The translations under genes and the position numbers were made by a program. A stretch of 44,881 nucleotides of DNA from a virus: IMG/VR virus record IMGVR_UViG_3300044611_002384, positions 1 through 44,881 of that record; one strand, given 5' to 3'. Below the pieces are notes generated by a model. The model had not been told where the DNA came from. It ran no database searches and saw nothing but the letters and a program-made list of their open reading frames with translations. Shown piece by piece: positions 1 through 44,881 of the stretch (its first letter is position 1; every line of letters starts with the position of its first letter).

Positions 1-2
1 AT

Positions 3-449
3 CCCTTATGGCAGTTTGGCTGCGGTATGGTTGTTTCCACTTCGCAAGCACTCGGGCTTGAGTGCCCGCCAGAGAAACAGTCGAACCCGTGCCCCGAAGG
101 GTGCGAGTGCGTGGATGGGCAGTGCGTGGCGGAGTCGGGCGACTGCGCGACCAACGGTTGCCCTCCTCCGGAAATTAGCGGAGATGAGGCGACTGTATTC
201 TGCTGTGGAAAGTTTTACTTCAACCCTGCCTGGCCTCCTGAGGAACAGTTTCAAAAAGGAGAGTGCTTCCCTGGTTACAACACAGCCTACTTTTGCTTGG
301 CGAACGAATGCAGCCTAGAGGACTATCTTGCGTTCAACTGCCCCGACAGTGTGCGTTCAGACATTTGGATTGACACGCCGTGCGGCGACAATGGCGGCTG
401 CCCAGATGGCTCGCGGTGCGTGTCCATCCGCGTCTGTCCTGGAGCGTGA
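3..449 (+). CDS. Cys-rich protein, 5' end cut by window edge
   Basis: The reading frame is open from the window edge, so the gene probably starts outside. An in-frame ATG at 27 has no recognisable ribosome site. The visible 140-149 residues are very rich in cysteine and proline and have no membrane segment. They end in the motif CPDGSRCVSIRVC, echoed by CPPGSQCV in the next gene. Spaced cysteines suggest a disulfide-stabilised extracellular or virion surface module, but no named family is recognised. The gene is GC-rich, unlike most of the window. It lies 3 bases before the next start and likely forms an operon with it. Confidence 0.6.
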   Translation, partial: PLWQFGCGMVVSTSQALGLECPPEKQSNPCPEGCECVDGQCVAESGDCATNGCPPPEISGDEATVFCCGKFYFNPAWPPEEQFQKGECFPGYNTAYFCLANECSLEDYLAFNCPDSVRSDIWIDTPCGDNGGCPDGSRCVSIRVCPGA

Positions 450-452
450 CCT

Positions 453-614
453 ATGAGTAGCAAACTTTTTTTTCCTGAGTCTCTCCTTAATGAGATTTCG
501 CGGGCTTTCAGTGGCGGCCCGCCCGCCAGACCTTCGGCAGCTCGGTTGGCTTCATCGAATACGATCACGAAGTGCAGGGGGCGAGCGTGGTGAAGCCGCT
601 ACTCGGCCGAGGCG
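453..614 (+). pseudogene. 5' part of the next gene, separated by frameshifts
   Basis: An ATG at 453 follows a GGAG site and begins MSSKLFFPESLLNEISRAF. That frame ends at a TGA at 591-593. From about 509 to 605 the protein-like signal lies in another frame (QTFGSSVGFIEYDHEV, then VVKPLL), and near 604 it returns to the original frame and continues as AEAMLGFLWAGIAANWF. Adding one base near 508 and removing one near 605 would give a single protein from 453 to 1157. Either the gene is decaying or the assembly has two indel errors. The reconstruction is inferred from how coherent the peptide is. Confidence 0.5.
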
Positions 615-1157
615 ATGCTCGGGTTTCTCTGGGCCGGCATCGCGGCCAACTGGTTCGCGCCAGGATGCCCTCCCGGTTCACAGTGCGTGGCAATTGGGGG
701 TGGACAATACAGAGATTGTATAAAATATTTGTCAGACATACCTCAAAGTTATAAAGATCTTGGTTCGAGTGGGGTTACAGTCGATACCTGGATGATGTAC
801 AATGTTCCAGGTGATCTTCCATGCGAAAGTGTGATTCCATCTGGGTGGGAAAAAACGGGGGAATTTGTGGCTGTTACCGAGGCGTTCTTCCCTATTGGTC
901 CCATTGGGGATCTGCCAGTATTCGAACTTCCATATCAGCTAAAATGGATTGATATTCAAGGCAAAAAAACTGGGGACTGGGCGACTTGTTGCGATCCAAA
1001 CCGCACAGATACCAGTTTGCCCGGGGATTGTGCTGCCTTAGAGGATCTTCAAGCTGAATACTCCTCCTCACCCTATTACGGGAGCCTCCGAGACTCTTAT
1101 TACAACGCCATTTGCGAATCCACCCCGACGACTACAACAACACCTCACCCCGGTTAA
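615..1157 (+). CDS. Unknown protein with Cys motif and Thr-rich tail (3' part of frameshifted gene)
   Basis: This is the 180-residue intact part of the frame; the frame is open from 594. It begins with a short hydrophobic stretch (LGFLWAGIAANWF), then the motif CPPGSQCV shared with the previous gene, a middle with few cysteines, and a C-terminus ending PTTTTTPHPG. The Thr/Pro tail resembles the linkers of the virion proteins elsewhere in the window. Base composition changes from GC-rich to AT-rich just after the Cys motif, near 690. The ATG at 615 has no good ribosome site, so the true start is probably 453. Function is unknown; the gene converges with the baseplate gene. Confidence 0.55.
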   Translation: MLGFLWAGIAANWFAPGCPPGSQCVAIGGGQYRDCIKYLSDIPQSYKDLGSSGVTVDTWMMYNVPGDLPCESVIPSGWEKTGEFVAVTEAFFPIGPIGDLPVFELPYQLKWIDIQGKKTGDWATCCDPNRTDTSLPGDCAALEDLQAEYSSSPYYGSLRDSYYNAICESTPTTTTTPHPG

Positions 1158-1159
1158 GA

Positions 1160-1200
1160 ATAATAAGTAAGAGTAAAAGCTCACTTATATATTATTTATT
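1160..1200. terminator. Possible weak convergent terminator
   Basis: The 51-base gap between two converging genes contains a TAAGT...GAG / CTCACTTA imperfect hairpin followed by an AT-rich run (TATATATTATTTATT). The stem is short and bulged, so this is tentative. Confidence 0.25.
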
Positions 1201-1208
1201 AGCTACCA

Positions 1209-4200
1209 TTAACTATTCTCTTTGTATGGGTTGTCGCTAGTTAAGAACTTTATAGCAACTCCTCTAACAGTACAGTCTTCATCTGGTGTTGTAAGATTTA
1301 AGGTATTCTCTACAGTTATTGATGATCCTATATCAATGTTGTTCTCTGTGGTTATTCCAGATAAGCCCTCCACTTTAATAGTGGTTCCATCCCACTGACC
1401 GTATATTGTTGGAGTAGACACTTCTTCATACTTATCTAATACTATATATTCACTCTTATAAGTATCATAATAAGCATAAACCATATCTCCAGCAGCATGT
1501 GTTTTACCGATTCTATCTACGACCTTGATCATAGGGGTGCTGCCACTAAGGTCTGATGTTGATGACGGTGGAGCGGTTGGTGGGGCCGCTGTTGTTTGTG
1601 GTGGAGATGTTGGTACTGGAGGCTGTGTGGGTGGAGGAGCCTTAGTGGTTGTTGTTGGTCTTCTCGTGGTAGTAGTGGTCGTTGTTGTGGTCGTTGTTGT
1701 GGTCGTTGTTGTGGTTGGGTTGCCTGTGGTTGTGGTAGCATATAAGCAGTCATAGTTGCAACCAAATTCATTCTCATATGGTCCGCTCGGATCTACTACG
1801 CACTGATTAGTATTTTGATCACATCTCCATCGAATAGGAGCCTGTGTGGTACCCGGACCACTGGTTGTACCTTCGCCCGGACCACTGGTTGTACCTTCGC
1901 CCGGACCACTGGTTGTACCTTCGCCCGGACCACTGGTAGTGCCTTCGCCCGGACCACTAGTAGTGCCTTCGCCCGGACCACTAGTAGTGCCTTCGCCCGG
2001 ACCACTGGTAGTGCCTTCGCCCGGACCACTGGTAGTGCCACCTCCGCTGTCGCAAGAGGTAGTATTCTCCATAATCCTAGACCAAACTCTGTCAAAAATC
2101 TGGTCGATACATTCGTCGCTAAGATTACATCCTGGTGGACTTGTGGGTGGACTTGTGGGTGGGCTGGTGGTACCGCAACAAGCTTGATAACAAGCATCAT
2201 ATCCAGAATAGGCTTGTCCACTACCGTTTTGAGAGCAATAACAATTGCCTTGTCCGTCGTTAATGCAGTAGTATGATGGGGGTGGTGTTGTACTTCCCCC
2301 TGGCGTAGTTCCCGCTGGCGTAGTTCCCGCTGGCGTAGTTCCCGCTGGCGTAGTTCCCGCTGGCGTAGTTCCCGCTGGCGTAGTTCCCGCTGGCGTAGTT
2401 CCTGCTGGCGTAGTTGTTGGAGGTTCACAATTTGCTTGGTCGCAAGTTTTACCTAAATAGTGAACACCTCCTTCACTTTCGCAGGTATTTTTTGGAATGT
2501 TCTCGTCACACCCATAATAATCATCTCTATCCGTACTGTAGTAACAACAAGCTCCCGGTTTTCTGCATATAGAGTCTATATCATCGCAAGTTTTTTCTAG
2601 ATAAAACGTTCCACCGTAATATGTTTCGCAGTCTTGCTTTTCTACTCCATCTTCGCATATATCCGAATAACAACACGCCCCAAACTGTTTACACGGATTT
2701 CCGGCACAGGAGTCGTAAGGACCGCCAACTGGTGGTATTGGGCCTCTTATGGGGTCTAGATATTCTCCATTGGGTAAGTTAGACTGCTTACACTCGCTGC
2801 TTTGACCGCCAATAGTATAGCAATAATATTTCTTTGAGCATAGTCCTGCATTAACTAAAATCCACTTATATTCTTTCTCTCCTCCTGTACTTTCGCAACT
2901 CTTCCCCTCTTGATCGGCGGCTGCTACTAACTCTCCATTTTCATCATATAAATTCTTGTAGTATTTATTTCCACCCTTCTCATTTATAAGTATTGCTCTG
3001 CCCTCTCCAAAAGCTGATACTTTTTTAACAATTTTGGCCACCACAATTTTATATGCTTGTGGACTAACCCACATGCCGCGCTCTCGATCAAAACGCAAGT
3101 CAACAGGAGCAACTGGCCATGTTTTGGGTTTGTTTAACCAGTCTTTTAAAAACTTGTCTTTGAGTTCCGTATCTTTAAACGTACCATTGCCAGCAGCAGC
3201 GTCAGTGTCCGCTTCGTTGGGTACTGGCTTACCATCAAGATCATACCCCCAAGCATGTAGTACCAACGGACCTCTTAATCCTAAAAATCTATAGTCCTCA
3301 GAATATCTATTATTAGCATTTTGAGCCAAAGCATTCATTAACATCGTCTCATCCGGCGGAGTATCACCCCTACCTAAAAGGTCTATGGCGTGACCGGCGC
3401 CATCTCCATCGTGATGATGATTACTTCCTGAAACCTTATTAGTAAGAGGATCTAAATATTTTTGATTAATTCGTAGATTATATTGATCCATAGTTATTGG
3501 ATCGTTACAATTTCCCTCTTTATCAAAAGGCGGTTGTGGTGATAATGGAGAACTATTAGTTTTATTAATTTGTACAAAATTATTATTTTGATAATTAGCA
3601 TATCTAGGTAGGCCACAACCATTATCCCCAGCTTTACATACTGGTCCAAATAAACCATCCAAACTCATAAATGCTTTTTTGGCGTAGTTAAATCTTAATT
3701 CTAGTACTGATTTTGGCAGAGTATCTATACCTACAACAGTTCTTTGACTATCTCCCGACGGCTGTTCGTACCAATCCTTCATATCAGCAATCATGCATCT
3801 ATGAAGGGTTTGTCCGTCTGCCACATTTTTATCTGCCGGTTTCCTTGTTCCTCCACCCACGGTTTTTAGTTTTCTATTAATGTTATGAGACATTATAGCT
3901 TGGTTTCTTAAAAACTGGAGCTGCTTTTGTCTGTTTTTAGCGGCATTCTTCATTTGCTCCACAGCAGATTTTGCTAAGTCACCAAACTTTGGAGTAAATG
4001 TTTGAAAGGTATAGGTTGTTGTAATACCAGAAGATCCAAAATTAACATTAATACCACTAAGATTAGGATTGCTATTATAATCATTCCCTAGAAATGGTAG
4101 GTCTGGCAAACCAACGAGGGTGACAGAGCCACTCTCTGCCTGATTTAATCCCATCTGGGATAGTCGTGCTAATAAATTTCCAGCAGTATTCATAGCATTA

Positions 4201-6293
4201 GAGCCACCAAAAACCCATGGGGCAAGGTCTGTATTTTGTTCCGCACTACAACCGCCGGCGTTTTGACCAATATTCGGATTAGAGTATGGACCATATGTGC
4301 TAATATTGCTTCTCATCGGAATTGCGGCAATGATTGGCGTAACAGCTCCGGGTGTTAGCTGGTATTTATTAGTAGAAGAAACATCTAACCCAGATACAGC
4401 CTCATTCATACTAGACATATTCAAGCTATCACATATATACATAGCCTGATTTGTAACTCCCGAGCCACCACTGGTTAAACCAGAGCTTTTTGCTATTGCG
4501 GATGCCGCGGCAAGAAATGCTGCTGGAAACTGTGCTTCTTGAGAATTAAGGGTCGTTAAACAGGCGTCACTAAACTTTATTAATACGTATGTTTGATTAT
4601 TAATCTTATAGATTTTTTCTCCAACCTCTGCCTTAACGTATGCCTCTGACCCATTATCATTTACTAATACCTCATCAGCAGAAATATTATCTAGATTTAA
4701 TTTACGGCCAGAGCCAACATTACCGGTAGTAAATTTAGCAAACGCTCCTACTCGACCGTCATCTTGTCTAAAAAAACCGAGGTAGGGATCGGATACGCCC
4801 ATAACAGTTCCACCAGTTTCCACCCAACCACCATCATTTGTTGGTTCCGCACTGTAAAATTTCTCTGTGCTTAAACAAGTTACTGATGAGGCAGAATTTC
4901 CGGAGGTCATTATGTCTTGTGTATTACCAACACAAATATTTTCACTTAATGTACACAGAAACTGCTTACCGTAATATGTTTGCCTAAGAGACTCTATATA
5001 ACCATGTATTTTTTTAGCATCTTCATTAATATATTCTTGTGTCTTTCTGGATGTATTTTGCGAAGGGTTTCCTGCTGTTACGTCTTGTACAGAACTTATT
5101 TTGGCACTCGCTTTTATTCCATTTCCAGCTGCAAAAAAAGCATTTGCAAAATTACCAGTCATACCGTTATCTTCAAACCAAGCTTTAGCTGTCAAAGCAT
5201 ATGAACTTAAATCAGCATTGCCCGCTAGTACAGCGTCTACCCATAATTCATAGTTTGCTCTCAAGTCGAACTCATTGATATAGAGATCTTCTCCGCCAGC
5301 AAAAACTCCTGGGTTTCTAAGGGATGCGGCGAGAGGTTTTGTATATACCAAGACATTAAAGCCACATGATCCGCCTCCGGGGACCGCTGTTACTGGCTCA
5401 CATCTAGTATTTTCTCCAAAATAAGGAAGAAAATTAGATGCTGTGGCCATATAGTGTCTTTTTTCACCAAAAATAATAGAATTTTGTTTTTCAATTCTTA
5501 ATTCTCGACCAAAAGACCTATCGGTAATATAGCCAGATATACCTTGTATATAAGAGAAAGATGATGGGTTTTGTCTAAGATCTACTAGTCCAATTTTTAT
5601 AACGCTGTTAGAGTTTAAGTAGACATAAAAATCATAGCCAGTAGCGTCACAAACATCGGTAATCAATTGAAGAAGAGTCATCGACGGACCATTGGCCCTA
5701 TAGGAAGGAGGAAAGCCAGACGGGAGATCGCTAAGGTCTATACTCAAAGGAGATCCCGTTGGAGTTCGTATAGTCAAATTAGATTGTTGAAGAGCATTGA
5801 TAATAGCCTGATATGATATGCCTCGATCTCCGGATATCCCAGATGTTCCGAAGGTTGAACATTGTCCGCTAGTAATAGCCGATTCGGATTCATAGAAATT
5901 ATAAACATTAAATACATTGGGTATGTTATTAAGTGCTGTACCAGCATATGTGTCTATGATTAGTGTGCAGTTCTCAAGTATTCTTCTTGGGTCTGTTAAT
6001 GTTACGCTATAAGTATTTCCTGACGTGCCGATATTTCTGGTCCAGTTTGTTATGATTCCACAAAAAGAAAAGTTCATTCCTCCAGGATTTTCTGGAAAAC
6101 ATACTGGTGATCCTATGAGACTATCAGGAAAACCTCCGGCAAACGTCTGACCAGAATCACAATCCTCAACAAGTTCTACAGTTAATGAACTTTCTTGGCT
6201 TCCAACGCCAAGATTACCATTAAATGATACTACTGTAGCATCTAAAAATGTGATTGGGTTAGTTAATCCTATATTCTGATATTCTGTTGTCAT
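1209..6293 (-). CDS. Large baseplate hub / tail fibre protein with Cys-rich modules and Thr/Pro linkers
   Basis: This 1694-residue protein is the last gene of the virion block, after the tape measure and two tail proteins, where hub and fibre genes usually lie. The start has a good site (AAGGA, 7 bases before ATG). Residues 1-870 look like a folded tail-hub region, including a GIITNW...YSVTLTDPRRIL segment. A central part contains LRGPLVLHAWGYDLDGKPVP. Two GACC-type repeats follow (about 2430-2700), then an AGTTP linker, a Cys module (CINDGQGNCYC), a GTTSGPGE linker, a second Cys module (WRCDQNTNQC), a long Thr run and a folded C-terminal domain of about 115 residues. It probably anchors the tail tip and displays adhesive modules. 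The exact function of each module is inferred. Confidence 0.7.
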   Translation of the reverse strand: MTTEYQNIGLTNPITFLDATVVSFNGNLGVGSQESSLTVELVEDCDSGQTFAGGFPDSLIGSPVCFPENPGGMNFSFCGIITNWTRNIGTSGNTYSVTLTDPRRILENCTLIIDTYAGTALNNIPNVFNVYNFYESESAITSGQCSTFGTSGISGDRGISYQAIINALQQSNLTIRTPTGSPLSIDLSDLPSGFPPSYRANGPSMTLLQLITDVCDATGYDFYVYLNSNSVIKIGLVDLRQNPSSFSYIQGISGYITDRSFGRELRIEKQNSIIFGEKRHYMATASNFLPYFGENTRCEPVTAVPGGGSCGFNVLVYTKPLAASLRNPGVFAGGEDLYINEFDLRANYELWVDAVLAGNADLSSYALTAKAWFEDNGMTGNFANAFFAAGNGIKASAKISSVQDVTAGNPSQNTSRKTQEYINEDAKKIHGYIESLRQTYYGKQFLCTLSENICVGNTQDIMTSGNSASSVTCLSTEKFYSAEPTNDGGWVETGGTVMGVSDPYLGFFRQDDGRVGAFAKFTTGNVGSGRKLNLDNISADEVLVNDNGSEAYVKAEVGEKIYKINNQTYVLIKFSDACLTTLNSQEAQFPAAFLAAASAIAKSSGLTSGGSGVTNQAMYICDSLNMSSMNEAVSGLDVSSTNKYQLTPGAVTPIIAAIPMRSNISTYGPYSNPNIGQNAGGCSAEQNTDLAPWVFGGSNAMNTAGNLLARLSQMGLNQAESGSVTLVGLPDLPFLGNDYNSNPNLSGINVNFGSSGITTTYTFQTFTPKFGDLAKSAVEQMKNAAKNRQKQLQFLRNQAIMSHNINRKLKTVGGGTRKPADKNVADGQTLHRCMIADMKDWYEQPSGDSQRTVVGIDTLPKSVLELRFNYAKKAFMSLDGLFGPVCKAGDNGCGLPRYANYQNNNFVQINKTNSSPLSPQPPFDKEGNCNDPITMDQYNLRINQKYLDPLTNKVSGSNHHHDGDGAGHAIDLLGRGDTPPDETMLMNALAQNANNRYSEDYRFLGLRGPLVLHAWGYDLDGKPVPNEADTDAAAGNGTFKDTELKDKFLKDWLNKPKTWPVAPVDLRFDRERGMWVSPQAYKIVVAKIVKKVSAFGEGRAILINEKGGNKYYKNLYDENGELVAAADQEGKSCESTGGEKEYKWILVNAGLCSKKYYCYTIGGQSSECKQSNLPNGEYLDPIRGPIPPVGGPYDSCAGNPCKQFGACCYSDICEDGVEKQDCETYYGGTFYLEKTCDDIDSICRKPGACCYYSTDRDDYYGCDENIPKNTCESEGGVHYLGKTCDQANCEPPTTTPAGTTPAGTTPAGTTPAGTTPAGTTPAGTTPAGTTPGGSTTPPPSYYCINDGQGNCYCSQNGSGQAYSGYDACYQACCGTTSPPTSPPTSPPGCNLSDECIDQIFDRVWSRIMENTTSCDSGGGTTSGPGEGTTSGPGEGTTSGPGEGTTSGPGEGTTSGPGEGTTSGPGEGTTSGPGEGTTSGPGTTQAPIRWRCDQNTNQCVVDPSGPYENEFGCNYDCLYATTTTGNPTTTTTTTTTTTTTTTTTRRPTTTTKAPPPTQPPVPTSPPQTTAAPPTAPPSSTSDLSGSTPMIKVVDRIGKTHAAGDMVYAYYDTYKSEYIVLDKYEEVSTPTIYGQWDGTTIKVEGLSGITTENNIDIGSSITVENTLNLTTPDEDCTVRGVAIKFLTSDNPYKENS
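1640..1737. repeat. Low-complexity repeat encoding a Thr-run linker
   Basis: Tandem GTCGTTGTTGTG-type units encode an uninterrupted run of threonines in the minus-strand fibre protein. Such tracts act as flexible, often heavily glycosylated linkers. The open frame on the opposite strand is an artefact. Confidence 0.8.
1850..2040. repeat. 24-bp tandem repeat, 8 units (GTTSGPGE linker)
   Basis: A 24-base unit encoding GTTSGPGE repeats eight times with only silent changes, such as GGTTGT versus AGTAGT. It links two Cys modules in the fibre protein. The near-identity suggests recent expansion or homogenisation. Confidence 0.9.
2296..2415. repeat. 15-bp tandem repeat, about 8 units (AGTTP linker)
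   Basis: A 15-base unit (CGTAGTTCCCGCTGG) repeats about eight times almost without change and encodes (TTPAG)n in the fibre protein. It lies between the GACC repeats and the next Cys module. Confidence 0.9.
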
Positions 6294-6307
6294 AATAAGT
6301 CCTTAAA

Positions 6308-8020
6308 CTAACATCCTGAAGCACACATATATCCCAAGCTAATGCTATAAGAACCATCAATGGGATTGTCCGTTCTTTGTTTTTGTGTTACTATATAGTT
6401 GGTCATATTTGGTAATGTTATCCCAGCAGGAATACTAAAGCCAGCTGATGCTATTTGTCCAGTTATAGAATTGCCAGTTAAACAACAACTCCTACCACCT
6501 AGTCTTCCTTCTATACTAATATTGATCTTTTTGGCTGTCTTTGTTTTCATATCTTGTATTACTAATACACCCGTTCCGGGAATAGGTAGTTCTGCTAATA
6601 CTGGTGAAGAATCTTCGACAGCAATGCTTATACTTGCTGCTGACCCAGATTGTCCACATATAATATTACTAGAATATTCAACACTATAATTAATAGTACC
6701 TTCGTGGTAGTTATGTGTCAAGCTAAAAGAAGAAGGTTCTAAACTAGCGCTACCGCATCCAGCTAATTGTTGAGCGCTAATTCCTAGGTTGGTGGCTGTG
6801 ATTCCTAGTTTTGTTTTAACATTTTCTATTAGGTCTTCCCCGGAGATAATCTTGTTCAGTGCGGTAAGAGCCTGTGCGTATTTTGTGGAAGAAGATGAGC
6901 TAATTAAAATAGATCCATTTTGGGGTAGTCTAAACCCTGTTCCTGCACTTCTAATGATACCGCCTTCAAGAAGACCTTCTATTGTTCCTTGTATGCTAAT
7001 TGTTGTTATTTTTCTAGTATCGTTTTGAACATTAGTAGCTCTATTAAAAGTATGCTTACTAGCTGGATGGTTAACGTCTGTATTATTATTTTTCTTAATT
7101 ATAGCATTATAAGTAACAGAAAAAGTACCATCAGATTCGGAAGTGTTACATGATAATGTCTCGTTGTAAACGCCGTAGGCAGAACCCAGGTTTTGTAAAG
7201 AGCCAGATGTTGCGGAGCCTATTGCACTTAAAGACGACGATGCTGAGCACGCTGTATTTGCTGTTAATCCCAATGTGGAAGATAGCATACCTACAACCTT
7301 ACGATATAGCCTGTCTTGTGCAAAGTTCTTGGCCTGTTCCCATGCGGGGATTAGCAGATCATCGACGTAGTGGTTTTTTCCTGTTGCAGATATGGTATAG
7401 GTTACGGTCATGCTAGAATTTTCAGTATCCATCACTCCATAATTTGTGTTTATAACTCTATTGTAAAGATTATCGTCTGTTGCAATAGACCAGTTGTCTG
7501 TAAAAGCTTTTATCTTATATTTATCTATATCAATTATACCATCAGACTTGCTTGAGGGGTCTAGGTATGAGTCTGAGCAAGCTATGGAATGGAGAGAGGA
7601 GCCGTTAATGAGTTCTACTTCATTAAATTCGATAGTTGCTGAGTATTCCGCATATCCCATCCAATTATTAGGAGATTCATTAAAAGATAAAGATCTAAGA
7701 GTACCACCCCTACATTTAATAGTCTCCGTATTATCGTCTTCTCTGATAGATAAAGTACTACCATTACGACTTAAAATTTTCTGCACCATGGCTATATTGT
7801 CTGTTACCAAACCCAAGCTGTTAATAGAAGAGTTGGAAGTATTGGTCTCTGTTGTTTGTCTATAGGCTGTTGCATAGCCCCTAATTGATACGTTGTGTGT
7901 ATATCCGATAATAATATCCCCACTATAATACGGTTCTGTACTAATACTAATTTGTGGGGCTGGTGAAAGCCTATATGCAGAAGATTGGCTGTCCTCTGGT
8001 CCATAATATGTTTTAGTCAT
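6308..8020 (-). CDS. Tail protein, paralogue of the upstream gene
   Basis: This 570-residue protein is clearly related to the product of the gene before it (8033-9706). Both share YYG near the start, a PAPQ(V/I)S(F/I)STE segment, GYATA, and CRGGT(I/L)RSLSF(E/N)ES. Later they share TG(T/N)-type beta segments and a Cys-containing C-terminus. The pair lies between the tape measure and the hub gene, where distal tail proteins usually sit. The ribosome site is AGAGGATT, 5 bases before ATG. It is probably a beta-rich virion protein at the tail tip. No named family is recognised; the role is inferred from position and duplication. Confidence 0.65.
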   Translation of the reverse strand: MTKTYYGPEDSQSSAYRLSPAPQISISTEPYYSGDIIIGYTHNVSIRGYATAYRQTTETNTSNSSINSLGLVTDNIAMVQKILSRNGSTLSIREDDNTETIKCRGGTLRSLSFNESPNNWMGYAEYSATIEFNEVELINGSSLHSIACSDSYLDPSSKSDGIIDIDKYKIKAFTDNWSIATDDNLYNRVINTNYGVMDTENSSMTVTYTISATGKNHYVDDLLIPAWEQAKNFAQDRLYRKVVGMLSSTLGLTANTACSASSSLSAIGSATSGSLQNLGSAYGVYNETLSCNTSESDGTFSVTYNAIIKKNNNTDVNHPASKHTFNRATNVQNDTRKITTISIQGTIEGLLEGGIIRSAGTGFRLPQNGSILISSSSSTKYAQALTALNKIISGEDLIENVKTKLGITATNLGISAQQLAGCGSASLEPSSFSLTHNYHEGTINYSVEYSSNIICGQSGSAASISIAVEDSSPVLAELPIPGTGVLVIQDMKTKTAKKINISIEGRLGGRSCCLTGNSITGQIASAGFSIPAGITLPNMTNYIVTQKQRTDNPIDGSYSISLGYMCASGC

Positions 8021-8032
8021 AATAATCCTCTT

Positions 8033-9706
8033 TTAATTATCTCTTTTAATATATGATCTACTAATATTATATGAGCCATCTATACTATTAATCGTCTCTT
8101 GATTTTGCACAAGAATCATGCCACCTATTTCTTTATCGGGGATATCTGCTGGTAGACCCAATCCCGAGCATACATTAGAAACATTAGGACAACACGATAT
8201 AAGGCTCTCAGAAAAACCCTCTATGTTTACATTAACCCTTTTGGGGGTGTACGGTCCAAGTTTTTGAATAATTGGCCCGTTTTGTCTTCCCGGAATAACG
8301 AATTCCGCAACCATAGGAGTGCTATCCTCAACCGATATACTTATGCTTCTATACGATGAGTTGTTTAAGCAGGCTCTACTTGAGTTGTATTCTGCAGAAT
8401 ATGATATGGTTCCAGTGGTGTAGTCGTGGGTGGAGCTAAAAGAAGAAGCTCTTGGAGAAGATATACAGCTACCAGAAATTAATAGTTCGGCAGCATTAAT
8501 ATTTAGTAGTGTCTTCATTGATAAAGAAAGATCTTGTCCGTCTCCAACCAAATTGTAAGCTGATAGGGCTGTATTATACTTGGTAGTATTATTTTCTTGC
8601 GCTATAAATAGCTGGCCATTTTGTGGAAATTCTATAATATTAGGAGTATTAATTAGTCCACCAGGAACTAATCCAGTAATACTGCCTTGTACAGAAAGTG
8701 ATACGTTGGTCGTTCTTCCGTCTTTTTGTATAGATTTGCTCTTATTAAATGTGTGTATACAATCTATAGCTAGTGGATCTGTTGAATTATATTTAAGAAT
8801 AGATTTATATGTTGCACTGAATGTTCCTTCCGCTTCACCAGCCTCACAAGTAATAGTTTCGTTGTATATTTTATGTGTTGTGGAACTAATGCCGTCTATA
8901 CCACCAGGGGAAGTAATATCATGGAGTTGAGACAAGGTTTTTGAGGAAGTACAGCCATCACCTGCAGAATCTCTATTGAGTATATTCCCTATCAAACCTT
9001 TAACCTGATCATGTACTCTGTCTTGTACGAAGTTTTTTGCCTGCTCCCAGGCCGGTAAAAGTTTTTGCTGATCGTTATAAAAGTTTTTTCCGGTGGCCGA
9101 TACAGAGTATTCTATTTCTATGTATTGGTTTTGAAAATTTCCATAATTATTATATGCAGCTTCTGATATATTAAATGACCAATTATCATTAAAAGACTTT
9201 ACCTTATATTTGACTAGATCTATGAGATTGGGGGCGGTACCGTTGGAGTCTACGCTCAAAGTATTGCAATTAATAGTATTACTAATATTACATCCGCTAA
9301 TAATAATTTCACTAAACTCTATTTCCACCTTATATGGAGCATAGTTAACCCAGTTATTTGCGGACTCTTCAAAAGATAAGGAGCGTATGGTGCCGCCCCT
9401 ACACTCCATAATAACACTATCATTTTTATCGGTTACATATAAAGAGCCGCCGTTTAAACTAAAAATTTCCCTTACTTTGTGAATAGCATCAGACATATCC
9501 TTTAACCCATACTCATTAGCTCCACCGGTAGTTAGATCTAATGCTGTAGCATAACCATTAAGGCTAACAATATAAGAATATCCAGCAACGGTATCATTAG
9601 CATAAACCATCTCGGTACTAAAAGATACTTGAGGAGCAGGAACTAACCTGTCCGATGCTGATCCGTTGGTTCCGTAATATACTTTGCTTCCTGGGTCGTA
9701 ACTCAT
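8033..9706 (-). CDS. Tail protein following the tape measure
   Basis: This 557-residue protein's start codon overlaps the tape measure stop as ATGA, so translation is probably coupled. It is the paralogue of the next gene along most of its length. Shared segments include CRGGTIRSLSFEES near residue 105 and a second half with FPQNGQLFI (FRLPQNGSILI in the paralogue). Each protein may itself contain related halves, because PQ(V)SFSTE-like and NVSLSVQG-like segments recur. The likely role is a distal tail or adaptor protein joining tube to hub. It is Ser/Thr/Asn-rich with no membrane segment. Confidence 0.65.
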   Translation of the reverse strand: MSYDPGSKVYYGTNGSASDRLVPAPQVSFSTEMVYANDTVAGYSYIVSLNGYATALDLTTGGANEYGLKDMSDAIHKVREIFSLNGGSLYVTDKNDSVIMECRGGTIRSLSFEESANNWVNYAPYKVEIEFSEIIISGCNISNTINCNTLSVDSNGTAPNLIDLVKYKVKSFNDNWSFNISEAAYNNYGNFQNQYIEIEYSVSATGKNFYNDQQKLLPAWEQAKNFVQDRVHDQVKGLIGNILNRDSAGDGCTSSKTLSQLHDITSPGGIDGISSTTHKIYNETITCEAGEAEGTFSATYKSILKYNSTDPLAIDCIHTFNKSKSIQKDGRTTNVSLSVQGSITGLVPGGLINTPNIIEFPQNGQLFIAQENNTTKYNTALSAYNLVGDGQDLSLSMKTLLNINAAELLISGSCISSPRASSFSSTHDYTTGTISYSAEYNSSRACLNNSSYRSISISVEDSTPMVAEFVIPGRQNGPIIQKLGPYTPKRVNVNIEGFSESLISCCPNVSNVCSGLGLPADIPDKEIGGMILVQNQETINSIDGSYNISRSYIKRDN

Positions 9707-12700
9707 GCTATTTGTCCTTGTTGACTTCCTCCAGAACTTGTTGTTCCACGAGAACTAGACGATTTGACTGCATTCTTTGTTGCCAAAGATGTTTCATCTC
9801 TGAGCTGGTTAAGAGCAGATGTAAAATCTGTACCACTAACTAATGTGTTAGCAATTTCTTTTATCTTCTTATCTAGAGCTTCAATAGCAGCAGCACCACT
9901 GATCTTAAGATCCACAGTATAGTTGCCGCTAATCTTTACTTCATTGGGGATTGTTATGTTCCCAAGGTCTGCAACATATTTTCCAAAACTATTATTGAAC
10001 GACGTCATGGCTTCTAGTGCTTTTGGATCTAAAGTGATCATCGTTGCTGTTGCACCGCTATTCTGTTGTTGGGTCTGCGGACCCGTGCCAGTTTGCTGAG
10101 ACATTTGTTGGGTCGGTACGGCGGTCGGAATAGGACCAGATGCTGCGGACATATATCTCTCTCTATCTTTATCCGTCATCATCTTTTCTCTAACTTCTGG
10201 TCGGAATCTTGATAAATATGAGTCTCTTCTGCTAGCCATCATTTGTTCATATCCGACGTTTTTTCTGTGTCCTGACTTATCAAAATCATCGCCAACAGTA
10301 GGAGCATCCTTAACGGCCAAGTAATCTGTTCTAGCGGAAGACACTTTGTCTTTAGCAGACTTATATTCCTTTGTTTGTCTAAATGCTCCAATTTTATCTT
10401 TATCTGCTAGGAAATCACCATAACTCATTCCTAGTTTTTCCGCTTGTGCTCTTTCTAGGGATTCTACATTTCCGTGAGCTTTTTCTAGTGTTCTCCACTT
10501 TTTAGTTTTATCTATTTTATTAGCATATAGTTGAGCGGTAGGCGATCCATAGACCTGCGGAGATGTTGCACTAGCAACAGAAGCCTCGGTTGCAGCAGAT
10601 TGAGGGGCGGTTAATCCATTTTGTGGTCCTGGTGATCCACCATTTGCTGCTACGTTAGCTTCGGTTGCATTGATAGGAGAGGTTTGGGCTCGAAGTGAAC
10701 TATCTTTGTTTTCATATGCTACTGCCCTTTGTTGTCTAGCATATACCATTTGATCATAGTCTAAATCTCTCTCTCCATTATTGCGCCTACGGAAATATTC
10801 GTCTGTTCTACCTTGCTCTAGTTCGAACTCTTCGCGTTCAGATAGTTTTTCACCCCTAGCAGACTTAGCTTCTAATGAAGATTTTCCTCCAGCAATTTGA
10901 TCGGCAGTTGTTCCGTATTCTGGCTTTTCTTTTCTATATTTTTCAGCAAATTCTTTATCTGCTTTCTCTTTATCTTTAATAGCTTTTTCTTGTTCTGCTG
11001 TTCTGTTATTTGTTGCAACCGGTTGCTTTGTATCACTTTTAGGAGTTGTTGAACTATATACTTGTGGTTTCGAGGCACTGGTTGTAGAAACTTGGGTTTG
11101 TGTAGATTGCTGTGGGGTTTCTGTCTGGGTAGGAGTTTGAAGTAGAGAGGATGCGGAACTAGCCGAAGAGTCAGAGGTTAGTTCTTTTCTTTCTGTAGTC
11201 CCAACAGAAGATGTCTTACTTTCTATAACTTGTTTTATTTCGTTAAGAGCAACAAGAATTTTATTTAAAATCTCTTCAGCGTGTGTATCGTGAGTGTATA
11301 TGCTGCCCGGCGTCATAGCTTGTTTAGCCATATCAGCAATAGTATTGATTTCCGGAGATGATGATGTTGATGGATTTGTAAGATCAATCATAGCGGAGTC
11401 GTTCTGCGCTTCTTTCCACTTTTCATATTCTTTTTCGTAGTCTGTAGACGGCTGTTTTACACCCTTATACAGTGGGGCTTCTCCGGCATCGGCGCGCTGT
11501 TTATCAATTATGCGCTCGGCTTCTTTAGTTGATACATCTTTACCAGTCATTGTCTTGGGAACATTCACAGGATCTTGCTGAAGAGGAGATAGTGCTATTT
11601 CAGCCGCGGTATCCACAGCCATATTAGCACCAGCCTCGACTAATGGATTTTGAATTGCTCTTTTGGTAATCTTAGTAGCATTTGCTGCATATCCAACGAA
11701 AGGAATAGCAGCGGCTGCATTTAAACCCGCGTCGATACCAAAGTCCATGCGATTTTTAGGATCTTTAGACATAGCAGCTCTTCCTGATGATATGGCTGCA
11801 TTTGCAAGATCCGCAAATTCTCCTATTCCTGGTATAAAGCCGCCTAGCTCCAATGCGCCCTGTAGCACATCTAAACCCAAGCTTCTTGTTTCTACTTCTG
11901 TTTTTTGGTCTTTTGCTTCTGAGAGTGCTTCTTTTGGTTTGTTTTCTTCTACTCTGATATTATTGTTTTCGAGCGGCTTTATTTGATCTGGCTTTGGGGG
12001 AACTGGAGATATCTTCATTTCTGAAGGCTGTTTTTGTGGTTCCTTTTTTAAAGCATCAGACATTTCTTTACAACAGCAGCACAGCCTTTCGTCTAGTATT
12101 GCTCTTATATCCATCAATACGTCTAATGCGCTATCTCCGGACATGCCATAATCATCAGCAGACTCGCCGCTCTCTGAGCTATACCCAGCACCAAGAGCCG
12201 AAAACGCACCCATAAGAGTAAATATTAATCCCAGTCCGGGAATCGCCTTAGCAGCTTTTCTACTAAAGCCTCTTCCGCCGCCACGAGGAGACCTTGAACT
12301 TCTACCACTATCGGTATCAGCATCTGGAGTTTTTGTTTTGCTGTCTGTGTCAGAATCAGGCGTATCCTTGCTTTTATCTGCTTCTGCTGGTGTCTTCTCT
12401 TTATTTTTGTTTCTTCTGTCCTCTCTTCTATCTCTAAACCGATTTACTTCATTTACCGCAAATAGTCCACCAACCCCAGCGCCTAGTGCTACTACCAAGG
12501 CATTAAATATACTACCAACTACAGCTCCAGCATCTTTATTCGATTCATCTGGAGGTTGAGATTTTCCTTTTGATCTACCTGTTGACAAGGGTTTTTGTGG
12601 TGCTGGTTGTGCTTCTACGGGTGGTCTTGGTACTTCAGAGTCAGTCTTTGCTGTTTCTAGTATTTTCGCTAACTTTGTCTCTAGGCCAGCAAATAATGAT

Positions 12701-15700
12701 TCGATATCCATTCTTAATTCTTCAGCGGCTAAAAGAGCATTATCTGCTAGTGCTTGTGCTGCTTGTGCTTGAACTTCTGTGGCCTGTCTATATGCTTCTA
12801 TATATTGTTCTTGTACTGGATCCTTGCCTTCTTCGGCCATCTTTAAACTCTGATCAACGGTCATTGGATTGCCTTTAGCATCAACGCCTATCACGGACTG
12901 AAGTATTTGTTGTCCTTGTGGATTGGCCTCTATCATAGAACGTGCTAGTTTCGCTTCCATTTGTTTGGCAATATTTTCCGGTATCACAGACTTAATATTG
13001 TCTAGTCCAGCAAAAGCGTCTTGTCTGAATTGCAGACTTCCTAGTTCCCGTCCTGACGCTTTTCCGCTTATGGTCTTTGTGTAAGCACCCATTTGGCGAG
13101 TAAAATCGGCAAGCTCTCCAGAGTCTGATGTTAATAGTCTGCGAGCCAAGCCCCTAGCATTGTCCCCTAGTTGTTGTCTATCCTGTATAGCATTTAAGGC
13201 ATTACTTGCTGCCTCGCTATTATTTGCTAGTTCTTCTAGGGCTTTATTGCCATTATTGATAGCTCTCGTATGTTTGGCTAATGCTTCTTGATCTTTTTTA
13301 ATTTGACTATTAATAGCCTCTCTGTTTTCACCGGGCATACCAATTTTCTTTTTATTTTCATCTATACGGGCTTGTATTATATTTTTCTGTTCAATACTAT
13401 TTTTCATAGAATTATTAATAGCATTTGGATCTGTGGATCCACCCGGAATTAAACCAGAAGTTAAGCTTTTAACCCTAGTATTGAAGGGATCATTTAGCTG
13501 CTCTAGTGTTGGGGACTGACCCAAAGCTCTTGCTAAATCAAGCTCCGCATTAATTCTAATATCTGCTACCTTTCTATTCCACTCATCGCTTTTATCTAGA
13601 TTAGAATTATATTGATCTAATAAATTAATAGATGCCTGAAGAGTGTCATTATAAGCCTTTTGAATCGCCTGCCCGGTCTTTAGTGCCTCTTCTGTAAGTT
13701 TTGTTGCGTCCTGTACAAACGACATATCTTCTGCAAGATCGGCTAAGCCAACGTTACCTTGTCTATTCTGGATTTTTTCCTGTAGCTTTTCTCTCAGCTG
13801 GGTCTTCACTTGTTCGCTCATCTCAATTCCAGCAGCATCAAAAGACTTTTCTAGTTTTTCCATAATAGAATCAACATCACCATCCTTTGCACCCTTGAGA
13901 GCTTTTGGTAATTCGTCTTGTAAAATTTTAGCAGTTATAATATTATTTTTTAGCGTATCTCCTGCATCGCCTCCGCCTGCAATAGAAGCTGTTTGATTAG
14001 CGATTTGTTCAACTTCAGCCATTGAGTATGCGCTAATATTTCCTAAGGCATTTTCATTGGATCTATCCACGCTTCTAATCTTAGCATCGCCCGTAAGACT
14101 ATTGGCTCTCATAACAGCATCTGCTTCAAATTTTTCTAATTCTTGACTATATCTGAGCAGGCCTCCTTGGGCTCTTTTATATATGTCTATAAGATTGTCT
14201 GTCGCTGTTGCTAGTTCTCTAGATGCTCTAGCTAATACTTGTTGTTTTAATGCTAGTTCGCTATCAACTGCTAGTTGTTCCTTGCCTATATTCAGCGCTT
14301 CCTTTTTACCTTCTTCTGTGCTGAGCTGTTTTCTGATATCCTCTGGTGTTTTACCTTGTTTGGCTGCGTAGTCTATGTACTTATCCATAAAGATATCTTC
14401 TTCGCTTAATCCAGACTCGGCAAGTTGCTGATATGTTTGGCTGGCTCTAGCAAGTTGAGTATTTCTTTGATCTATAGAGTCTTTATTTTCTTCGTTGTAT
14501 TGCTCTTGCGTCTGATCTTTTCTTTTTTCTGGTAATTTGACTAATGAGTCTAAAAAGCTATTTATGCTTTCTGTACTTGTTTGGGATAATGCAACATCTC
14601 CTAGTTTTTCGGCTGCCTGAAGCTGATTCCCTATCTGTGTAACCAGAGACCTACCAGCTTCTCCTTCTACGCTTTGGCCAGTCAAAGCTCCTGTCACACC
14701 AGTAAAATCAAAAGCCCTAGACATACGCACCAGCTCGGACCCTCCAGTAAAATTAGCCTGTGCTCTCAAAGAATTAGCAACAGATACTTCTTTTTGAAAA
14801 CTAGACTGAGCATTAGAGAAGTTTACATCGGTGGCTGCCGCATCTAATTTTTTAAATGCTACACTGAGGTCGGAAGAGGTTTTGTCTAAAGCCTTCAGTG
14901 TATTCTCTAGTTTTTTATTATTTATAGCATTAAAAGCTCCTTCTATTCCTTTTACAATAGCTACGGTAACTCCTCCTATTAGAGCTCCTACTGGCCCGGC
15001 TATTTGACCGCCCAATAAAGCTCCGCTAGCCAATCCCTGACCAGCACCCTGTATTCCTCCTACTACACCAGCAGCTGCCACGCTGTCTCTCATCCCAAAA
15101 GACTCTATAAGTTTTGGTAATTGATCGCCAGCGACGGCTAGTCCTCCGCCAAAAGCCACCAATGAACCGCCAACCGATTGGAATTTTTTATCAAGACTCT
15201 CTCCAATTTTACCCATAGTTTTACCAAAAATTCCTAAGCTTTTGCCAAATAATTTAGAATTTATATCAGATGCAGAACTAAGGGCTTTTCCTATTCCGGA
15301 ACTAGCAAATCTAGAAACAGCATCTGGGGCTATCTCAGCAAGTTTTCCAAATTTTTGACCAGACTCGCTCTGCATAAATCTTTGTTGACGATATTGTTTA
15401 TTATTCTTACTAGATACCTCTTCCCTTAGAACGTCTGAGGTTAGTCCATTCTCTTTGGCGATATCGTCAAAAGCTATAGCAGCATTCTCTGCGCTGGTTC
15501 TGGTTTTGTTGAGCATATCTGACAGGACGGTATCTTTTTCTACAATCGTATCGAAAGAATCCGCACCCTTTTTCAGAGAACCCACAAGTCTGGCCGCTGC
15601 TTTATCTATCTCTTCAGCATTTCTTGAAGGATCCATCTCTTTTAATTTTGCGGCAAATTCTTCTTTAGCCGCATCGAGTTGCTCTTTATCTGTTGATCCT

Positions 15701-18700
15701 TTGAGGCTACTGCTTTGACTGAGTGCGCTGTATCTAAAGCCAATTTGTTGATTTTTAAGATTTTCAGCCAAGTCTTTTTCCCGACTCACAACCTTTGCTG
15801 CTAATGTTGAGCGGAAAGCATCTGCTGTTTGTCCGGATTGTTTAGCTCTATATGCAAAATATTCTTTTTGTTCTTCTTTGCGTTTTTTAACCTCGTCTTT
15901 CGCTGTGCTTGTACTGGACGGGGATGGGCCGGATGGGGATGGACCGGATGCTGGAGTCTCGGAAGCAGGTGCAGTTTCACCTGTGGGCTTAGCTGTATCT
16001 ATTCCTACTCTAGTATTAGTGGCCTCCACCAAGGATGATCCACCCCGACTCTTTTGAAGTTCATCTAGACGATCAAAAATTTTCTTAAGACTTTGTGCTC
16101 TGTCTTCATTACCAGATGCTCTCTTTTCTATGGATAATTTTCTAATACCTGCGGCCACATCCACAATAGCTTCACTTGCACTCTTTGTTCCAAGAGCTTG
16201 ATTGGCTATCGCGTCTTTAATAGTATTAATTAGTTCTTTTCCACCACTATTATTTTCTTTCGCACTCACTTCTACAAGAATAGATTTTAAGATTTTTTCT
16301 GATACTCCAGCTACTTCTCCTCCAACCTCAAATCTTTGGACTCCTACTGGACCACCCTTGTTATATCCCTTAATCTTATCAGCCTTGTTCATTCTATTTA
16401 ATTTACTATAACCAATTTGTTGTGCGGCCTTTTTATTGATAACAAATTCACCAGGAGTTAATAGTGCTGGTACAGTATCTTCTACAGAACCACCTGTTGC
16501 AAAGGGCTTTCTAGCATTATCATATTTTGGATTAAACTTAGCGTCTGGAGCACCCATTAATTGTCTAGCAAGATCTAGTTGTGAGGAGCTTGCTTGTGGT
16601 GTTGTGGTTCCGCTTAATAATACCTGTCTTAATTGATTGCTGTTGATTAATAAATCTTTTTTAGATGCTTTTCTCTTAAGCTCTAGAGCTAGGTAGTCCT
16701 TAAACTCTTGTTCTGTAAAAGCATTAGTATTAGCATACTTAACTAGGGCATCAAACTCACTATCTTTTAATCCTGTACCCTTTTGAAGACCATATACTTG
16801 TCCACCAAGAGCAAATTGTGAGCGACCAAATCTTTGTCTAGCCTCTAAACGACCCCTATCAAACTGACCATCTGCTACTTTACGATTTGCTGTTGCTTTT
16901 GAAGCTCTATTAGTAACATCTGTCATAACACCAGAACTAACACCTAGTAAACCAGCCAGTTGTTCATTTAGTCCACCGGGGAAGTCTATAGCCTTAGCCA
17001 TTGGGTCATAACCACCACCAGCAACGCCAAGAGCTTTCTCGAAAATTGAACCAGCAATATCTTCTATGTCCTTTGAGGCAACAGATCTTACAAACTTACG
17101 ATCCAAATTAGGTATGCTGCCAGAAGCTTTAGATATTTGCTCCCCAACTTCTCTGACCATTTTTTCAATACCTGCCCTAATTTTAGCTTGAACTCTCTTA
17201 GCAACATTAGGTGGTAATGCGCCGGTTTCTAGTGTAGCAGGAACGCCTCTCACAGACAGACCTGATTTGTCATCAGAAGCTCCGGGGGTTTTGATCTCTT
17301 GCTCTGATCTATCTCCAGTAATACCAACTACTGCTAATGATCTAGAAGCAGCAACAGTGCTATCTCTAGCGGCTTTATTTTTTGATATTATACCAGCATC
17401 AACTAGCTGCTGTAAGAATGAATCTTTTTTAGCTCTGTCTGATTGCTCAAGAGATTTTTTACCCAGCAGTTCGTAGTCGTATGGTATGCCAGCCTTTTGT
17501 GCAAGTGATATAAGCTTGGCCCTACCTAATTGTTCTAGTGCTTCTGCTTCTCCACCGACTGCGAATCTCTGTACTAGACCACCTAGAGCTTTTCTTACTC
17601 TATTTACTCTTGGGCCTTTGGTTCTCATAGCTTCAAGAGCTGGCTCTTTTGAACCACCAGAGGTAAATACCATGTTTTGTACTGGTATCCCAAACATTTC
17701 TTGAATATGTTCGGCTAGTCCTTCTACTCTTTTTGATTTAGAAATGATAGATAGATTACTGGGTTCGATTACCCCCTGCTTGATAAGATCTTGTAGTTGT
17801 TTACCAAACTGTGTTAGTCGTGCTTGTTTGGCGTCTTTTAATCTAGCTTTTGGGTCTCTAAAGTATTTTTGTAAAACTTCATCTTTAGCGGATGCTGTTT
17901 TGGCACTAGCATATGCGGCATCTCCAACTGTTCTTTGTAAAGTTCTATCAAAATCAACCGCACCACCACCCTCTTTGATAATCTTGTCTAGTGGTGATCC
18001 TGGGCTTATTCCCGGTCTTGGGAGCATAGAGCCCTTAGCATTTGGTAGATCGTCTATTAGCGGGAAACCGCCGTTGGCGAGTTTTTGAATTATACCACCA
18101 GCAGCTTTGGGTCTATATGTCGCATCTAGTTCTTTTCTTAACTCTTGAGCTTCTAGAAGCTTAATTGATCCTAATGATATAGAGTCTTGCTTTTCTTTTT
18201 GAGCTTCTTTAAATTGTGATAAAACAGATTCTGGAGATTGTTCAAGTTTATATCTTAATAGCTTACTATATAGCTCGGCGTCGGAAGTTGATTCATTTTT
18301 AAGTTTAACTTCATATAAATTATCATCACCTATTAGATCAATAGGAGCATTACTTTCATTGGAGGATGATGTGCCTAATCCAAGATATTTGGAGGCTCCT
18401 AGTTTTTTCTTAAGTAGTTCTTCTGCCAGTGGTCCTATTCGTGCGTCATAGCTTTTTTGTTTACGAAGTAGTGTATCTTTTGTATTTAATAGCGGCTCTA
18501 ATTCCTTTATCCCGCTAGCAAAATCTGCAACGCTCAAGTATTTAGATATTTTTTCTCTCTCGATGGAGGAACCTTGGCTGCTAATATAATCATCGTCTTC
18601 TATGTTTACGTTTTTGTTTTGATATTCAGAAATAGTCTTTTTGCCATATCCCCTTTTGCCAGTTCCCTTTAAGTTCTGTATGCTAACAGCACCACCGTTA

Positions 18701-20607
18701 GCATACCTATTCATCTTGTGAAGACTGCTGGCCCCTAGCGTTTCGACCGCCTTCTTCCGTATAACGAACTCACCCGGTTCCAACATGGCCGGAACAGTAT
18801 CTCCGTTACCAGAGCCAGGAACCAGTCCACCCCTAGCAAATTTTCTAACAATTCCTCCACTATTTAGTCCTGTTCCAGTAGACGGTCTCGACTTAATAGT
18901 ATCATCAAGTTTAAGTACAGAAGCATTTAATTTATTGGTTGAGTCTGTTAATATTTTTAAAGCTGATGTATTTTCTCTTATAGCATCACTAGCTCTAGCT
19001 GTTGTATCGTCTCTCTCCTTATCTTTGGCTCCACTAAGACTTTCTCCAATATTGCTGCCAACACCACGAGCACCACCACCCTTAGAAATACCGCCCATAA
19101 AGCCGCTACCAAACTGTCTAATAGCGGAAACGCCCTTTACTGCACCCATAATAGCAAGTATGGGTAGGATAGGTTTGAAAGCACTAGCTAAACTAATTAA
19201 ACCACTGGCAAGCCCGGTTACAATTTTGAACAAAGCCTGGAATGACTGACTCTTACCAACATCTCTAATCAGTGCTAAAAATTGTTCTCTAACCTTTGCT
19301 AATTGATTGGCTAAAGATTTTTGTGCGGTAACCTGGGCGTCGTATAAGCTACCCTGTCCCTTTTGCGCTACTGCCAATGCGTCCTGTGCTGTTTTAAATT
19401 GTTGAATAAGTGGAATAACCTTGCCGATCTGACGGAATCCACCAAGCTCTTCAACTATGGACGAGAATCTTAGGTCTCTAGGATCCAATTGGCTTAATGC
19501 GGCGCTTAGTCTTTTCACTGCCTCATACGGGCCGACGAATTTACCTTCTAGATCAGTTAGCTCGACCCCGTATTCCTTAAGCTGATCAATAGTTTTAGCT
19601 CTTTGAATACGTGTAAAAATTGTTCTCAAACCAGTAGCAATGGTTTCTGCGCTTTCACGAGTAGTTTGTCGAATACTTGTAAATACTGCTATAAACTCGT
19701 TCAGAGCGTCCGTTCCTTCGCTAACTCCTCTACTAGAAGCGGCGAACACACCACCGGTACGCTGAATAGCAGCAATAATATCTTTAGACTCAACAGCGAA
19801 AGCTGCTGCCACAGCATTGATCGAGCCTAGCGCTTTTTCTAGGTCTCCGGCTTCGAGACCGAACTGGCGAATAGCGGCAATAGCACCTTCTGTTGTATCT
19901 GTAAGATTGTCGAAAGATGGAGCTAGTTCGGTTTTTGCCAAGGCTGCTAGTGCTACTCTGGTCTCGTCAGCACTCAAGCCAGCTTGTGCTAAGGTAGAAG
20001 CTACGGACATTAAGCTTTTACTGCTAACACCAAGAGTTGTGGATAAGTTGGATATTTCTTTTTCTAGACTCTTAAGACCAATTTCACCCCTACCTGTTAC
20101 CTGTTGTAGTTTCACTAGTTCTTTGTCGAATTCTACGAAAGCCTGAAACCCACTATTAACAGCATTGATTAATGCAAAGACACCGCTAGTAACAACGCTA
20201 AATGCGGCAAATCTTCGAATAGCAAGAGCTGATTGTTTTCCGAACTCTTCCATCTCTGTTGTAGCAACTTTGATATTTTTTGCTGTTTGACCAACGGATG
20301 TGGAGGTTTTAGAAAAAGCATTATCTGTTTTACTAGTAGTAGATTGTACAGAAGAAAGGGAGGACGATAGGTTTCTAAGAGCCGAGTCTAAAGCTGTAGT
20401 ATTGTTCCTTGCTTGAATTAATGATGCGTTCATAGCATCTAGTCTATTTGTGACATTATCAATAGATCTTGCTGCTTGGGGACTAACATTAACTTTTACG
20501 TCCGCAGAAACTGTTTGAAATTCTCTACGGATCTGGGCAACTACTGTCTTTAGGTTACTTGGTGCTTGTAGATTGATCTGTGCTGTTAGATTAAAAGCTT
20601 GGGCCAT
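9703..20607 (-). CDS. Tail tape measure protein with inserted enzyme-like domains
   Basis: At 3634 residues this is the longest gene in the window. It follows the tail assembly genes, as tape measures do. Residues 1-500 are helical and match the phage tail tape measure core (FDKELVKLQQVTGRG, then helices with SAETIATGLRTIF), ending in hydrophobic helices near 455-495. From 580 to 1430 linker motifs recur, such as DTVPAMLEPGEFVI (603-616) and DTVPALLTPGEFVI (1377-1390), with short (F/L)AxGG motifs. Between them sit segments with nuclease-like residues (PID 755-757, EVK 766-768) and a HAD-like DFDRT (885-889). The rest is long coiled coil with Gly/Ala-rich hydrophobic stretches, one of them LVVALGAGVGGLFAV. 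It sets tail length and probably passes into the host during ejection. Confidence 0.85.
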   Translation of the reverse strand: MAQAFNLTAQINLQAPSNLKTVVAQIRREFQTVSADVKVNVSPQAARSIDNVTNRLDAMNASLIQARNNTTALDSALRNLSSSLSSVQSTTSKTDNAFSKTSTSVGQTAKNIKVATTEMEEFGKQSALAIRRFAAFSVVTSGVFALINAVNSGFQAFVEFDKELVKLQQVTGRGEIGLKSLEKEISNLSTTLGVSSKSLMSVASTLAQAGLSADETRVALAALAKTELAPSFDNLTDTTEGAIAAIRQFGLEAGDLEKALGSINAVAAAFAVESKDIIAAIQRTGGVFAASSRGVSEGTDALNEFIAVFTSIRQTTRESAETIATGLRTIFTRIQRAKTIDQLKEYGVELTDLEGKFVGPYEAVKRLSAALSQLDPRDLRFSSIVEELGGFRQIGKVIPLIQQFKTAQDALAVAQKGQGSLYDAQVTAQKSLANQLAKVREQFLALIRDVGKSQSFQALFKIVTGLASGLISLASAFKPILPILAIMGAVKGVSAIRQFGSGFMGGISKGGGARGVGSNIGESLSGAKDKERDDTTARASDAIRENTSALKILTDSTNKLNASVLKLDDTIKSRPSTGTGLNSGGIVRKFARGGLVPGSGNGDTVPAMLEPGEFVIRKKAVETLGASSLHKMNRYANGGAVSIQNLKGTGKRGYGKKTISEYQNKNVNIEDDDYISSQGSSIEREKISKYLSVADFASGIKELEPLLNTKDTLLRKQKSYDARIGPLAEELLKKKLGASKYLGLGTSSSNESNAPIDLIGDDNLYEVKLKNESTSDAELYSKLLRYKLEQSPESVLSQFKEAQKEKQDSISLGSIKLLEAQELRKELDATYRPKAAGGIIQKLANGGFPLIDDLPNAKGSMLPRPGISPGSPLDKIIKEGGGAVDFDRTLQRTVGDAAYASAKTASAKDEVLQKYFRDPKARLKDAKQARLTQFGKQLQDLIKQGVIEPSNLSIISKSKRVEGLAEHIQEMFGIPVQNMVFTSGGSKEPALEAMRTKGPRVNRVRKALGGLVQRFAVGGEAEALEQLGRAKLISLAQKAGIPYDYELLGKKSLEQSDRAKKDSFLQQLVDAGIISKNKAARDSTVAASRSLAVVGITGDRSEQEIKTPGASDDKSGLSVRGVPATLETGALPPNVAKRVQAKIRAGIEKMVREVGEQISKASGSIPNLDRKFVRSVASKDIEDIAGSIFEKALGVAGGGYDPMAKAIDFPGGLNEQLAGLLGVSSGVMTDVTNRASKATANRKVADGQFDRGRLEARQRFGRSQFALGGQVYGLQKGTGLKDSEFDALVKYANTNAFTEQEFKDYLALELKRKASKKDLLINSNQLRQVLLSGTTTPQASSSQLDLARQLMGAPDAKFNPKYDNARKPFATGGSVEDTVPALLTPGEFVINKKAAQQIGYSKLNRMNKADKIKGYNKGGPVGVQRFEVGGEVAGVSEKILKSILVEVSAKENNSGGKELINTIKDAIANQALGTKSASEAIVDVAAGIRKLSIEKRASGNEDRAQSLKKIFDRLDELQKSRGGSSLVEATNTRVGIDTAKPTGETAPASETPASGPSPSGPSPSSTSTAKDEVKKRKEEQKEYFAYRAKQSGQTADAFRSTLAAKVVSREKDLAENLKNQQIGFRYSALSQSSSLKGSTDKEQLDAAKEEFAAKLKEMDPSRNAEEIDKAAARLVGSLKKGADSFDTIVEKDTVLSDMLNKTRTSAENAAIAFDDIAKENGLTSDVLREEVSSKNNKQYRQQRFMQSESGQKFGKLAEIAPDAVSRFASSGIGKALSSASDINSKLFGKSLGIFGKTMGKIGESLDKKFQSVGGSLVAFGGGLAVAGDQLPKLIESFGMRDSVAAAGVVGGIQGAGQGLASGALLGGQIAGPVGALIGGVTVAIVKGIEGAFNAINNKKLENTLKALDKTSSDLSVAFKKLDAAATDVNFSNAQSSFQKEVSVANSLRAQANFTGGSELVRMSRAFDFTGVTGALTGQSVEGEAGRSLVTQIGNQLQAAEKLGDVALSQTSTESINSFLDSLVKLPEKRKDQTQEQYNEENKDSIDQRNTQLARASQTYQQLAESGLSEEDIFMDKYIDYAAKQGKTPEDIRKQLSTEEGKKEALNIGKEQLAVDSELALKQQVLARASRELATATDNLIDIYKRAQGGLLRYSQELEKFEADAVMRANSLTGDAKIRSVDRSNENALGNISAYSMAEVEQIANQTASIAGGGDAGDTLKNNIITAKILQDELPKALKGAKDGDVDSIMEKLEKSFDAAGIEMSEQVKTQLREKLQEKIQNRQGNVGLADLAEDMSFVQDATKLTEEALKTGQAIQKAYNDTLQASINLLDQYNSNLDKSDEWNRKVADIRINAELDLARALGQSPTLEQLNDPFNTRVKSLTSGLIPGGSTDPNAINNSMKNSIEQKNIIQARIDENKKKIGMPGENREAINSQIKKDQEALAKHTRAINNGNKALEELANNSEAASNALNAIQDRQQLGDNARGLARRLLTSDSGELADFTRQMGAYTKTISGKASGRELGSLQFRQDAFAGLDNIKSVIPENIAKQMEAKLARSMIEANPQGQQILQSVIGVDAKGNPMTVDQSLKMAEEGKDPVQEQYIEAYRQATEVQAQAAQALADNALLAAEELRMDIESLFAGLETKLAKILETAKTDSEVPRPPVEAQPAPQKPLSTGRSKGKSQPPDESNKDAGAVVGSIFNALVVALGAGVGGLFAVNEVNRFRDRREDRRNKNKEKTPAEADKSKDTPDSDTDSKTKTPDADTDSGRSSRSPRGGGRGFSRKAAKAIPGLGLIFTLMGAFSALGAGYSSESGESADDYGMSGDSALDVLMDIRAILDERLCCCCKEMSDALKKEPQKQPSEMKISPVPPKPDQIKPLENNNIRVEENKPKEALSEAKDQKTEVETRSLGLDVLQGALELGGFIPGIGEFADLANAAISSGRAAMSKDPKNRMDFGIDAGLNAAAAIPFVGYAANATKITKRAIQNPLVEAGANMAVDTAAEIALSPLQQDPVNVPKTMTGKDVSTKEAERIIDKQRADAGEAPLYKGVKQPSTDYEKEYEKWKEAQNDSAMIDLTNPSTSSSPEINTIADMAKQAMTPGSIYTHDTHAEEILNKILVALNEIKQVIESKTSSVGTTERKELTSDSSASSASSLLQTPTQTETPQQSTQTQVSTTSASKPQVYSSTTPKSDTKQPVATNNRTAEQEKAIKDKEKADKEFAEKYRKEKPEYGTTADQIAGGKSSLEAKSARGEKLSEREEFELEQGRTDEYFRRRNNGERDLDYDQMVYARQQRAVAYENKDSSLRAQTSPINATEANVAANGGSPGPQNGLTAPQSAATEASVASATSPQVYGSPTAQLYANKIDKTKKWRTLEKAHGNVESLERAQAEKLGMSYGDFLADKDKIGAFRQTKEYKSAKDKVSSARTDYLAVKDAPTVGDDFDKSGHRKNVGYEQMMASRRDSYLSRFRPEVREKMMTDKDRERYMSAASGPIPTAVPTQQMSQQTGTGPQTQQQNSGATATMITLDPKALEAMTSFNNSFGKYVADLGNITIPNEVKISGNYTVDLKISGAAAIEALDKKIKEIANTLVSGTDFTSALNQLRDETSLATKNAVKSSSSRGTTSSGGSQQGQIA

Positions 20608-20634
20608 AATAATTTATTCCTATATAAACAGCAA

Positions 20635-20664
20635 TTCCCCAGTAAGATCTTGTCTTATGGGGAA
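20635..20664. other. Stable hairpin before the tape measure gene
   Basis: TTCCCCA (20635-20641) pairs with TGGGGAA (20658-20664), and TAAGA pairs with TCTTA inside, with one bulged base and a 5-base loop: 12 base pairs in all. No T-run follows, so it is probably not a simple terminator. It could protect mRNA, be a processing site, or act as an attenuator separating tape measure output from the genes before it. Confidence 0.45.
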
Positions 20665-20695
20665 AATGCCGCATGTCAATAAATCCACACAATCT

Positions 20696-21592
20696 TTATG
20701 AAGCTGTGGGGGTTGGGGTGGTATCGACTGTTTCCTGTTTAGTCTCATCTTTAGCTGGTTCCTTAATCTCTTCTGGTTTTTGTGTAACAACTTCTGGTTC
20801 CGGATTAATGGGGTTGCCACTATCATCCAAAAATGGTTTAAATTCTAGTACATAATCTCCAGTATCACTAACAGGATTTCCATCCTTGTCTACAAACTCA
20901 CCCTTTTCATTAATAAATCTGCCGTTCTCGTCAATCAAACGACCTTCTTGGTCTACCAACTTACCTTCTTTATTAATTAGTCGTAGCTTATCATCAACAA
21001 ACTTATACTGTTTCAAAAACTTATTTTCCGGAAGCTTTTCTTCGTAATTGTTTTCCAAACCATATAGCATACCGGCCAAGTTCTGTGCGGCTAGTATTGC
21101 CACTGGGTCGGAAGCCTTATTTAAATACTCGTCATAGCTATTAAAATATGGCTTCTTATTATCATTATACACCGTACAAGCAGAAACTAGATAGTTAAAT
21201 CTAGCATTATCAGCCTGACCTTCTGCGGTATGGGTATCGAGATTGGTTTTGACCGCAATTAGGTCTCTTAGGTCTTCTCGATCCTTTTTCATGTCTAGGG
21301 CTATTTTCTTGGCTTCTTGTAGTGGGATGCCACCCTTTGCTAGCTTTCTTTCACTCTCCAGAATCTTGGATTGGAGAGCACTAAATTCAAACTGCTTCTT
21401 ATCGTCCCACAGACCCTGCTCAACAAGAAGATCATCTAGCTTTGCTCTAACTACTGCCTTAGCCTTAAGAGCATCGCTAAAAGCCGTATTATAGACTTTT
21501 GTAGCTTCCCTTTGATCAGCCAAAGAAGGCGACCTTACTAAAAATGTGACTTCCTTATTGTCGATACTGCCTGTAAATGTTCTTGTCTTCAT
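20696..21592 (-). CDS. Tail assembly protein with seven-residue repeats
   Basis: This 298-residue protein lies directly before the tape measure, where tail assembly chaperones usually lie. It starts in a TAATG overlap with the previous stop. Residues 1-200 are charged and helical. About residues 206-245 hold six tandem seven-residue units, such as RLINKEG, KLVDQEG, RLIDENG and RFINEKG, with a conserved Gly at position 7. The C-terminus is a Glu/Lys/Pro/Thr tail. The chaperone role is inferred from position; no slippery-site frameshift product could be supported. The seven-residue repeats probably form a beta-type coil or elongated stalk. Confidence 0.55.
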   Translation of the reverse strand: MKTRTFTGSIDNKEVTFLVRSPSLADQREATKVYNTAFSDALKAKAVVRAKLDDLLVEQGLWDDKKQFEFSALQSKILESERKLAKGGIPLQEAKKIALDMKKDREDLRDLIAVKTNLDTHTAEGQADNARFNYLVSACTVYNDNKKPYFNSYDEYLNKASDPVAILAAQNLAGMLYGLENNYEEKLPENKFLKQYKFVDDKLRLINKEGKLVDQEGRLIDENGRFINEKGEFVDKDGNPVSDTGDYVLEFKPFLDDSGNPINPEPEVVTQKPEEIKEPAKDETKQETVDTTPTPTAS

Positions 21593-21885
21593 TATTGTCC
21601 TCTTTCTGATCTATTGTTAAAACGATAGTTATAGTGATAGTGGTCTTTGCGAGACTTTATCTGCTCTAGATCTTTTATAGCAGATCGGAGCTGATTGTTC
21701 CCATTATTCAAAATTCTGTATCTTACATCTTCCCATTTTAATCTAAAGTTATGTTCGGATTCTGTCAAGTCTTCATCATCTTTATCAAATCCCCATAAAT
21801 AACCAAAAGCTTCTTCGAACTGAAATAGGGCTCCGATCATTGTGGTTTGAAACCGTTTAGAAAGCATGTCTTGTTGATCATCCAT
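21592..21885 (-). CDS. Small tail assembly protein candidate
   Basis: A 97-residue soluble protein with AAAGGAT 7 bases before the ATG. It contains MIGALFQFEEAFGYLWGFDK near residue 16 and a basic His/Tyr/Arg-rich end. It overlaps the next start as TAATG, so it is part of the tail block. No named family is recognised; position suggests a chaperone or assembly role. Confidence 0.55.
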   Translation of the reverse strand: MDDQQDMLSKRFQTTMIGALFQFEEAFGYLWGFDKDDEDLTESEHNFRLKWEDVRYRILNNGNNQLRSAIKDLEQIKSRKDHYHYNYRFNNRSERGQ

Positions 21886-21890
21886 TTTAA

Positions 21891-22940
21891 TTATCCTTTC
21901 CTAGAGTCTACCAATTGCTGATTTTGCATCATCTGTAGACTTCGTTGAACATCCGGTAAGTCTGACTCTTTTATTTCCTTTCCAGGAACCAACATCCGAC
22001 TTCTTTCTTTTATTATATGCATACCAGTATTATCGTTCAAGTTATATATACTATGGGCCTCTTCCTTAGACGAAGCCATTATATAGACCTCATTAGCCTT
22101 ACTAAGATTTTTATCCTCTAATAGTTTTTCAGTTCTATTTTTACTTCTTATTTTTTCACCCTCTCTTCTCTGATGAATCATCCACCCATCAAACATATCG
22201 TCATCATCAAATACGGAGTCCACAGGACACTCTGGATGTTCATAAGCACTATCATACATTTTGGTTAAAACAACCAGCGTTCTTTGTTCGTCTGTCCAGT
22301 CTATTGTAGCCTTATCAAAAATATTGTGTTTATTAGCGGACCAATAGTTTTTCCACAAATCATTTCTAGCTATTTTTCGGAAGGTTCCTATGTCCACCGT
22401 ATACTCTGCTAAAATATTAGATATCTCATTAAGTTTATTATAGTCTGTATTTTTAGTTGACTTAAATATTCTAGTATTATTTAAATTATAGATACTGTGA
22501 ATAAGTATATATTGGTTCTTGAGTAATTCAGCATACCCGTGGGGTGTGAGAGAGTCTAAGGAATGTCTCACGTTATACATCCTGTTGTAATTTTTTTTGA
22601 GACTAGCTAGTGTTTTGCGCACTTGCTTTTGCTTGGGTGGATTAAGAAAGTTTTGATATAACTCAACCTTATTATCTTCTATTTGAGTTTCTATCTTCTT
22701 AAGCTGATCGTCTCCACCATAATTCCACAAGCCAGCATCCACAAGATAATCAACAATATTATCCTCGTATATCCAATCATTAAACTTTTGCTGCTCATAG
22801 CACTCGGAAGCATAGAGTTCCGACTTATACTTTAGCTCCATGTTTGGATAAACAAGCTTATATCTTCTCTCCTGAAAAGAAAAGATATAGAATCCAGATA
22901 AAATTCTGGATAAGTACAGATTTACTGCTTGCTTGTCCAT
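21891..22940 (-). CDS. Virion-block protein of unknown function, after the tail tube gene
   Basis: A 349-residue acidic/basic mixed protein, mostly helical, rich in Asn/Tyr/Lys, with no membrane segment or Cys motif. It contains VFDDDDMFDGWMIHQRREGE and RTEKLLEDKN. It lies between the tail tube gene and two small assembly candidates, ending 5 bases before the next start. A tail assembly chaperone or tube-completion role is likely by position only; no motif supports a specific family. Confidence 0.5.
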   Translation of the reverse strand: MDKQAVNLYLSRILSGFYIFSFQERRYKLVYPNMELKYKSELYASECYEQQKFNDWIYEDNIVDYLVDAGLWNYGGDDQLKKIETQIEDNKVELYQNFLNPPKQKQVRKTLASLKKNYNRMYNVRHSLDSLTPHGYAELLKNQYILIHSIYNLNNTRIFKSTKNTDYNKLNEISNILAEYTVDIGTFRKIARNDLWKNYWSANKHNIFDKATIDWTDEQRTLVVLTKMYDSAYEHPECPVDSVFDDDDMFDGWMIHQRREGEKIRSKNRTEKLLEDKNLSKANEVYIMASSKEEAHSIYNLNDNTGMHIIKERSRMLVPGKEIKESDLPDVQRSLQMMQNQQLVDSRKG

Positions 22941-22992
22941 AAAGTGTCCACGATCCAGTTCTCAATATCAACAATACTTATTTATTAACTAA

Positions 22993-24267
22993 TTAAGCTC
23001 TGCCTGGAAACTTAACTTCACCAGCCTTAATTTCAACTGGCACCGAACGATTTACCGATTGACCACCAGGGGCACTGGTTGTTGTTGGTGCTGATGTTGT
23101 TGTTGGTGCTGTTGTTGTTGTTGTTGGTAAGGTATAGCTAATGGGAGGGTTTGATGGGGAGTTCGCATGCCAAACAACGAAATCGTTGAAGGTTTGATAA
23201 CTATATGTTACAGTAACATTACCACCACCAGTATCACCACCAGTATAGTTAACAGATGTTAACTTATTTTTGGTGCCAAGATAAATGTTTGTACCTTCGC
23301 ATGTCTTGAGATAAATCTTATTATCTCTTAGATTGAAGCGTGGAGTACAAGCACCTTCGCTTCCTGTAGCGACAGAGGGTGTGCCATTAATACTAGTTGC
23401 TGTATAGTAGCCGTCTTCTGTGGCATTGATACCGTCGCCAGTTGTTGCTAATACCGAGAACTCCGATGTTACGGAAACTGGGAATGTAACATAGCGATGA
23501 TAAGGAGCAAAAGAACCAAGCTCTTGAATAGCTTCACGACCAAGATCCACACTTACTGTGATATTCTGGAAGTGAGTATTAAAGCCATCACCATCTGTTG
23601 CGCCCTCTTCATTTTTACCATGATTAATACTGGCAGTATCGTTGGTGATACCAGGAATTTCTGTTGGAAATAGACACGCACTCATATCTAGATGCTGTCT
23701 ACGATTAACGCCAGAATTAGCTGCAGGAACATCATTATTTCCTGTAAACTTGCCAGAATTTACAACAGCCCCATCACTCCAAACCTTGTCGTTGCCGACT
23801 AGAGTTACGTCTTCTGTAAAGTTGCCATCAACAGGGAAGGTATAACTAACACTGGATACGTACATGCCTGTGCATGTTACAAGACCCTTGGCAAGAGTAG
23901 CACCTGTGGCAGATAACTCCGTATCTGGGTAGATCGATAGTCTCATATCTGTTCTAGCATTTTGACGGCCAGCTAAGTCTGCGGAGGTGGCTACAAGGTT
24001 GGTGCCAAGAGAGGAACCAGTTTCTGTGGCTAACACATAAATTAATGGATAGCCATCTAGAACTTTATTGAGGGTTACTTCGATCTGTGGGATGCCTTCG
24101 ATGTTCTGGTAGATAGCAAGCTGACCCATCTCGAATACTTGCTCTAGGTTGAAGTTTGTGGTAATACCAACGGTTTGTAGACCGTGAATCGCTGCTTCTG
24201 TGTCATCAGCACCTGTTGTGCCTAGTGTTACCTGTTGGATTGCGTAGTAAATACGTTTATTTGACAT
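22993..24267 (-). CDS. Major tail tube protein candidate with Thr/Pro insert
   Basis: A 424-residue beta-rich protein. The core has segments typical of tail tube proteins: NFNLEQVFEMGQLAIYQNIE early, then PQIEVTLNKVLDGYPLIYVL, then SVSYTFPVDGNFTEDVTLVG and a VSVDLGREAIQELG segment. Near the C-terminus an insert (TTTTTAPTTTSAP...) of about 20 residues resembles the linkers of the adhesin-like proteins in this window. The chain then ends with a short beta segment, EIKAGEVKFPGRA. It lies between neck genes and tail assembly genes. An AT-rich gap upstream may hold its promoter. Tube assignment rests on fold-like pattern and position. Confidence 0.65.
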   Translation of the reverse strand: MSNKRIYYAIQQVTLGTTGADDTEAAIHGLQTVGITTNFNLEQVFEMGQLAIYQNIEGIPQIEVTLNKVLDGYPLIYVLATETGSSLGTNLVATSADLAGRQNARTDMRLSIYPDTELSATGATLAKGLVTCTGMYVSSVSYTFPVDGNFTEDVTLVGNDKVWSDGAVVNSGKFTGNNDVPAANSGVNRRQHLDMSACLFPTEIPGITNDTASINHGKNEEGATDGDGFNTHFQNITVSVDLGREAIQELGSFAPYHRYVTFPVSVTSEFSVLATTGDGINATEDGYYTATSINGTPSVATGSEGACTPRFNLRDNKIYLKTCEGTNIYLGTKNKLTSVNYTGGDTGGGNVTVTYSYQTFNDFVVWHANSPSNPPISYTLPTTTTTAPTTTSAPTTTSAPGGQSVNRSVPVEIKAGEVKFPGRA

Positions 24268-24357
24268 GTTTTAATCTCCGGTCTTTATTATTAAAGATTT
24301 TACGCCATTATGGATTAATAGTACGATACAACACTATTATACACAAAATCTCAAGAT
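24268..24357 (-). promoter_or_regulatory. AT-rich gap before the tail tube gene, possible promoter
   Basis: This 90-base gap carries a minus-strand TATAAT (24336-24341) about 70 bases before the tail tube start, but no sigma70 -35 element at the usual distance. Highly expressed tube genes often have their own promoter. The -10-only form could suit the phage sigma factor, but a single site proves nothing. Confidence 0.25.
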
Positions 24358-25302
24358 TTATGTATAAATTATTTCTGCTGTCATTCTAACAGCGGCTCTG
24401 TGCATGTTCGGATCTATGGATTCTACCTCAAAAACGCTAATATTCTTAAGCCAGCATTTCTTCCAAGGGTATTGGCCAATTATATCAGGATACATTAAGG
24501 GCGTAGCCTTTAAAGAACCATTATACTCTAAGGGATATTTATTGTTGGCTGTTAGAGCATTAGTATCAAATAGCCAAATCATTAGATCTTGCTGTAATCT
24601 TAAAATATCCACAATTTTATTTCTGTCGTTTTTATTATCGGCCAATATATGAAAAGCAAAATCTTGCTCCAGAACCAATCCACCACTACCTATTTCGTGG
24701 GGTCTAGAGCGCGATCTTGGCAAAGACTCAACGACTATAGCAGGAAGTTGAATAACGTGATTCTTTCCAATTTTCCAACTACCATTAGATAGTCTATCTA
24801 TATTTTTTGTGGTTGTTGGCCCATTATATTGAATTAAGTTAAACCAATCACTATCATTAGCCCTATATGTCTGAACATATCTATAGCTATAGTTACATCT
24901 AACATTAGATGATGCAGATATCGGGGTGTTGAAAATAATACGACCAAGTGGATAGTTAATTGTATAGTCTGTATTCGGCACCACGCTACCATTTACTGTC
25001 ACATTAAGATTGGATATAGGACTCCTATTGCAATAAGTTATATTTTCCCATACCCAGTCTTTTCTTTGTGCTTCCCAAACAGTTCTAGCAGTATAAGCCT
25101 TATCATCTGCTACTATAAGTTTATCGTATGAGTCATTTTGAAGAGTATTTTCATTAATAGTTACGTCAAACCATCCTCCTATGCTAAGAAATGCCCAGTC
25201 CAAGAAAAGCTTTAGATTAGCCTCTATGCTATTTAATAAAAGGTCTTCTGTGATATTCTTCACATTTTTAAATACTGGGCTTGGCTGACATATATTATTC
25301 AT
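24358..25302 (-). CDS. Virion structural protein (neck / tail region)
   Basis: A 314-residue protein if it starts at ATG 25302, which overlaps the previous stop as ATGA and fits the dense coupling of the block. The frame also extends to 25347, but that start lies inside the previous gene. It has a beta-rich N-terminal part, a middle YPLGRIIFNTPISA segment, and a C-terminal region with ILADNKNDRNKIVDILRLQQ. The profile and position suggest a tail completion or neck protein. No named family is recognised. Confidence 0.55.
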   Translation of the reverse strand: MNNICQPSPVFKNVKNITEDLLLNSIEANLKLFLDWAFLSIGGWFDVTINENTLQNDSYDKLIVADDKAYTARTVWEAQRKDWVWENITYCNRSPISNLNVTVNGSVVPNTDYTINYPLGRIIFNTPISASSNVRCNYSYRYVQTYRANDSDWFNLIQYNGPTTTKNIDRLSNGSWKIGKNHVIQLPAIVVESLPRSRSRPHEIGSGGLVLEQDFAFHILADNKNDRNKIVDILRLQQDLMIWLFDTNALTANNKYPLEYNGSLKATPLMYPDIIGQYPWKKCWLKNISVFEVESIDPNMHRAAVRMTAEIIYT

Positions 25303-25940
25303 TGTGAGAGGGCCTTTTCTAAAAGTTTTTGTACGTCGGGCTTGCAAGCCTCTATTGCTCTAGTTATCCAGTTATCATTGATAGTTCCTGAGTATTCTGG
25401 TGGTACTCCCCAACCCTGACCATCCGAAGCTTTCATGATAGCTCCTCCTGTTCTAGATCTACTATGAGGACCTATAAACACTTCATAGTTGTCTACTAGA
25501 GTGGTCGTACCTTCTAATAATAGCCACTCTAGCCAAGGTATAGTAGCCCCAACAGCACTTCTTTCAATACTAGCTAAATTTAAACTTAATACATCAGAAA
25601 AATTAGCTCTAATCATTTTGATAGTAAAACTACTTTTAATTCTATTGTTCATTATTTGAGGTGGTTTATATTCTACAATAGTGTTATTTATCCAAGCATT
25701 AATTAAATCTTCCACTCTCATTGCTGCGTCTGGTATTCCAAGCTCTAGTCTAAGTTGCCCATTAACAAGTGAATTATATTCTGGTTGAACTAAAATACTT
25801 TCTTTAATTATAGAGAATATATTACTTTGTACATATTTACTTGCTTTATTCATAAAGGCGGACGCCTCAGGTAATAAAGCATTAAGGATACCATTTCCTA
25901 TTTCTGAATTATTCTCTATGAGTTTTAAAGATAGCTTCAT
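25299..25940 (-). CDS. Neck / tail completion candidate
   Basis: A 213-residue protein, mixed helix and strand, containing VGATIPWLEWLLLEG and VFIGPHSRSRTGGAIM. The second phrase occurs in a conserved neck-like protein type of phages, though I cannot name the family with certainty. It starts at an ATG touching the stop of the adhesin-like gene and is coupled to the next gene by an ATGA overlap. Its place between connector genes and the tail tube fits head-tail joining. Confidence 0.5.
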   Translation of the reverse strand: MKLSLKLIENNSEIGNGILNALLPEASAFMNKASKYVQSNIFSIIKESILVQPEYNSLVNGQLRLELGIPDAAMRVEDLINAWINNTIVEYKPPQIMNNRIKSSFTIKMIRANFSDVLSLNLASIERSAVGATIPWLEWLLLEGTTTLVDNYEVFIGPHSRSRTGGAIMKASDGQGWGVPPEYSGTINDNWITRAIEACKPDVQKLLEKALSQ

Positions 25941-27373
25941 TATACTGTCGGTAAATAGTAAGCCGCCTTATACCATTCGTCTTCGGAAGGAATCCAGTAG
26001 TTTGCGTCTGGATTTTTAGCAAAAGACACACCAGAGTTGGCTCCGTTTAAAGTATAAACTCCGCTTTCTGTGGTTAGACTGCTTTGTGGTCCGGATACCA
26101 TGCCGTTGTGTAGCCAGTTTACGAATCTAGCAGCTCTAAACCAAGTAATATAGTTTACTGGCTTGTTACCCATATTAGCTTTTACTGTATAGTCGGAATT
26201 AATGCCTCCTCGTATATTCGATGCCATAGTAGAAACATAAGCACTATAGCTATCCGCACCCTCTATGCTTAATAAGAATTGAGCATATTGACTGTTCGTT
26301 ATAGGATATCTAGAAATACAATAACTGTAAGAAACAGATCCATACCCTGTAGAATTAGCAGGATTGTTTTGTTCAAGCACAGGTACAAATTCAATTAGAG
26401 TATTTCCTTCTGGAATAGGATATTTGGAACAAACCCTAAACCCGTAGTTTATAGCGCCGCTGTTTGGTGCTGCGAACTTTCTTGATATAGACGATAGATC
26501 AGAAGCTATGCTTGTATTATAGCTACCTCCTAGTATGCCTCTGTTTGTACTTTGTATGATACTATCATTCCATTCCCATGTATTTCCTGATTGATCCTGG
26601 GTTCCAAAATAGCTGCTGGAACCATTTGTTCCTACACTAGTAATATTACCAATAGCTCCATTCCAGGTAGCATTACTTCCATAATTAGCAAAATTACCAG
26701 TGTTACCAGCGGAGCCGTTTCCTATGCCGTTAGCGGAAACCCTTGTTGGAGCAGAGTTGCTTCGTGTCGCATACATTGCATACGGAGGAACAGTTGTGGT
26801 TGGCGCTACCGTGGTGGTTGGAACGCCCGTGGTTGTTGGACCACCGGTTGTGGTTGGACCGCTTGTTGTTGGCTCACCCGTGGTGGTTGGGCCGCTGGTT
26901 GTTGGAACGCCCGTGGTGGTAGGCGCTGTTGTGGTTGGCGCTGTTGTGGTTGGCGCTGTTGTGGTTGGCGCTGGCGCTGTTGTGGTTGGCGCTGTTGTGG
27001 TTGGCGCTGTTGTGGTTGGCGCTGGCGCTGTTGTGGTTGGCGCTGTTGTGGTTGGCGCTGTTGTGGTTGGCGCTGGCGCTGTTGTGGTTGGCGCTGTTGT
27101 GGTTGGCGCTGGTGTTGTAGCGGAGCCATTATCTATAATTATCTCTGTAAGAACCCACGGGAGCATTTCGCTCTTACTATCAATAAGATATGTATTGCCA
27201 TCAAGAAGACTAGGTAGAGAATTGAACAAGCTGGAGGAGGAGAAAGAGACATATCCTGTACCACTTTCATTAATACTAAAAATAGTGTTAAAGTTAGGTT
27301 TAATATCGCTAGTGGCTAGAACTAGGGAAGAACCATTATATGTTAACATTGTTAATTTTTTAGTAATATTCAT
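25940..27373 (-). CDS. Thr/Pro-linked adhesin-like protein with circularly permuted FGE-type domain
   Basis: A 477-residue protein in three parts. Residues 1-84 are a short module with SGTGYVSFSSSSLFNSL, also found twice in the protein at 39892-41142. Residues 85-197 are Thr/Pro linkers. Residues 198-477 belong to the formylglycine-generating enzyme / sulfatase-modifying factor family, but its halves are swapped. YATRSNSAP...QSGNTWEWND...GFRVCS, normally the C-terminal half, comes first; GYGSVSYSYCISRYPITNSQ...IPSEDEWYKAAYY, normally first, comes second. The usual catalytic Cys pair near the GGS motif is absent, so it is likely a binding module with a C-type-lectin-like fold. It sits among neck genes, so it may be displayed on the virion. 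Confidence 0.75.
   Translation of the reverse strand: MNITKKLTMLTYNGSSLVLATSDIKPNFNTIFSINESGTGYVSFSSSSLFNSLPSLLDGNTYLIDSKSEMLPWVLTEIIIDNGSATTPAPTTTAPTTTAPAPTTTAPTTTAPTTTAPAPTTTAPTTTAPTTTAPAPTTTAPTTTAPTTTAPTTTGVPTTSGPTTTGEPTTSGPTTTGGPTTTGVPTTTVAPTTTVPPYAMYATRSNSAPTRVSANGIGNGSAGNTGNFANYGSNATWNGAIGNITSVGTNGSSSYFGTQDQSGNTWEWNDSIIQSTNRGILGGSYNTSIASDLSSISRKFAAPNSGAINYGFRVCSKYPIPEGNTLIEFVPVLEQNNPANSTGYGSVSYSYCISRYPITNSQYAQFLLSIEGADSYSAYVSTMASNIRGGINSDYTVKANMGNKPVNYITWFRAARFVNWLHNGMVSGPQSSLTTESGVYTLNGANSGVSFAKNPDANYWIPSEDEWYKAAYYLPTV
26780..27117. repeat. Thr/Pro linker repeat tract in the permuted-FGE gene
   Basis: Near-perfect 15-base and 6-base units (GTTGTGGTTGGCGCT with GGCGCT insertions) encode APTTT-type units on the minus strand. 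Long overlapping open frames on the other strand are shadows of this low complexity. Similar tracts lie in the genes at 1209, 22993 and 39892. Confidence 0.9.
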
Positions 27374-27378
27374 AATTT

Positions 27379-27882
27379 TTACTTTCTAATTTTTTTCCAT
27401 GTGCAAATAATATAATTTTGATCGCCTAGTCCACCAGGATTTGGCTCAGAGTCTAAAATAAAGGTCGGAGAGTCTGGATTCATATTGGGTATTGTCATCT
27501 CTTGTGCTTGTAAAATACGACTAGTATAACTTTTATGACATATAGTTTGAATATAGCCTTGAGGGTTTTCTATGTTTACTGGTTTAATAACCCAAGATTT
27601 ATAATCCCATAAAACTGCTAGATATACTGATTCTGTTTTAGCATTACCATACAGTCCAACGCCTCTGCAATGAGGACATATTTGACCTTGATCAAATGGT
27701 ATTGGTCCTCCAGTTTTGTATATATTAGCAGATTTTTTAAGAGCTGAATCATATAAGCAGTTAGAACATTGCTCAAGGTCTTTTACGCCATAAGTAAGCA
27801 AACACTCCGTTGCTAATCCAGAGGAATCTAGAAAAGCATCCATTTGCTGGTTAAATAGTTTTTTATATAGTGGATAGTCCAT
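27379..27882 (-). CDS. Zinc-ribbon-like protein in the connector region
   Basis: A 167-residue protein with two CxxC pairs, CSNC and CPHC, about 30 residues apart, followed by GVGLYG. This looks like a zinc ribbon. It sits between the connector gene and the adhesin-like gene, where small head-tail joining proteins usually lie. Zinc binding is seen only as motif; the joining role is inferred. The stop lies 5 bases before the next ATG. Confidence 0.5.
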   Translation of the reverse strand: MDYPLYKKLFNQQMDAFLDSSGLATECLLTYGVKDLEQCSNCLYDSALKKSANIYKTGGPIPFDQGQICPHCRGVGLYGNAKTESVYLAVLWDYKSWVIKPVNIENPQGYIQTICHKSYTSRILQAQEMTIPNMNPDSPTFILDSEPNPGGLGDQNYIICTWKKIRK

Positions 27883-27897
27883 ATGTTTTATACTCTA

Positions 27898-28422
27898 TTA
27901 ACCATAAAAATCATTGTTAGTTCTATCTCGGATGGGGCCTCTAAGCAAGTATCTTGGATCAAACTTATTACCAACGAACGGACCAAGAACAGCACGAACA
28001 GCTGTTGCATTCTTAACGTCCCAATGACTAGTCAGTTCCTCATACAAGCCGCATGCTCCATGATCTATAATTGCAGACCAGCCAGACAGCGTACCAGAAA
28101 ATCCAATAGAAGCAGGGCCAAGAGCCGTTCTAATTCCTTCTATTGCAGCCTTGGTTCTAAATGTTCCTTGGTCTATAATACAAGCGGCCTTAAGGCAAAC
28201 AATGCTGATAAAGGTGTCATCGTTATCAGCAGAAGGATCTGGGGTTATAGAGACACTATTAACATCGACTTGATAAAAATGGTCTAGATTAACGTCAAAC
28301 TGAACATATTTAGCCGCAACAGCTAAAACCTGCTGTATTCTACTGTCCGTGAAATCATATGGTTCGTCTAAGTCGTTAATTAGAGTGCGTACGATAATAG
28401 TTAGTTCGTTTTGCCAGCTCAT
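27898..28422 (-). CDS. Head-tail connector (adaptor) candidate
   Basis: A 174-residue protein, first gene after the capsid terminator and therefore likely the start of a new transcript. The N-terminal half is helical (LTIIVRTLINDLDEPYDFTD, AAKYVQFD), then a CLKAACIIDQG segment and a C-terminal FVGNKFDPRYLLRGP. The helical pattern and place just after the major capsid gene suit a head-tail adaptor. The ribosome site is AAAAGG before ATG. No specific family can be named with certainty. Confidence 0.55.
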   Translation of the reverse strand: MSWQNELTIIVRTLINDLDEPYDFTDSRIQQVLAVAAKYVQFDVNLDHFYQVDVNSVSITPDPSADNDDTFISIVCLKAACIIDQGTFRTKAAIEGIRTALGPASIGFSGTLSGWSAIIDHGACGLYEELTSHWDVKNATAVRAVLGPFVGNKFDPRYLLRGPIRDRTNNDFYG

Positions 28423-28494
28423 AATAAACCTTTTGTTTTTAATGTTTTAGAAGATATCTGTATAATACACCTATATCTGTTTAGTATGTAGTAA

Positions 28495-28528
28495 AACAAA
28501 AAAAGGCCAGCCCGAAGGCCAGCCTTTT
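28495..28528 (-). terminator. UUCG-capped terminator after the major capsid gene
   Basis: Read on the minus strand, an 11-pair stem (AAAGGCTGGCC / GGCTGGCCTTT, with two G-U pairs) has a TTCG loop and is followed by seven T. On the plus strand the two wobbles become A-C mismatches, which shows that the minus-strand transcript is the one that folds. It lies 26 bases after the capsid stop and splits the virion block into two transcripts. Confidence 0.9.
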
Positions 28529-28553
28529 CTTTGTTTGGTTATCGCAAACGATC

Positions 28554-29558
28554 TTAGAGAGCGCCGAGGATGACTCTGCGGTTGTCGAGAACAGCAAAGC
28601 CTTGCTCTGCCCAGCCGTAGAAGCCTGCTCTCTTCTGACGATGTAGTGTATCGTCTTCGAAGATTTGAACTTCTGAGCGAACTGGCATAATGAAGCTGTC
28701 TCTCTTGCGAAGATCAAGACCAACAACAAGCTCAGCCTTGCCACTTGGTAGTGTGCCATTGAGCACATTACTGTAGAATAGCTGATATTGCTGACCTTCG
28801 CCGAGTTCGTCGAGATCATGGAGGTTAATACCGAATACACGGTTAACCGAACCATCAGCAGCGAGATAGATCTCACGACGAGTAACTTCGTCGATCTGAT
28901 CGATGCCCCAACTGCGAATGTCTTCCATAGCCTCTGGTGAAACATAGAGGTCGGTTAGCATGCCACGGTTGTTGCTGGCACTGTTACCACCGCCGTTACG
29001 TCTCATAACTGTCTTCATCAAGCTTACTAGTCTCTTTGTAAAAAGACCAGTACTGGCATCGGTGTCATAAACAACGATGTTGCGATCAACGCCAGCAGCC
29101 AAAAGGGTGTGCCAGCCATCATCGTTCATCTTCTTGACGAATTGGGCTTCGAGAACTTCCATAGCACGACCAACAACGTCCCAACGGGCATCGCGGGCAT
29201 ACTTTAGAAGATAATCGATACTAGCGCCAATGTCATAGGTTGGAACCATGACGTAATCGCCTTCAACGTGACGCTGTGGAATATAACCATGGTTTGGGAT
29301 GGTATAGGCCACAAAGTCCTTTTCGGTGCCTGGGGCAACGAAGTCTAGTGGGAATTCAGGAGTAGCACCCTGCTGGAGCACGATTGGCTCATAGATGCCG
29401 TCTAGAATATCGCCACTCAAAACGCCTTGACGAAGAGGAAGCTCAAGTGCCTTAGCAAATTCTGCATTAGCGGCAAGAGCCTGCTCTTTCTGAACTGAGC
29501 CAGAGCGAACAAGAAGATCTGTTAACTCTGGTGTTGCTTCGAATCTTTTATTAGCCAT
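28554..29558 (-). CDS. Major capsid protein
   Basis: A 334-residue protein if it starts at ATG 29558 (MANKRFEATPELTDLL). A GGGAG site lies 6 bases upstream, better than the ATG at 29576 that also opens the frame. It has an extended N-terminal arm, a helical long spine region (DIGASIDYLLKYARDARWDV), a central MKTVMRRNGGGNSASN loop, and a C-terminal part with VGLDLRKRDSFIMPVRSEVQ and GFYGWAEQGFAVLDNRRVI. This is consistent with an HK97-type fold. It follows protease and decoration genes in the standard order and ends at a strong terminator, as expected for the most abundant protein. Confidence 0.85.
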   Translation of the reverse strand: MANKRFEATPELTDLLVRSGSVQKEQALAANAEFAKALELPLRQGVLSGDILDGIYEPIVLQQGATPEFPLDFVAPGTEKDFVAYTIPNHGYIPQRHVEGDYVMVPTYDIGASIDYLLKYARDARWDVVGRAMEVLEAQFVKKMNDDGWHTLLAAGVDRNIVVYDTDASTGLFTKRLVSLMKTVMRRNGGGNSASNNRGMLTDLYVSPEAMEDIRSWGIDQIDEVTRREIYLAADGSVNRVFGINLHDLDELGEGQQYQLFYSNVLNGTLPSGKAELVVGLDLRKRDSFIMPVRSEVQIFEDDTLHRQKRAGFYGWAEQGFAVLDNRRVILGAL

Positions 29559-29572
29559 ATTTTTCTCCCTTA

Positions 29573-30028
29573 TCATGTAATATTGATGTCTACTTTAACG
29601 TAACCGTCAGCATCTTTGCCGCTAAGAAAACGACCGACCTTAACGCTGTTTGTTGCAACTGTTGTAAGCTTACCAACATTGTCATAGTAAGCATCAGCAC
29701 CAGCAGCTGGGGTAACGCCAGTAGCAACCATGTTAGTTGTTACCTGTCCCTGACGGAGAAGTGTTACCTTGCTACCTAGCTGTACTTCGTCTTTGTGCCA
29801 ATTGATGTGCTGTCTTGTAAGATCAAGATTAACAACATCATTTAGTAAAAGACCAGCTGGCTTAGTGCCTGTGTTAGCAGTTGGATAAGCAACGACAGCA
29901 CCAGCATCATCCATGCTGACCCCATTGCCACTTGTTACGTGTACAACGATACCGCCTCTTTCAGCAACTGTGTTGCAGAAGAAGGAGATGTCTGTGTATG
30001 ACTCGATACGATCTGGTTTTAACGCCAT
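29573..30028 (-). CDS. Capsid decoration-type protein
   Basis: A 151-residue protein starting at ATG 30028 (MALKPDRIESYTD), with GGGAG 8 bases upstream; the start 6 bases further up is weaker. It is beta-rich, with many Val/Thr/Gly and a repeated (V/G)KVT-like texture (GSKVTLLRQGQVTT). Size, position just before the major capsid gene and composition match a decoration or head-stabilisation protein. The name is from position, not a diagnostic motif. Confidence 0.6.
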   Translation of the reverse strand: MALKPDRIESYTDISFFCNTVAERGGIVVHVTSGNGVSMDDAGAVVAYPTANTGTKPAGLLLNDVVNLDLTRQHINWHKDEVQLGSKVTLLRQGQVTTNMVATGVTPAAGADAYYDNVGKLTTVATNSVKVGRFLSGKDADGYVKVDINIT

Positions 30029-30030
30029 GT

Positions 30031-30657
30031 TCACTCTCCCTTATTAAGTTTTTTACCTAGTCTATTATAAACAAAATCAACTAAAGCTGCTCTTGTGCTT
30101 TCGATTTCTGTGGAGGCGTTACCACCAACACTTAGATCGATTTCTTGCTCAACTTCGACGTTCTCTAGTACAGAAGCATCTACTTCCTGGGAAGCTTCTT
30201 CTTTTTCTTCCTCTTTCTCTTCTACAACAGGCTTCTTCTCCTCTTTTGCTTTTTTAGCAGCTAGGAGGCTTGTCATAGCTTCGAACGAGGCATCGTCTAG
30301 AGAATCAAATTTTTCTACTGTGGCTTCGGCTACTTCGGCCTCGATGCCATTATCTACGAGAGCGGCCATTCTCTTCATCTTCTTTTCTTTCTTGACCATC
30401 TCTTCGTCCTTCTTCTTATAAGCAGCGATAACTTCTGATGCTGCTTCTAGTTCAGCCTTAAGATTGGCTACTTCTGCTTGGGCTGTTTCTAGAGCCGAAA
30501 TGGTCTCTCTGGCTTCAGCAAGTTGTGTTTCGAGTTCTGTTGTTTTTTCTTGTAGGCTTGTAACGGAAGCCTGTGCTTCTGAGCAGTCATTCATAGCTAC
30601 TACCTCTGTTTCAGTTGTGGTAACTTCGTTTGTGATAACTTCGGTCTGTTCACTCAT
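30031..30657 (-). CDS. Internal scaffold product, same frame
   Basis: Within the protease gene, ATG 30657 follows a strong AAAGGAG site, 6 bases upstream. Translation from it would give a 208-residue product beginning MSEQTEVITNEVTT, the coiled-coil scaffold without the protease. Nested protease/scaffold pairs are known in lambda (C and Nu3). Here the evidence is the internal ribosome site plus the domain boundary. Confidence 0.6.
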   Translation of the reverse strand: MSEQTEVITNEVTTTETEVVAMNDCSEAQASVTSLQEKTTELETQLAEARETISALETAQAEVANLKAELEAASEVIAAYKKKDEEMVKKEKKMKRMAALVDNGIEAEVAEATVEKFDSLDDASFEAMTSLLAAKKAKEEKKPVVEEKEEEKEEASQEVDASVLENVEVEQEIDLSVGGNASTEIESTRAALVDFVYNRLGKKLNKGE

Positions 30658-31500
30658 ATTCGTCTCCTTTAAATTAGCTTGATTAGAAAATACACCTATT
30701 GTTTCGGAAATCGTCTTTTTTTCTAAATTAATTATTTCAGAACTTTGGGACGGCTCTAGATTTTTCATATTATCTTTCGTAAAAATAACACTTTCTGGGT
30801 TTGCTGGTCTATTTACAAAACCTTTACCAGAGAATGTTATTTCTCGTAAAACTCTACCAATTTTATAATTTTCGTGCTCGCCGTCACCACCGTATGCTCT
30901 AAGATATTTAGTCAAATAGGAGGTATCTTCTCCTCTTGATAATACTCTAAATTCTCCGCTTGTCTTGTTTAGTAAGCCATAATCAAACCCCTTAAAATAA
31001 CATTCCATACTAACATACTTCTCGCCAGACTCTATTTCAGAAATCAGCTTATATGCTCTGTCTCTTAGTGCAGGGTCAGAAAAACCGGTATAGATCACAG
31101 AGCCTGTTAAAATATGGTATTTTTGTGGTAAATTTTCTGTTGGTGTGTTATTATCAATTAGGATACCATCATCGGTCATTGGCCAGTTTTCTGTTATATG
31201 TCCAATGATACTATGCTCATCGTGTTCTAGGTTTGTTGGTTTGTGGGATGGTGTGTTTCTTGCGATCCAAATTTCTTGAGCATCAAAAATATCGTCATTT
31301 TTGTTCCAAGATGATGTTACTAAAATTGATTGAACATAATAAAGGTCTTTATCTTCTAATGAGGCAATGGACTTCATTTCCTTCATTTTTTGTGAAAGAG
31401 AAGGGTCTGATGGTTGTGCAAGAGATGCGTAGGTTATTGAGGCTTGTGATTGGATTAGCTCGTCTATTCCATCAAGTTTTTCATGTTTAAATATTTGCAT
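30031..31500 (-). CDS. Prohead protease fused to scaffold
   Basis: A 489-residue protein with perfect GGAGG before ATG. Residues 1-270 are the protease. NLEHDEHSIIGHITENW (90-106) holds the catalytic-type His, and KYVSMECYFKGFDY (161-174) holds the Ser and neighbouring Glu, as in T4-gp21-like prohead proteases. Residues 300-410 form a coiled coil (ETQLAEARETISALETAQAE) typical of internal scaffolds, then a Lys/Glu-rich tail. A strong second start inside the gene would make the scaffold alone. It processes and shapes the procapsid, then degrades the scaffold. Confidence 0.8.
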   Translation of the reverse strand: MQIFKHEKLDGIDELIQSQASITYASLAQPSDPSLSQKMKEMKSIASLEDKDLYYVQSILVTSSWNKNDDIFDAQEIWIARNTPSHKPTNLEHDEHSIIGHITENWPMTDDGILIDNNTPTENLPQKYHILTGSVIYTGFSDPALRDRAYKLISEIESGEKYVSMECYFKGFDYGLLNKTSGEFRVLSRGEDTSYLTKYLRAYGGDGEHENYKIGRVLREITFSGKGFVNRPANPESVIFTKDNMKNLEPSQSSEIINLEKKTISETIGVFSNQANLKETNMSEQTEVITNEVTTTETEVVAMNDCSEAQASVTSLQEKTTELETQLAEARETISALETAQAEVANLKAELEAASEVIAAYKKKDEEMVKKEKKMKRMAALVDNGIEAEVAEATVEKFDSLDDASFEAMTSLLAAKKAKEEKKPVVEEKEEEKEEASQEVDASVLENVEVEQEIDLSVGGNASTEIESTRAALVDFVYNRLGKKLNKGE

Positions 31501-31514
31501 TATGCCTCCAAGTA

Positions 31515-33740
31515 TTATTTATGACCCGATAGATCAGAATACACCAGACTATAAAAATAGGCCTTCGTATGTTTTTGTTCTTCGGCGGTGAGTTGTTTTT
31601 TGAGATCTTTACTTGCTTCAATATTCCAGCTCTGGTATTCGGCAAATTTGGTCGATACATCAATACTATTGATAGTATTGAGCTTCGCCATTAGTATGTC
31701 TTCGTTAATAGCAACGAATGGCTCAAGCGAAAACAATATTTTTGTTTTAGTATTTTCTGCCTCAGAATATTCTGTGCTAGATAAACTTCTCATATTTTTC
31801 TTGTTATAGAAATCTAGTAAGACGGGATTAAGAATACTGGCTATTTTTTCTTGAGTGTCTAAAGCCCATAGCTGTAAAGACGCTCCTGTTCTTGGGCTAA
31901 AGTCTTTAGTTTTTCTTTTTTCTTTATCTTTTGTATTTTTGGGCCTACCTTGTCCTGGTTGTCCTGGGTTTGACTGCTGCTCTGGTAGTGCTGGAGTTTT
32001 CATATCCAGTAAGCTTTTTTCACCCTTCTTCTTTGGCTTAAGCTCTAGGTCTACTTGACTAGGAGTCGCAAGACCATTTTGTAGAGCAATCTTCTTAAGA
32101 CTTTCTTCTGTTTGTGGATCATGCCAAGGACCAGATTTCGGAACCATTCTTTCGTTCTCTCTGTCTTTGTTTTCTCTGTTGAGTCTGCTCTTTTCCATTT
32201 CTGGATCAAATCCAAACATCTTCTGTAGCATTTCATCACTAACAAGATTACGATCAGCTAGCTGTACTAGTAATGCCTTCTCCGCGTCTTCATTACTTAA
32301 ATCCATCTTGTCAAACTCTATTTTTGCTGGATACTTAAAACCCATGGCTTTTTGAACCATGGCAATTTCATGCTTCCAGAACGACATTAACACCTTACGA
32401 CCATACTCTAGTCTTTGTGTCAGGGTCTTTAACGAAATGAAATTATTAGTGGTTCCAGCGGCGCCATAAGTACCCGTTAGTGTTGGAGGAATACCTAGAC
32501 CAGCATAAATACTATTAAGATGTGGAGTATATTTACCTTCACCTAAAAATTGATGTACATTAGTGTTAGATTGTAGTAGTTCAATGTCTGGACCCCAAAC
32601 AATATCCATCGTGCCACCACCAACGTTATTCTGTAGAATATCTCCAAGCTTTGATGCTGCGGCTGCTGTCGGAGCAATTTTATGTTCTAAACTACCTAAT
32701 TTAAAAATACGAATATTATTGATTGCACCATCGAGAGCAGCAAGGTCTGCTAGCTTTAGCTTTTCAACAACATTAATATCATCAAGAATAGCATAAATCA
32801 TAGGATATGCCCAAACCTGCCAATCGTCTTTCTTATAGTGAAATACGAGAGTTTTGTCTGGATCTAAAACATAGCCTTTTTTAGTTTTTGCTGCCTCTAT
32901 AAGCTGAGGTGGAAGTTGATCAACTATTGCTTTTTCTTCTGGACCTTTGGGGCTATTTATCATTTTTCTAAGCATTGCTGGCATATTAATTGCATATGTT
33001 TTATTGCTTACAAATGAAGATAAAGAACCGCCCACCACATCTACATATGTAGGATCTATGAAAGTATACTTCCAAGGAATTTCTCTCTTCTCAACTTTAA
33101 TTTCCTCAGAATTTACTATCAGGTCAGGACTAGCAATCGATCTATATAGATTATCTGCTACCTTAACGCTGACTTTGGCTGTTTGTCTATTAATAACAAT
33201 ATTACCAGCTTTATAAAGATTATTAAGAAATCTTTCTGATCTGTCCTCACCCTTTACTTTCTCGAACCAGTTTCTATAAAATTTTTCTATTCTTTTATTT
33301 GGATGAACCAGCCTAATGCCTTGACAAGCAAAATCACCCATAAGATCAATAACGTTTTTTACTAGGCCAACTCGACTATAAACATCGTTAGCTGCCATAA
33401 AGATTTGTTTAATCTCTCTTGGCACTGCTTCGTCTGGTCGGAAAAAGTCGTAATCTGCTCTGGTTAGTCCTGGTCTTCCAGAAGTGTTGGGTAGAAGTCC
33501 AGAAAAGTCTCTGTATCTACTGTTATTTGCCTTTGCGTGTTGAAAACCACCAAACTCATCTAAAGATTTCGACGCTTCTGATAATGCAACTTTTTTGCCT
33601 TCTATATCACCGTCATTCCATGTAACATAGGCTTCTTGGTTAGCATTGGCCGCATTTTGTACGGCATCACTCTTTGGGTATTTTTTTGGCATAATAGTAT
33701 TAGATAGTATTGTAATATGTTTATATCTTATGATACACAC
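31515..33740 (-). CDS. Portal protein
   Basis: This is the first gene after the large terminase, in standard order. The 741-residue frame opens at a GTG 3 bases after the terminase stop; ATG 33692 (MPKKYPKSDAVQNAAN) is the other candidate, and neither has a convincing ribosome site. The helix-rich core has a portal-like region, QNNVGGGTMDIVWGPDIELL, then NSIYAGLGIPPTLTGTYGAA, and later FWKHEIAMVQKAMGFKYPAK. The C-terminal 150 residues after a Pro/Lys-rich linker are helical. The portal forms the dodecameric channel through which the terminase pumps DNA. Confidence 0.8.
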   Translation of the reverse strand: MCIIRYKHITILSNTIMPKKYPKSDAVQNAANANQEAYVTWNDGDIEGKKVALSEASKSLDEFGGFQHAKANNSRYRDFSGLLPNTSGRPGLTRADYDFFRPDEAVPREIKQIFMAANDVYSRVGLVKNVIDLMGDFACQGIRLVHPNKRIEKFYRNWFEKVKGEDRSERFLNNLYKAGNIVINRQTAKVSVKVADNLYRSIASPDLIVNSEEIKVEKREIPWKYTFIDPTYVDVVGGSLSSFVSNKTYAINMPAMLRKMINSPKGPEEKAIVDQLPPQLIEAAKTKKGYVLDPDKTLVFHYKKDDWQVWAYPMIYAILDDINVVEKLKLADLAALDGAINNIRIFKLGSLEHKIAPTAAAASKLGDILQNNVGGGTMDIVWGPDIELLQSNTNVHQFLGEGKYTPHLNSIYAGLGIPPTLTGTYGAAGTTNNFISLKTLTQRLEYGRKVLMSFWKHEIAMVQKAMGFKYPAKIEFDKMDLSNEDAEKALLVQLADRNLVSDEMLQKMFGFDPEMEKSRLNRENKDRENERMVPKSGPWHDPQTEESLKKIALQNGLATPSQVDLELKPKKKGEKSLLDMKTPALPEQQSNPGQPGQGRPKNTKDKEKRKTKDFSPRTGASLQLWALDTQEKIASILNPVLLDFYNKKNMRSLSSTEYSEAENTKTKILFSLEPFVAINEDILMAKLNTINSIDVSTKFAEYQSWNIEASKDLKKQLTAEEQKHTKAYFYSLVYSDLSGHK

Positions 33741-33742
33741 AT

Positions 33743-35776
33743 TTAGCGATAAATACCTTTATAAATATCGTTATTTGCGGATTCTCGGAACCAACTTGGC
33801 CCTTTATACATATCTCCCGAAGCAGAATTGGGAGACTGTCTTAGGTTGGACCCGATTATATCATAATTGACTGGCTGTAATTCTCTAAAAACTTTTCTAG
33901 CTAACATATTAGCTATTAGCAAAGCGCTATATCGGTCTTTTCTTAGTTTGCCCTTTTTTCCATTGGGTAGTTTAATATCGGGCGTATCCCACCTGTCTCG
34001 CGCATTGGGGCCTGTGCTAGTCTGTGTCATTACAATAGTTGTTAGTTCGTTTTTTAATTCTTCTATCTCTAAAATGCACTCACTCTCGGAGTCATATAGA
34101 TTTTCGAAGCTTGCCTCCAGAATGTCTTTATTTTCTTTATCTAGAGCTAATGCTAAACTGAGTTGGTCAAACCTTGGAAATAATAAAACCTTGTCTTCTA
34201 AGTCTTTACGCAATCCATGGTTAGATTGAGCTGTCCAGTCTGCTCTAGCGAACTGTATCATATGCAGAATGTGTAATCCTGATTGTGTGTCGCTATCTTT
34301 GGGTTTGTCTTCAACAATTGGCCACATTAGATGTTCCCCATCCTCTAGTTTGGAGGGGTCGTGTAGAGCTTCCTCTACAGCAACACCACCACCCTGTGCG
34401 TCTATTCCTATTGCGTTGGTTGGAAACACCTTCATTAAATTTCTAATTTTTCTTGCACAAAATCCATAGAAGTCATGCTCATTGACCAGACCTGTTTTTT
34501 GACGATCTTTAAAATTATTTCTATTGGTTGTCCAACAATAGACTATTCTAGAATGATCTTTATGTAGTTCTAAAACCACTATACTAAAATTATCTTTTTC
34601 TGAGGCTGGGTCGATACCATAAACATACTGCAAGTCGGGATTGCCTTTGGTAGAAACATCAAATAGCACCGGATTGCCATTTACCATAACTGGGTTAGCT
34701 TCGTTAGTAACACAGCTTTCTATAAGGCTTCGCTTAAAAAATCCGTCACTATCAGCAGTAAAACATGCTGCATATTCCATGTTATATATGCCACTATGGA
34801 TTGTTGCTTTGGCTCTGGAGATTTGTTTATCGTCCATGAAGCCCTTGGGAATAAGTTCGTATGGCATTCGTACTATAGAGTAGTCTTTCCAATTAAAGCT
34901 ATCCGGAACTTCACCCTTAAATATTTCTTCTAGTTTTCTTTGGTCTCCCTGGCTCTGAATAATATCCTTGTATCTTCTCCAATATTGGGCAAAATGCTTG
35001 AAGCTATAGTCTGCGGTTCCAGCTATGATAGCCTGATTGCCCTTTTTTATTTGTATTTCTTCTAGTTGCTGATTCCATAGACCTGCTTCTGTCATTGCTT
35101 TTTTCTTGGCTTCTTCTTTTACATTCTGTATTGGGTTGGCACTAACTGCCGCGAAGCCTGAAACTACGGTTTCGTAGATGTCTGGTGATATAGAAGCAAA
35201 TTCGTCCGCTATAATAATGTGTGCTCTAAGACCTCTAATTTTTGACCCGTCGCCCATTGGCACCGCTATTGTCCAGCTTTCGCCAAGTCTCATTGTGCAT
35301 CTATCAACGTCTCGCCTTGGCCCATCATCATTGCCATTAAAAATGCTTCGTAATATCGCACTGTTTCGCCAAATAGTTTCCATGTATTCGAATACTAGTT
35401 TGCTCTGACGAAAAGCCGCGCCGACAACAACGATTTTGGTGCCAGGATTAAGTATACATCTTAATGTACAATACAGAGCCATCAAGAACGACTTACCAAA
35501 ACCACGACTAGCAACAAACATAGGAAATGGGCGTGTCCAAAACTCTTCTAGTATAGCTATTTGTATAGGATGAAGCTCTATATCAAATAGTATTTTACAG
35601 GTAAATCCGAAGTTTCTAGGCTGCCTAAGAATACGCATTAGATGCAAATCAGGATTTTCTATATCCTCTTTGCTTCTGTGAATCATAAGATTCTGGTCTA
35701 TGGATAGGAGAGATAGATCTCCTAATTCTAGCCAAGCATCATCAAATGCTGTCTTTTGGTGGCGCGTGTTTTTCAT
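33743..35776 (-). CDS. terL: Large terminase subunit (TerL)
   Basis: A 677-residue packaging motor ATPase and nuclease. Walker A is ASRGFGKS (89-96), Walker B IIIADE (187-192). The C-terminal RNase-H-like nuclease has YGIDPASEKDNFSIVVLE with the first acidic residue, GIDAQGGGVAVEEALHD, and DRYSALLIANMLAR near the end. Length is typical. The start codon lies 35 bases inside the ERCC4-type nuclease gene upstream, and the stop is close to the portal start, which agrees with coupling. It cuts concatemeric DNA and drives it into the prohead through the portal. Confidence 0.93.
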   Translation of the reverse strand: MKNTRHQKTAFDDAWLELGDLSLLSIDQNLMIHRSKEDIENPDLHLMRILRQPRNFGFTCKILFDIELHPIQIAILEEFWTRPFPMFVASRGFGKSFLMALYCTLRCILNPGTKIVVVGAAFRQSKLVFEYMETIWRNSAILRSIFNGNDDGPRRDVDRCTMRLGESWTIAVPMGDGSKIRGLRAHIIIADEFASISPDIYETVVSGFAAVSANPIQNVKEEAKKKAMTEAGLWNQQLEEIQIKKGNQAIIAGTADYSFKHFAQYWRRYKDIIQSQGDQRKLEEIFKGEVPDSFNWKDYSIVRMPYELIPKGFMDDKQISRAKATIHSGIYNMEYAACFTADSDGFFKRSLIESCVTNEANPVMVNGNPVLFDVSTKGNPDLQYVYGIDPASEKDNFSIVVLELHKDHSRIVYCWTTNRNNFKDRQKTGLVNEHDFYGFCARKIRNLMKVFPTNAIGIDAQGGGVAVEEALHDPSKLEDGEHLMWPIVEDKPKDSDTQSGLHILHMIQFARADWTAQSNHGLRKDLEDKVLLFPRFDQLSLALALDKENKDILEASFENLYDSESECILEIEELKNELTTIVMTQTSTGPNARDRWDTPDIKLPNGKKGKLRKDRYSALLIANMLARKVFRELQPVNYDIIGSNLRQSPNSASGDMYKGPSWFRESANNDIYKGIYR

Positions 35777-36215
35777 ATACTCTTTTCATAATAGATACGG
35801 CCATTTTTTCTGCGTTCTCGGGTCCGCCGCAAAATAGTATATGTATGCCGTAGTTTAGTTGTATTAGGGTGATGTATTTTAAAATATAATTAGCAGAAAT
35901 CTTTAAATTGTCCCAAAGCTTCTTGGGAATATCCGAACCAACAGGAAAAGAGTAGATATCTTCTAGATCAAATTCAAAGAGCATAAATGGATATCTCATT
36001 TTACTCATGCGTTCAAGAACATCTTTGAATCTCTTCTCAGATATATTATTAGCTATTTCTGACACGCTTCTTTTTCGTTCTATGCAAAGAATATCTTCTA
36101 GGCCTTCTATACTATAGTCACCAGTATCGAGCTTCTTTTTGGCCGTGGCATGAAGCTCAAACTCCCACGGAAGTTGTTCTCTGGTGTCTATAATAACAGT
36201 AAAGTCATCAATCAT
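35742..36215 (-). CDS. ERCC4-type nuclease
   Basis: A 157-residue protein with the ERCC4/XPF nuclease signature: IIDTREQLPW near the start (D10, E13), LDTGDYSIEG (D33), and IERKRSVSE (E46-R47-K48). The usual ERKxxxD acidic residue is a Ser at the matching place. It overlaps the terminase start by 35 bases and the previous gene by an ATGA. XPF-type enzymes cut branched DNA, so it could resolve branches before packaging or act in recombination. The family call is firm; the role is inferred. Confidence 0.75.
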   Translation of the reverse strand: MIDDFTVIIDTREQLPWEFELHATAKKKLDTGDYSIEGLEDILCIERKRSVSEIANNISEKRFKDVLERMSKMRYPFMLFEFDLEDIYSFPVGSDIPKKLWDNLKISANYILKYITLIQLNYGIHILFCGGPENAEKMAVSIMKRVYEKHAPPKDSI

Positions 36216-36814
36216 TCTTTATCCAGATCTTCATCGTTTTCTGGTACTGGTTGATTAGCCAAAAGCTTGCGAGACTTCTTAATGGCTCTACCGACCATTA
36301 ACTTACCAATCATATCCACGAATGGTAAGCCTCTTCTGTTGGCCTCTTCTCTTAGCCATCCAACTACAGTATCAATATTCTGTTCGCACCAGTCGTTGCC
36401 TTGAGTATTCATCTCGATAGCATGCCGACGGCAAGAGCAACTATCGCTCATAACTATGCCAAGACTCTTGATCATTTTACTTAAAACCGTACCGGGACCA
36501 TTCGGGTCTTCTTCCATAGTTTTAGGAAACAATGCTCTTAAATATTTAGCTGGCTCAGAACCTAATAGTAGCTTTAGACCATCTTCGATCTGTTGCTGAG
36601 TCCAATCGCCAATCTGTTCGTATGTTTCGCCAGAAATTAATGTGATAATATTTGGAACACCTTCTATGCGAGCCTGGATCACCTTGTTGTGTGGAGTATC
36701 CATGTAGGTAACCTTAAGCTCAGAAAGAACAATATCTGCTGGCTGGGTTACTTTTCCGCTCTGGTCAGAATAAGGGGGTGGTGTGATAACAATCGGTGGA
36801 TCATATGTAATCAT
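36212..36814 (-). CDS. Unknown protein with Cys/His motif in the packaging operon
   Basis: A 200-residue protein with a distinctive segment, SCSCRRHAIEMNTQGNDWCE, then TVVGWLREEANRRGLPF. The spaced Cys and MN-G-WC pattern is seen in phage and planctomycete proteins, but I cannot assign a function. The N-terminus is Pro-rich, the C-terminus acidic. It is coupled by ATGA overlaps to the HNH gene before it and the ERCC4 gene after it, so it belongs to the packaging set. Confidence 0.5.
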   Translation of the reverse strand: MITYDPPIVITPPPYSDQSGKVTQPADIVLSELKVTYMDTPHNKVIQARIEGVPNIITLISGETYEQIGDWTQQQIEDGLKLLLGSEPAKYLRALFPKTMEEDPNGPGTVLSKMIKSLGIVMSDSCSCRRHAIEMNTQGNDWCEQNIDTVVGWLREEANRRGLPFVDMIGKLMVGRAIKKSRKLLANQPVPENDEDLDKE

Positions 36815-37080
36815 TTTTCTTTTCCTTTGTTTAAAATGAGTTTACTAAAAAACTGACTATAGCTATCCTCTAAACCTTTGATACCGTCATGGTGATATCT
36901 ACATAATGTTATACCGTTATTAAGATGAAACCTTAACCCCGGAAAATCCGACCACCTATAAATGTGGTGCGCATTTAGTTTTATATTAGCTGAGCACCCC
37001 GGCCATTGGCAAGTAAATTTGTCTCTTTTATAGACCGCTTTTCTCCACTTCTTATATTCTGGATCTTGGTAATTACGCAT
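36811..37080 (-). CDS. HNH endonuclease
   Basis: An 89-residue protein with a compact HNH fold: CQWPGC, then LNAHHIYRW and NGITLCRYHHDGI, giving the His-Asn-His core and zinc ligands. The ATG at 37080 overlaps the end of the previous gene; a GTG upstream also opens the frame but is less likely. HNH enzymes beside terminases help cleave DNA for packaging in HK97-type phages (established). That role fits here, since TerS-like and TerL genes flank it. A homing role is possible but less likely, given the tight coupling. Confidence 0.8.
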   Translation of the reverse strand: MRNYQDPEYKKWRKAVYKRDKFTCQWPGCSANIKLNAHHIYRWSDFPGLRFHLNNGITLCRYHHDGIKGLEDSYSQFFSKLILNKGKEK

Positions 37081-37888
37081 TATGTTTTTTAACAGACTCA
37101 CAGTTGAGGATGGGGCTGTCTACCATTCCGTCGGCAAAAGAATGGTATTCATATAGTTTGTTTTTGGCCTTGTCGGTTGCCATACTAAGAATTTCTAGTT
37201 CTCGTCCTTCTTTTTCTCTTATGTCTTCGTCTTCTAGCATACGAATTAATCCTACCCAGCTACTTTTACCATCTTCTATTCTTTTAATTCTTTGCTCTCT
37301 AGTTGCTTTAAGATCCTTGCTAATTTTTTGTTGCTCGTTTAGTAATTTGGTATATTCGTTAGTATAACTAGCTATACTATTGCGAGCAAAGTTAAGCTGG
37401 GTTTCGAGATTAGCTAATTTTGGAATATCTCTATCATCTTCTGGTCTTTCGTATTCTTTATCAACTAACTTTTGGAGCTTCTCGGTTTCGGTGATGTGTC
37501 GTTTGCGCTCTTTCATAGAGCGATTGATAAGAATATCTATGGTTATAAATTGTTTTATTTGAAGTTCTTCTGCTGGTAAAACGTCTTCCCTAAATTGTTT
37601 AACTAAATTAATCCATACGTCTTCAAAATACTTTAATTCGCCACTGTCCTCATCAAACTGACGCTCGATCTCTGTCCAGAAGTTTTTGCTTCGTAGCTTT
37701 CTTCTGAGTAGTTCGTGGTCATTCTTTTCTTCGGATGGTATATATAGTTTTTGCTCATCTATATATCTTTGAATAGGAGATGTGCTTCGATTAAGATGCT
37801 CAGCTATTTGCTCAACACTTAATGTTTGAATATTATCCTCTATAAATTTTTCCTCGTCCAGACCTAATTGTCCACGTTTTTTAGCCAT
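37073..37888 (-). CDS. Small terminase candidate (HTH plus coiled coil)
   Basis: A 271-residue protein. The N-terminal residues 12-45 form a helix-turn-helix (KFIEDNIQTLSVEQIAEHLN, then RSTSPIQRYIDEQKL). A long coiled coil follows (TEKLQKLVDKEYERPEDDR, QLNFARNSIASYTNEYTKLL). This DNA-binding plus oligomerisation layout is that of small terminase subunits. It lies four genes before TerL in one coupled operon. The start overlaps the sigma gene stop by 8 bases. The assignment rests on layout and position, not on a diagnostic sequence. Confidence 0.6.
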   Translation of the reverse strand: MAKKRGQLGLDEEKFIEDNIQTLSVEQIAEHLNRSTSPIQRYIDEQKLYIPSEEKNDHELLRRKLRSKNFWTEIERQFDEDSGELKYFEDVWINLVKQFREDVLPAEELQIKQFITIDILINRSMKERKRHITETEKLQKLVDKEYERPEDDRDIPKLANLETQLNFARNSIASYTNEYTKLLNEQQKISKDLKATREQRIKRIEDGKSSWVGLIRMLEDEDIREKEGRELEILSMATDKAKNKLYEYHSFADGMVDSPILNCESVKKHNA

Positions 37889-38534
37889 AACTATTTCCTA
37901 AAATTTCTCGTATTTTATTGGTTAATTTTAACATATCGCTTTTATTAACCTTGGATCCACCGCGAAACTTCAAATATATTTCTCTTTCTTCTCCGCCCAG
38001 TTCACGATCTAATATGTCCAAAATCTCTTTATTTGCCACACTATCTCCTAGGGTTCCCTTAGAGTGAGTTTGATGAATTAAAGAAAAGTCTTCTACTCCT
38101 GTTAGATACATAAGGTTCTTTTTAGCATCGTTTCTTTTACTCCAACTAGCGTATAGATCACAATCCGCTTTGTTATTATATTTAGAGCACTGACTAACGC
38201 TAACCTTACAGTGAGCATCATACAGAGGGCATGTTAAGCAGGGTTTATTGGGGCGTTGGTAATTATCTCTCTTATAGTTAAAAAGACGATTCCTAACGTG
38301 GGTCCATAAGAAGTTTTCTAGTGGTCGTACACCATCATAATTTTTAACACCCTCCAAAGCAAATATGGTTATTTGCTGTTTCATATCCTCGTGCTCATGA
38401 TAGCCGAACTTAAACTTATAGGCCAATTTTTTGCTAATAACTTCAATAACTTCTAATAGTTCACTTTCAGATACTTTGACCTTCTTGCGCGCTTTGGTCT
38501 TTTTCTTTTTGGTCTGGTTGGGTTTCTTCTTCAT
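37881..38534 (-). CDS. Phage RNA polymerase sigma factor (gp55-like late type)
   Basis: A 217-residue protein with a sigma region 2-like core: AYKFKFGYHEHEDMKQQI, EGVKNYDGVRPLENFL, RNRLFNYKRDNYQRP, the pattern of T4 gp55-like late sigma factors. A lysine-rich N-terminus precedes it. Right after region 2 is a Cys cluster (C99, C102, C109, C116, C125). A C-terminal helical segment (ILDILDRELGGEEREIYLKF) could be a region-4-like element. It overlaps the next gene by 8 bases at the head of the packaging operon. It likely redirects host polymerase to late promoters, perhaps its own. Confidence 0.75.
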   Translation of the reverse strand: MKKKPNQTKKKKTKARKKVKVSESELLEVIEVISKKLAYKFKFGYHEHEDMKQQITIFALEGVKNYDGVRPLENFLWTHVRNRLFNYKRDNYQRPNKPCLTCPLYDAHCKVSVSQCSKYNNKADCDLYASWSKRNDAKKNLMYLTGVEDFSLIHQTHSKGTLGDSVANKEILDILDRELGGEEREIYLKFRGGSKVNKSDMLKLTNKIREILGNSYG

Positions 38535-38664
38535 TATTTTCTTGTAGTAATTGTGCTATGCTCTTTTCTGGATCTTTAATTTTAAGCTCTTTAGCTACTT
38601 CTGCTTCTAATGAGGCGCTAGCTTTGGTGTCTAGAACGGAAGGAATAAATTGGTAATTATCCAT
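38467..38664 (-). CDS. Small acidic protein at head of the late operon
   Basis: A 65-residue acidic, Gln/Glu-rich protein starting at ATG 38664 (MDNYQFIPSVLDT), with AGAGG 7 bases upstream. The end overlaps the sigma gene by 68 bases, more than usual here. It is the first gene of the minus-strand block, at the divergent promoter region. The function is unknown; overlap may couple its translation to the sigma factor. It could be an antagonist or partner of the sigma factor, but nothing in the sequence shows that. Confidence 0.45.
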   Translation of the reverse strand: MDNYQFIPSVLDTKASASLEAEVAKELKIKDPEKSIAQLLQENNEEETQPDQKEKDQSAQEGQSI

Positions 38665-38673
38665 GGTGGCCTC

Positions 38674-38740
38674 TTGCGAAAAAATGGTCAAGCTATACTA
38701 TATAGTAGTTGATACACAAATTTTGTCAAAAGGAGAGTAT
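38674..38740. promoter_or_regulatory. Divergent promoter region with palindrome ACTATATAGT
   Basis: This gap lies between genes read leftward (late block) and rightward (small DNA-binding protein). A plus-strand TTGCGA (38674) and TACTAT (38696-38701) are 16 bases apart. On the minus strand TTGACA (38724-38729) faces the late block. A perfect 10-base palindrome, ACTATATAGT (38697-38706), overlaps the -10 region and is a natural operator candidate for the adjacent DNA-binding protein. Confidence 0.4.
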
Positions 38741-38971
38741 ATGGCTACATATAAAAAGTGGACAGACGCTGAACTGCAGTTCATTCGAGATAATCTTAAT
38801 AGTTTAGCGGATAAGGACTTGGCCAATAAGCTTAGTGGTATGACCGGAGAAAATATTAGTCAAGCTATGGTTAGAAGGCAAAGACGAAAGCTGGGCGTTA
38901 ATAAGCCTAGGGGTCGTCCTCGCAAGGTTGTGGCGATTTCGGCTAATGATCAAAGTAGTACTGTGGGCTAA
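38741..38971 (+). CDS. Small DNA-binding protein with Myb/SANT-like motif and AT-hook
   Basis: A 76-residue protein; AAAGGAG lies 5 bases before ATG 38741. The N-terminal half, KKWTDAELQFIRDNLNSL, then DKDLANKLSG, looks like a helix-turn-helix of Myb/SANT type. The tail KPRGRPRK matches the AT-hook core GRP with basic flanks. It is transcribed away from the late block beside a palindrome and ends at a strong terminator, so it is probably a regulator of this switch region. The target is inferred. Confidence 0.75.
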   Translation: MATYKKWTDAELQFIRDNLNSLADKDLANKLSGMTGENISQAMVRRQRRKLGVNKPRGRPRKVVAISANDQSSTVG

Positions 38972-38985
38972 ATATCACAAAGAAA

Positions 38986-39018
38986 AGGGGCCTGGCAAAA
39001 AGCTGGGCCTCTTTTTTT
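38986..39018 (+). terminator. Rho-independent terminator
   Basis: An 11-pair stem (AGGGGCCTGGC / GCTGGGCCTCT with G-U pairs), a five-A loop and a run of seven T. It ends the transcript of the small DNA-binding protein just before the next start. Confidence 0.9.
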
Positions 39019-39037
39019 ATAACTATAGGGAGAGAGA

Positions 39038-39349
39038 ATGATGAAAAATATTATTTTAGGATTAGTTTTGATGTTGTGTGTTTTTGGTGAGAGGGGATTT
39101 GCTAATGAAGTAAGCTTTTATAATTATGGTTATGCTCCAGCATCTCCGGTAGTTGTAAATGTTCCACAGGTTCAAACAACGTGGGTTCCTATATCAACAG
39201 TTGTTAGTCAGCCAGTTGTTTATTATACAACTTATGTGTGGACCAATCCTGTGGTTGTTAATCCGTCGTGGGGCTTGGTGGAAAAGCATAGATGTTTTAT
39301 GTGGCCACCTAGATATTATTATGCGCCTTATCAGGCATATAAATACTAA
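39038..39349 (+). CDS. Small secreted Tyr/Val/Pro-rich protein
   Basis: A 103-residue protein with a signal peptide (MMKNIILGLVLMLCVFGERG, likely cut near residue 22). The mature part is rich in Tyr, Val, Trp and Pro (PVVVNVPQVQTTWVPIS, PPRYYYAPYQAY). Small exported proteins of this composition are common in planctomycetes. ATGATG begins it, preceded by AGGGAGAGAG. It lies between two terminators and is probably made alone. Function is unknown: an envelope protein or surface modifier of the infected cell is possible. Confidence 0.65.
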   Translation: MMKNIILGLVLMLCVFGERGFANEVSFYNYGYAPASPVVVNVPQVQTTWVPISTVVSQPVVYYTTYVWTNPVVVNPSWGLVEKHRCFMWPPRYYYAPYQAYKY

Positions 39350-39368
39350 TCGGTTAAGTTCAAAAATT

Positions 39369-39392
39369 AGCAGGCTTCGGCCTGCTTTTTTT
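39369..39392. terminator. Bidirectional terminator with UUCG loop
   Basis: A perfect 7-pair stem AGCAGGC / GCCTGCT closes a TTCG loop, with a T-run after it and an A-rich stretch before it. It serves the secreted-protein gene and also the converging minus-strand gene. Confidence 0.92.
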
Positions 39393-39445
39393 ATTGACTT
39401 TTGAAATTTTCTAATAAAAGAGTTAGGATAATAGTATAAATTATA

Positions 39446-39895
39446 TTAACCTATATCAAAACCAATAGAAAACCTATTACATTTTGACCAAACACAATGC
39501 CACTGTGGAATATCAAAAATTCTAATATTAAAACCAGTTTCATCTTTATCTATTATAATATTATCTTTTTCCACGTCATACCAATTCATACCACTATCAC
39601 CACTTTCTGACCACGATATATATATTCTTTTGCCAGATTTTGGACCGTTAGTATGCCACCCCATGCCGCCGTGTGGTGGATAAAATATGAGATTTTTGCA
39701 TCTATACCCTAAAAATTCCATGTGCTCTTCTAAAAATATTTTTTGAAAATAGCCGGTTTTGTTTTCATAATCCAACAAGTCTAATGGTCTATCGAATAGT
39801 TTATCAAAATTAAAATCTGTCGTATTAACATAATTTGTGCGATTAATATTATTTAATAGATGTTTGATGCTTATATTATCTAATTTAAAATTCAT
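39446..39895 (-). CDS. 2OG-Fe(II) oxygenase-like protein
   Basis: A 149-residue protein with the jelly-roll pattern of a phage oxygenase-like family. YPPHGGMGWHTN (72-83) gives H81 and N83, then KRIYISWSESGD, then IFDIPQWHCVWSKCNRFSIG gives H133 and R141. The canonical metal triad is HxD...H; here Asn replaces Asp, so activity is uncertain. It overlaps the start of the gene before it by 4 bases. A hydroxylation role on protein or nucleotide is suggested by family only. Confidence 0.6.
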   Translation of the reverse strand: MNFKLDNISIKHLLNNINRTNYVNTTDFNFDKLFDRPLDLLDYENKTGYFQKIFLEEHMEFLGYRCKNLIFYPPHGGMGWHTNGPKSGKRIYISWSESGDSGMNWYDVEKDNIIIDKDETGFNIRIFDIPQWHCVWSKCNRFSIGFDIG

Positions 39896-41142
39896 TGTAT
39901 ATTAGCTGAAAAAGATTGTACTCTCGCTCCCCATTCGTTTAAGATATACAATCTGATTATATCATTAGTAGCCACAGAAAATGTTGTAGATCTAGACAGT
40001 GTGGCTCCGGTTGGGAAGGATGGATCCCAAGCCAATGTGTTGTTTTTCGTGACCTGTATTATATCACACCCAAAATCACCACAACCACTGCGTACTGTCA
40101 TTGTCAGACTTAATATTCCGGCAGTAAGAGATGTGAACATTAAATATGTGCCATTATTTTCAACTAATCCATTCCATATTAATGGACTAGAAGATGTTCC
40201 AGAACCCGCAGATGTATTAAATACCCCAGTTGAAGCTTTTTGTAATAAAGCTGAAGGAGAAGGAGTAGTAGTCGGGGCGATTGTGGTTGTAGTTGTCGGG
40301 ACAGCCGTGGTCGTGGTTGGCACTACCGTTGTTGTGGTTGGTGCTACTGTTGTGGTTGGCACTACCGTTGTTGTGGTTGGCACTACCGTTGTTGTGGTTG
40401 GTGCTACTGTTGTGGTTGGCACTACCGTGGTAGTTGTTGTGGGAGTAACCGTGGTCGTGGTTGGCGCTACTGTGGTCGTGGTTGTGGGAGCAACCGTTGT
40501 TGTGGTTGGCGCTACTGTGGTCGTGGTTGTGGGAGCAACCGTTGTTGTGGTTGGCGCTACTGTGGTAGTTGAGAACGGTCCGCTAGTTGTAGTGGACAAT
40601 CCCGTGCAGTCGGTAAAAGCTTGGTCGTTATCAAATATGGTAATGGGGAATCCAATTTTATCTATTCTTTTGGTTATAATAAGCTCAGAGTTATTATTTA
40701 AAGATGATAAGCTATTGAATATTGTGGTGGGTCTATAGGACGTATATCCAGAACCAGAAGGATTAACAGCATAAATGGTATCTATATGAGATTTACATTC
40801 ATTAGAAATAGAGTCTAGAGACACATTAGGGCCATTATATGCTAGAATATTTAATTGTTGAGCAGTAGAATAGATCAGAGTGGGGTTTGTGGGTTGTAGA
40901 GATGGTGGTATATCTATGGAAACGGGCTGTTGTGAGACGATGATATAGGACACATTAGACTTTAGAGTGGATAGTGAATTAAATAAAGATGCTGGATTGT
41001 ATGATATGTATCCCGATCCACTATTGTTTGTGGCATAAATGGCCGATATATGCTGTGAACTACCGAAAATTGAGCTTGCGGGAGTGTCCTGAAATGTCCA
41101 TTCTACTATGGTGATTCTTTTATTTAAAATTATTTGAGTCAT
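39892..41142 (-). CDS. Thr/Pro-linked adhesin-like protein with repeated N-terminal module
   Basis: A 416-residue protein with two N-terminal copies (about residues 30-70 and 119-158) of a module with NxSGSGY(I/T)SY and (S/T)(L/I)FNSL. The same module occurs once at the start of the permuted-FGE protein. Thr/Pro linkers of about 100 residues follow (TTTVAP type), then a beta-rich C-terminal domain (SGCGDFGCDIIQVTKNN, ATLSRSTTFSVATND). It is probably a virion or cell-surface binding protein. It starts after AGGACACC and is coupled to the oxygenase-like gene. Confidence 0.6.
   Translation of the reverse strand: MTQIILNKRITIVEWTFQDTPASSIFGSSQHISAIYATNNSGSGYISYNPASLFNSLSTLKSNVSYIIVSQQPVSIDIPPSLQPTNPTLIYSTAQQLNILAYNGPNVSLDSISNECKSHIDTIYAVNPSGSGYTSYRPTTIFNSLSSLNNNSELIITKRIDKIGFPITIFDNDQAFTDCTGLSTTTSGPFSTTTVAPTTTTVAPTTTTTVAPTTTTVAPTTTTTVAPTTTTVTPTTTTTVVPTTTVAPTTTTVVPTTTTVVPTTTVAPTTTTVVPTTTTAVPTTTTTIAPTTTPSPSALLQKASTGVFNTSAGSGTSSSPLIWNGLVENNGTYLMFTSLTAGILSLTMTVRSGCGDFGCDIIQVTKNNTLAWDPSFPTGATLSRSTTFSVATNDIIRLYILNEWGARVQSFSANIQ
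40262..40572. repeat. Thr/Val/Pro linker repeat tract
   Basis: Repeats of about 12-27 bases (GTTGTGGTTGGCACTACC types) encode TTTVAPTT and TTTVVPTT units on the minus strand. The long frame on the plus strand is a shadow. Confidence 0.85.
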
Positions 41143-41197
41143 TTTGGTGTCCTATTATTAATGTAGCACATGTTATGATTTACACCGCATCGGGGTG

Positions 41198-41225
41198 TTG
41201 ACTTTACAAAATTTTCTGATAGGCT
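41198..41225 (+). promoter_or_regulatory. Possible promoter of the S8 protease gene
   Basis: TTGACT (41198) and TAGGCT (41220) lie 16 bases apart, 48 bases before the start. The -10 is weak, so this is tentative. Confidence 0.35.
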
Positions 41226-41272
41226 GGCAACTAGTGGCAAAAATGTTCACAAAGTTTCGAAAGGACTCGACT

Positions 41273-42517
41273 ATGAAGAAGACTACTCTAGGGATAGAGA
41301 ATCTAGAAAATAGGTCTCTTTTAACTCCTGTGGTGGCAATTATAGATAGCGGCATAGATATTAATCATGAAGGTTTAAAAGATAGTTTGTGGAAAAATCC
41401 TGGGGAAATAGTGGCTAATAATATTGATGATGATAACAATGGATATGTGGATGATATCTATGGGTGGAATTTTAGCGGAAATAATAATGTGGTGCAGGAT
41501 GGGTACGGTCATGGTACTCATGTGGGTGGGATAGTATCTAGTTATGGGGCGGTTAAAATAATGGTGTTGAAATTTCAGGATGATAGGGGATTGGGTTTTA
41601 CGGGCGATGCTATAAGGTCTATTGATTATGTGGTGATGATGAAAAGGGATTTTGGGGTGGATGTGGTGGCTATAAATAATAGTTGGGGTGGAACTACTGG
41701 TTATTCGAGCGCGTTAGATGGCGCTATAACTAGAGCGGGCGAACAGAATATAGTTTTTGTTGCAGCTGCTGGGAATAGTGGATCAGATAATGATCTTGTT
41801 CCTAGATATCCTAGTTCTTACCCTCAGTCTAATATTATAGCTGTTGCGGCTTGTGGGTCAGATAATGTAACCTTGGCGGGGTTTTCTAATTATGGAAAAA
41901 ATAGTGTAGATGTTGCGGCTCGTGGAACAGCAATATATTCAACACTACCTGGTAATAGATATGGATATTTGAGTGGAACTAGTATGGCTGCTCCTCAAGT
42001 TAGTGGAACAATAGCAGCATTGTGCAGAAAATATGGGCCTATGAGAGTGGAGGATATTAGAGCGAAAATTTTTAGTACTGTTGATACTAGTGTGGGATTG
42101 ATGGATAAAGTGAGTAGTGGGGGATCTTTAAATGCTGGTCGGGCCTTGGGGGATGAGAGTTTTAAAGTGGTGGCTCCTTCTTTGCCAGTAGTTGTTAAAA
42201 GCTGGAATGAGAGAGTGGTGGGGCGAGTTGATATAATGAATATTAATAGAGTGAGAGGGTGGACTTTAGATTCTGATAGGATTCATGATAGGGTTAGGGT
42301 CAAAGTATTAATTAATAATGTGGTGGTGAGCGTGGCGGATGCTAATAGATATAGAAACGATCTGAGGCGTTGGGGCGATGGTAGCCATGGATTCGACTTT
42401 AGATTAAATCGCAGAATGTTCGCTAGAGGATGGAATGAGGTCAAGGTGGTGGCTGAGAATAAAGATACGGGGGAGCTTAAGGTTATAGGTTTCAAGAGAA
42501 TTAGGAGAATAATATAA
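41273..42517 (+). CDS. Subtilisin-like (S8) serine protease with planctomycete-type N-terminus
   Basis: A 414-residue protein; ATG 41273 follows AAAGGA by 8 bases. The frame opens earlier (41195), but that start has no site. Residues 1-17 (MKKTTLGIENLENRSLL) match the planctomycete LExRxLL-type motif. The catalytic triad is D25 (AIIDSG), H80 (GHGTHVGG) and S237 (SGTSMAAP), with N168 for the oxyanion hole. There is no classical pro-domain between the motif and D25. The C-terminal 110 residues (RVRGWTLDSD...GDGSHGFDFRL) resemble a domain common in planctomycete surface proteins. It probably acts outside the cell or on the envelope, and may have been taken from the host. Confidence 0.85.
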   Translation: MKKTTLGIENLENRSLLTPVVAIIDSGIDINHEGLKDSLWKNPGEIVANNIDDDNNGYVDDIYGWNFSGNNNVVQDGYGHGTHVGGIVSSYGAVKIMVLKFQDDRGLGFTGDAIRSIDYVVMMKRDFGVDVVAINNSWGGTTGYSSALDGAITRAGEQNIVFVAAAGNSGSDNDLVPRYPSSYPQSNIIAVAACGSDNVTLAGFSNYGKNSVDVAARGTAIYSTLPGNRYGYLSGTSMAAPQVSGTIAALCRKYGPMRVEDIRAKIFSTVDTSVGLMDKVSSGGSLNAGRALGDESFKVVAPSLPVVVKSWNERVVGRVDIMNINRVRGWTLDSDRIHDRVRVKVLINNVVVSVADANRYRNDLRRWGDGSHGFDFRLNRRMFARGWNEVKVVAENKDTGELKVIGFKRIRRII

Positions 42518-42624
42518 TGGCTATTAAACTGGCCAATTTAGTATAGGGGTGCCTACTATTTTTGGACCTCCGGCGACTTTAGGCCGCCCAAATTGTGTAC
42601 CTTATCTAAATTGAAAAAACCTCC

Positions 42625-42660
42625 CTTGCCCTAAAGCCTTATGAGGCAAGAGTTTAGGGC
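42625..42660 (+). other. Mutually exclusive hairpins before repeat R1
   Basis: CTTGCC (42625-42630) pairs with GGCAAG (42645-42650), while GCCCTAAA (42628-42635) pairs with TTTAGGGC (42653-42660). The arms overlap, so only one can form; TTTAGGGC is also the left arm of stem-loop R1. This arrangement is like a switch or attenuator. The 263-base gap around it holds no gene. Confidence 0.4.
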
Positions 42661-42695
42661 GAGTATGGCCCGCAAAATTTGTCCTAAGTACTTAT
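42651..42695 (+). repeat. Intergenic stem-loop repeat, copy R1
   Basis: This is the first of four copies of a GC-rich stem-loop in the right arm. TTTAGGGC is the left arm and GTCCTAAG the right, around a 21-base loop GAG...GGCCCGCAAAATTTG. The loop is conserved better than the stem. It follows the protease gene and precedes the first small gene. Confidence 0.8.
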
Positions 42696-42780
42696 GTAGC
42701 AAGGATTTACGTTAAATAAATATCTTTCAAGTATACGTTGGGATATGTCGATATTGTATATATAAGAAAGAGAGGCTATA

Positions 42781-42957
42781 ATGTACGATATGATTTTGGC
42801 TATCACGTTCATGGGATTTGGGGTTGGATACGAGGGATATAGTGATGGGAAATATTATCTTGGGACGTATACTCCTACTAAGGAATATGGGTGGGTTGTA
42901 GAGAATGGGGAAATTCATTTAGATTCTATTCTAGAAAAAACAAATGTTCAGTATTGA
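42781..42957 (+). CDS. Small protein of unknown function
   Basis: 58 residues (MYDMILAITFMGFGVGYEGY...), with GAGAGG 7 bases before ATG. It has a hydrophobic start and a polar, Tyr/Gly-rich end. The stop TGA overlaps the -35 element of the next promoter, showing how compact this arm is. Function unknown. Confidence 0.5.
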   Translation: MYDMILAITFMGFGVGYEGYSDGKYYLGTYTPTKEYGWVVENGEIHLDSILEKTNVQY

Positions 42958-42982
42958 CCACAAATAGCCGATACTGTATAAT
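42954..42982 (+). promoter_or_regulatory. Sigma70-type promoter
   Basis: TTGACC (42954) and TATAAT (42977-42982) with 17 bases between them, 32 bases before the next start. Near-consensus for the host housekeeping sigma factor. Confidence 0.8.
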
Positions 42983-43013
42983 AGATACAACACAAGAGAA
43001 GAAGGAAAGAACA

Positions 43014-43166
43014 ATGGAAAACGATCTGCTGTATATGGCTCGCTCGCTGGGTTTCGAAGGAGAATCGCGGGAGGATCTGAATAGACTGTGCGATGAGCAT
43101 AAGGTATCGGACGATATGCGAGAGAAGATGGTTAAGGAATACGAAGAAGGATATTTTGATTGGTGA
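43014..43166 (+). CDS. Small acidic protein
   Basis: 50 residues (MENDLLYMARSLGFEGESRE...), with AAGGAAAG 6 bases before ATG; helical and acidic, soluble. It has its own promoter. Function unknown. Confidence 0.55.
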   Translation: MENDLLYMARSLGFEGESREDLNRLCDEHKVSDDMREKMVKEYEEGYFDW

Positions 43167-43180
43167 ATATCGGTACAGTA

Positions 43181-43208
43181 TTGATTCCTAAAGATTTTGT
43201 GGTATAAT
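43181..43208 (+). promoter_or_regulatory. Sigma70-type promoter, cassette copy
   Basis: TTGATT (43181) and TATAAT (43203-43208), 16 bases apart. From the -35 to the ribosome site the sequence is close to the promoter at 43481, including GGTATAAT and CGATATAAGAAGTAA. It probably arose by duplication. Confidence 0.8.
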
Positions 43209-43237
43209 ACCGATATAAGAAGTAAAGGAGAAAAGAG

Positions 43238-43324
43238 ATGAGTTGCCCTGACCCACTGTATGATTATGCTGATTGGCTCGAAGAAGACGAAAGGGAATAC
43301 GATGAACCCGAATCAGACGAGTAG
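43238..43324 (+). CDS. Very small acidic protein
   Basis: 28 residues (MSCPDPLYDYADWLEEDERE...), with AAAGGAG 7 bases before ATG and a strong promoter. Highly acidic. The end overlaps another small frame at 43302. Function unknown. Confidence 0.5.
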   Translation: MSCPDPLYDYADWLEEDEREYDEPESDE

Positions 43325-43379
43325 CGAATTGGCTATGATTGTTGCTATTCTTAAGGATATGAATAGTAAACGTAAGTAG
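43302..43379 (+). CDS. Overlapping very small protein (tentative)
   Basis: 25 residues (MNPNQTSSELAMIVAILKDM...), in another frame overlapping the previous gene by 23 bases, with AAAGGGAA 5 bases before ATG. Overlapping small genes are plausible here; nothing else supports it. Confidence 0.35.
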   Translation: MNPNQTSSELAMIVAILKDMNSKRK

Positions 43380-43390
43380 TTGCTACGTAA

Positions 43391-43435
43391 GCACTTAGGG
43401 CGAGCCGGCCCCGCAAAATTTGACGTAAGTGCTTA
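43391..43435 (+). repeat. Intergenic stem-loop repeat, copy R2
   Basis: GCACTTAGGGCGAG ... GACGTAAGTGC, with a seven-pair outer stem and the loop GAGCCGGCCCCGCAAAATTTG. Second copy of the element, just after the overlapping small frames. Confidence 0.85.
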
Positions 43436-43480
43436 TCCCGTAACGAGTTATATCTAATCTAAAAAAACATTTGTATAGTA

Positions 43481-43508
43481 TTGACTTTTAAAGAATCTTT
43501 GGTATAAT
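43481..43508 (+). promoter_or_regulatory. Sigma70-type promoter, cassette copy
   Basis: TTGACT (43481) and TATAAT (43503-43508), 16 bases apart, followed by CGATATAAGAAGTAAG and the ribosome site. Near-copy of the promoter at 43181. Confidence 0.8.
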
Positions 43509-43545
43509 GTCGATATAAGAAGTAAGAAAGAAAGAGAGAAAGAAG

Positions 43546-43692
43546 ATGATGAATAAGACTATGAAGAATGCAAGTAAGAGAATTAAGAATCTTCAGATTC
43601 GTGAAAAGGCATATGCTATGCCGATTGTGAATAAAGATATGATGATGAATGATGAAAGCGTAAAGAAGTTTTTTGAGAGTATGAAAAACTAA
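43546..43692 (+). CDS. Small basic protein
   Basis: 48 residues with two adjacent ATGs (43546, 43549). Basic and helical (MKNASKRIKNLQIREKAYAM). The leader has a purine-rich AAGAAAGAAAGAGAG site. It is soluble and could bind nucleic acid because it is basic. Function unknown. Confidence 0.5.
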   Translation: MMNKTMKNASKRIKNLQIREKAYAMPIVNKDMMMNDESVKKFFESMKN

Positions 43693-43695
43693 CGC

Positions 43696-43725
43696 TTGAC
43701 AACAAACTATCCGATAAGGTATAAT
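43696..43725 (+). promoter_or_regulatory. Sigma70-type promoter of a leaderless gene
   Basis: TTGACA (43696) and TATAAT (43720-43725), 18 bases apart. The start codon follows the -10 by only six bases, so transcription would start at or next to the ATG. Confidence 0.85.
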
Positions 43726-43731
43726 GTGATC

Positions 43732-43881
43732 ATGGGAAACAAGAAACATATCTGGTGGACAACCGCTAATCGGATTGGTGATCGCTTTGTGCTGTATGTG
43801 AATGGGGAAATTATGGGTAATTACCTCACTCTTGACGAATGTTGGAATCTTTATCAGGCTATCTCAAAGGAAACAAAATGA
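43732..43881 (+). CDS. Small protein translated from a predicted leaderless mRNA
   Basis: 49 residues (MGNKKHIWWTTANRIGDRFV...), soluble, with a beta-hairpin look (YVNGEIMGNYLTLDECWNLY). There is no ribosome site and the -10 box sits six bases before the ATG. Translation of the next gene is coupled by an ATGA overlap. Function unknown. Confidence 0.6.
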   Translation: MGNKKHIWWTTANRIGDRFVLYVNGEIMGNYLTLDECWNLYQAISKETK

Positions 43882-44075
43882 GCGTTTATTCTTTTGCTTG
43901 GTTGGTTGAGGCTATGCGTACTCGTCGTGAAATCATTCTGGTAAGCCATGATTGCAAGCCTGTAAAGGGTTTGGTGAATGGTATTCGGCCGGAAGATGGT
44001 AGCGGAAAGAATTGGCTTGTGACCATTTGTTCAGTAGGCCAACCATCTAAGGAAGTGTTTGTTCAGGCGTCGTAA
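43878..44075 (+). CDS. Small soluble protein
   Basis: 65 residues (MSVYSFAWLVEAMRTRREII...), mixed alpha/beta, with AAAGGA 8 bases before the ATG in the end of the previous gene. It is followed by stem-loop R3. Function unknown. Confidence 0.55.
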   Translation: MSVYSFAWLVEAMRTRREIILVSHDCKPVKGLVNGIRPEDGSGKNWLVTICSVGQPSKEVFVQAS

Positions 44076-44090
44076 GGCGTTGTGAACAAA

Positions 44091-44136
44091 GGACTTACGG
44101 CGAGCCGGCGCCGCGAAATTCGCCCTAAGTATATGC
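44091..44136 (+). repeat. Intergenic stem-loop repeat, copy R3
   Basis: ACTTACGGCGA (44093-44103) pairs with TCGCCCTAAGT (44120-44130) at ten of eleven positions, around a GC-rich loop containing GCCGGCGCC. Third copy and the strongest stem. Confidence 0.88.
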
Positions 44137-44192
44137 TACATATAGACTTACAACGCAAAATAAAAAATCTGAAAAAATTCATGTGGCTAGGC

Positions 44193-44221
44193 TTGACAAG
44201 CCGATATTAGTAGTGTAGAAT
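44193..44221 (+). promoter_or_regulatory. Sigma70-type promoter
   Basis: TTGACA (44193) and TAGAAT (44216-44221), 17 bases apart. An ATG lies six bases after the -10, as in the leaderless gene, but a later ATG has a purine-rich site. Confidence 0.75.
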
Positions 44222-44251
44222 CGTGGTATGAGAAAGAAAGAGGAAAAGAAG

Positions 44252-44443
44252 ATGACTTTGGAAGTTTATCAGAATGGTTCGGCTGTTGGTTTCGTTCGTG
44301 CTAAGAATACGCTCGAAGCGTATAAGATTGTGAGAGAGTTCTTTCCGGATTGCTCTAATGTTCGCACTGGACATTTGCCGATCTCTGATGTAAGATGCGT
44401 AAAGGTGAACGATAACGTCTATACTTGGAACCTTACCAAATGA
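44252..44443 (+). CDS. Small protein of unknown function
   Basis: 63 residues from ATG 44252 (MTLEVYQNGSAVGFVRAKNT...), with AGAGGAAAAG upstream. ATG 44228, in frame and right after the promoter, would add eight residues (MRKKEEKK) and make the mRNA leaderless. The protein has a small alpha/beta look. The stop overlaps the next start as ATGA. Function unknown. Confidence 0.55.
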   Translation: MTLEVYQNGSAVGFVRAKNTLEAYKIVREFFPDCSNVRTGHLPISDVRCVKVNDNVYTWNLTK

Positions 44444-44646
44444 GTCCTGAACTAATCGCTATGGCTTGCCTGTTTGTGGTGGGTATTATTATCATGGGAT
44501 TGGTTTGTGCTGTGCTTGCTATTGGGGATACCCTGTGTAAAAGAATGGCCGAAAAAGAATTGAATGATGCGGGGTTTGAGACTGATGGATTTATCAGTAC
44601 GGATGAGGATGGTACTAGGTGGCTCGTAGGATATAAAAAGGATTAA
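44440..44646 (+). CDS. Small single-pass membrane protein
   Basis: 68 residues starting MSPELIAMACLFVVGIIIMG, with one N-terminal membrane segment of about 20-25 residues and a charged cytoplasmic-type tail. ATGA overlap with the previous gene. The first of three membrane microproteins. Function unknown. Confidence 0.6.
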   Translation: MSPELIAMACLFVVGIIIMGLVCAVLAIGDTLCKRMAEKELNDAGFETDGFISTDEDGTRWLVGYKKD

Positions 44647-44661
44647 AGAAAGGAATCACGG

Positions 44662-44772
44662 ATGTTCGATACTATAGATGTAGATTGGTGGTGGATGCTT
44701 GTGGGATTTGTTGTTGGTATTGGTTGTTCTTGGTTTGTTTGTGATCTTGTTTTTCCAGTAAGGAAGAAATAA
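44662..44772 (+). CDS. Membrane microprotein
   Basis: 36 residues with one membrane segment (MLVGFVVGIGCSWFVCDLVF), an acidic start and a basic end. AAAGGA lies 9 bases before ATG 44662. The stop overlaps the next ATG as TAATG. Function unknown. Confidence 0.55.
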   Translation: MFDTIDVDWWWMLVGFVVGIGCSWFVCDLVFPVRKK

Positions 44773-44849
44773 TGAATCTTTACGATAAGGTAGTGCTTTC
44801 TGTTTCTTTTGCTTTCGGTTGTGTGGTTGCTTGGGTGATTAACTCTTAA
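44772..44849 (+). CDS. Membrane microprotein
   Basis: 25 residues (MNLYDKVVLSVSFAFGCVVA...), almost all one membrane segment. AAGGA lies in the end of the previous gene. Function unknown; could be part of a small membrane set. Confidence 0.5.
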   Translation: MNLYDKVVLSVSFAFGCVVAWVINS

Positions 44850-44868
44850 CCTAAGTGGTTGATACATA

Positions 44869-44881
44869 AGGACTTAGGGCG
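44869..44881 (+). repeat. Intergenic stem-loop repeat, copy R4, cut by window edge
   Basis: GGACTTAGGGCG at the very end matches the left arm of the repeat. Its spacing from R3 (about 0.78 kb) fits the pattern; the rest lies outside the window. Confidence 0.65.

Follow-up and report, generated by a model that had tools for sequence, protein, structure and literature searches.

A circularly permuted FGE/C-type-lectin-like domain in a putative stalked phage protein

The window analysed here, a stretch of 44,881 bp comprising a whole viral record, contains the gene of a 477-residue protein (Table 1) in which the two halves of an FGE/SUMF1-like domain stand in exchanged order. The locus raises the question of whether the exchanged halves constitute one domain, how such a domain arose and how widely it occurs, and what it might do for the virus.

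Table 1. Positions, strands and supporting evidence for the 477-residue protein gene, its parts and virion genes recognized in the window
Feature	Position in window	Strand	Basis
477-aa virion-block protein gene	25940-27373	(-)	ORF and translation; same gene in contigs L003, L004 and L005
N-terminal domain, residues 1-87	27113..27373	(-)	phmmer recurrence in other phage proteins
Thr/Pro/Ala repeat stalk, residues ~86-197	26783..27118	(-)	Translation; ORF lengths in L003, L004 and L005
C half of FGE-like domain, placed first, residues 200-326 (YATRSN...GNTWEW...GFRVCS)	26396..26776	(-)	PF03781 profile 145-253; C-half HMM on L003 gene; structural match to FGE C-terminal half
N half of FGE-like domain, placed second, protein end, residues 327-477 (IEFVPV...EDEWYKAAYYLPTV)	25943..26395	(-)	PF03781 profile 35-122; N-half HMM on L003 gene; structural match to CarF and TvpA N-terminal halves
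Structural cement protein gene	29573..30034	(-)	Pfam PF22758, E 1.6e-9
Portal protein gene	31515..33740	(-)	PHROG 2739, E 6.3e-10
Terminase large subunit gene	33743..35776	(-)	PHROG 2, E 1.4e-24
Virion structural, perhaps tail, gene, two genes downstream	24358..25347	(-)	Weak: PHROG 11431, E 7.8e-5; PHROG 807, E 0.0062

The only Pfam family matching the whole protein at E ≤ 0.1 is PF03781, and it does so in reverse: positions 26432-26701 correspond to profile positions 145-253, and are followed in the chain by 25961-26329, corresponding to 35-122, with the protein ending directly after WYKAAYYLPTV. The whole-protein score (44.1 bits) lies above the curated cut-off of 23.3, yet the N-to-C order expected of PF03781 is absent, as it is from the 100 C-N units of the viral census described below. 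Because this order departs from the family definition, we refer to a circularly permuted branch of the FGE-like superfamily. A window query with its halves swapped retrieved 80 bacterial loci, mainly from Planctomycetes and Verrucomicrobia, at 35-47% identity and mostly with the near-whole query aligned. Swapping raised the score above that of the native query in each of the 93 bacterial ORFs matched, two partial matches becoming one. Among 97 bacterial ORFs with a match, from the loci of this search, the halves are arranged as NC in 88, NNC in three and NCNC in one, with the C half only in five and CN in none. The original prediction, made from the nucleotide sequence, had read the C-terminal segment as preceding the N-terminal one and had proposed a profile search with exchanged halves; both the Pfam matches and the swapped query agree with it, and we take residues 200-477 as a confirmed circularly permuted FGE/C-type-lectin-like domain.

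Relatives of this form were sparse in phage and plasmid records when these were searched with single permuted units. Neither the native nor the swapped window protein matched any of 50,697 phage records, and among plasmids the swapped form gave only one weak, partial match, in a Streptomyces plasmid. A second permuted unit (L172) had no phage match and the same plasmid as its sole other match, and a third (L144) had only one weak, partial phage match with 49% covered. Viral contigs proved richer. A less biased view comes from the swapped window query, which identified 52 loci, 14 of them (in 11 contigs) with C-N units, sometimes several per protein, and many of the others with N followed by C. 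Searching with an alignment of 19 permuted units (A1) brought up 222 relatives; we retained the best 80 stretches, representing 75 loci, and half-domain HMMs were built from 85 canonical bacterial domains. The resulting census of 129 non-contained viral ORFs, in which permuted units are deliberately over-represented since 75 loci entered through the permuted alignment, comprises 83 ORFs containing one or more C-N units, 44 containing canonical N-C units (a count that includes L212, whose apparent N-C-N reflects a third cut point), two of these with both, and four with an N half only. In L172 the permuted unit is nearly the whole protein (315 residues stop to stop), and one record of 151,782 bp (G004) carries ten permuted domains. 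The idea that the permutation might be a private accident of the window gene was not borne out: a large phage family of permuted domains exists.

A corresponding survey covered 582 bacterial genomes of two phyla (288 and 294), namely those of two bacterial relatives, at E ≤ 1e-40 with at most eight candidates scored per genome, and listed no match spanning the permuted profile. Any match at this threshold was confined to 18 of the 288 and 11 of the 294 genomes. The bacterial maximum was 246 bits, none of the matches listed starts before profile position 61, and the 12 bacterial matches fetched all lie in canonical N-C proteins. Applied to six viral records, this profile yielded 15 single matches at 303-410 bits; all except that of the window span positions 4-22 to 298-303, and the window match spans 10-271.

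The chain is not opened at the same point throughout the family. In canonical relatives a spacer of 8-18 residues separates WYKAAYY from YATQS (85 domains), and the original prediction placed the cut in this loop, between WYKAAYY and YATRSN. This holds for the window's lineage, the only one in which the rare cut between WYKAAYY and YATRS was seen, but in most relatives the chain opens one loop further on, between YATQSD...GDG and NxANY (92 units measured), so that the C half starts at HMM position 1 in the window and at ~7-18 in most others. The third cut point, within the N half and immediately preceding YWIPSLDEWYKAAFY, was seen in the initial unit of L212:8588-10831, where the second unit has the common cut. 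Domains may also be nested. In L239 (G601:C1:53800-55800), a 3,063-residue ORF on one contig, a domain in canonical order appears to be nested within the N half of a permuted domain. Such nesting would require neighbouring termini, as permutation does; an out-of-register duplication is an alternative reading. A similar C-N-N-C string occurs in L171:7244-12619.

How the permuted order came about was attributed in the original prediction to a tandem duplication that lost its outer halves. Some viral contigs (e.g. L121, L123, L127 and L128) do encode canonical FGE-like domains in linkerless tandem (N-C-N-C or longer), and the N-C-N-C arrangement was found in 16 ORFs, many of them near-identical. 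Because such proteins exist they are a plausible substrate for permutation by duplication with loss of the outer halves, but no ancestral intermediate of the window gene was found, and this part of the prediction stands as plausible.

The number of origins was addressed with a tree of 99 of 149 deduplicated rows (from 230), with all domains set in canonical order (45 of 84 permuted, 32 of 43 bacterial and 22 of 22 canonical viral rows). In the free tree the permuted label needs two changes, and two canonical bacterial rows stand beside permuted groups; constraining the 45 permuted rows to one clade gave a log-likelihood 20.45 above that of the free tree (p-AU 0.73). A single origin of the permuted domains is thus admissible and favoured, though not proved. 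Permutation probably happened a single time in phages, the resulting module then spreading to appear in one to several copies per protein; the event is probably old because the large permuted phage family fits one clade. A competing account, which we consider rather unlikely, is that the window permutation is independent of the common phage family and derives from canonical domains in tandem that were cut at the preceding loop. Half-domain trees need two changes for the N half and three for the C half, and in the latter the window pair lies nearest the canonical rows; this placement, together with the different cut point, is what keeps an independent origin of the window variant under consideration. 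The existence of linkerless tandem canonical viral proteins and the two canonical rows beside permuted groups in the free tree also fit it. However, the full-domain tree joins the window pair with the permuted L101 (SH-aLRT 95), the one-clade tree has the higher likelihood, and the N-terminal domain of the window protein recurs in proteins with permuted units. A single origin remains the favoured reading.

Structure prediction supports the view that both halves form one compact FGE/C-type-lectin-like fold. The AlphaFold (AF2) model of window positions 25943-26788 (alignment A2, 64 rows) is one compact domain with a mean pLDDT of 85.9 and a pTM of 0.86; ten-residue pLDDT means are 85-98 over model residues 51-280, 73-74 over 31-50 and below 50 over 1-30. 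By VIA-align, which is sequential, model residues 31-121 match the C-terminal half of FGE (2q17_A 192-303, Z 6.5; human FGE 1y1e 257-367, Z 5.7), residues 129-282 match the N-terminal half of CarF (5aoh_A 2-162, Z 6.1, 133 residues), and residues 123-282 match TvpA (2y3c 53-215, Z 5.5). All VIA-align matches of the permuted model have Z below 8 and are singly modest, and a lower-ranking match (7spq, Z 4.6) extends across the two halves. As a control, the model of a canonical bacterial relative, L012 (alignment A3, 24 rows, pTM 0.87), aligns end to end over residues 1-280 with TvpA (Z 20.2), CarF (19.8), human FGE (18.5) and Mtd (1yu3, 10.6). Half-wise matches of the permuted model to FGE-fold proteins, in swapped order, versus end-to-end matches of the control are the contrast that a permutation predicts. 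Foldseek against the PDB and a BFVD fold search each gave no match to the permuted model at E ≤ 0.001. Single-sequence PDB searches returned six weak rows for the native form (best E 0.008, the protease DegQ; sulfatase modifying factor 2 at E 0.36) and none for the swapped form; PDB searches by profile, unlike these, obtained matches.

The same evidence bears on the possibility that the C and N halves come from different FGE genes through a chance fusion, and either do not fold together or engage in domain swapping with a neighbouring copy. Pfam by itself reports two separate partial matches, and the AF2 input alignment was mixed, combining permuted rows with bacterial C halves, both of which would suit such a protein. 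Against this, the halves jointly cover almost the whole canonical domain with little overlap, the C-N order is repeated in 83 ORFs, proteins scarcely larger than one C-N unit exist (e.g. L172), and a single chain is modelled with high pTM. Unrelated half-domains are disfavoured by this recurrence in viral ORFs, by the near stand-alone copies and by the AF2 model, and we regard them as very unlikely.

The window gene has the same arrangement in three further IMG/VR contigs. L003 (152,676 bp) is perhaps the same phage, because it is 100% identical to the window over 12.8 kb; L004 (22,522 bp) is about 99.4% identical, and L005 (56,145 bp) is 96% identical in the domain, with a different and shorter stalk. 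Beyond the two half matches PF03781 finds nothing in these three records, so that no canonical copy was detected elsewhere in them. Stalk length (window positions 26783-27118) varies among near-identical phages, the stop-to-stop ORFs of L003, L004 and L005 measuring 481, 464 and 428 residues with most of the variation falling in the stalk. L005 departs from the window more often in the C half (93% identity) than in the N half (98%). This pattern would suit a diversity-generating retroelement (DGR) target protein with its variable region in the C half, as would the fold itself, which DGR variable proteins also use, TvpA and Mtd aligning to the canonical relative. DGR variable proteins accompany a reverse transcriptase, however, and none (PF00078) was detected in any of 15 records with permuted domains, L003 included, although these records may be fragments; on the lack of this enzyme we rejected the DGR reading as highly improbable. 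Misassembly of a canonical gene into swapped order is hardly credible: the contigs are metagenomic, the repetitive stalk is prone to misjoins and the identical L003 may not be independent of the window, but L004 and L005 (the latter at 96% with a different stalk) share the order with many diverged relatives, and on the strength of these further contigs and relatives we rejected an assembly artefact.

With the circularly permuted domain accepted, its function can be approached through the gene's surroundings and composition. The terminase, portal and cement genes lie upstream of the 477-residue gene in the same block, in keeping with the earlier assignment to a virion block; the direct neighbours have no PHROG match, and terminase relatives among named phages are distant (~25% identity among the matches listed). 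Elsewhere in the window, a 3,634-residue ORF downstream in the virion block (9703-20607) is perhaps a tape measure or fibre protein, a subtilase-family (S8) peptidase gene (41195-42517) lies on the strand opposite to the block, and an ERCC4-type nuclease gene (35742-36215) overlaps the terminase gene start. The N-terminal domain of the window protein has no Pfam match. By phmmer it recurs in permuted-unit proteins of L216, L159, L204 and L214, with weaker matches in two proteins that lack permuted units. Thr/Pro-rich stretches accompany the permuted order in the viral census, being present in 67 of 83 permuted ORFs versus 1 of 46 others. Twenty nearby proteins were also compared, comprising 19 hand-picked large ORFs of relatives, close to permuted genes or in some cases several kb away, and the window's next downstream gene: seven match tail-fibre, tail, structural or connector PHROGs (L172, L150 three times, L175, L191 and L204), three are metabolic (ribonucleotide reductase twice, and PhoH), two belong to unnamed families and eight have no match.

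Lectin-type folds are a main phage tool for host recognition, and Mtd is a phage receptor-binding protein of the C-type-lectin fold. Taken together, we consider it likely that the window protein is a stalked virion adhesin built on a circularly permuted, non-enzymatic FGE-like fold. In such a protein (i) the N-terminal domain, common to other phage proteins, would anchor the chain to the particle, (ii) the ~110 residues of Thr/Pro/Ala repeats would, given their composition, form an extended stalk, and (iii) the last 278 residues, permuted in sequence order and of predicted FGE-like, C-type-lectin-type fold, would make up a single domain. The natural N and C ends of this fold would be bridged by a short connection and the chain opened in a loop elsewhere. 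Since the chain is opened in another loop, the stalk attachment site would differ from that of the bacterial form, and the permutation may change the outward-facing surface. Binding of a host-surface ligand by the permuted domain appears the most likely role, judged by fold, stalk and context. Alternatively, the protein could be a neck or head decoration or fibre, because the gene sits between head and tail genes.

The original prediction derived a binding role from the missing catalytic Cys pair. This pair, which we take to be located in the C half of FGE, is named in PDB titles of human FGE as C336 and C341. The stretch from the GG to the GFR motif in the window C half contains no Cys; the catalytic pair is therefore absent, as predicted, and the window protein is not an FGE enzyme. 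At least two Cys occur in this stretch in only 3 of 124 segments of viral ORFs, both orders pooled, and in none of the canonical bacterial relatives checked (24, drawn from 80 loci). Binding remains plausible, but the missing Cys is no argument for it by itself, as all 24 of these relatives lack two Cys there.

Among the titles and abstract openings of papers listed from an open-access collection, we found no report of a permuted FGE-like or C-type-lectin-fold phage protein. According to excerpts of a survey of 224 jumbo phages, no 'FGS' domains of this fold were found (PMC7824862), whereas FGE-like domains, in permuted form, are present here in viral contigs of 201, 230 and 244 kb. Profile-based annotation is likely to miss or split permuted domains, as the two Pfam fragments illustrate. 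Occurring naturally, with several cut points, near stand-alone copies and canonical relatives, the permuted family constitutes an unusual natural experiment on changes of fold topology, and its members are specific candidates for the receptor-binding proteins of uncultured phages. Many large environmental phages carry the swapped form, frequently on proteins that are stalked and tail-fibre-like, which suggests that phages have redesigned a surface-binding domain in a way of their own. More tentatively, and as a possibility towards which we do not yet lean, large environmental phages may have evolved their own permuted FGE/C-type-lectin branch as a stalk-mounted adhesin module. The stalk would have moved to another face of the fold so that a different surface points hostward; with cut points moving between at least three sites and domains nesting, topology itself would be a changing trait of receptor-binding proteins.

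Set against known systems, the window protein resembles the FGE-sulfatase/SUMF1-like family (PF03781) in scoring above the family cut-off, but differs in placing the C half before the N half, in the absent Cys pair, in its stalk and in its position within a virion-gene block. The linkerless tandem FGE-like proteins are likewise viral and have several FGE-like domains, but these abut in canonical N-C order, and the 46 non-permuted ORFs, of which only one has a Thr/Pro-rich stretch, include them. The DGR variable proteins TvpA and Mtd share the superfold, as their alignment with the canonical relative indicates, but are not permuted. The closest homologues found are the canonical FGE-like proteins of Planctomycetes and Verrucomicrobia (e.g. 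L012, L013 and L028), which also lack the Cys pair in the 24 checked and which, unlike the window protein, keep the canonical order of the two halves.
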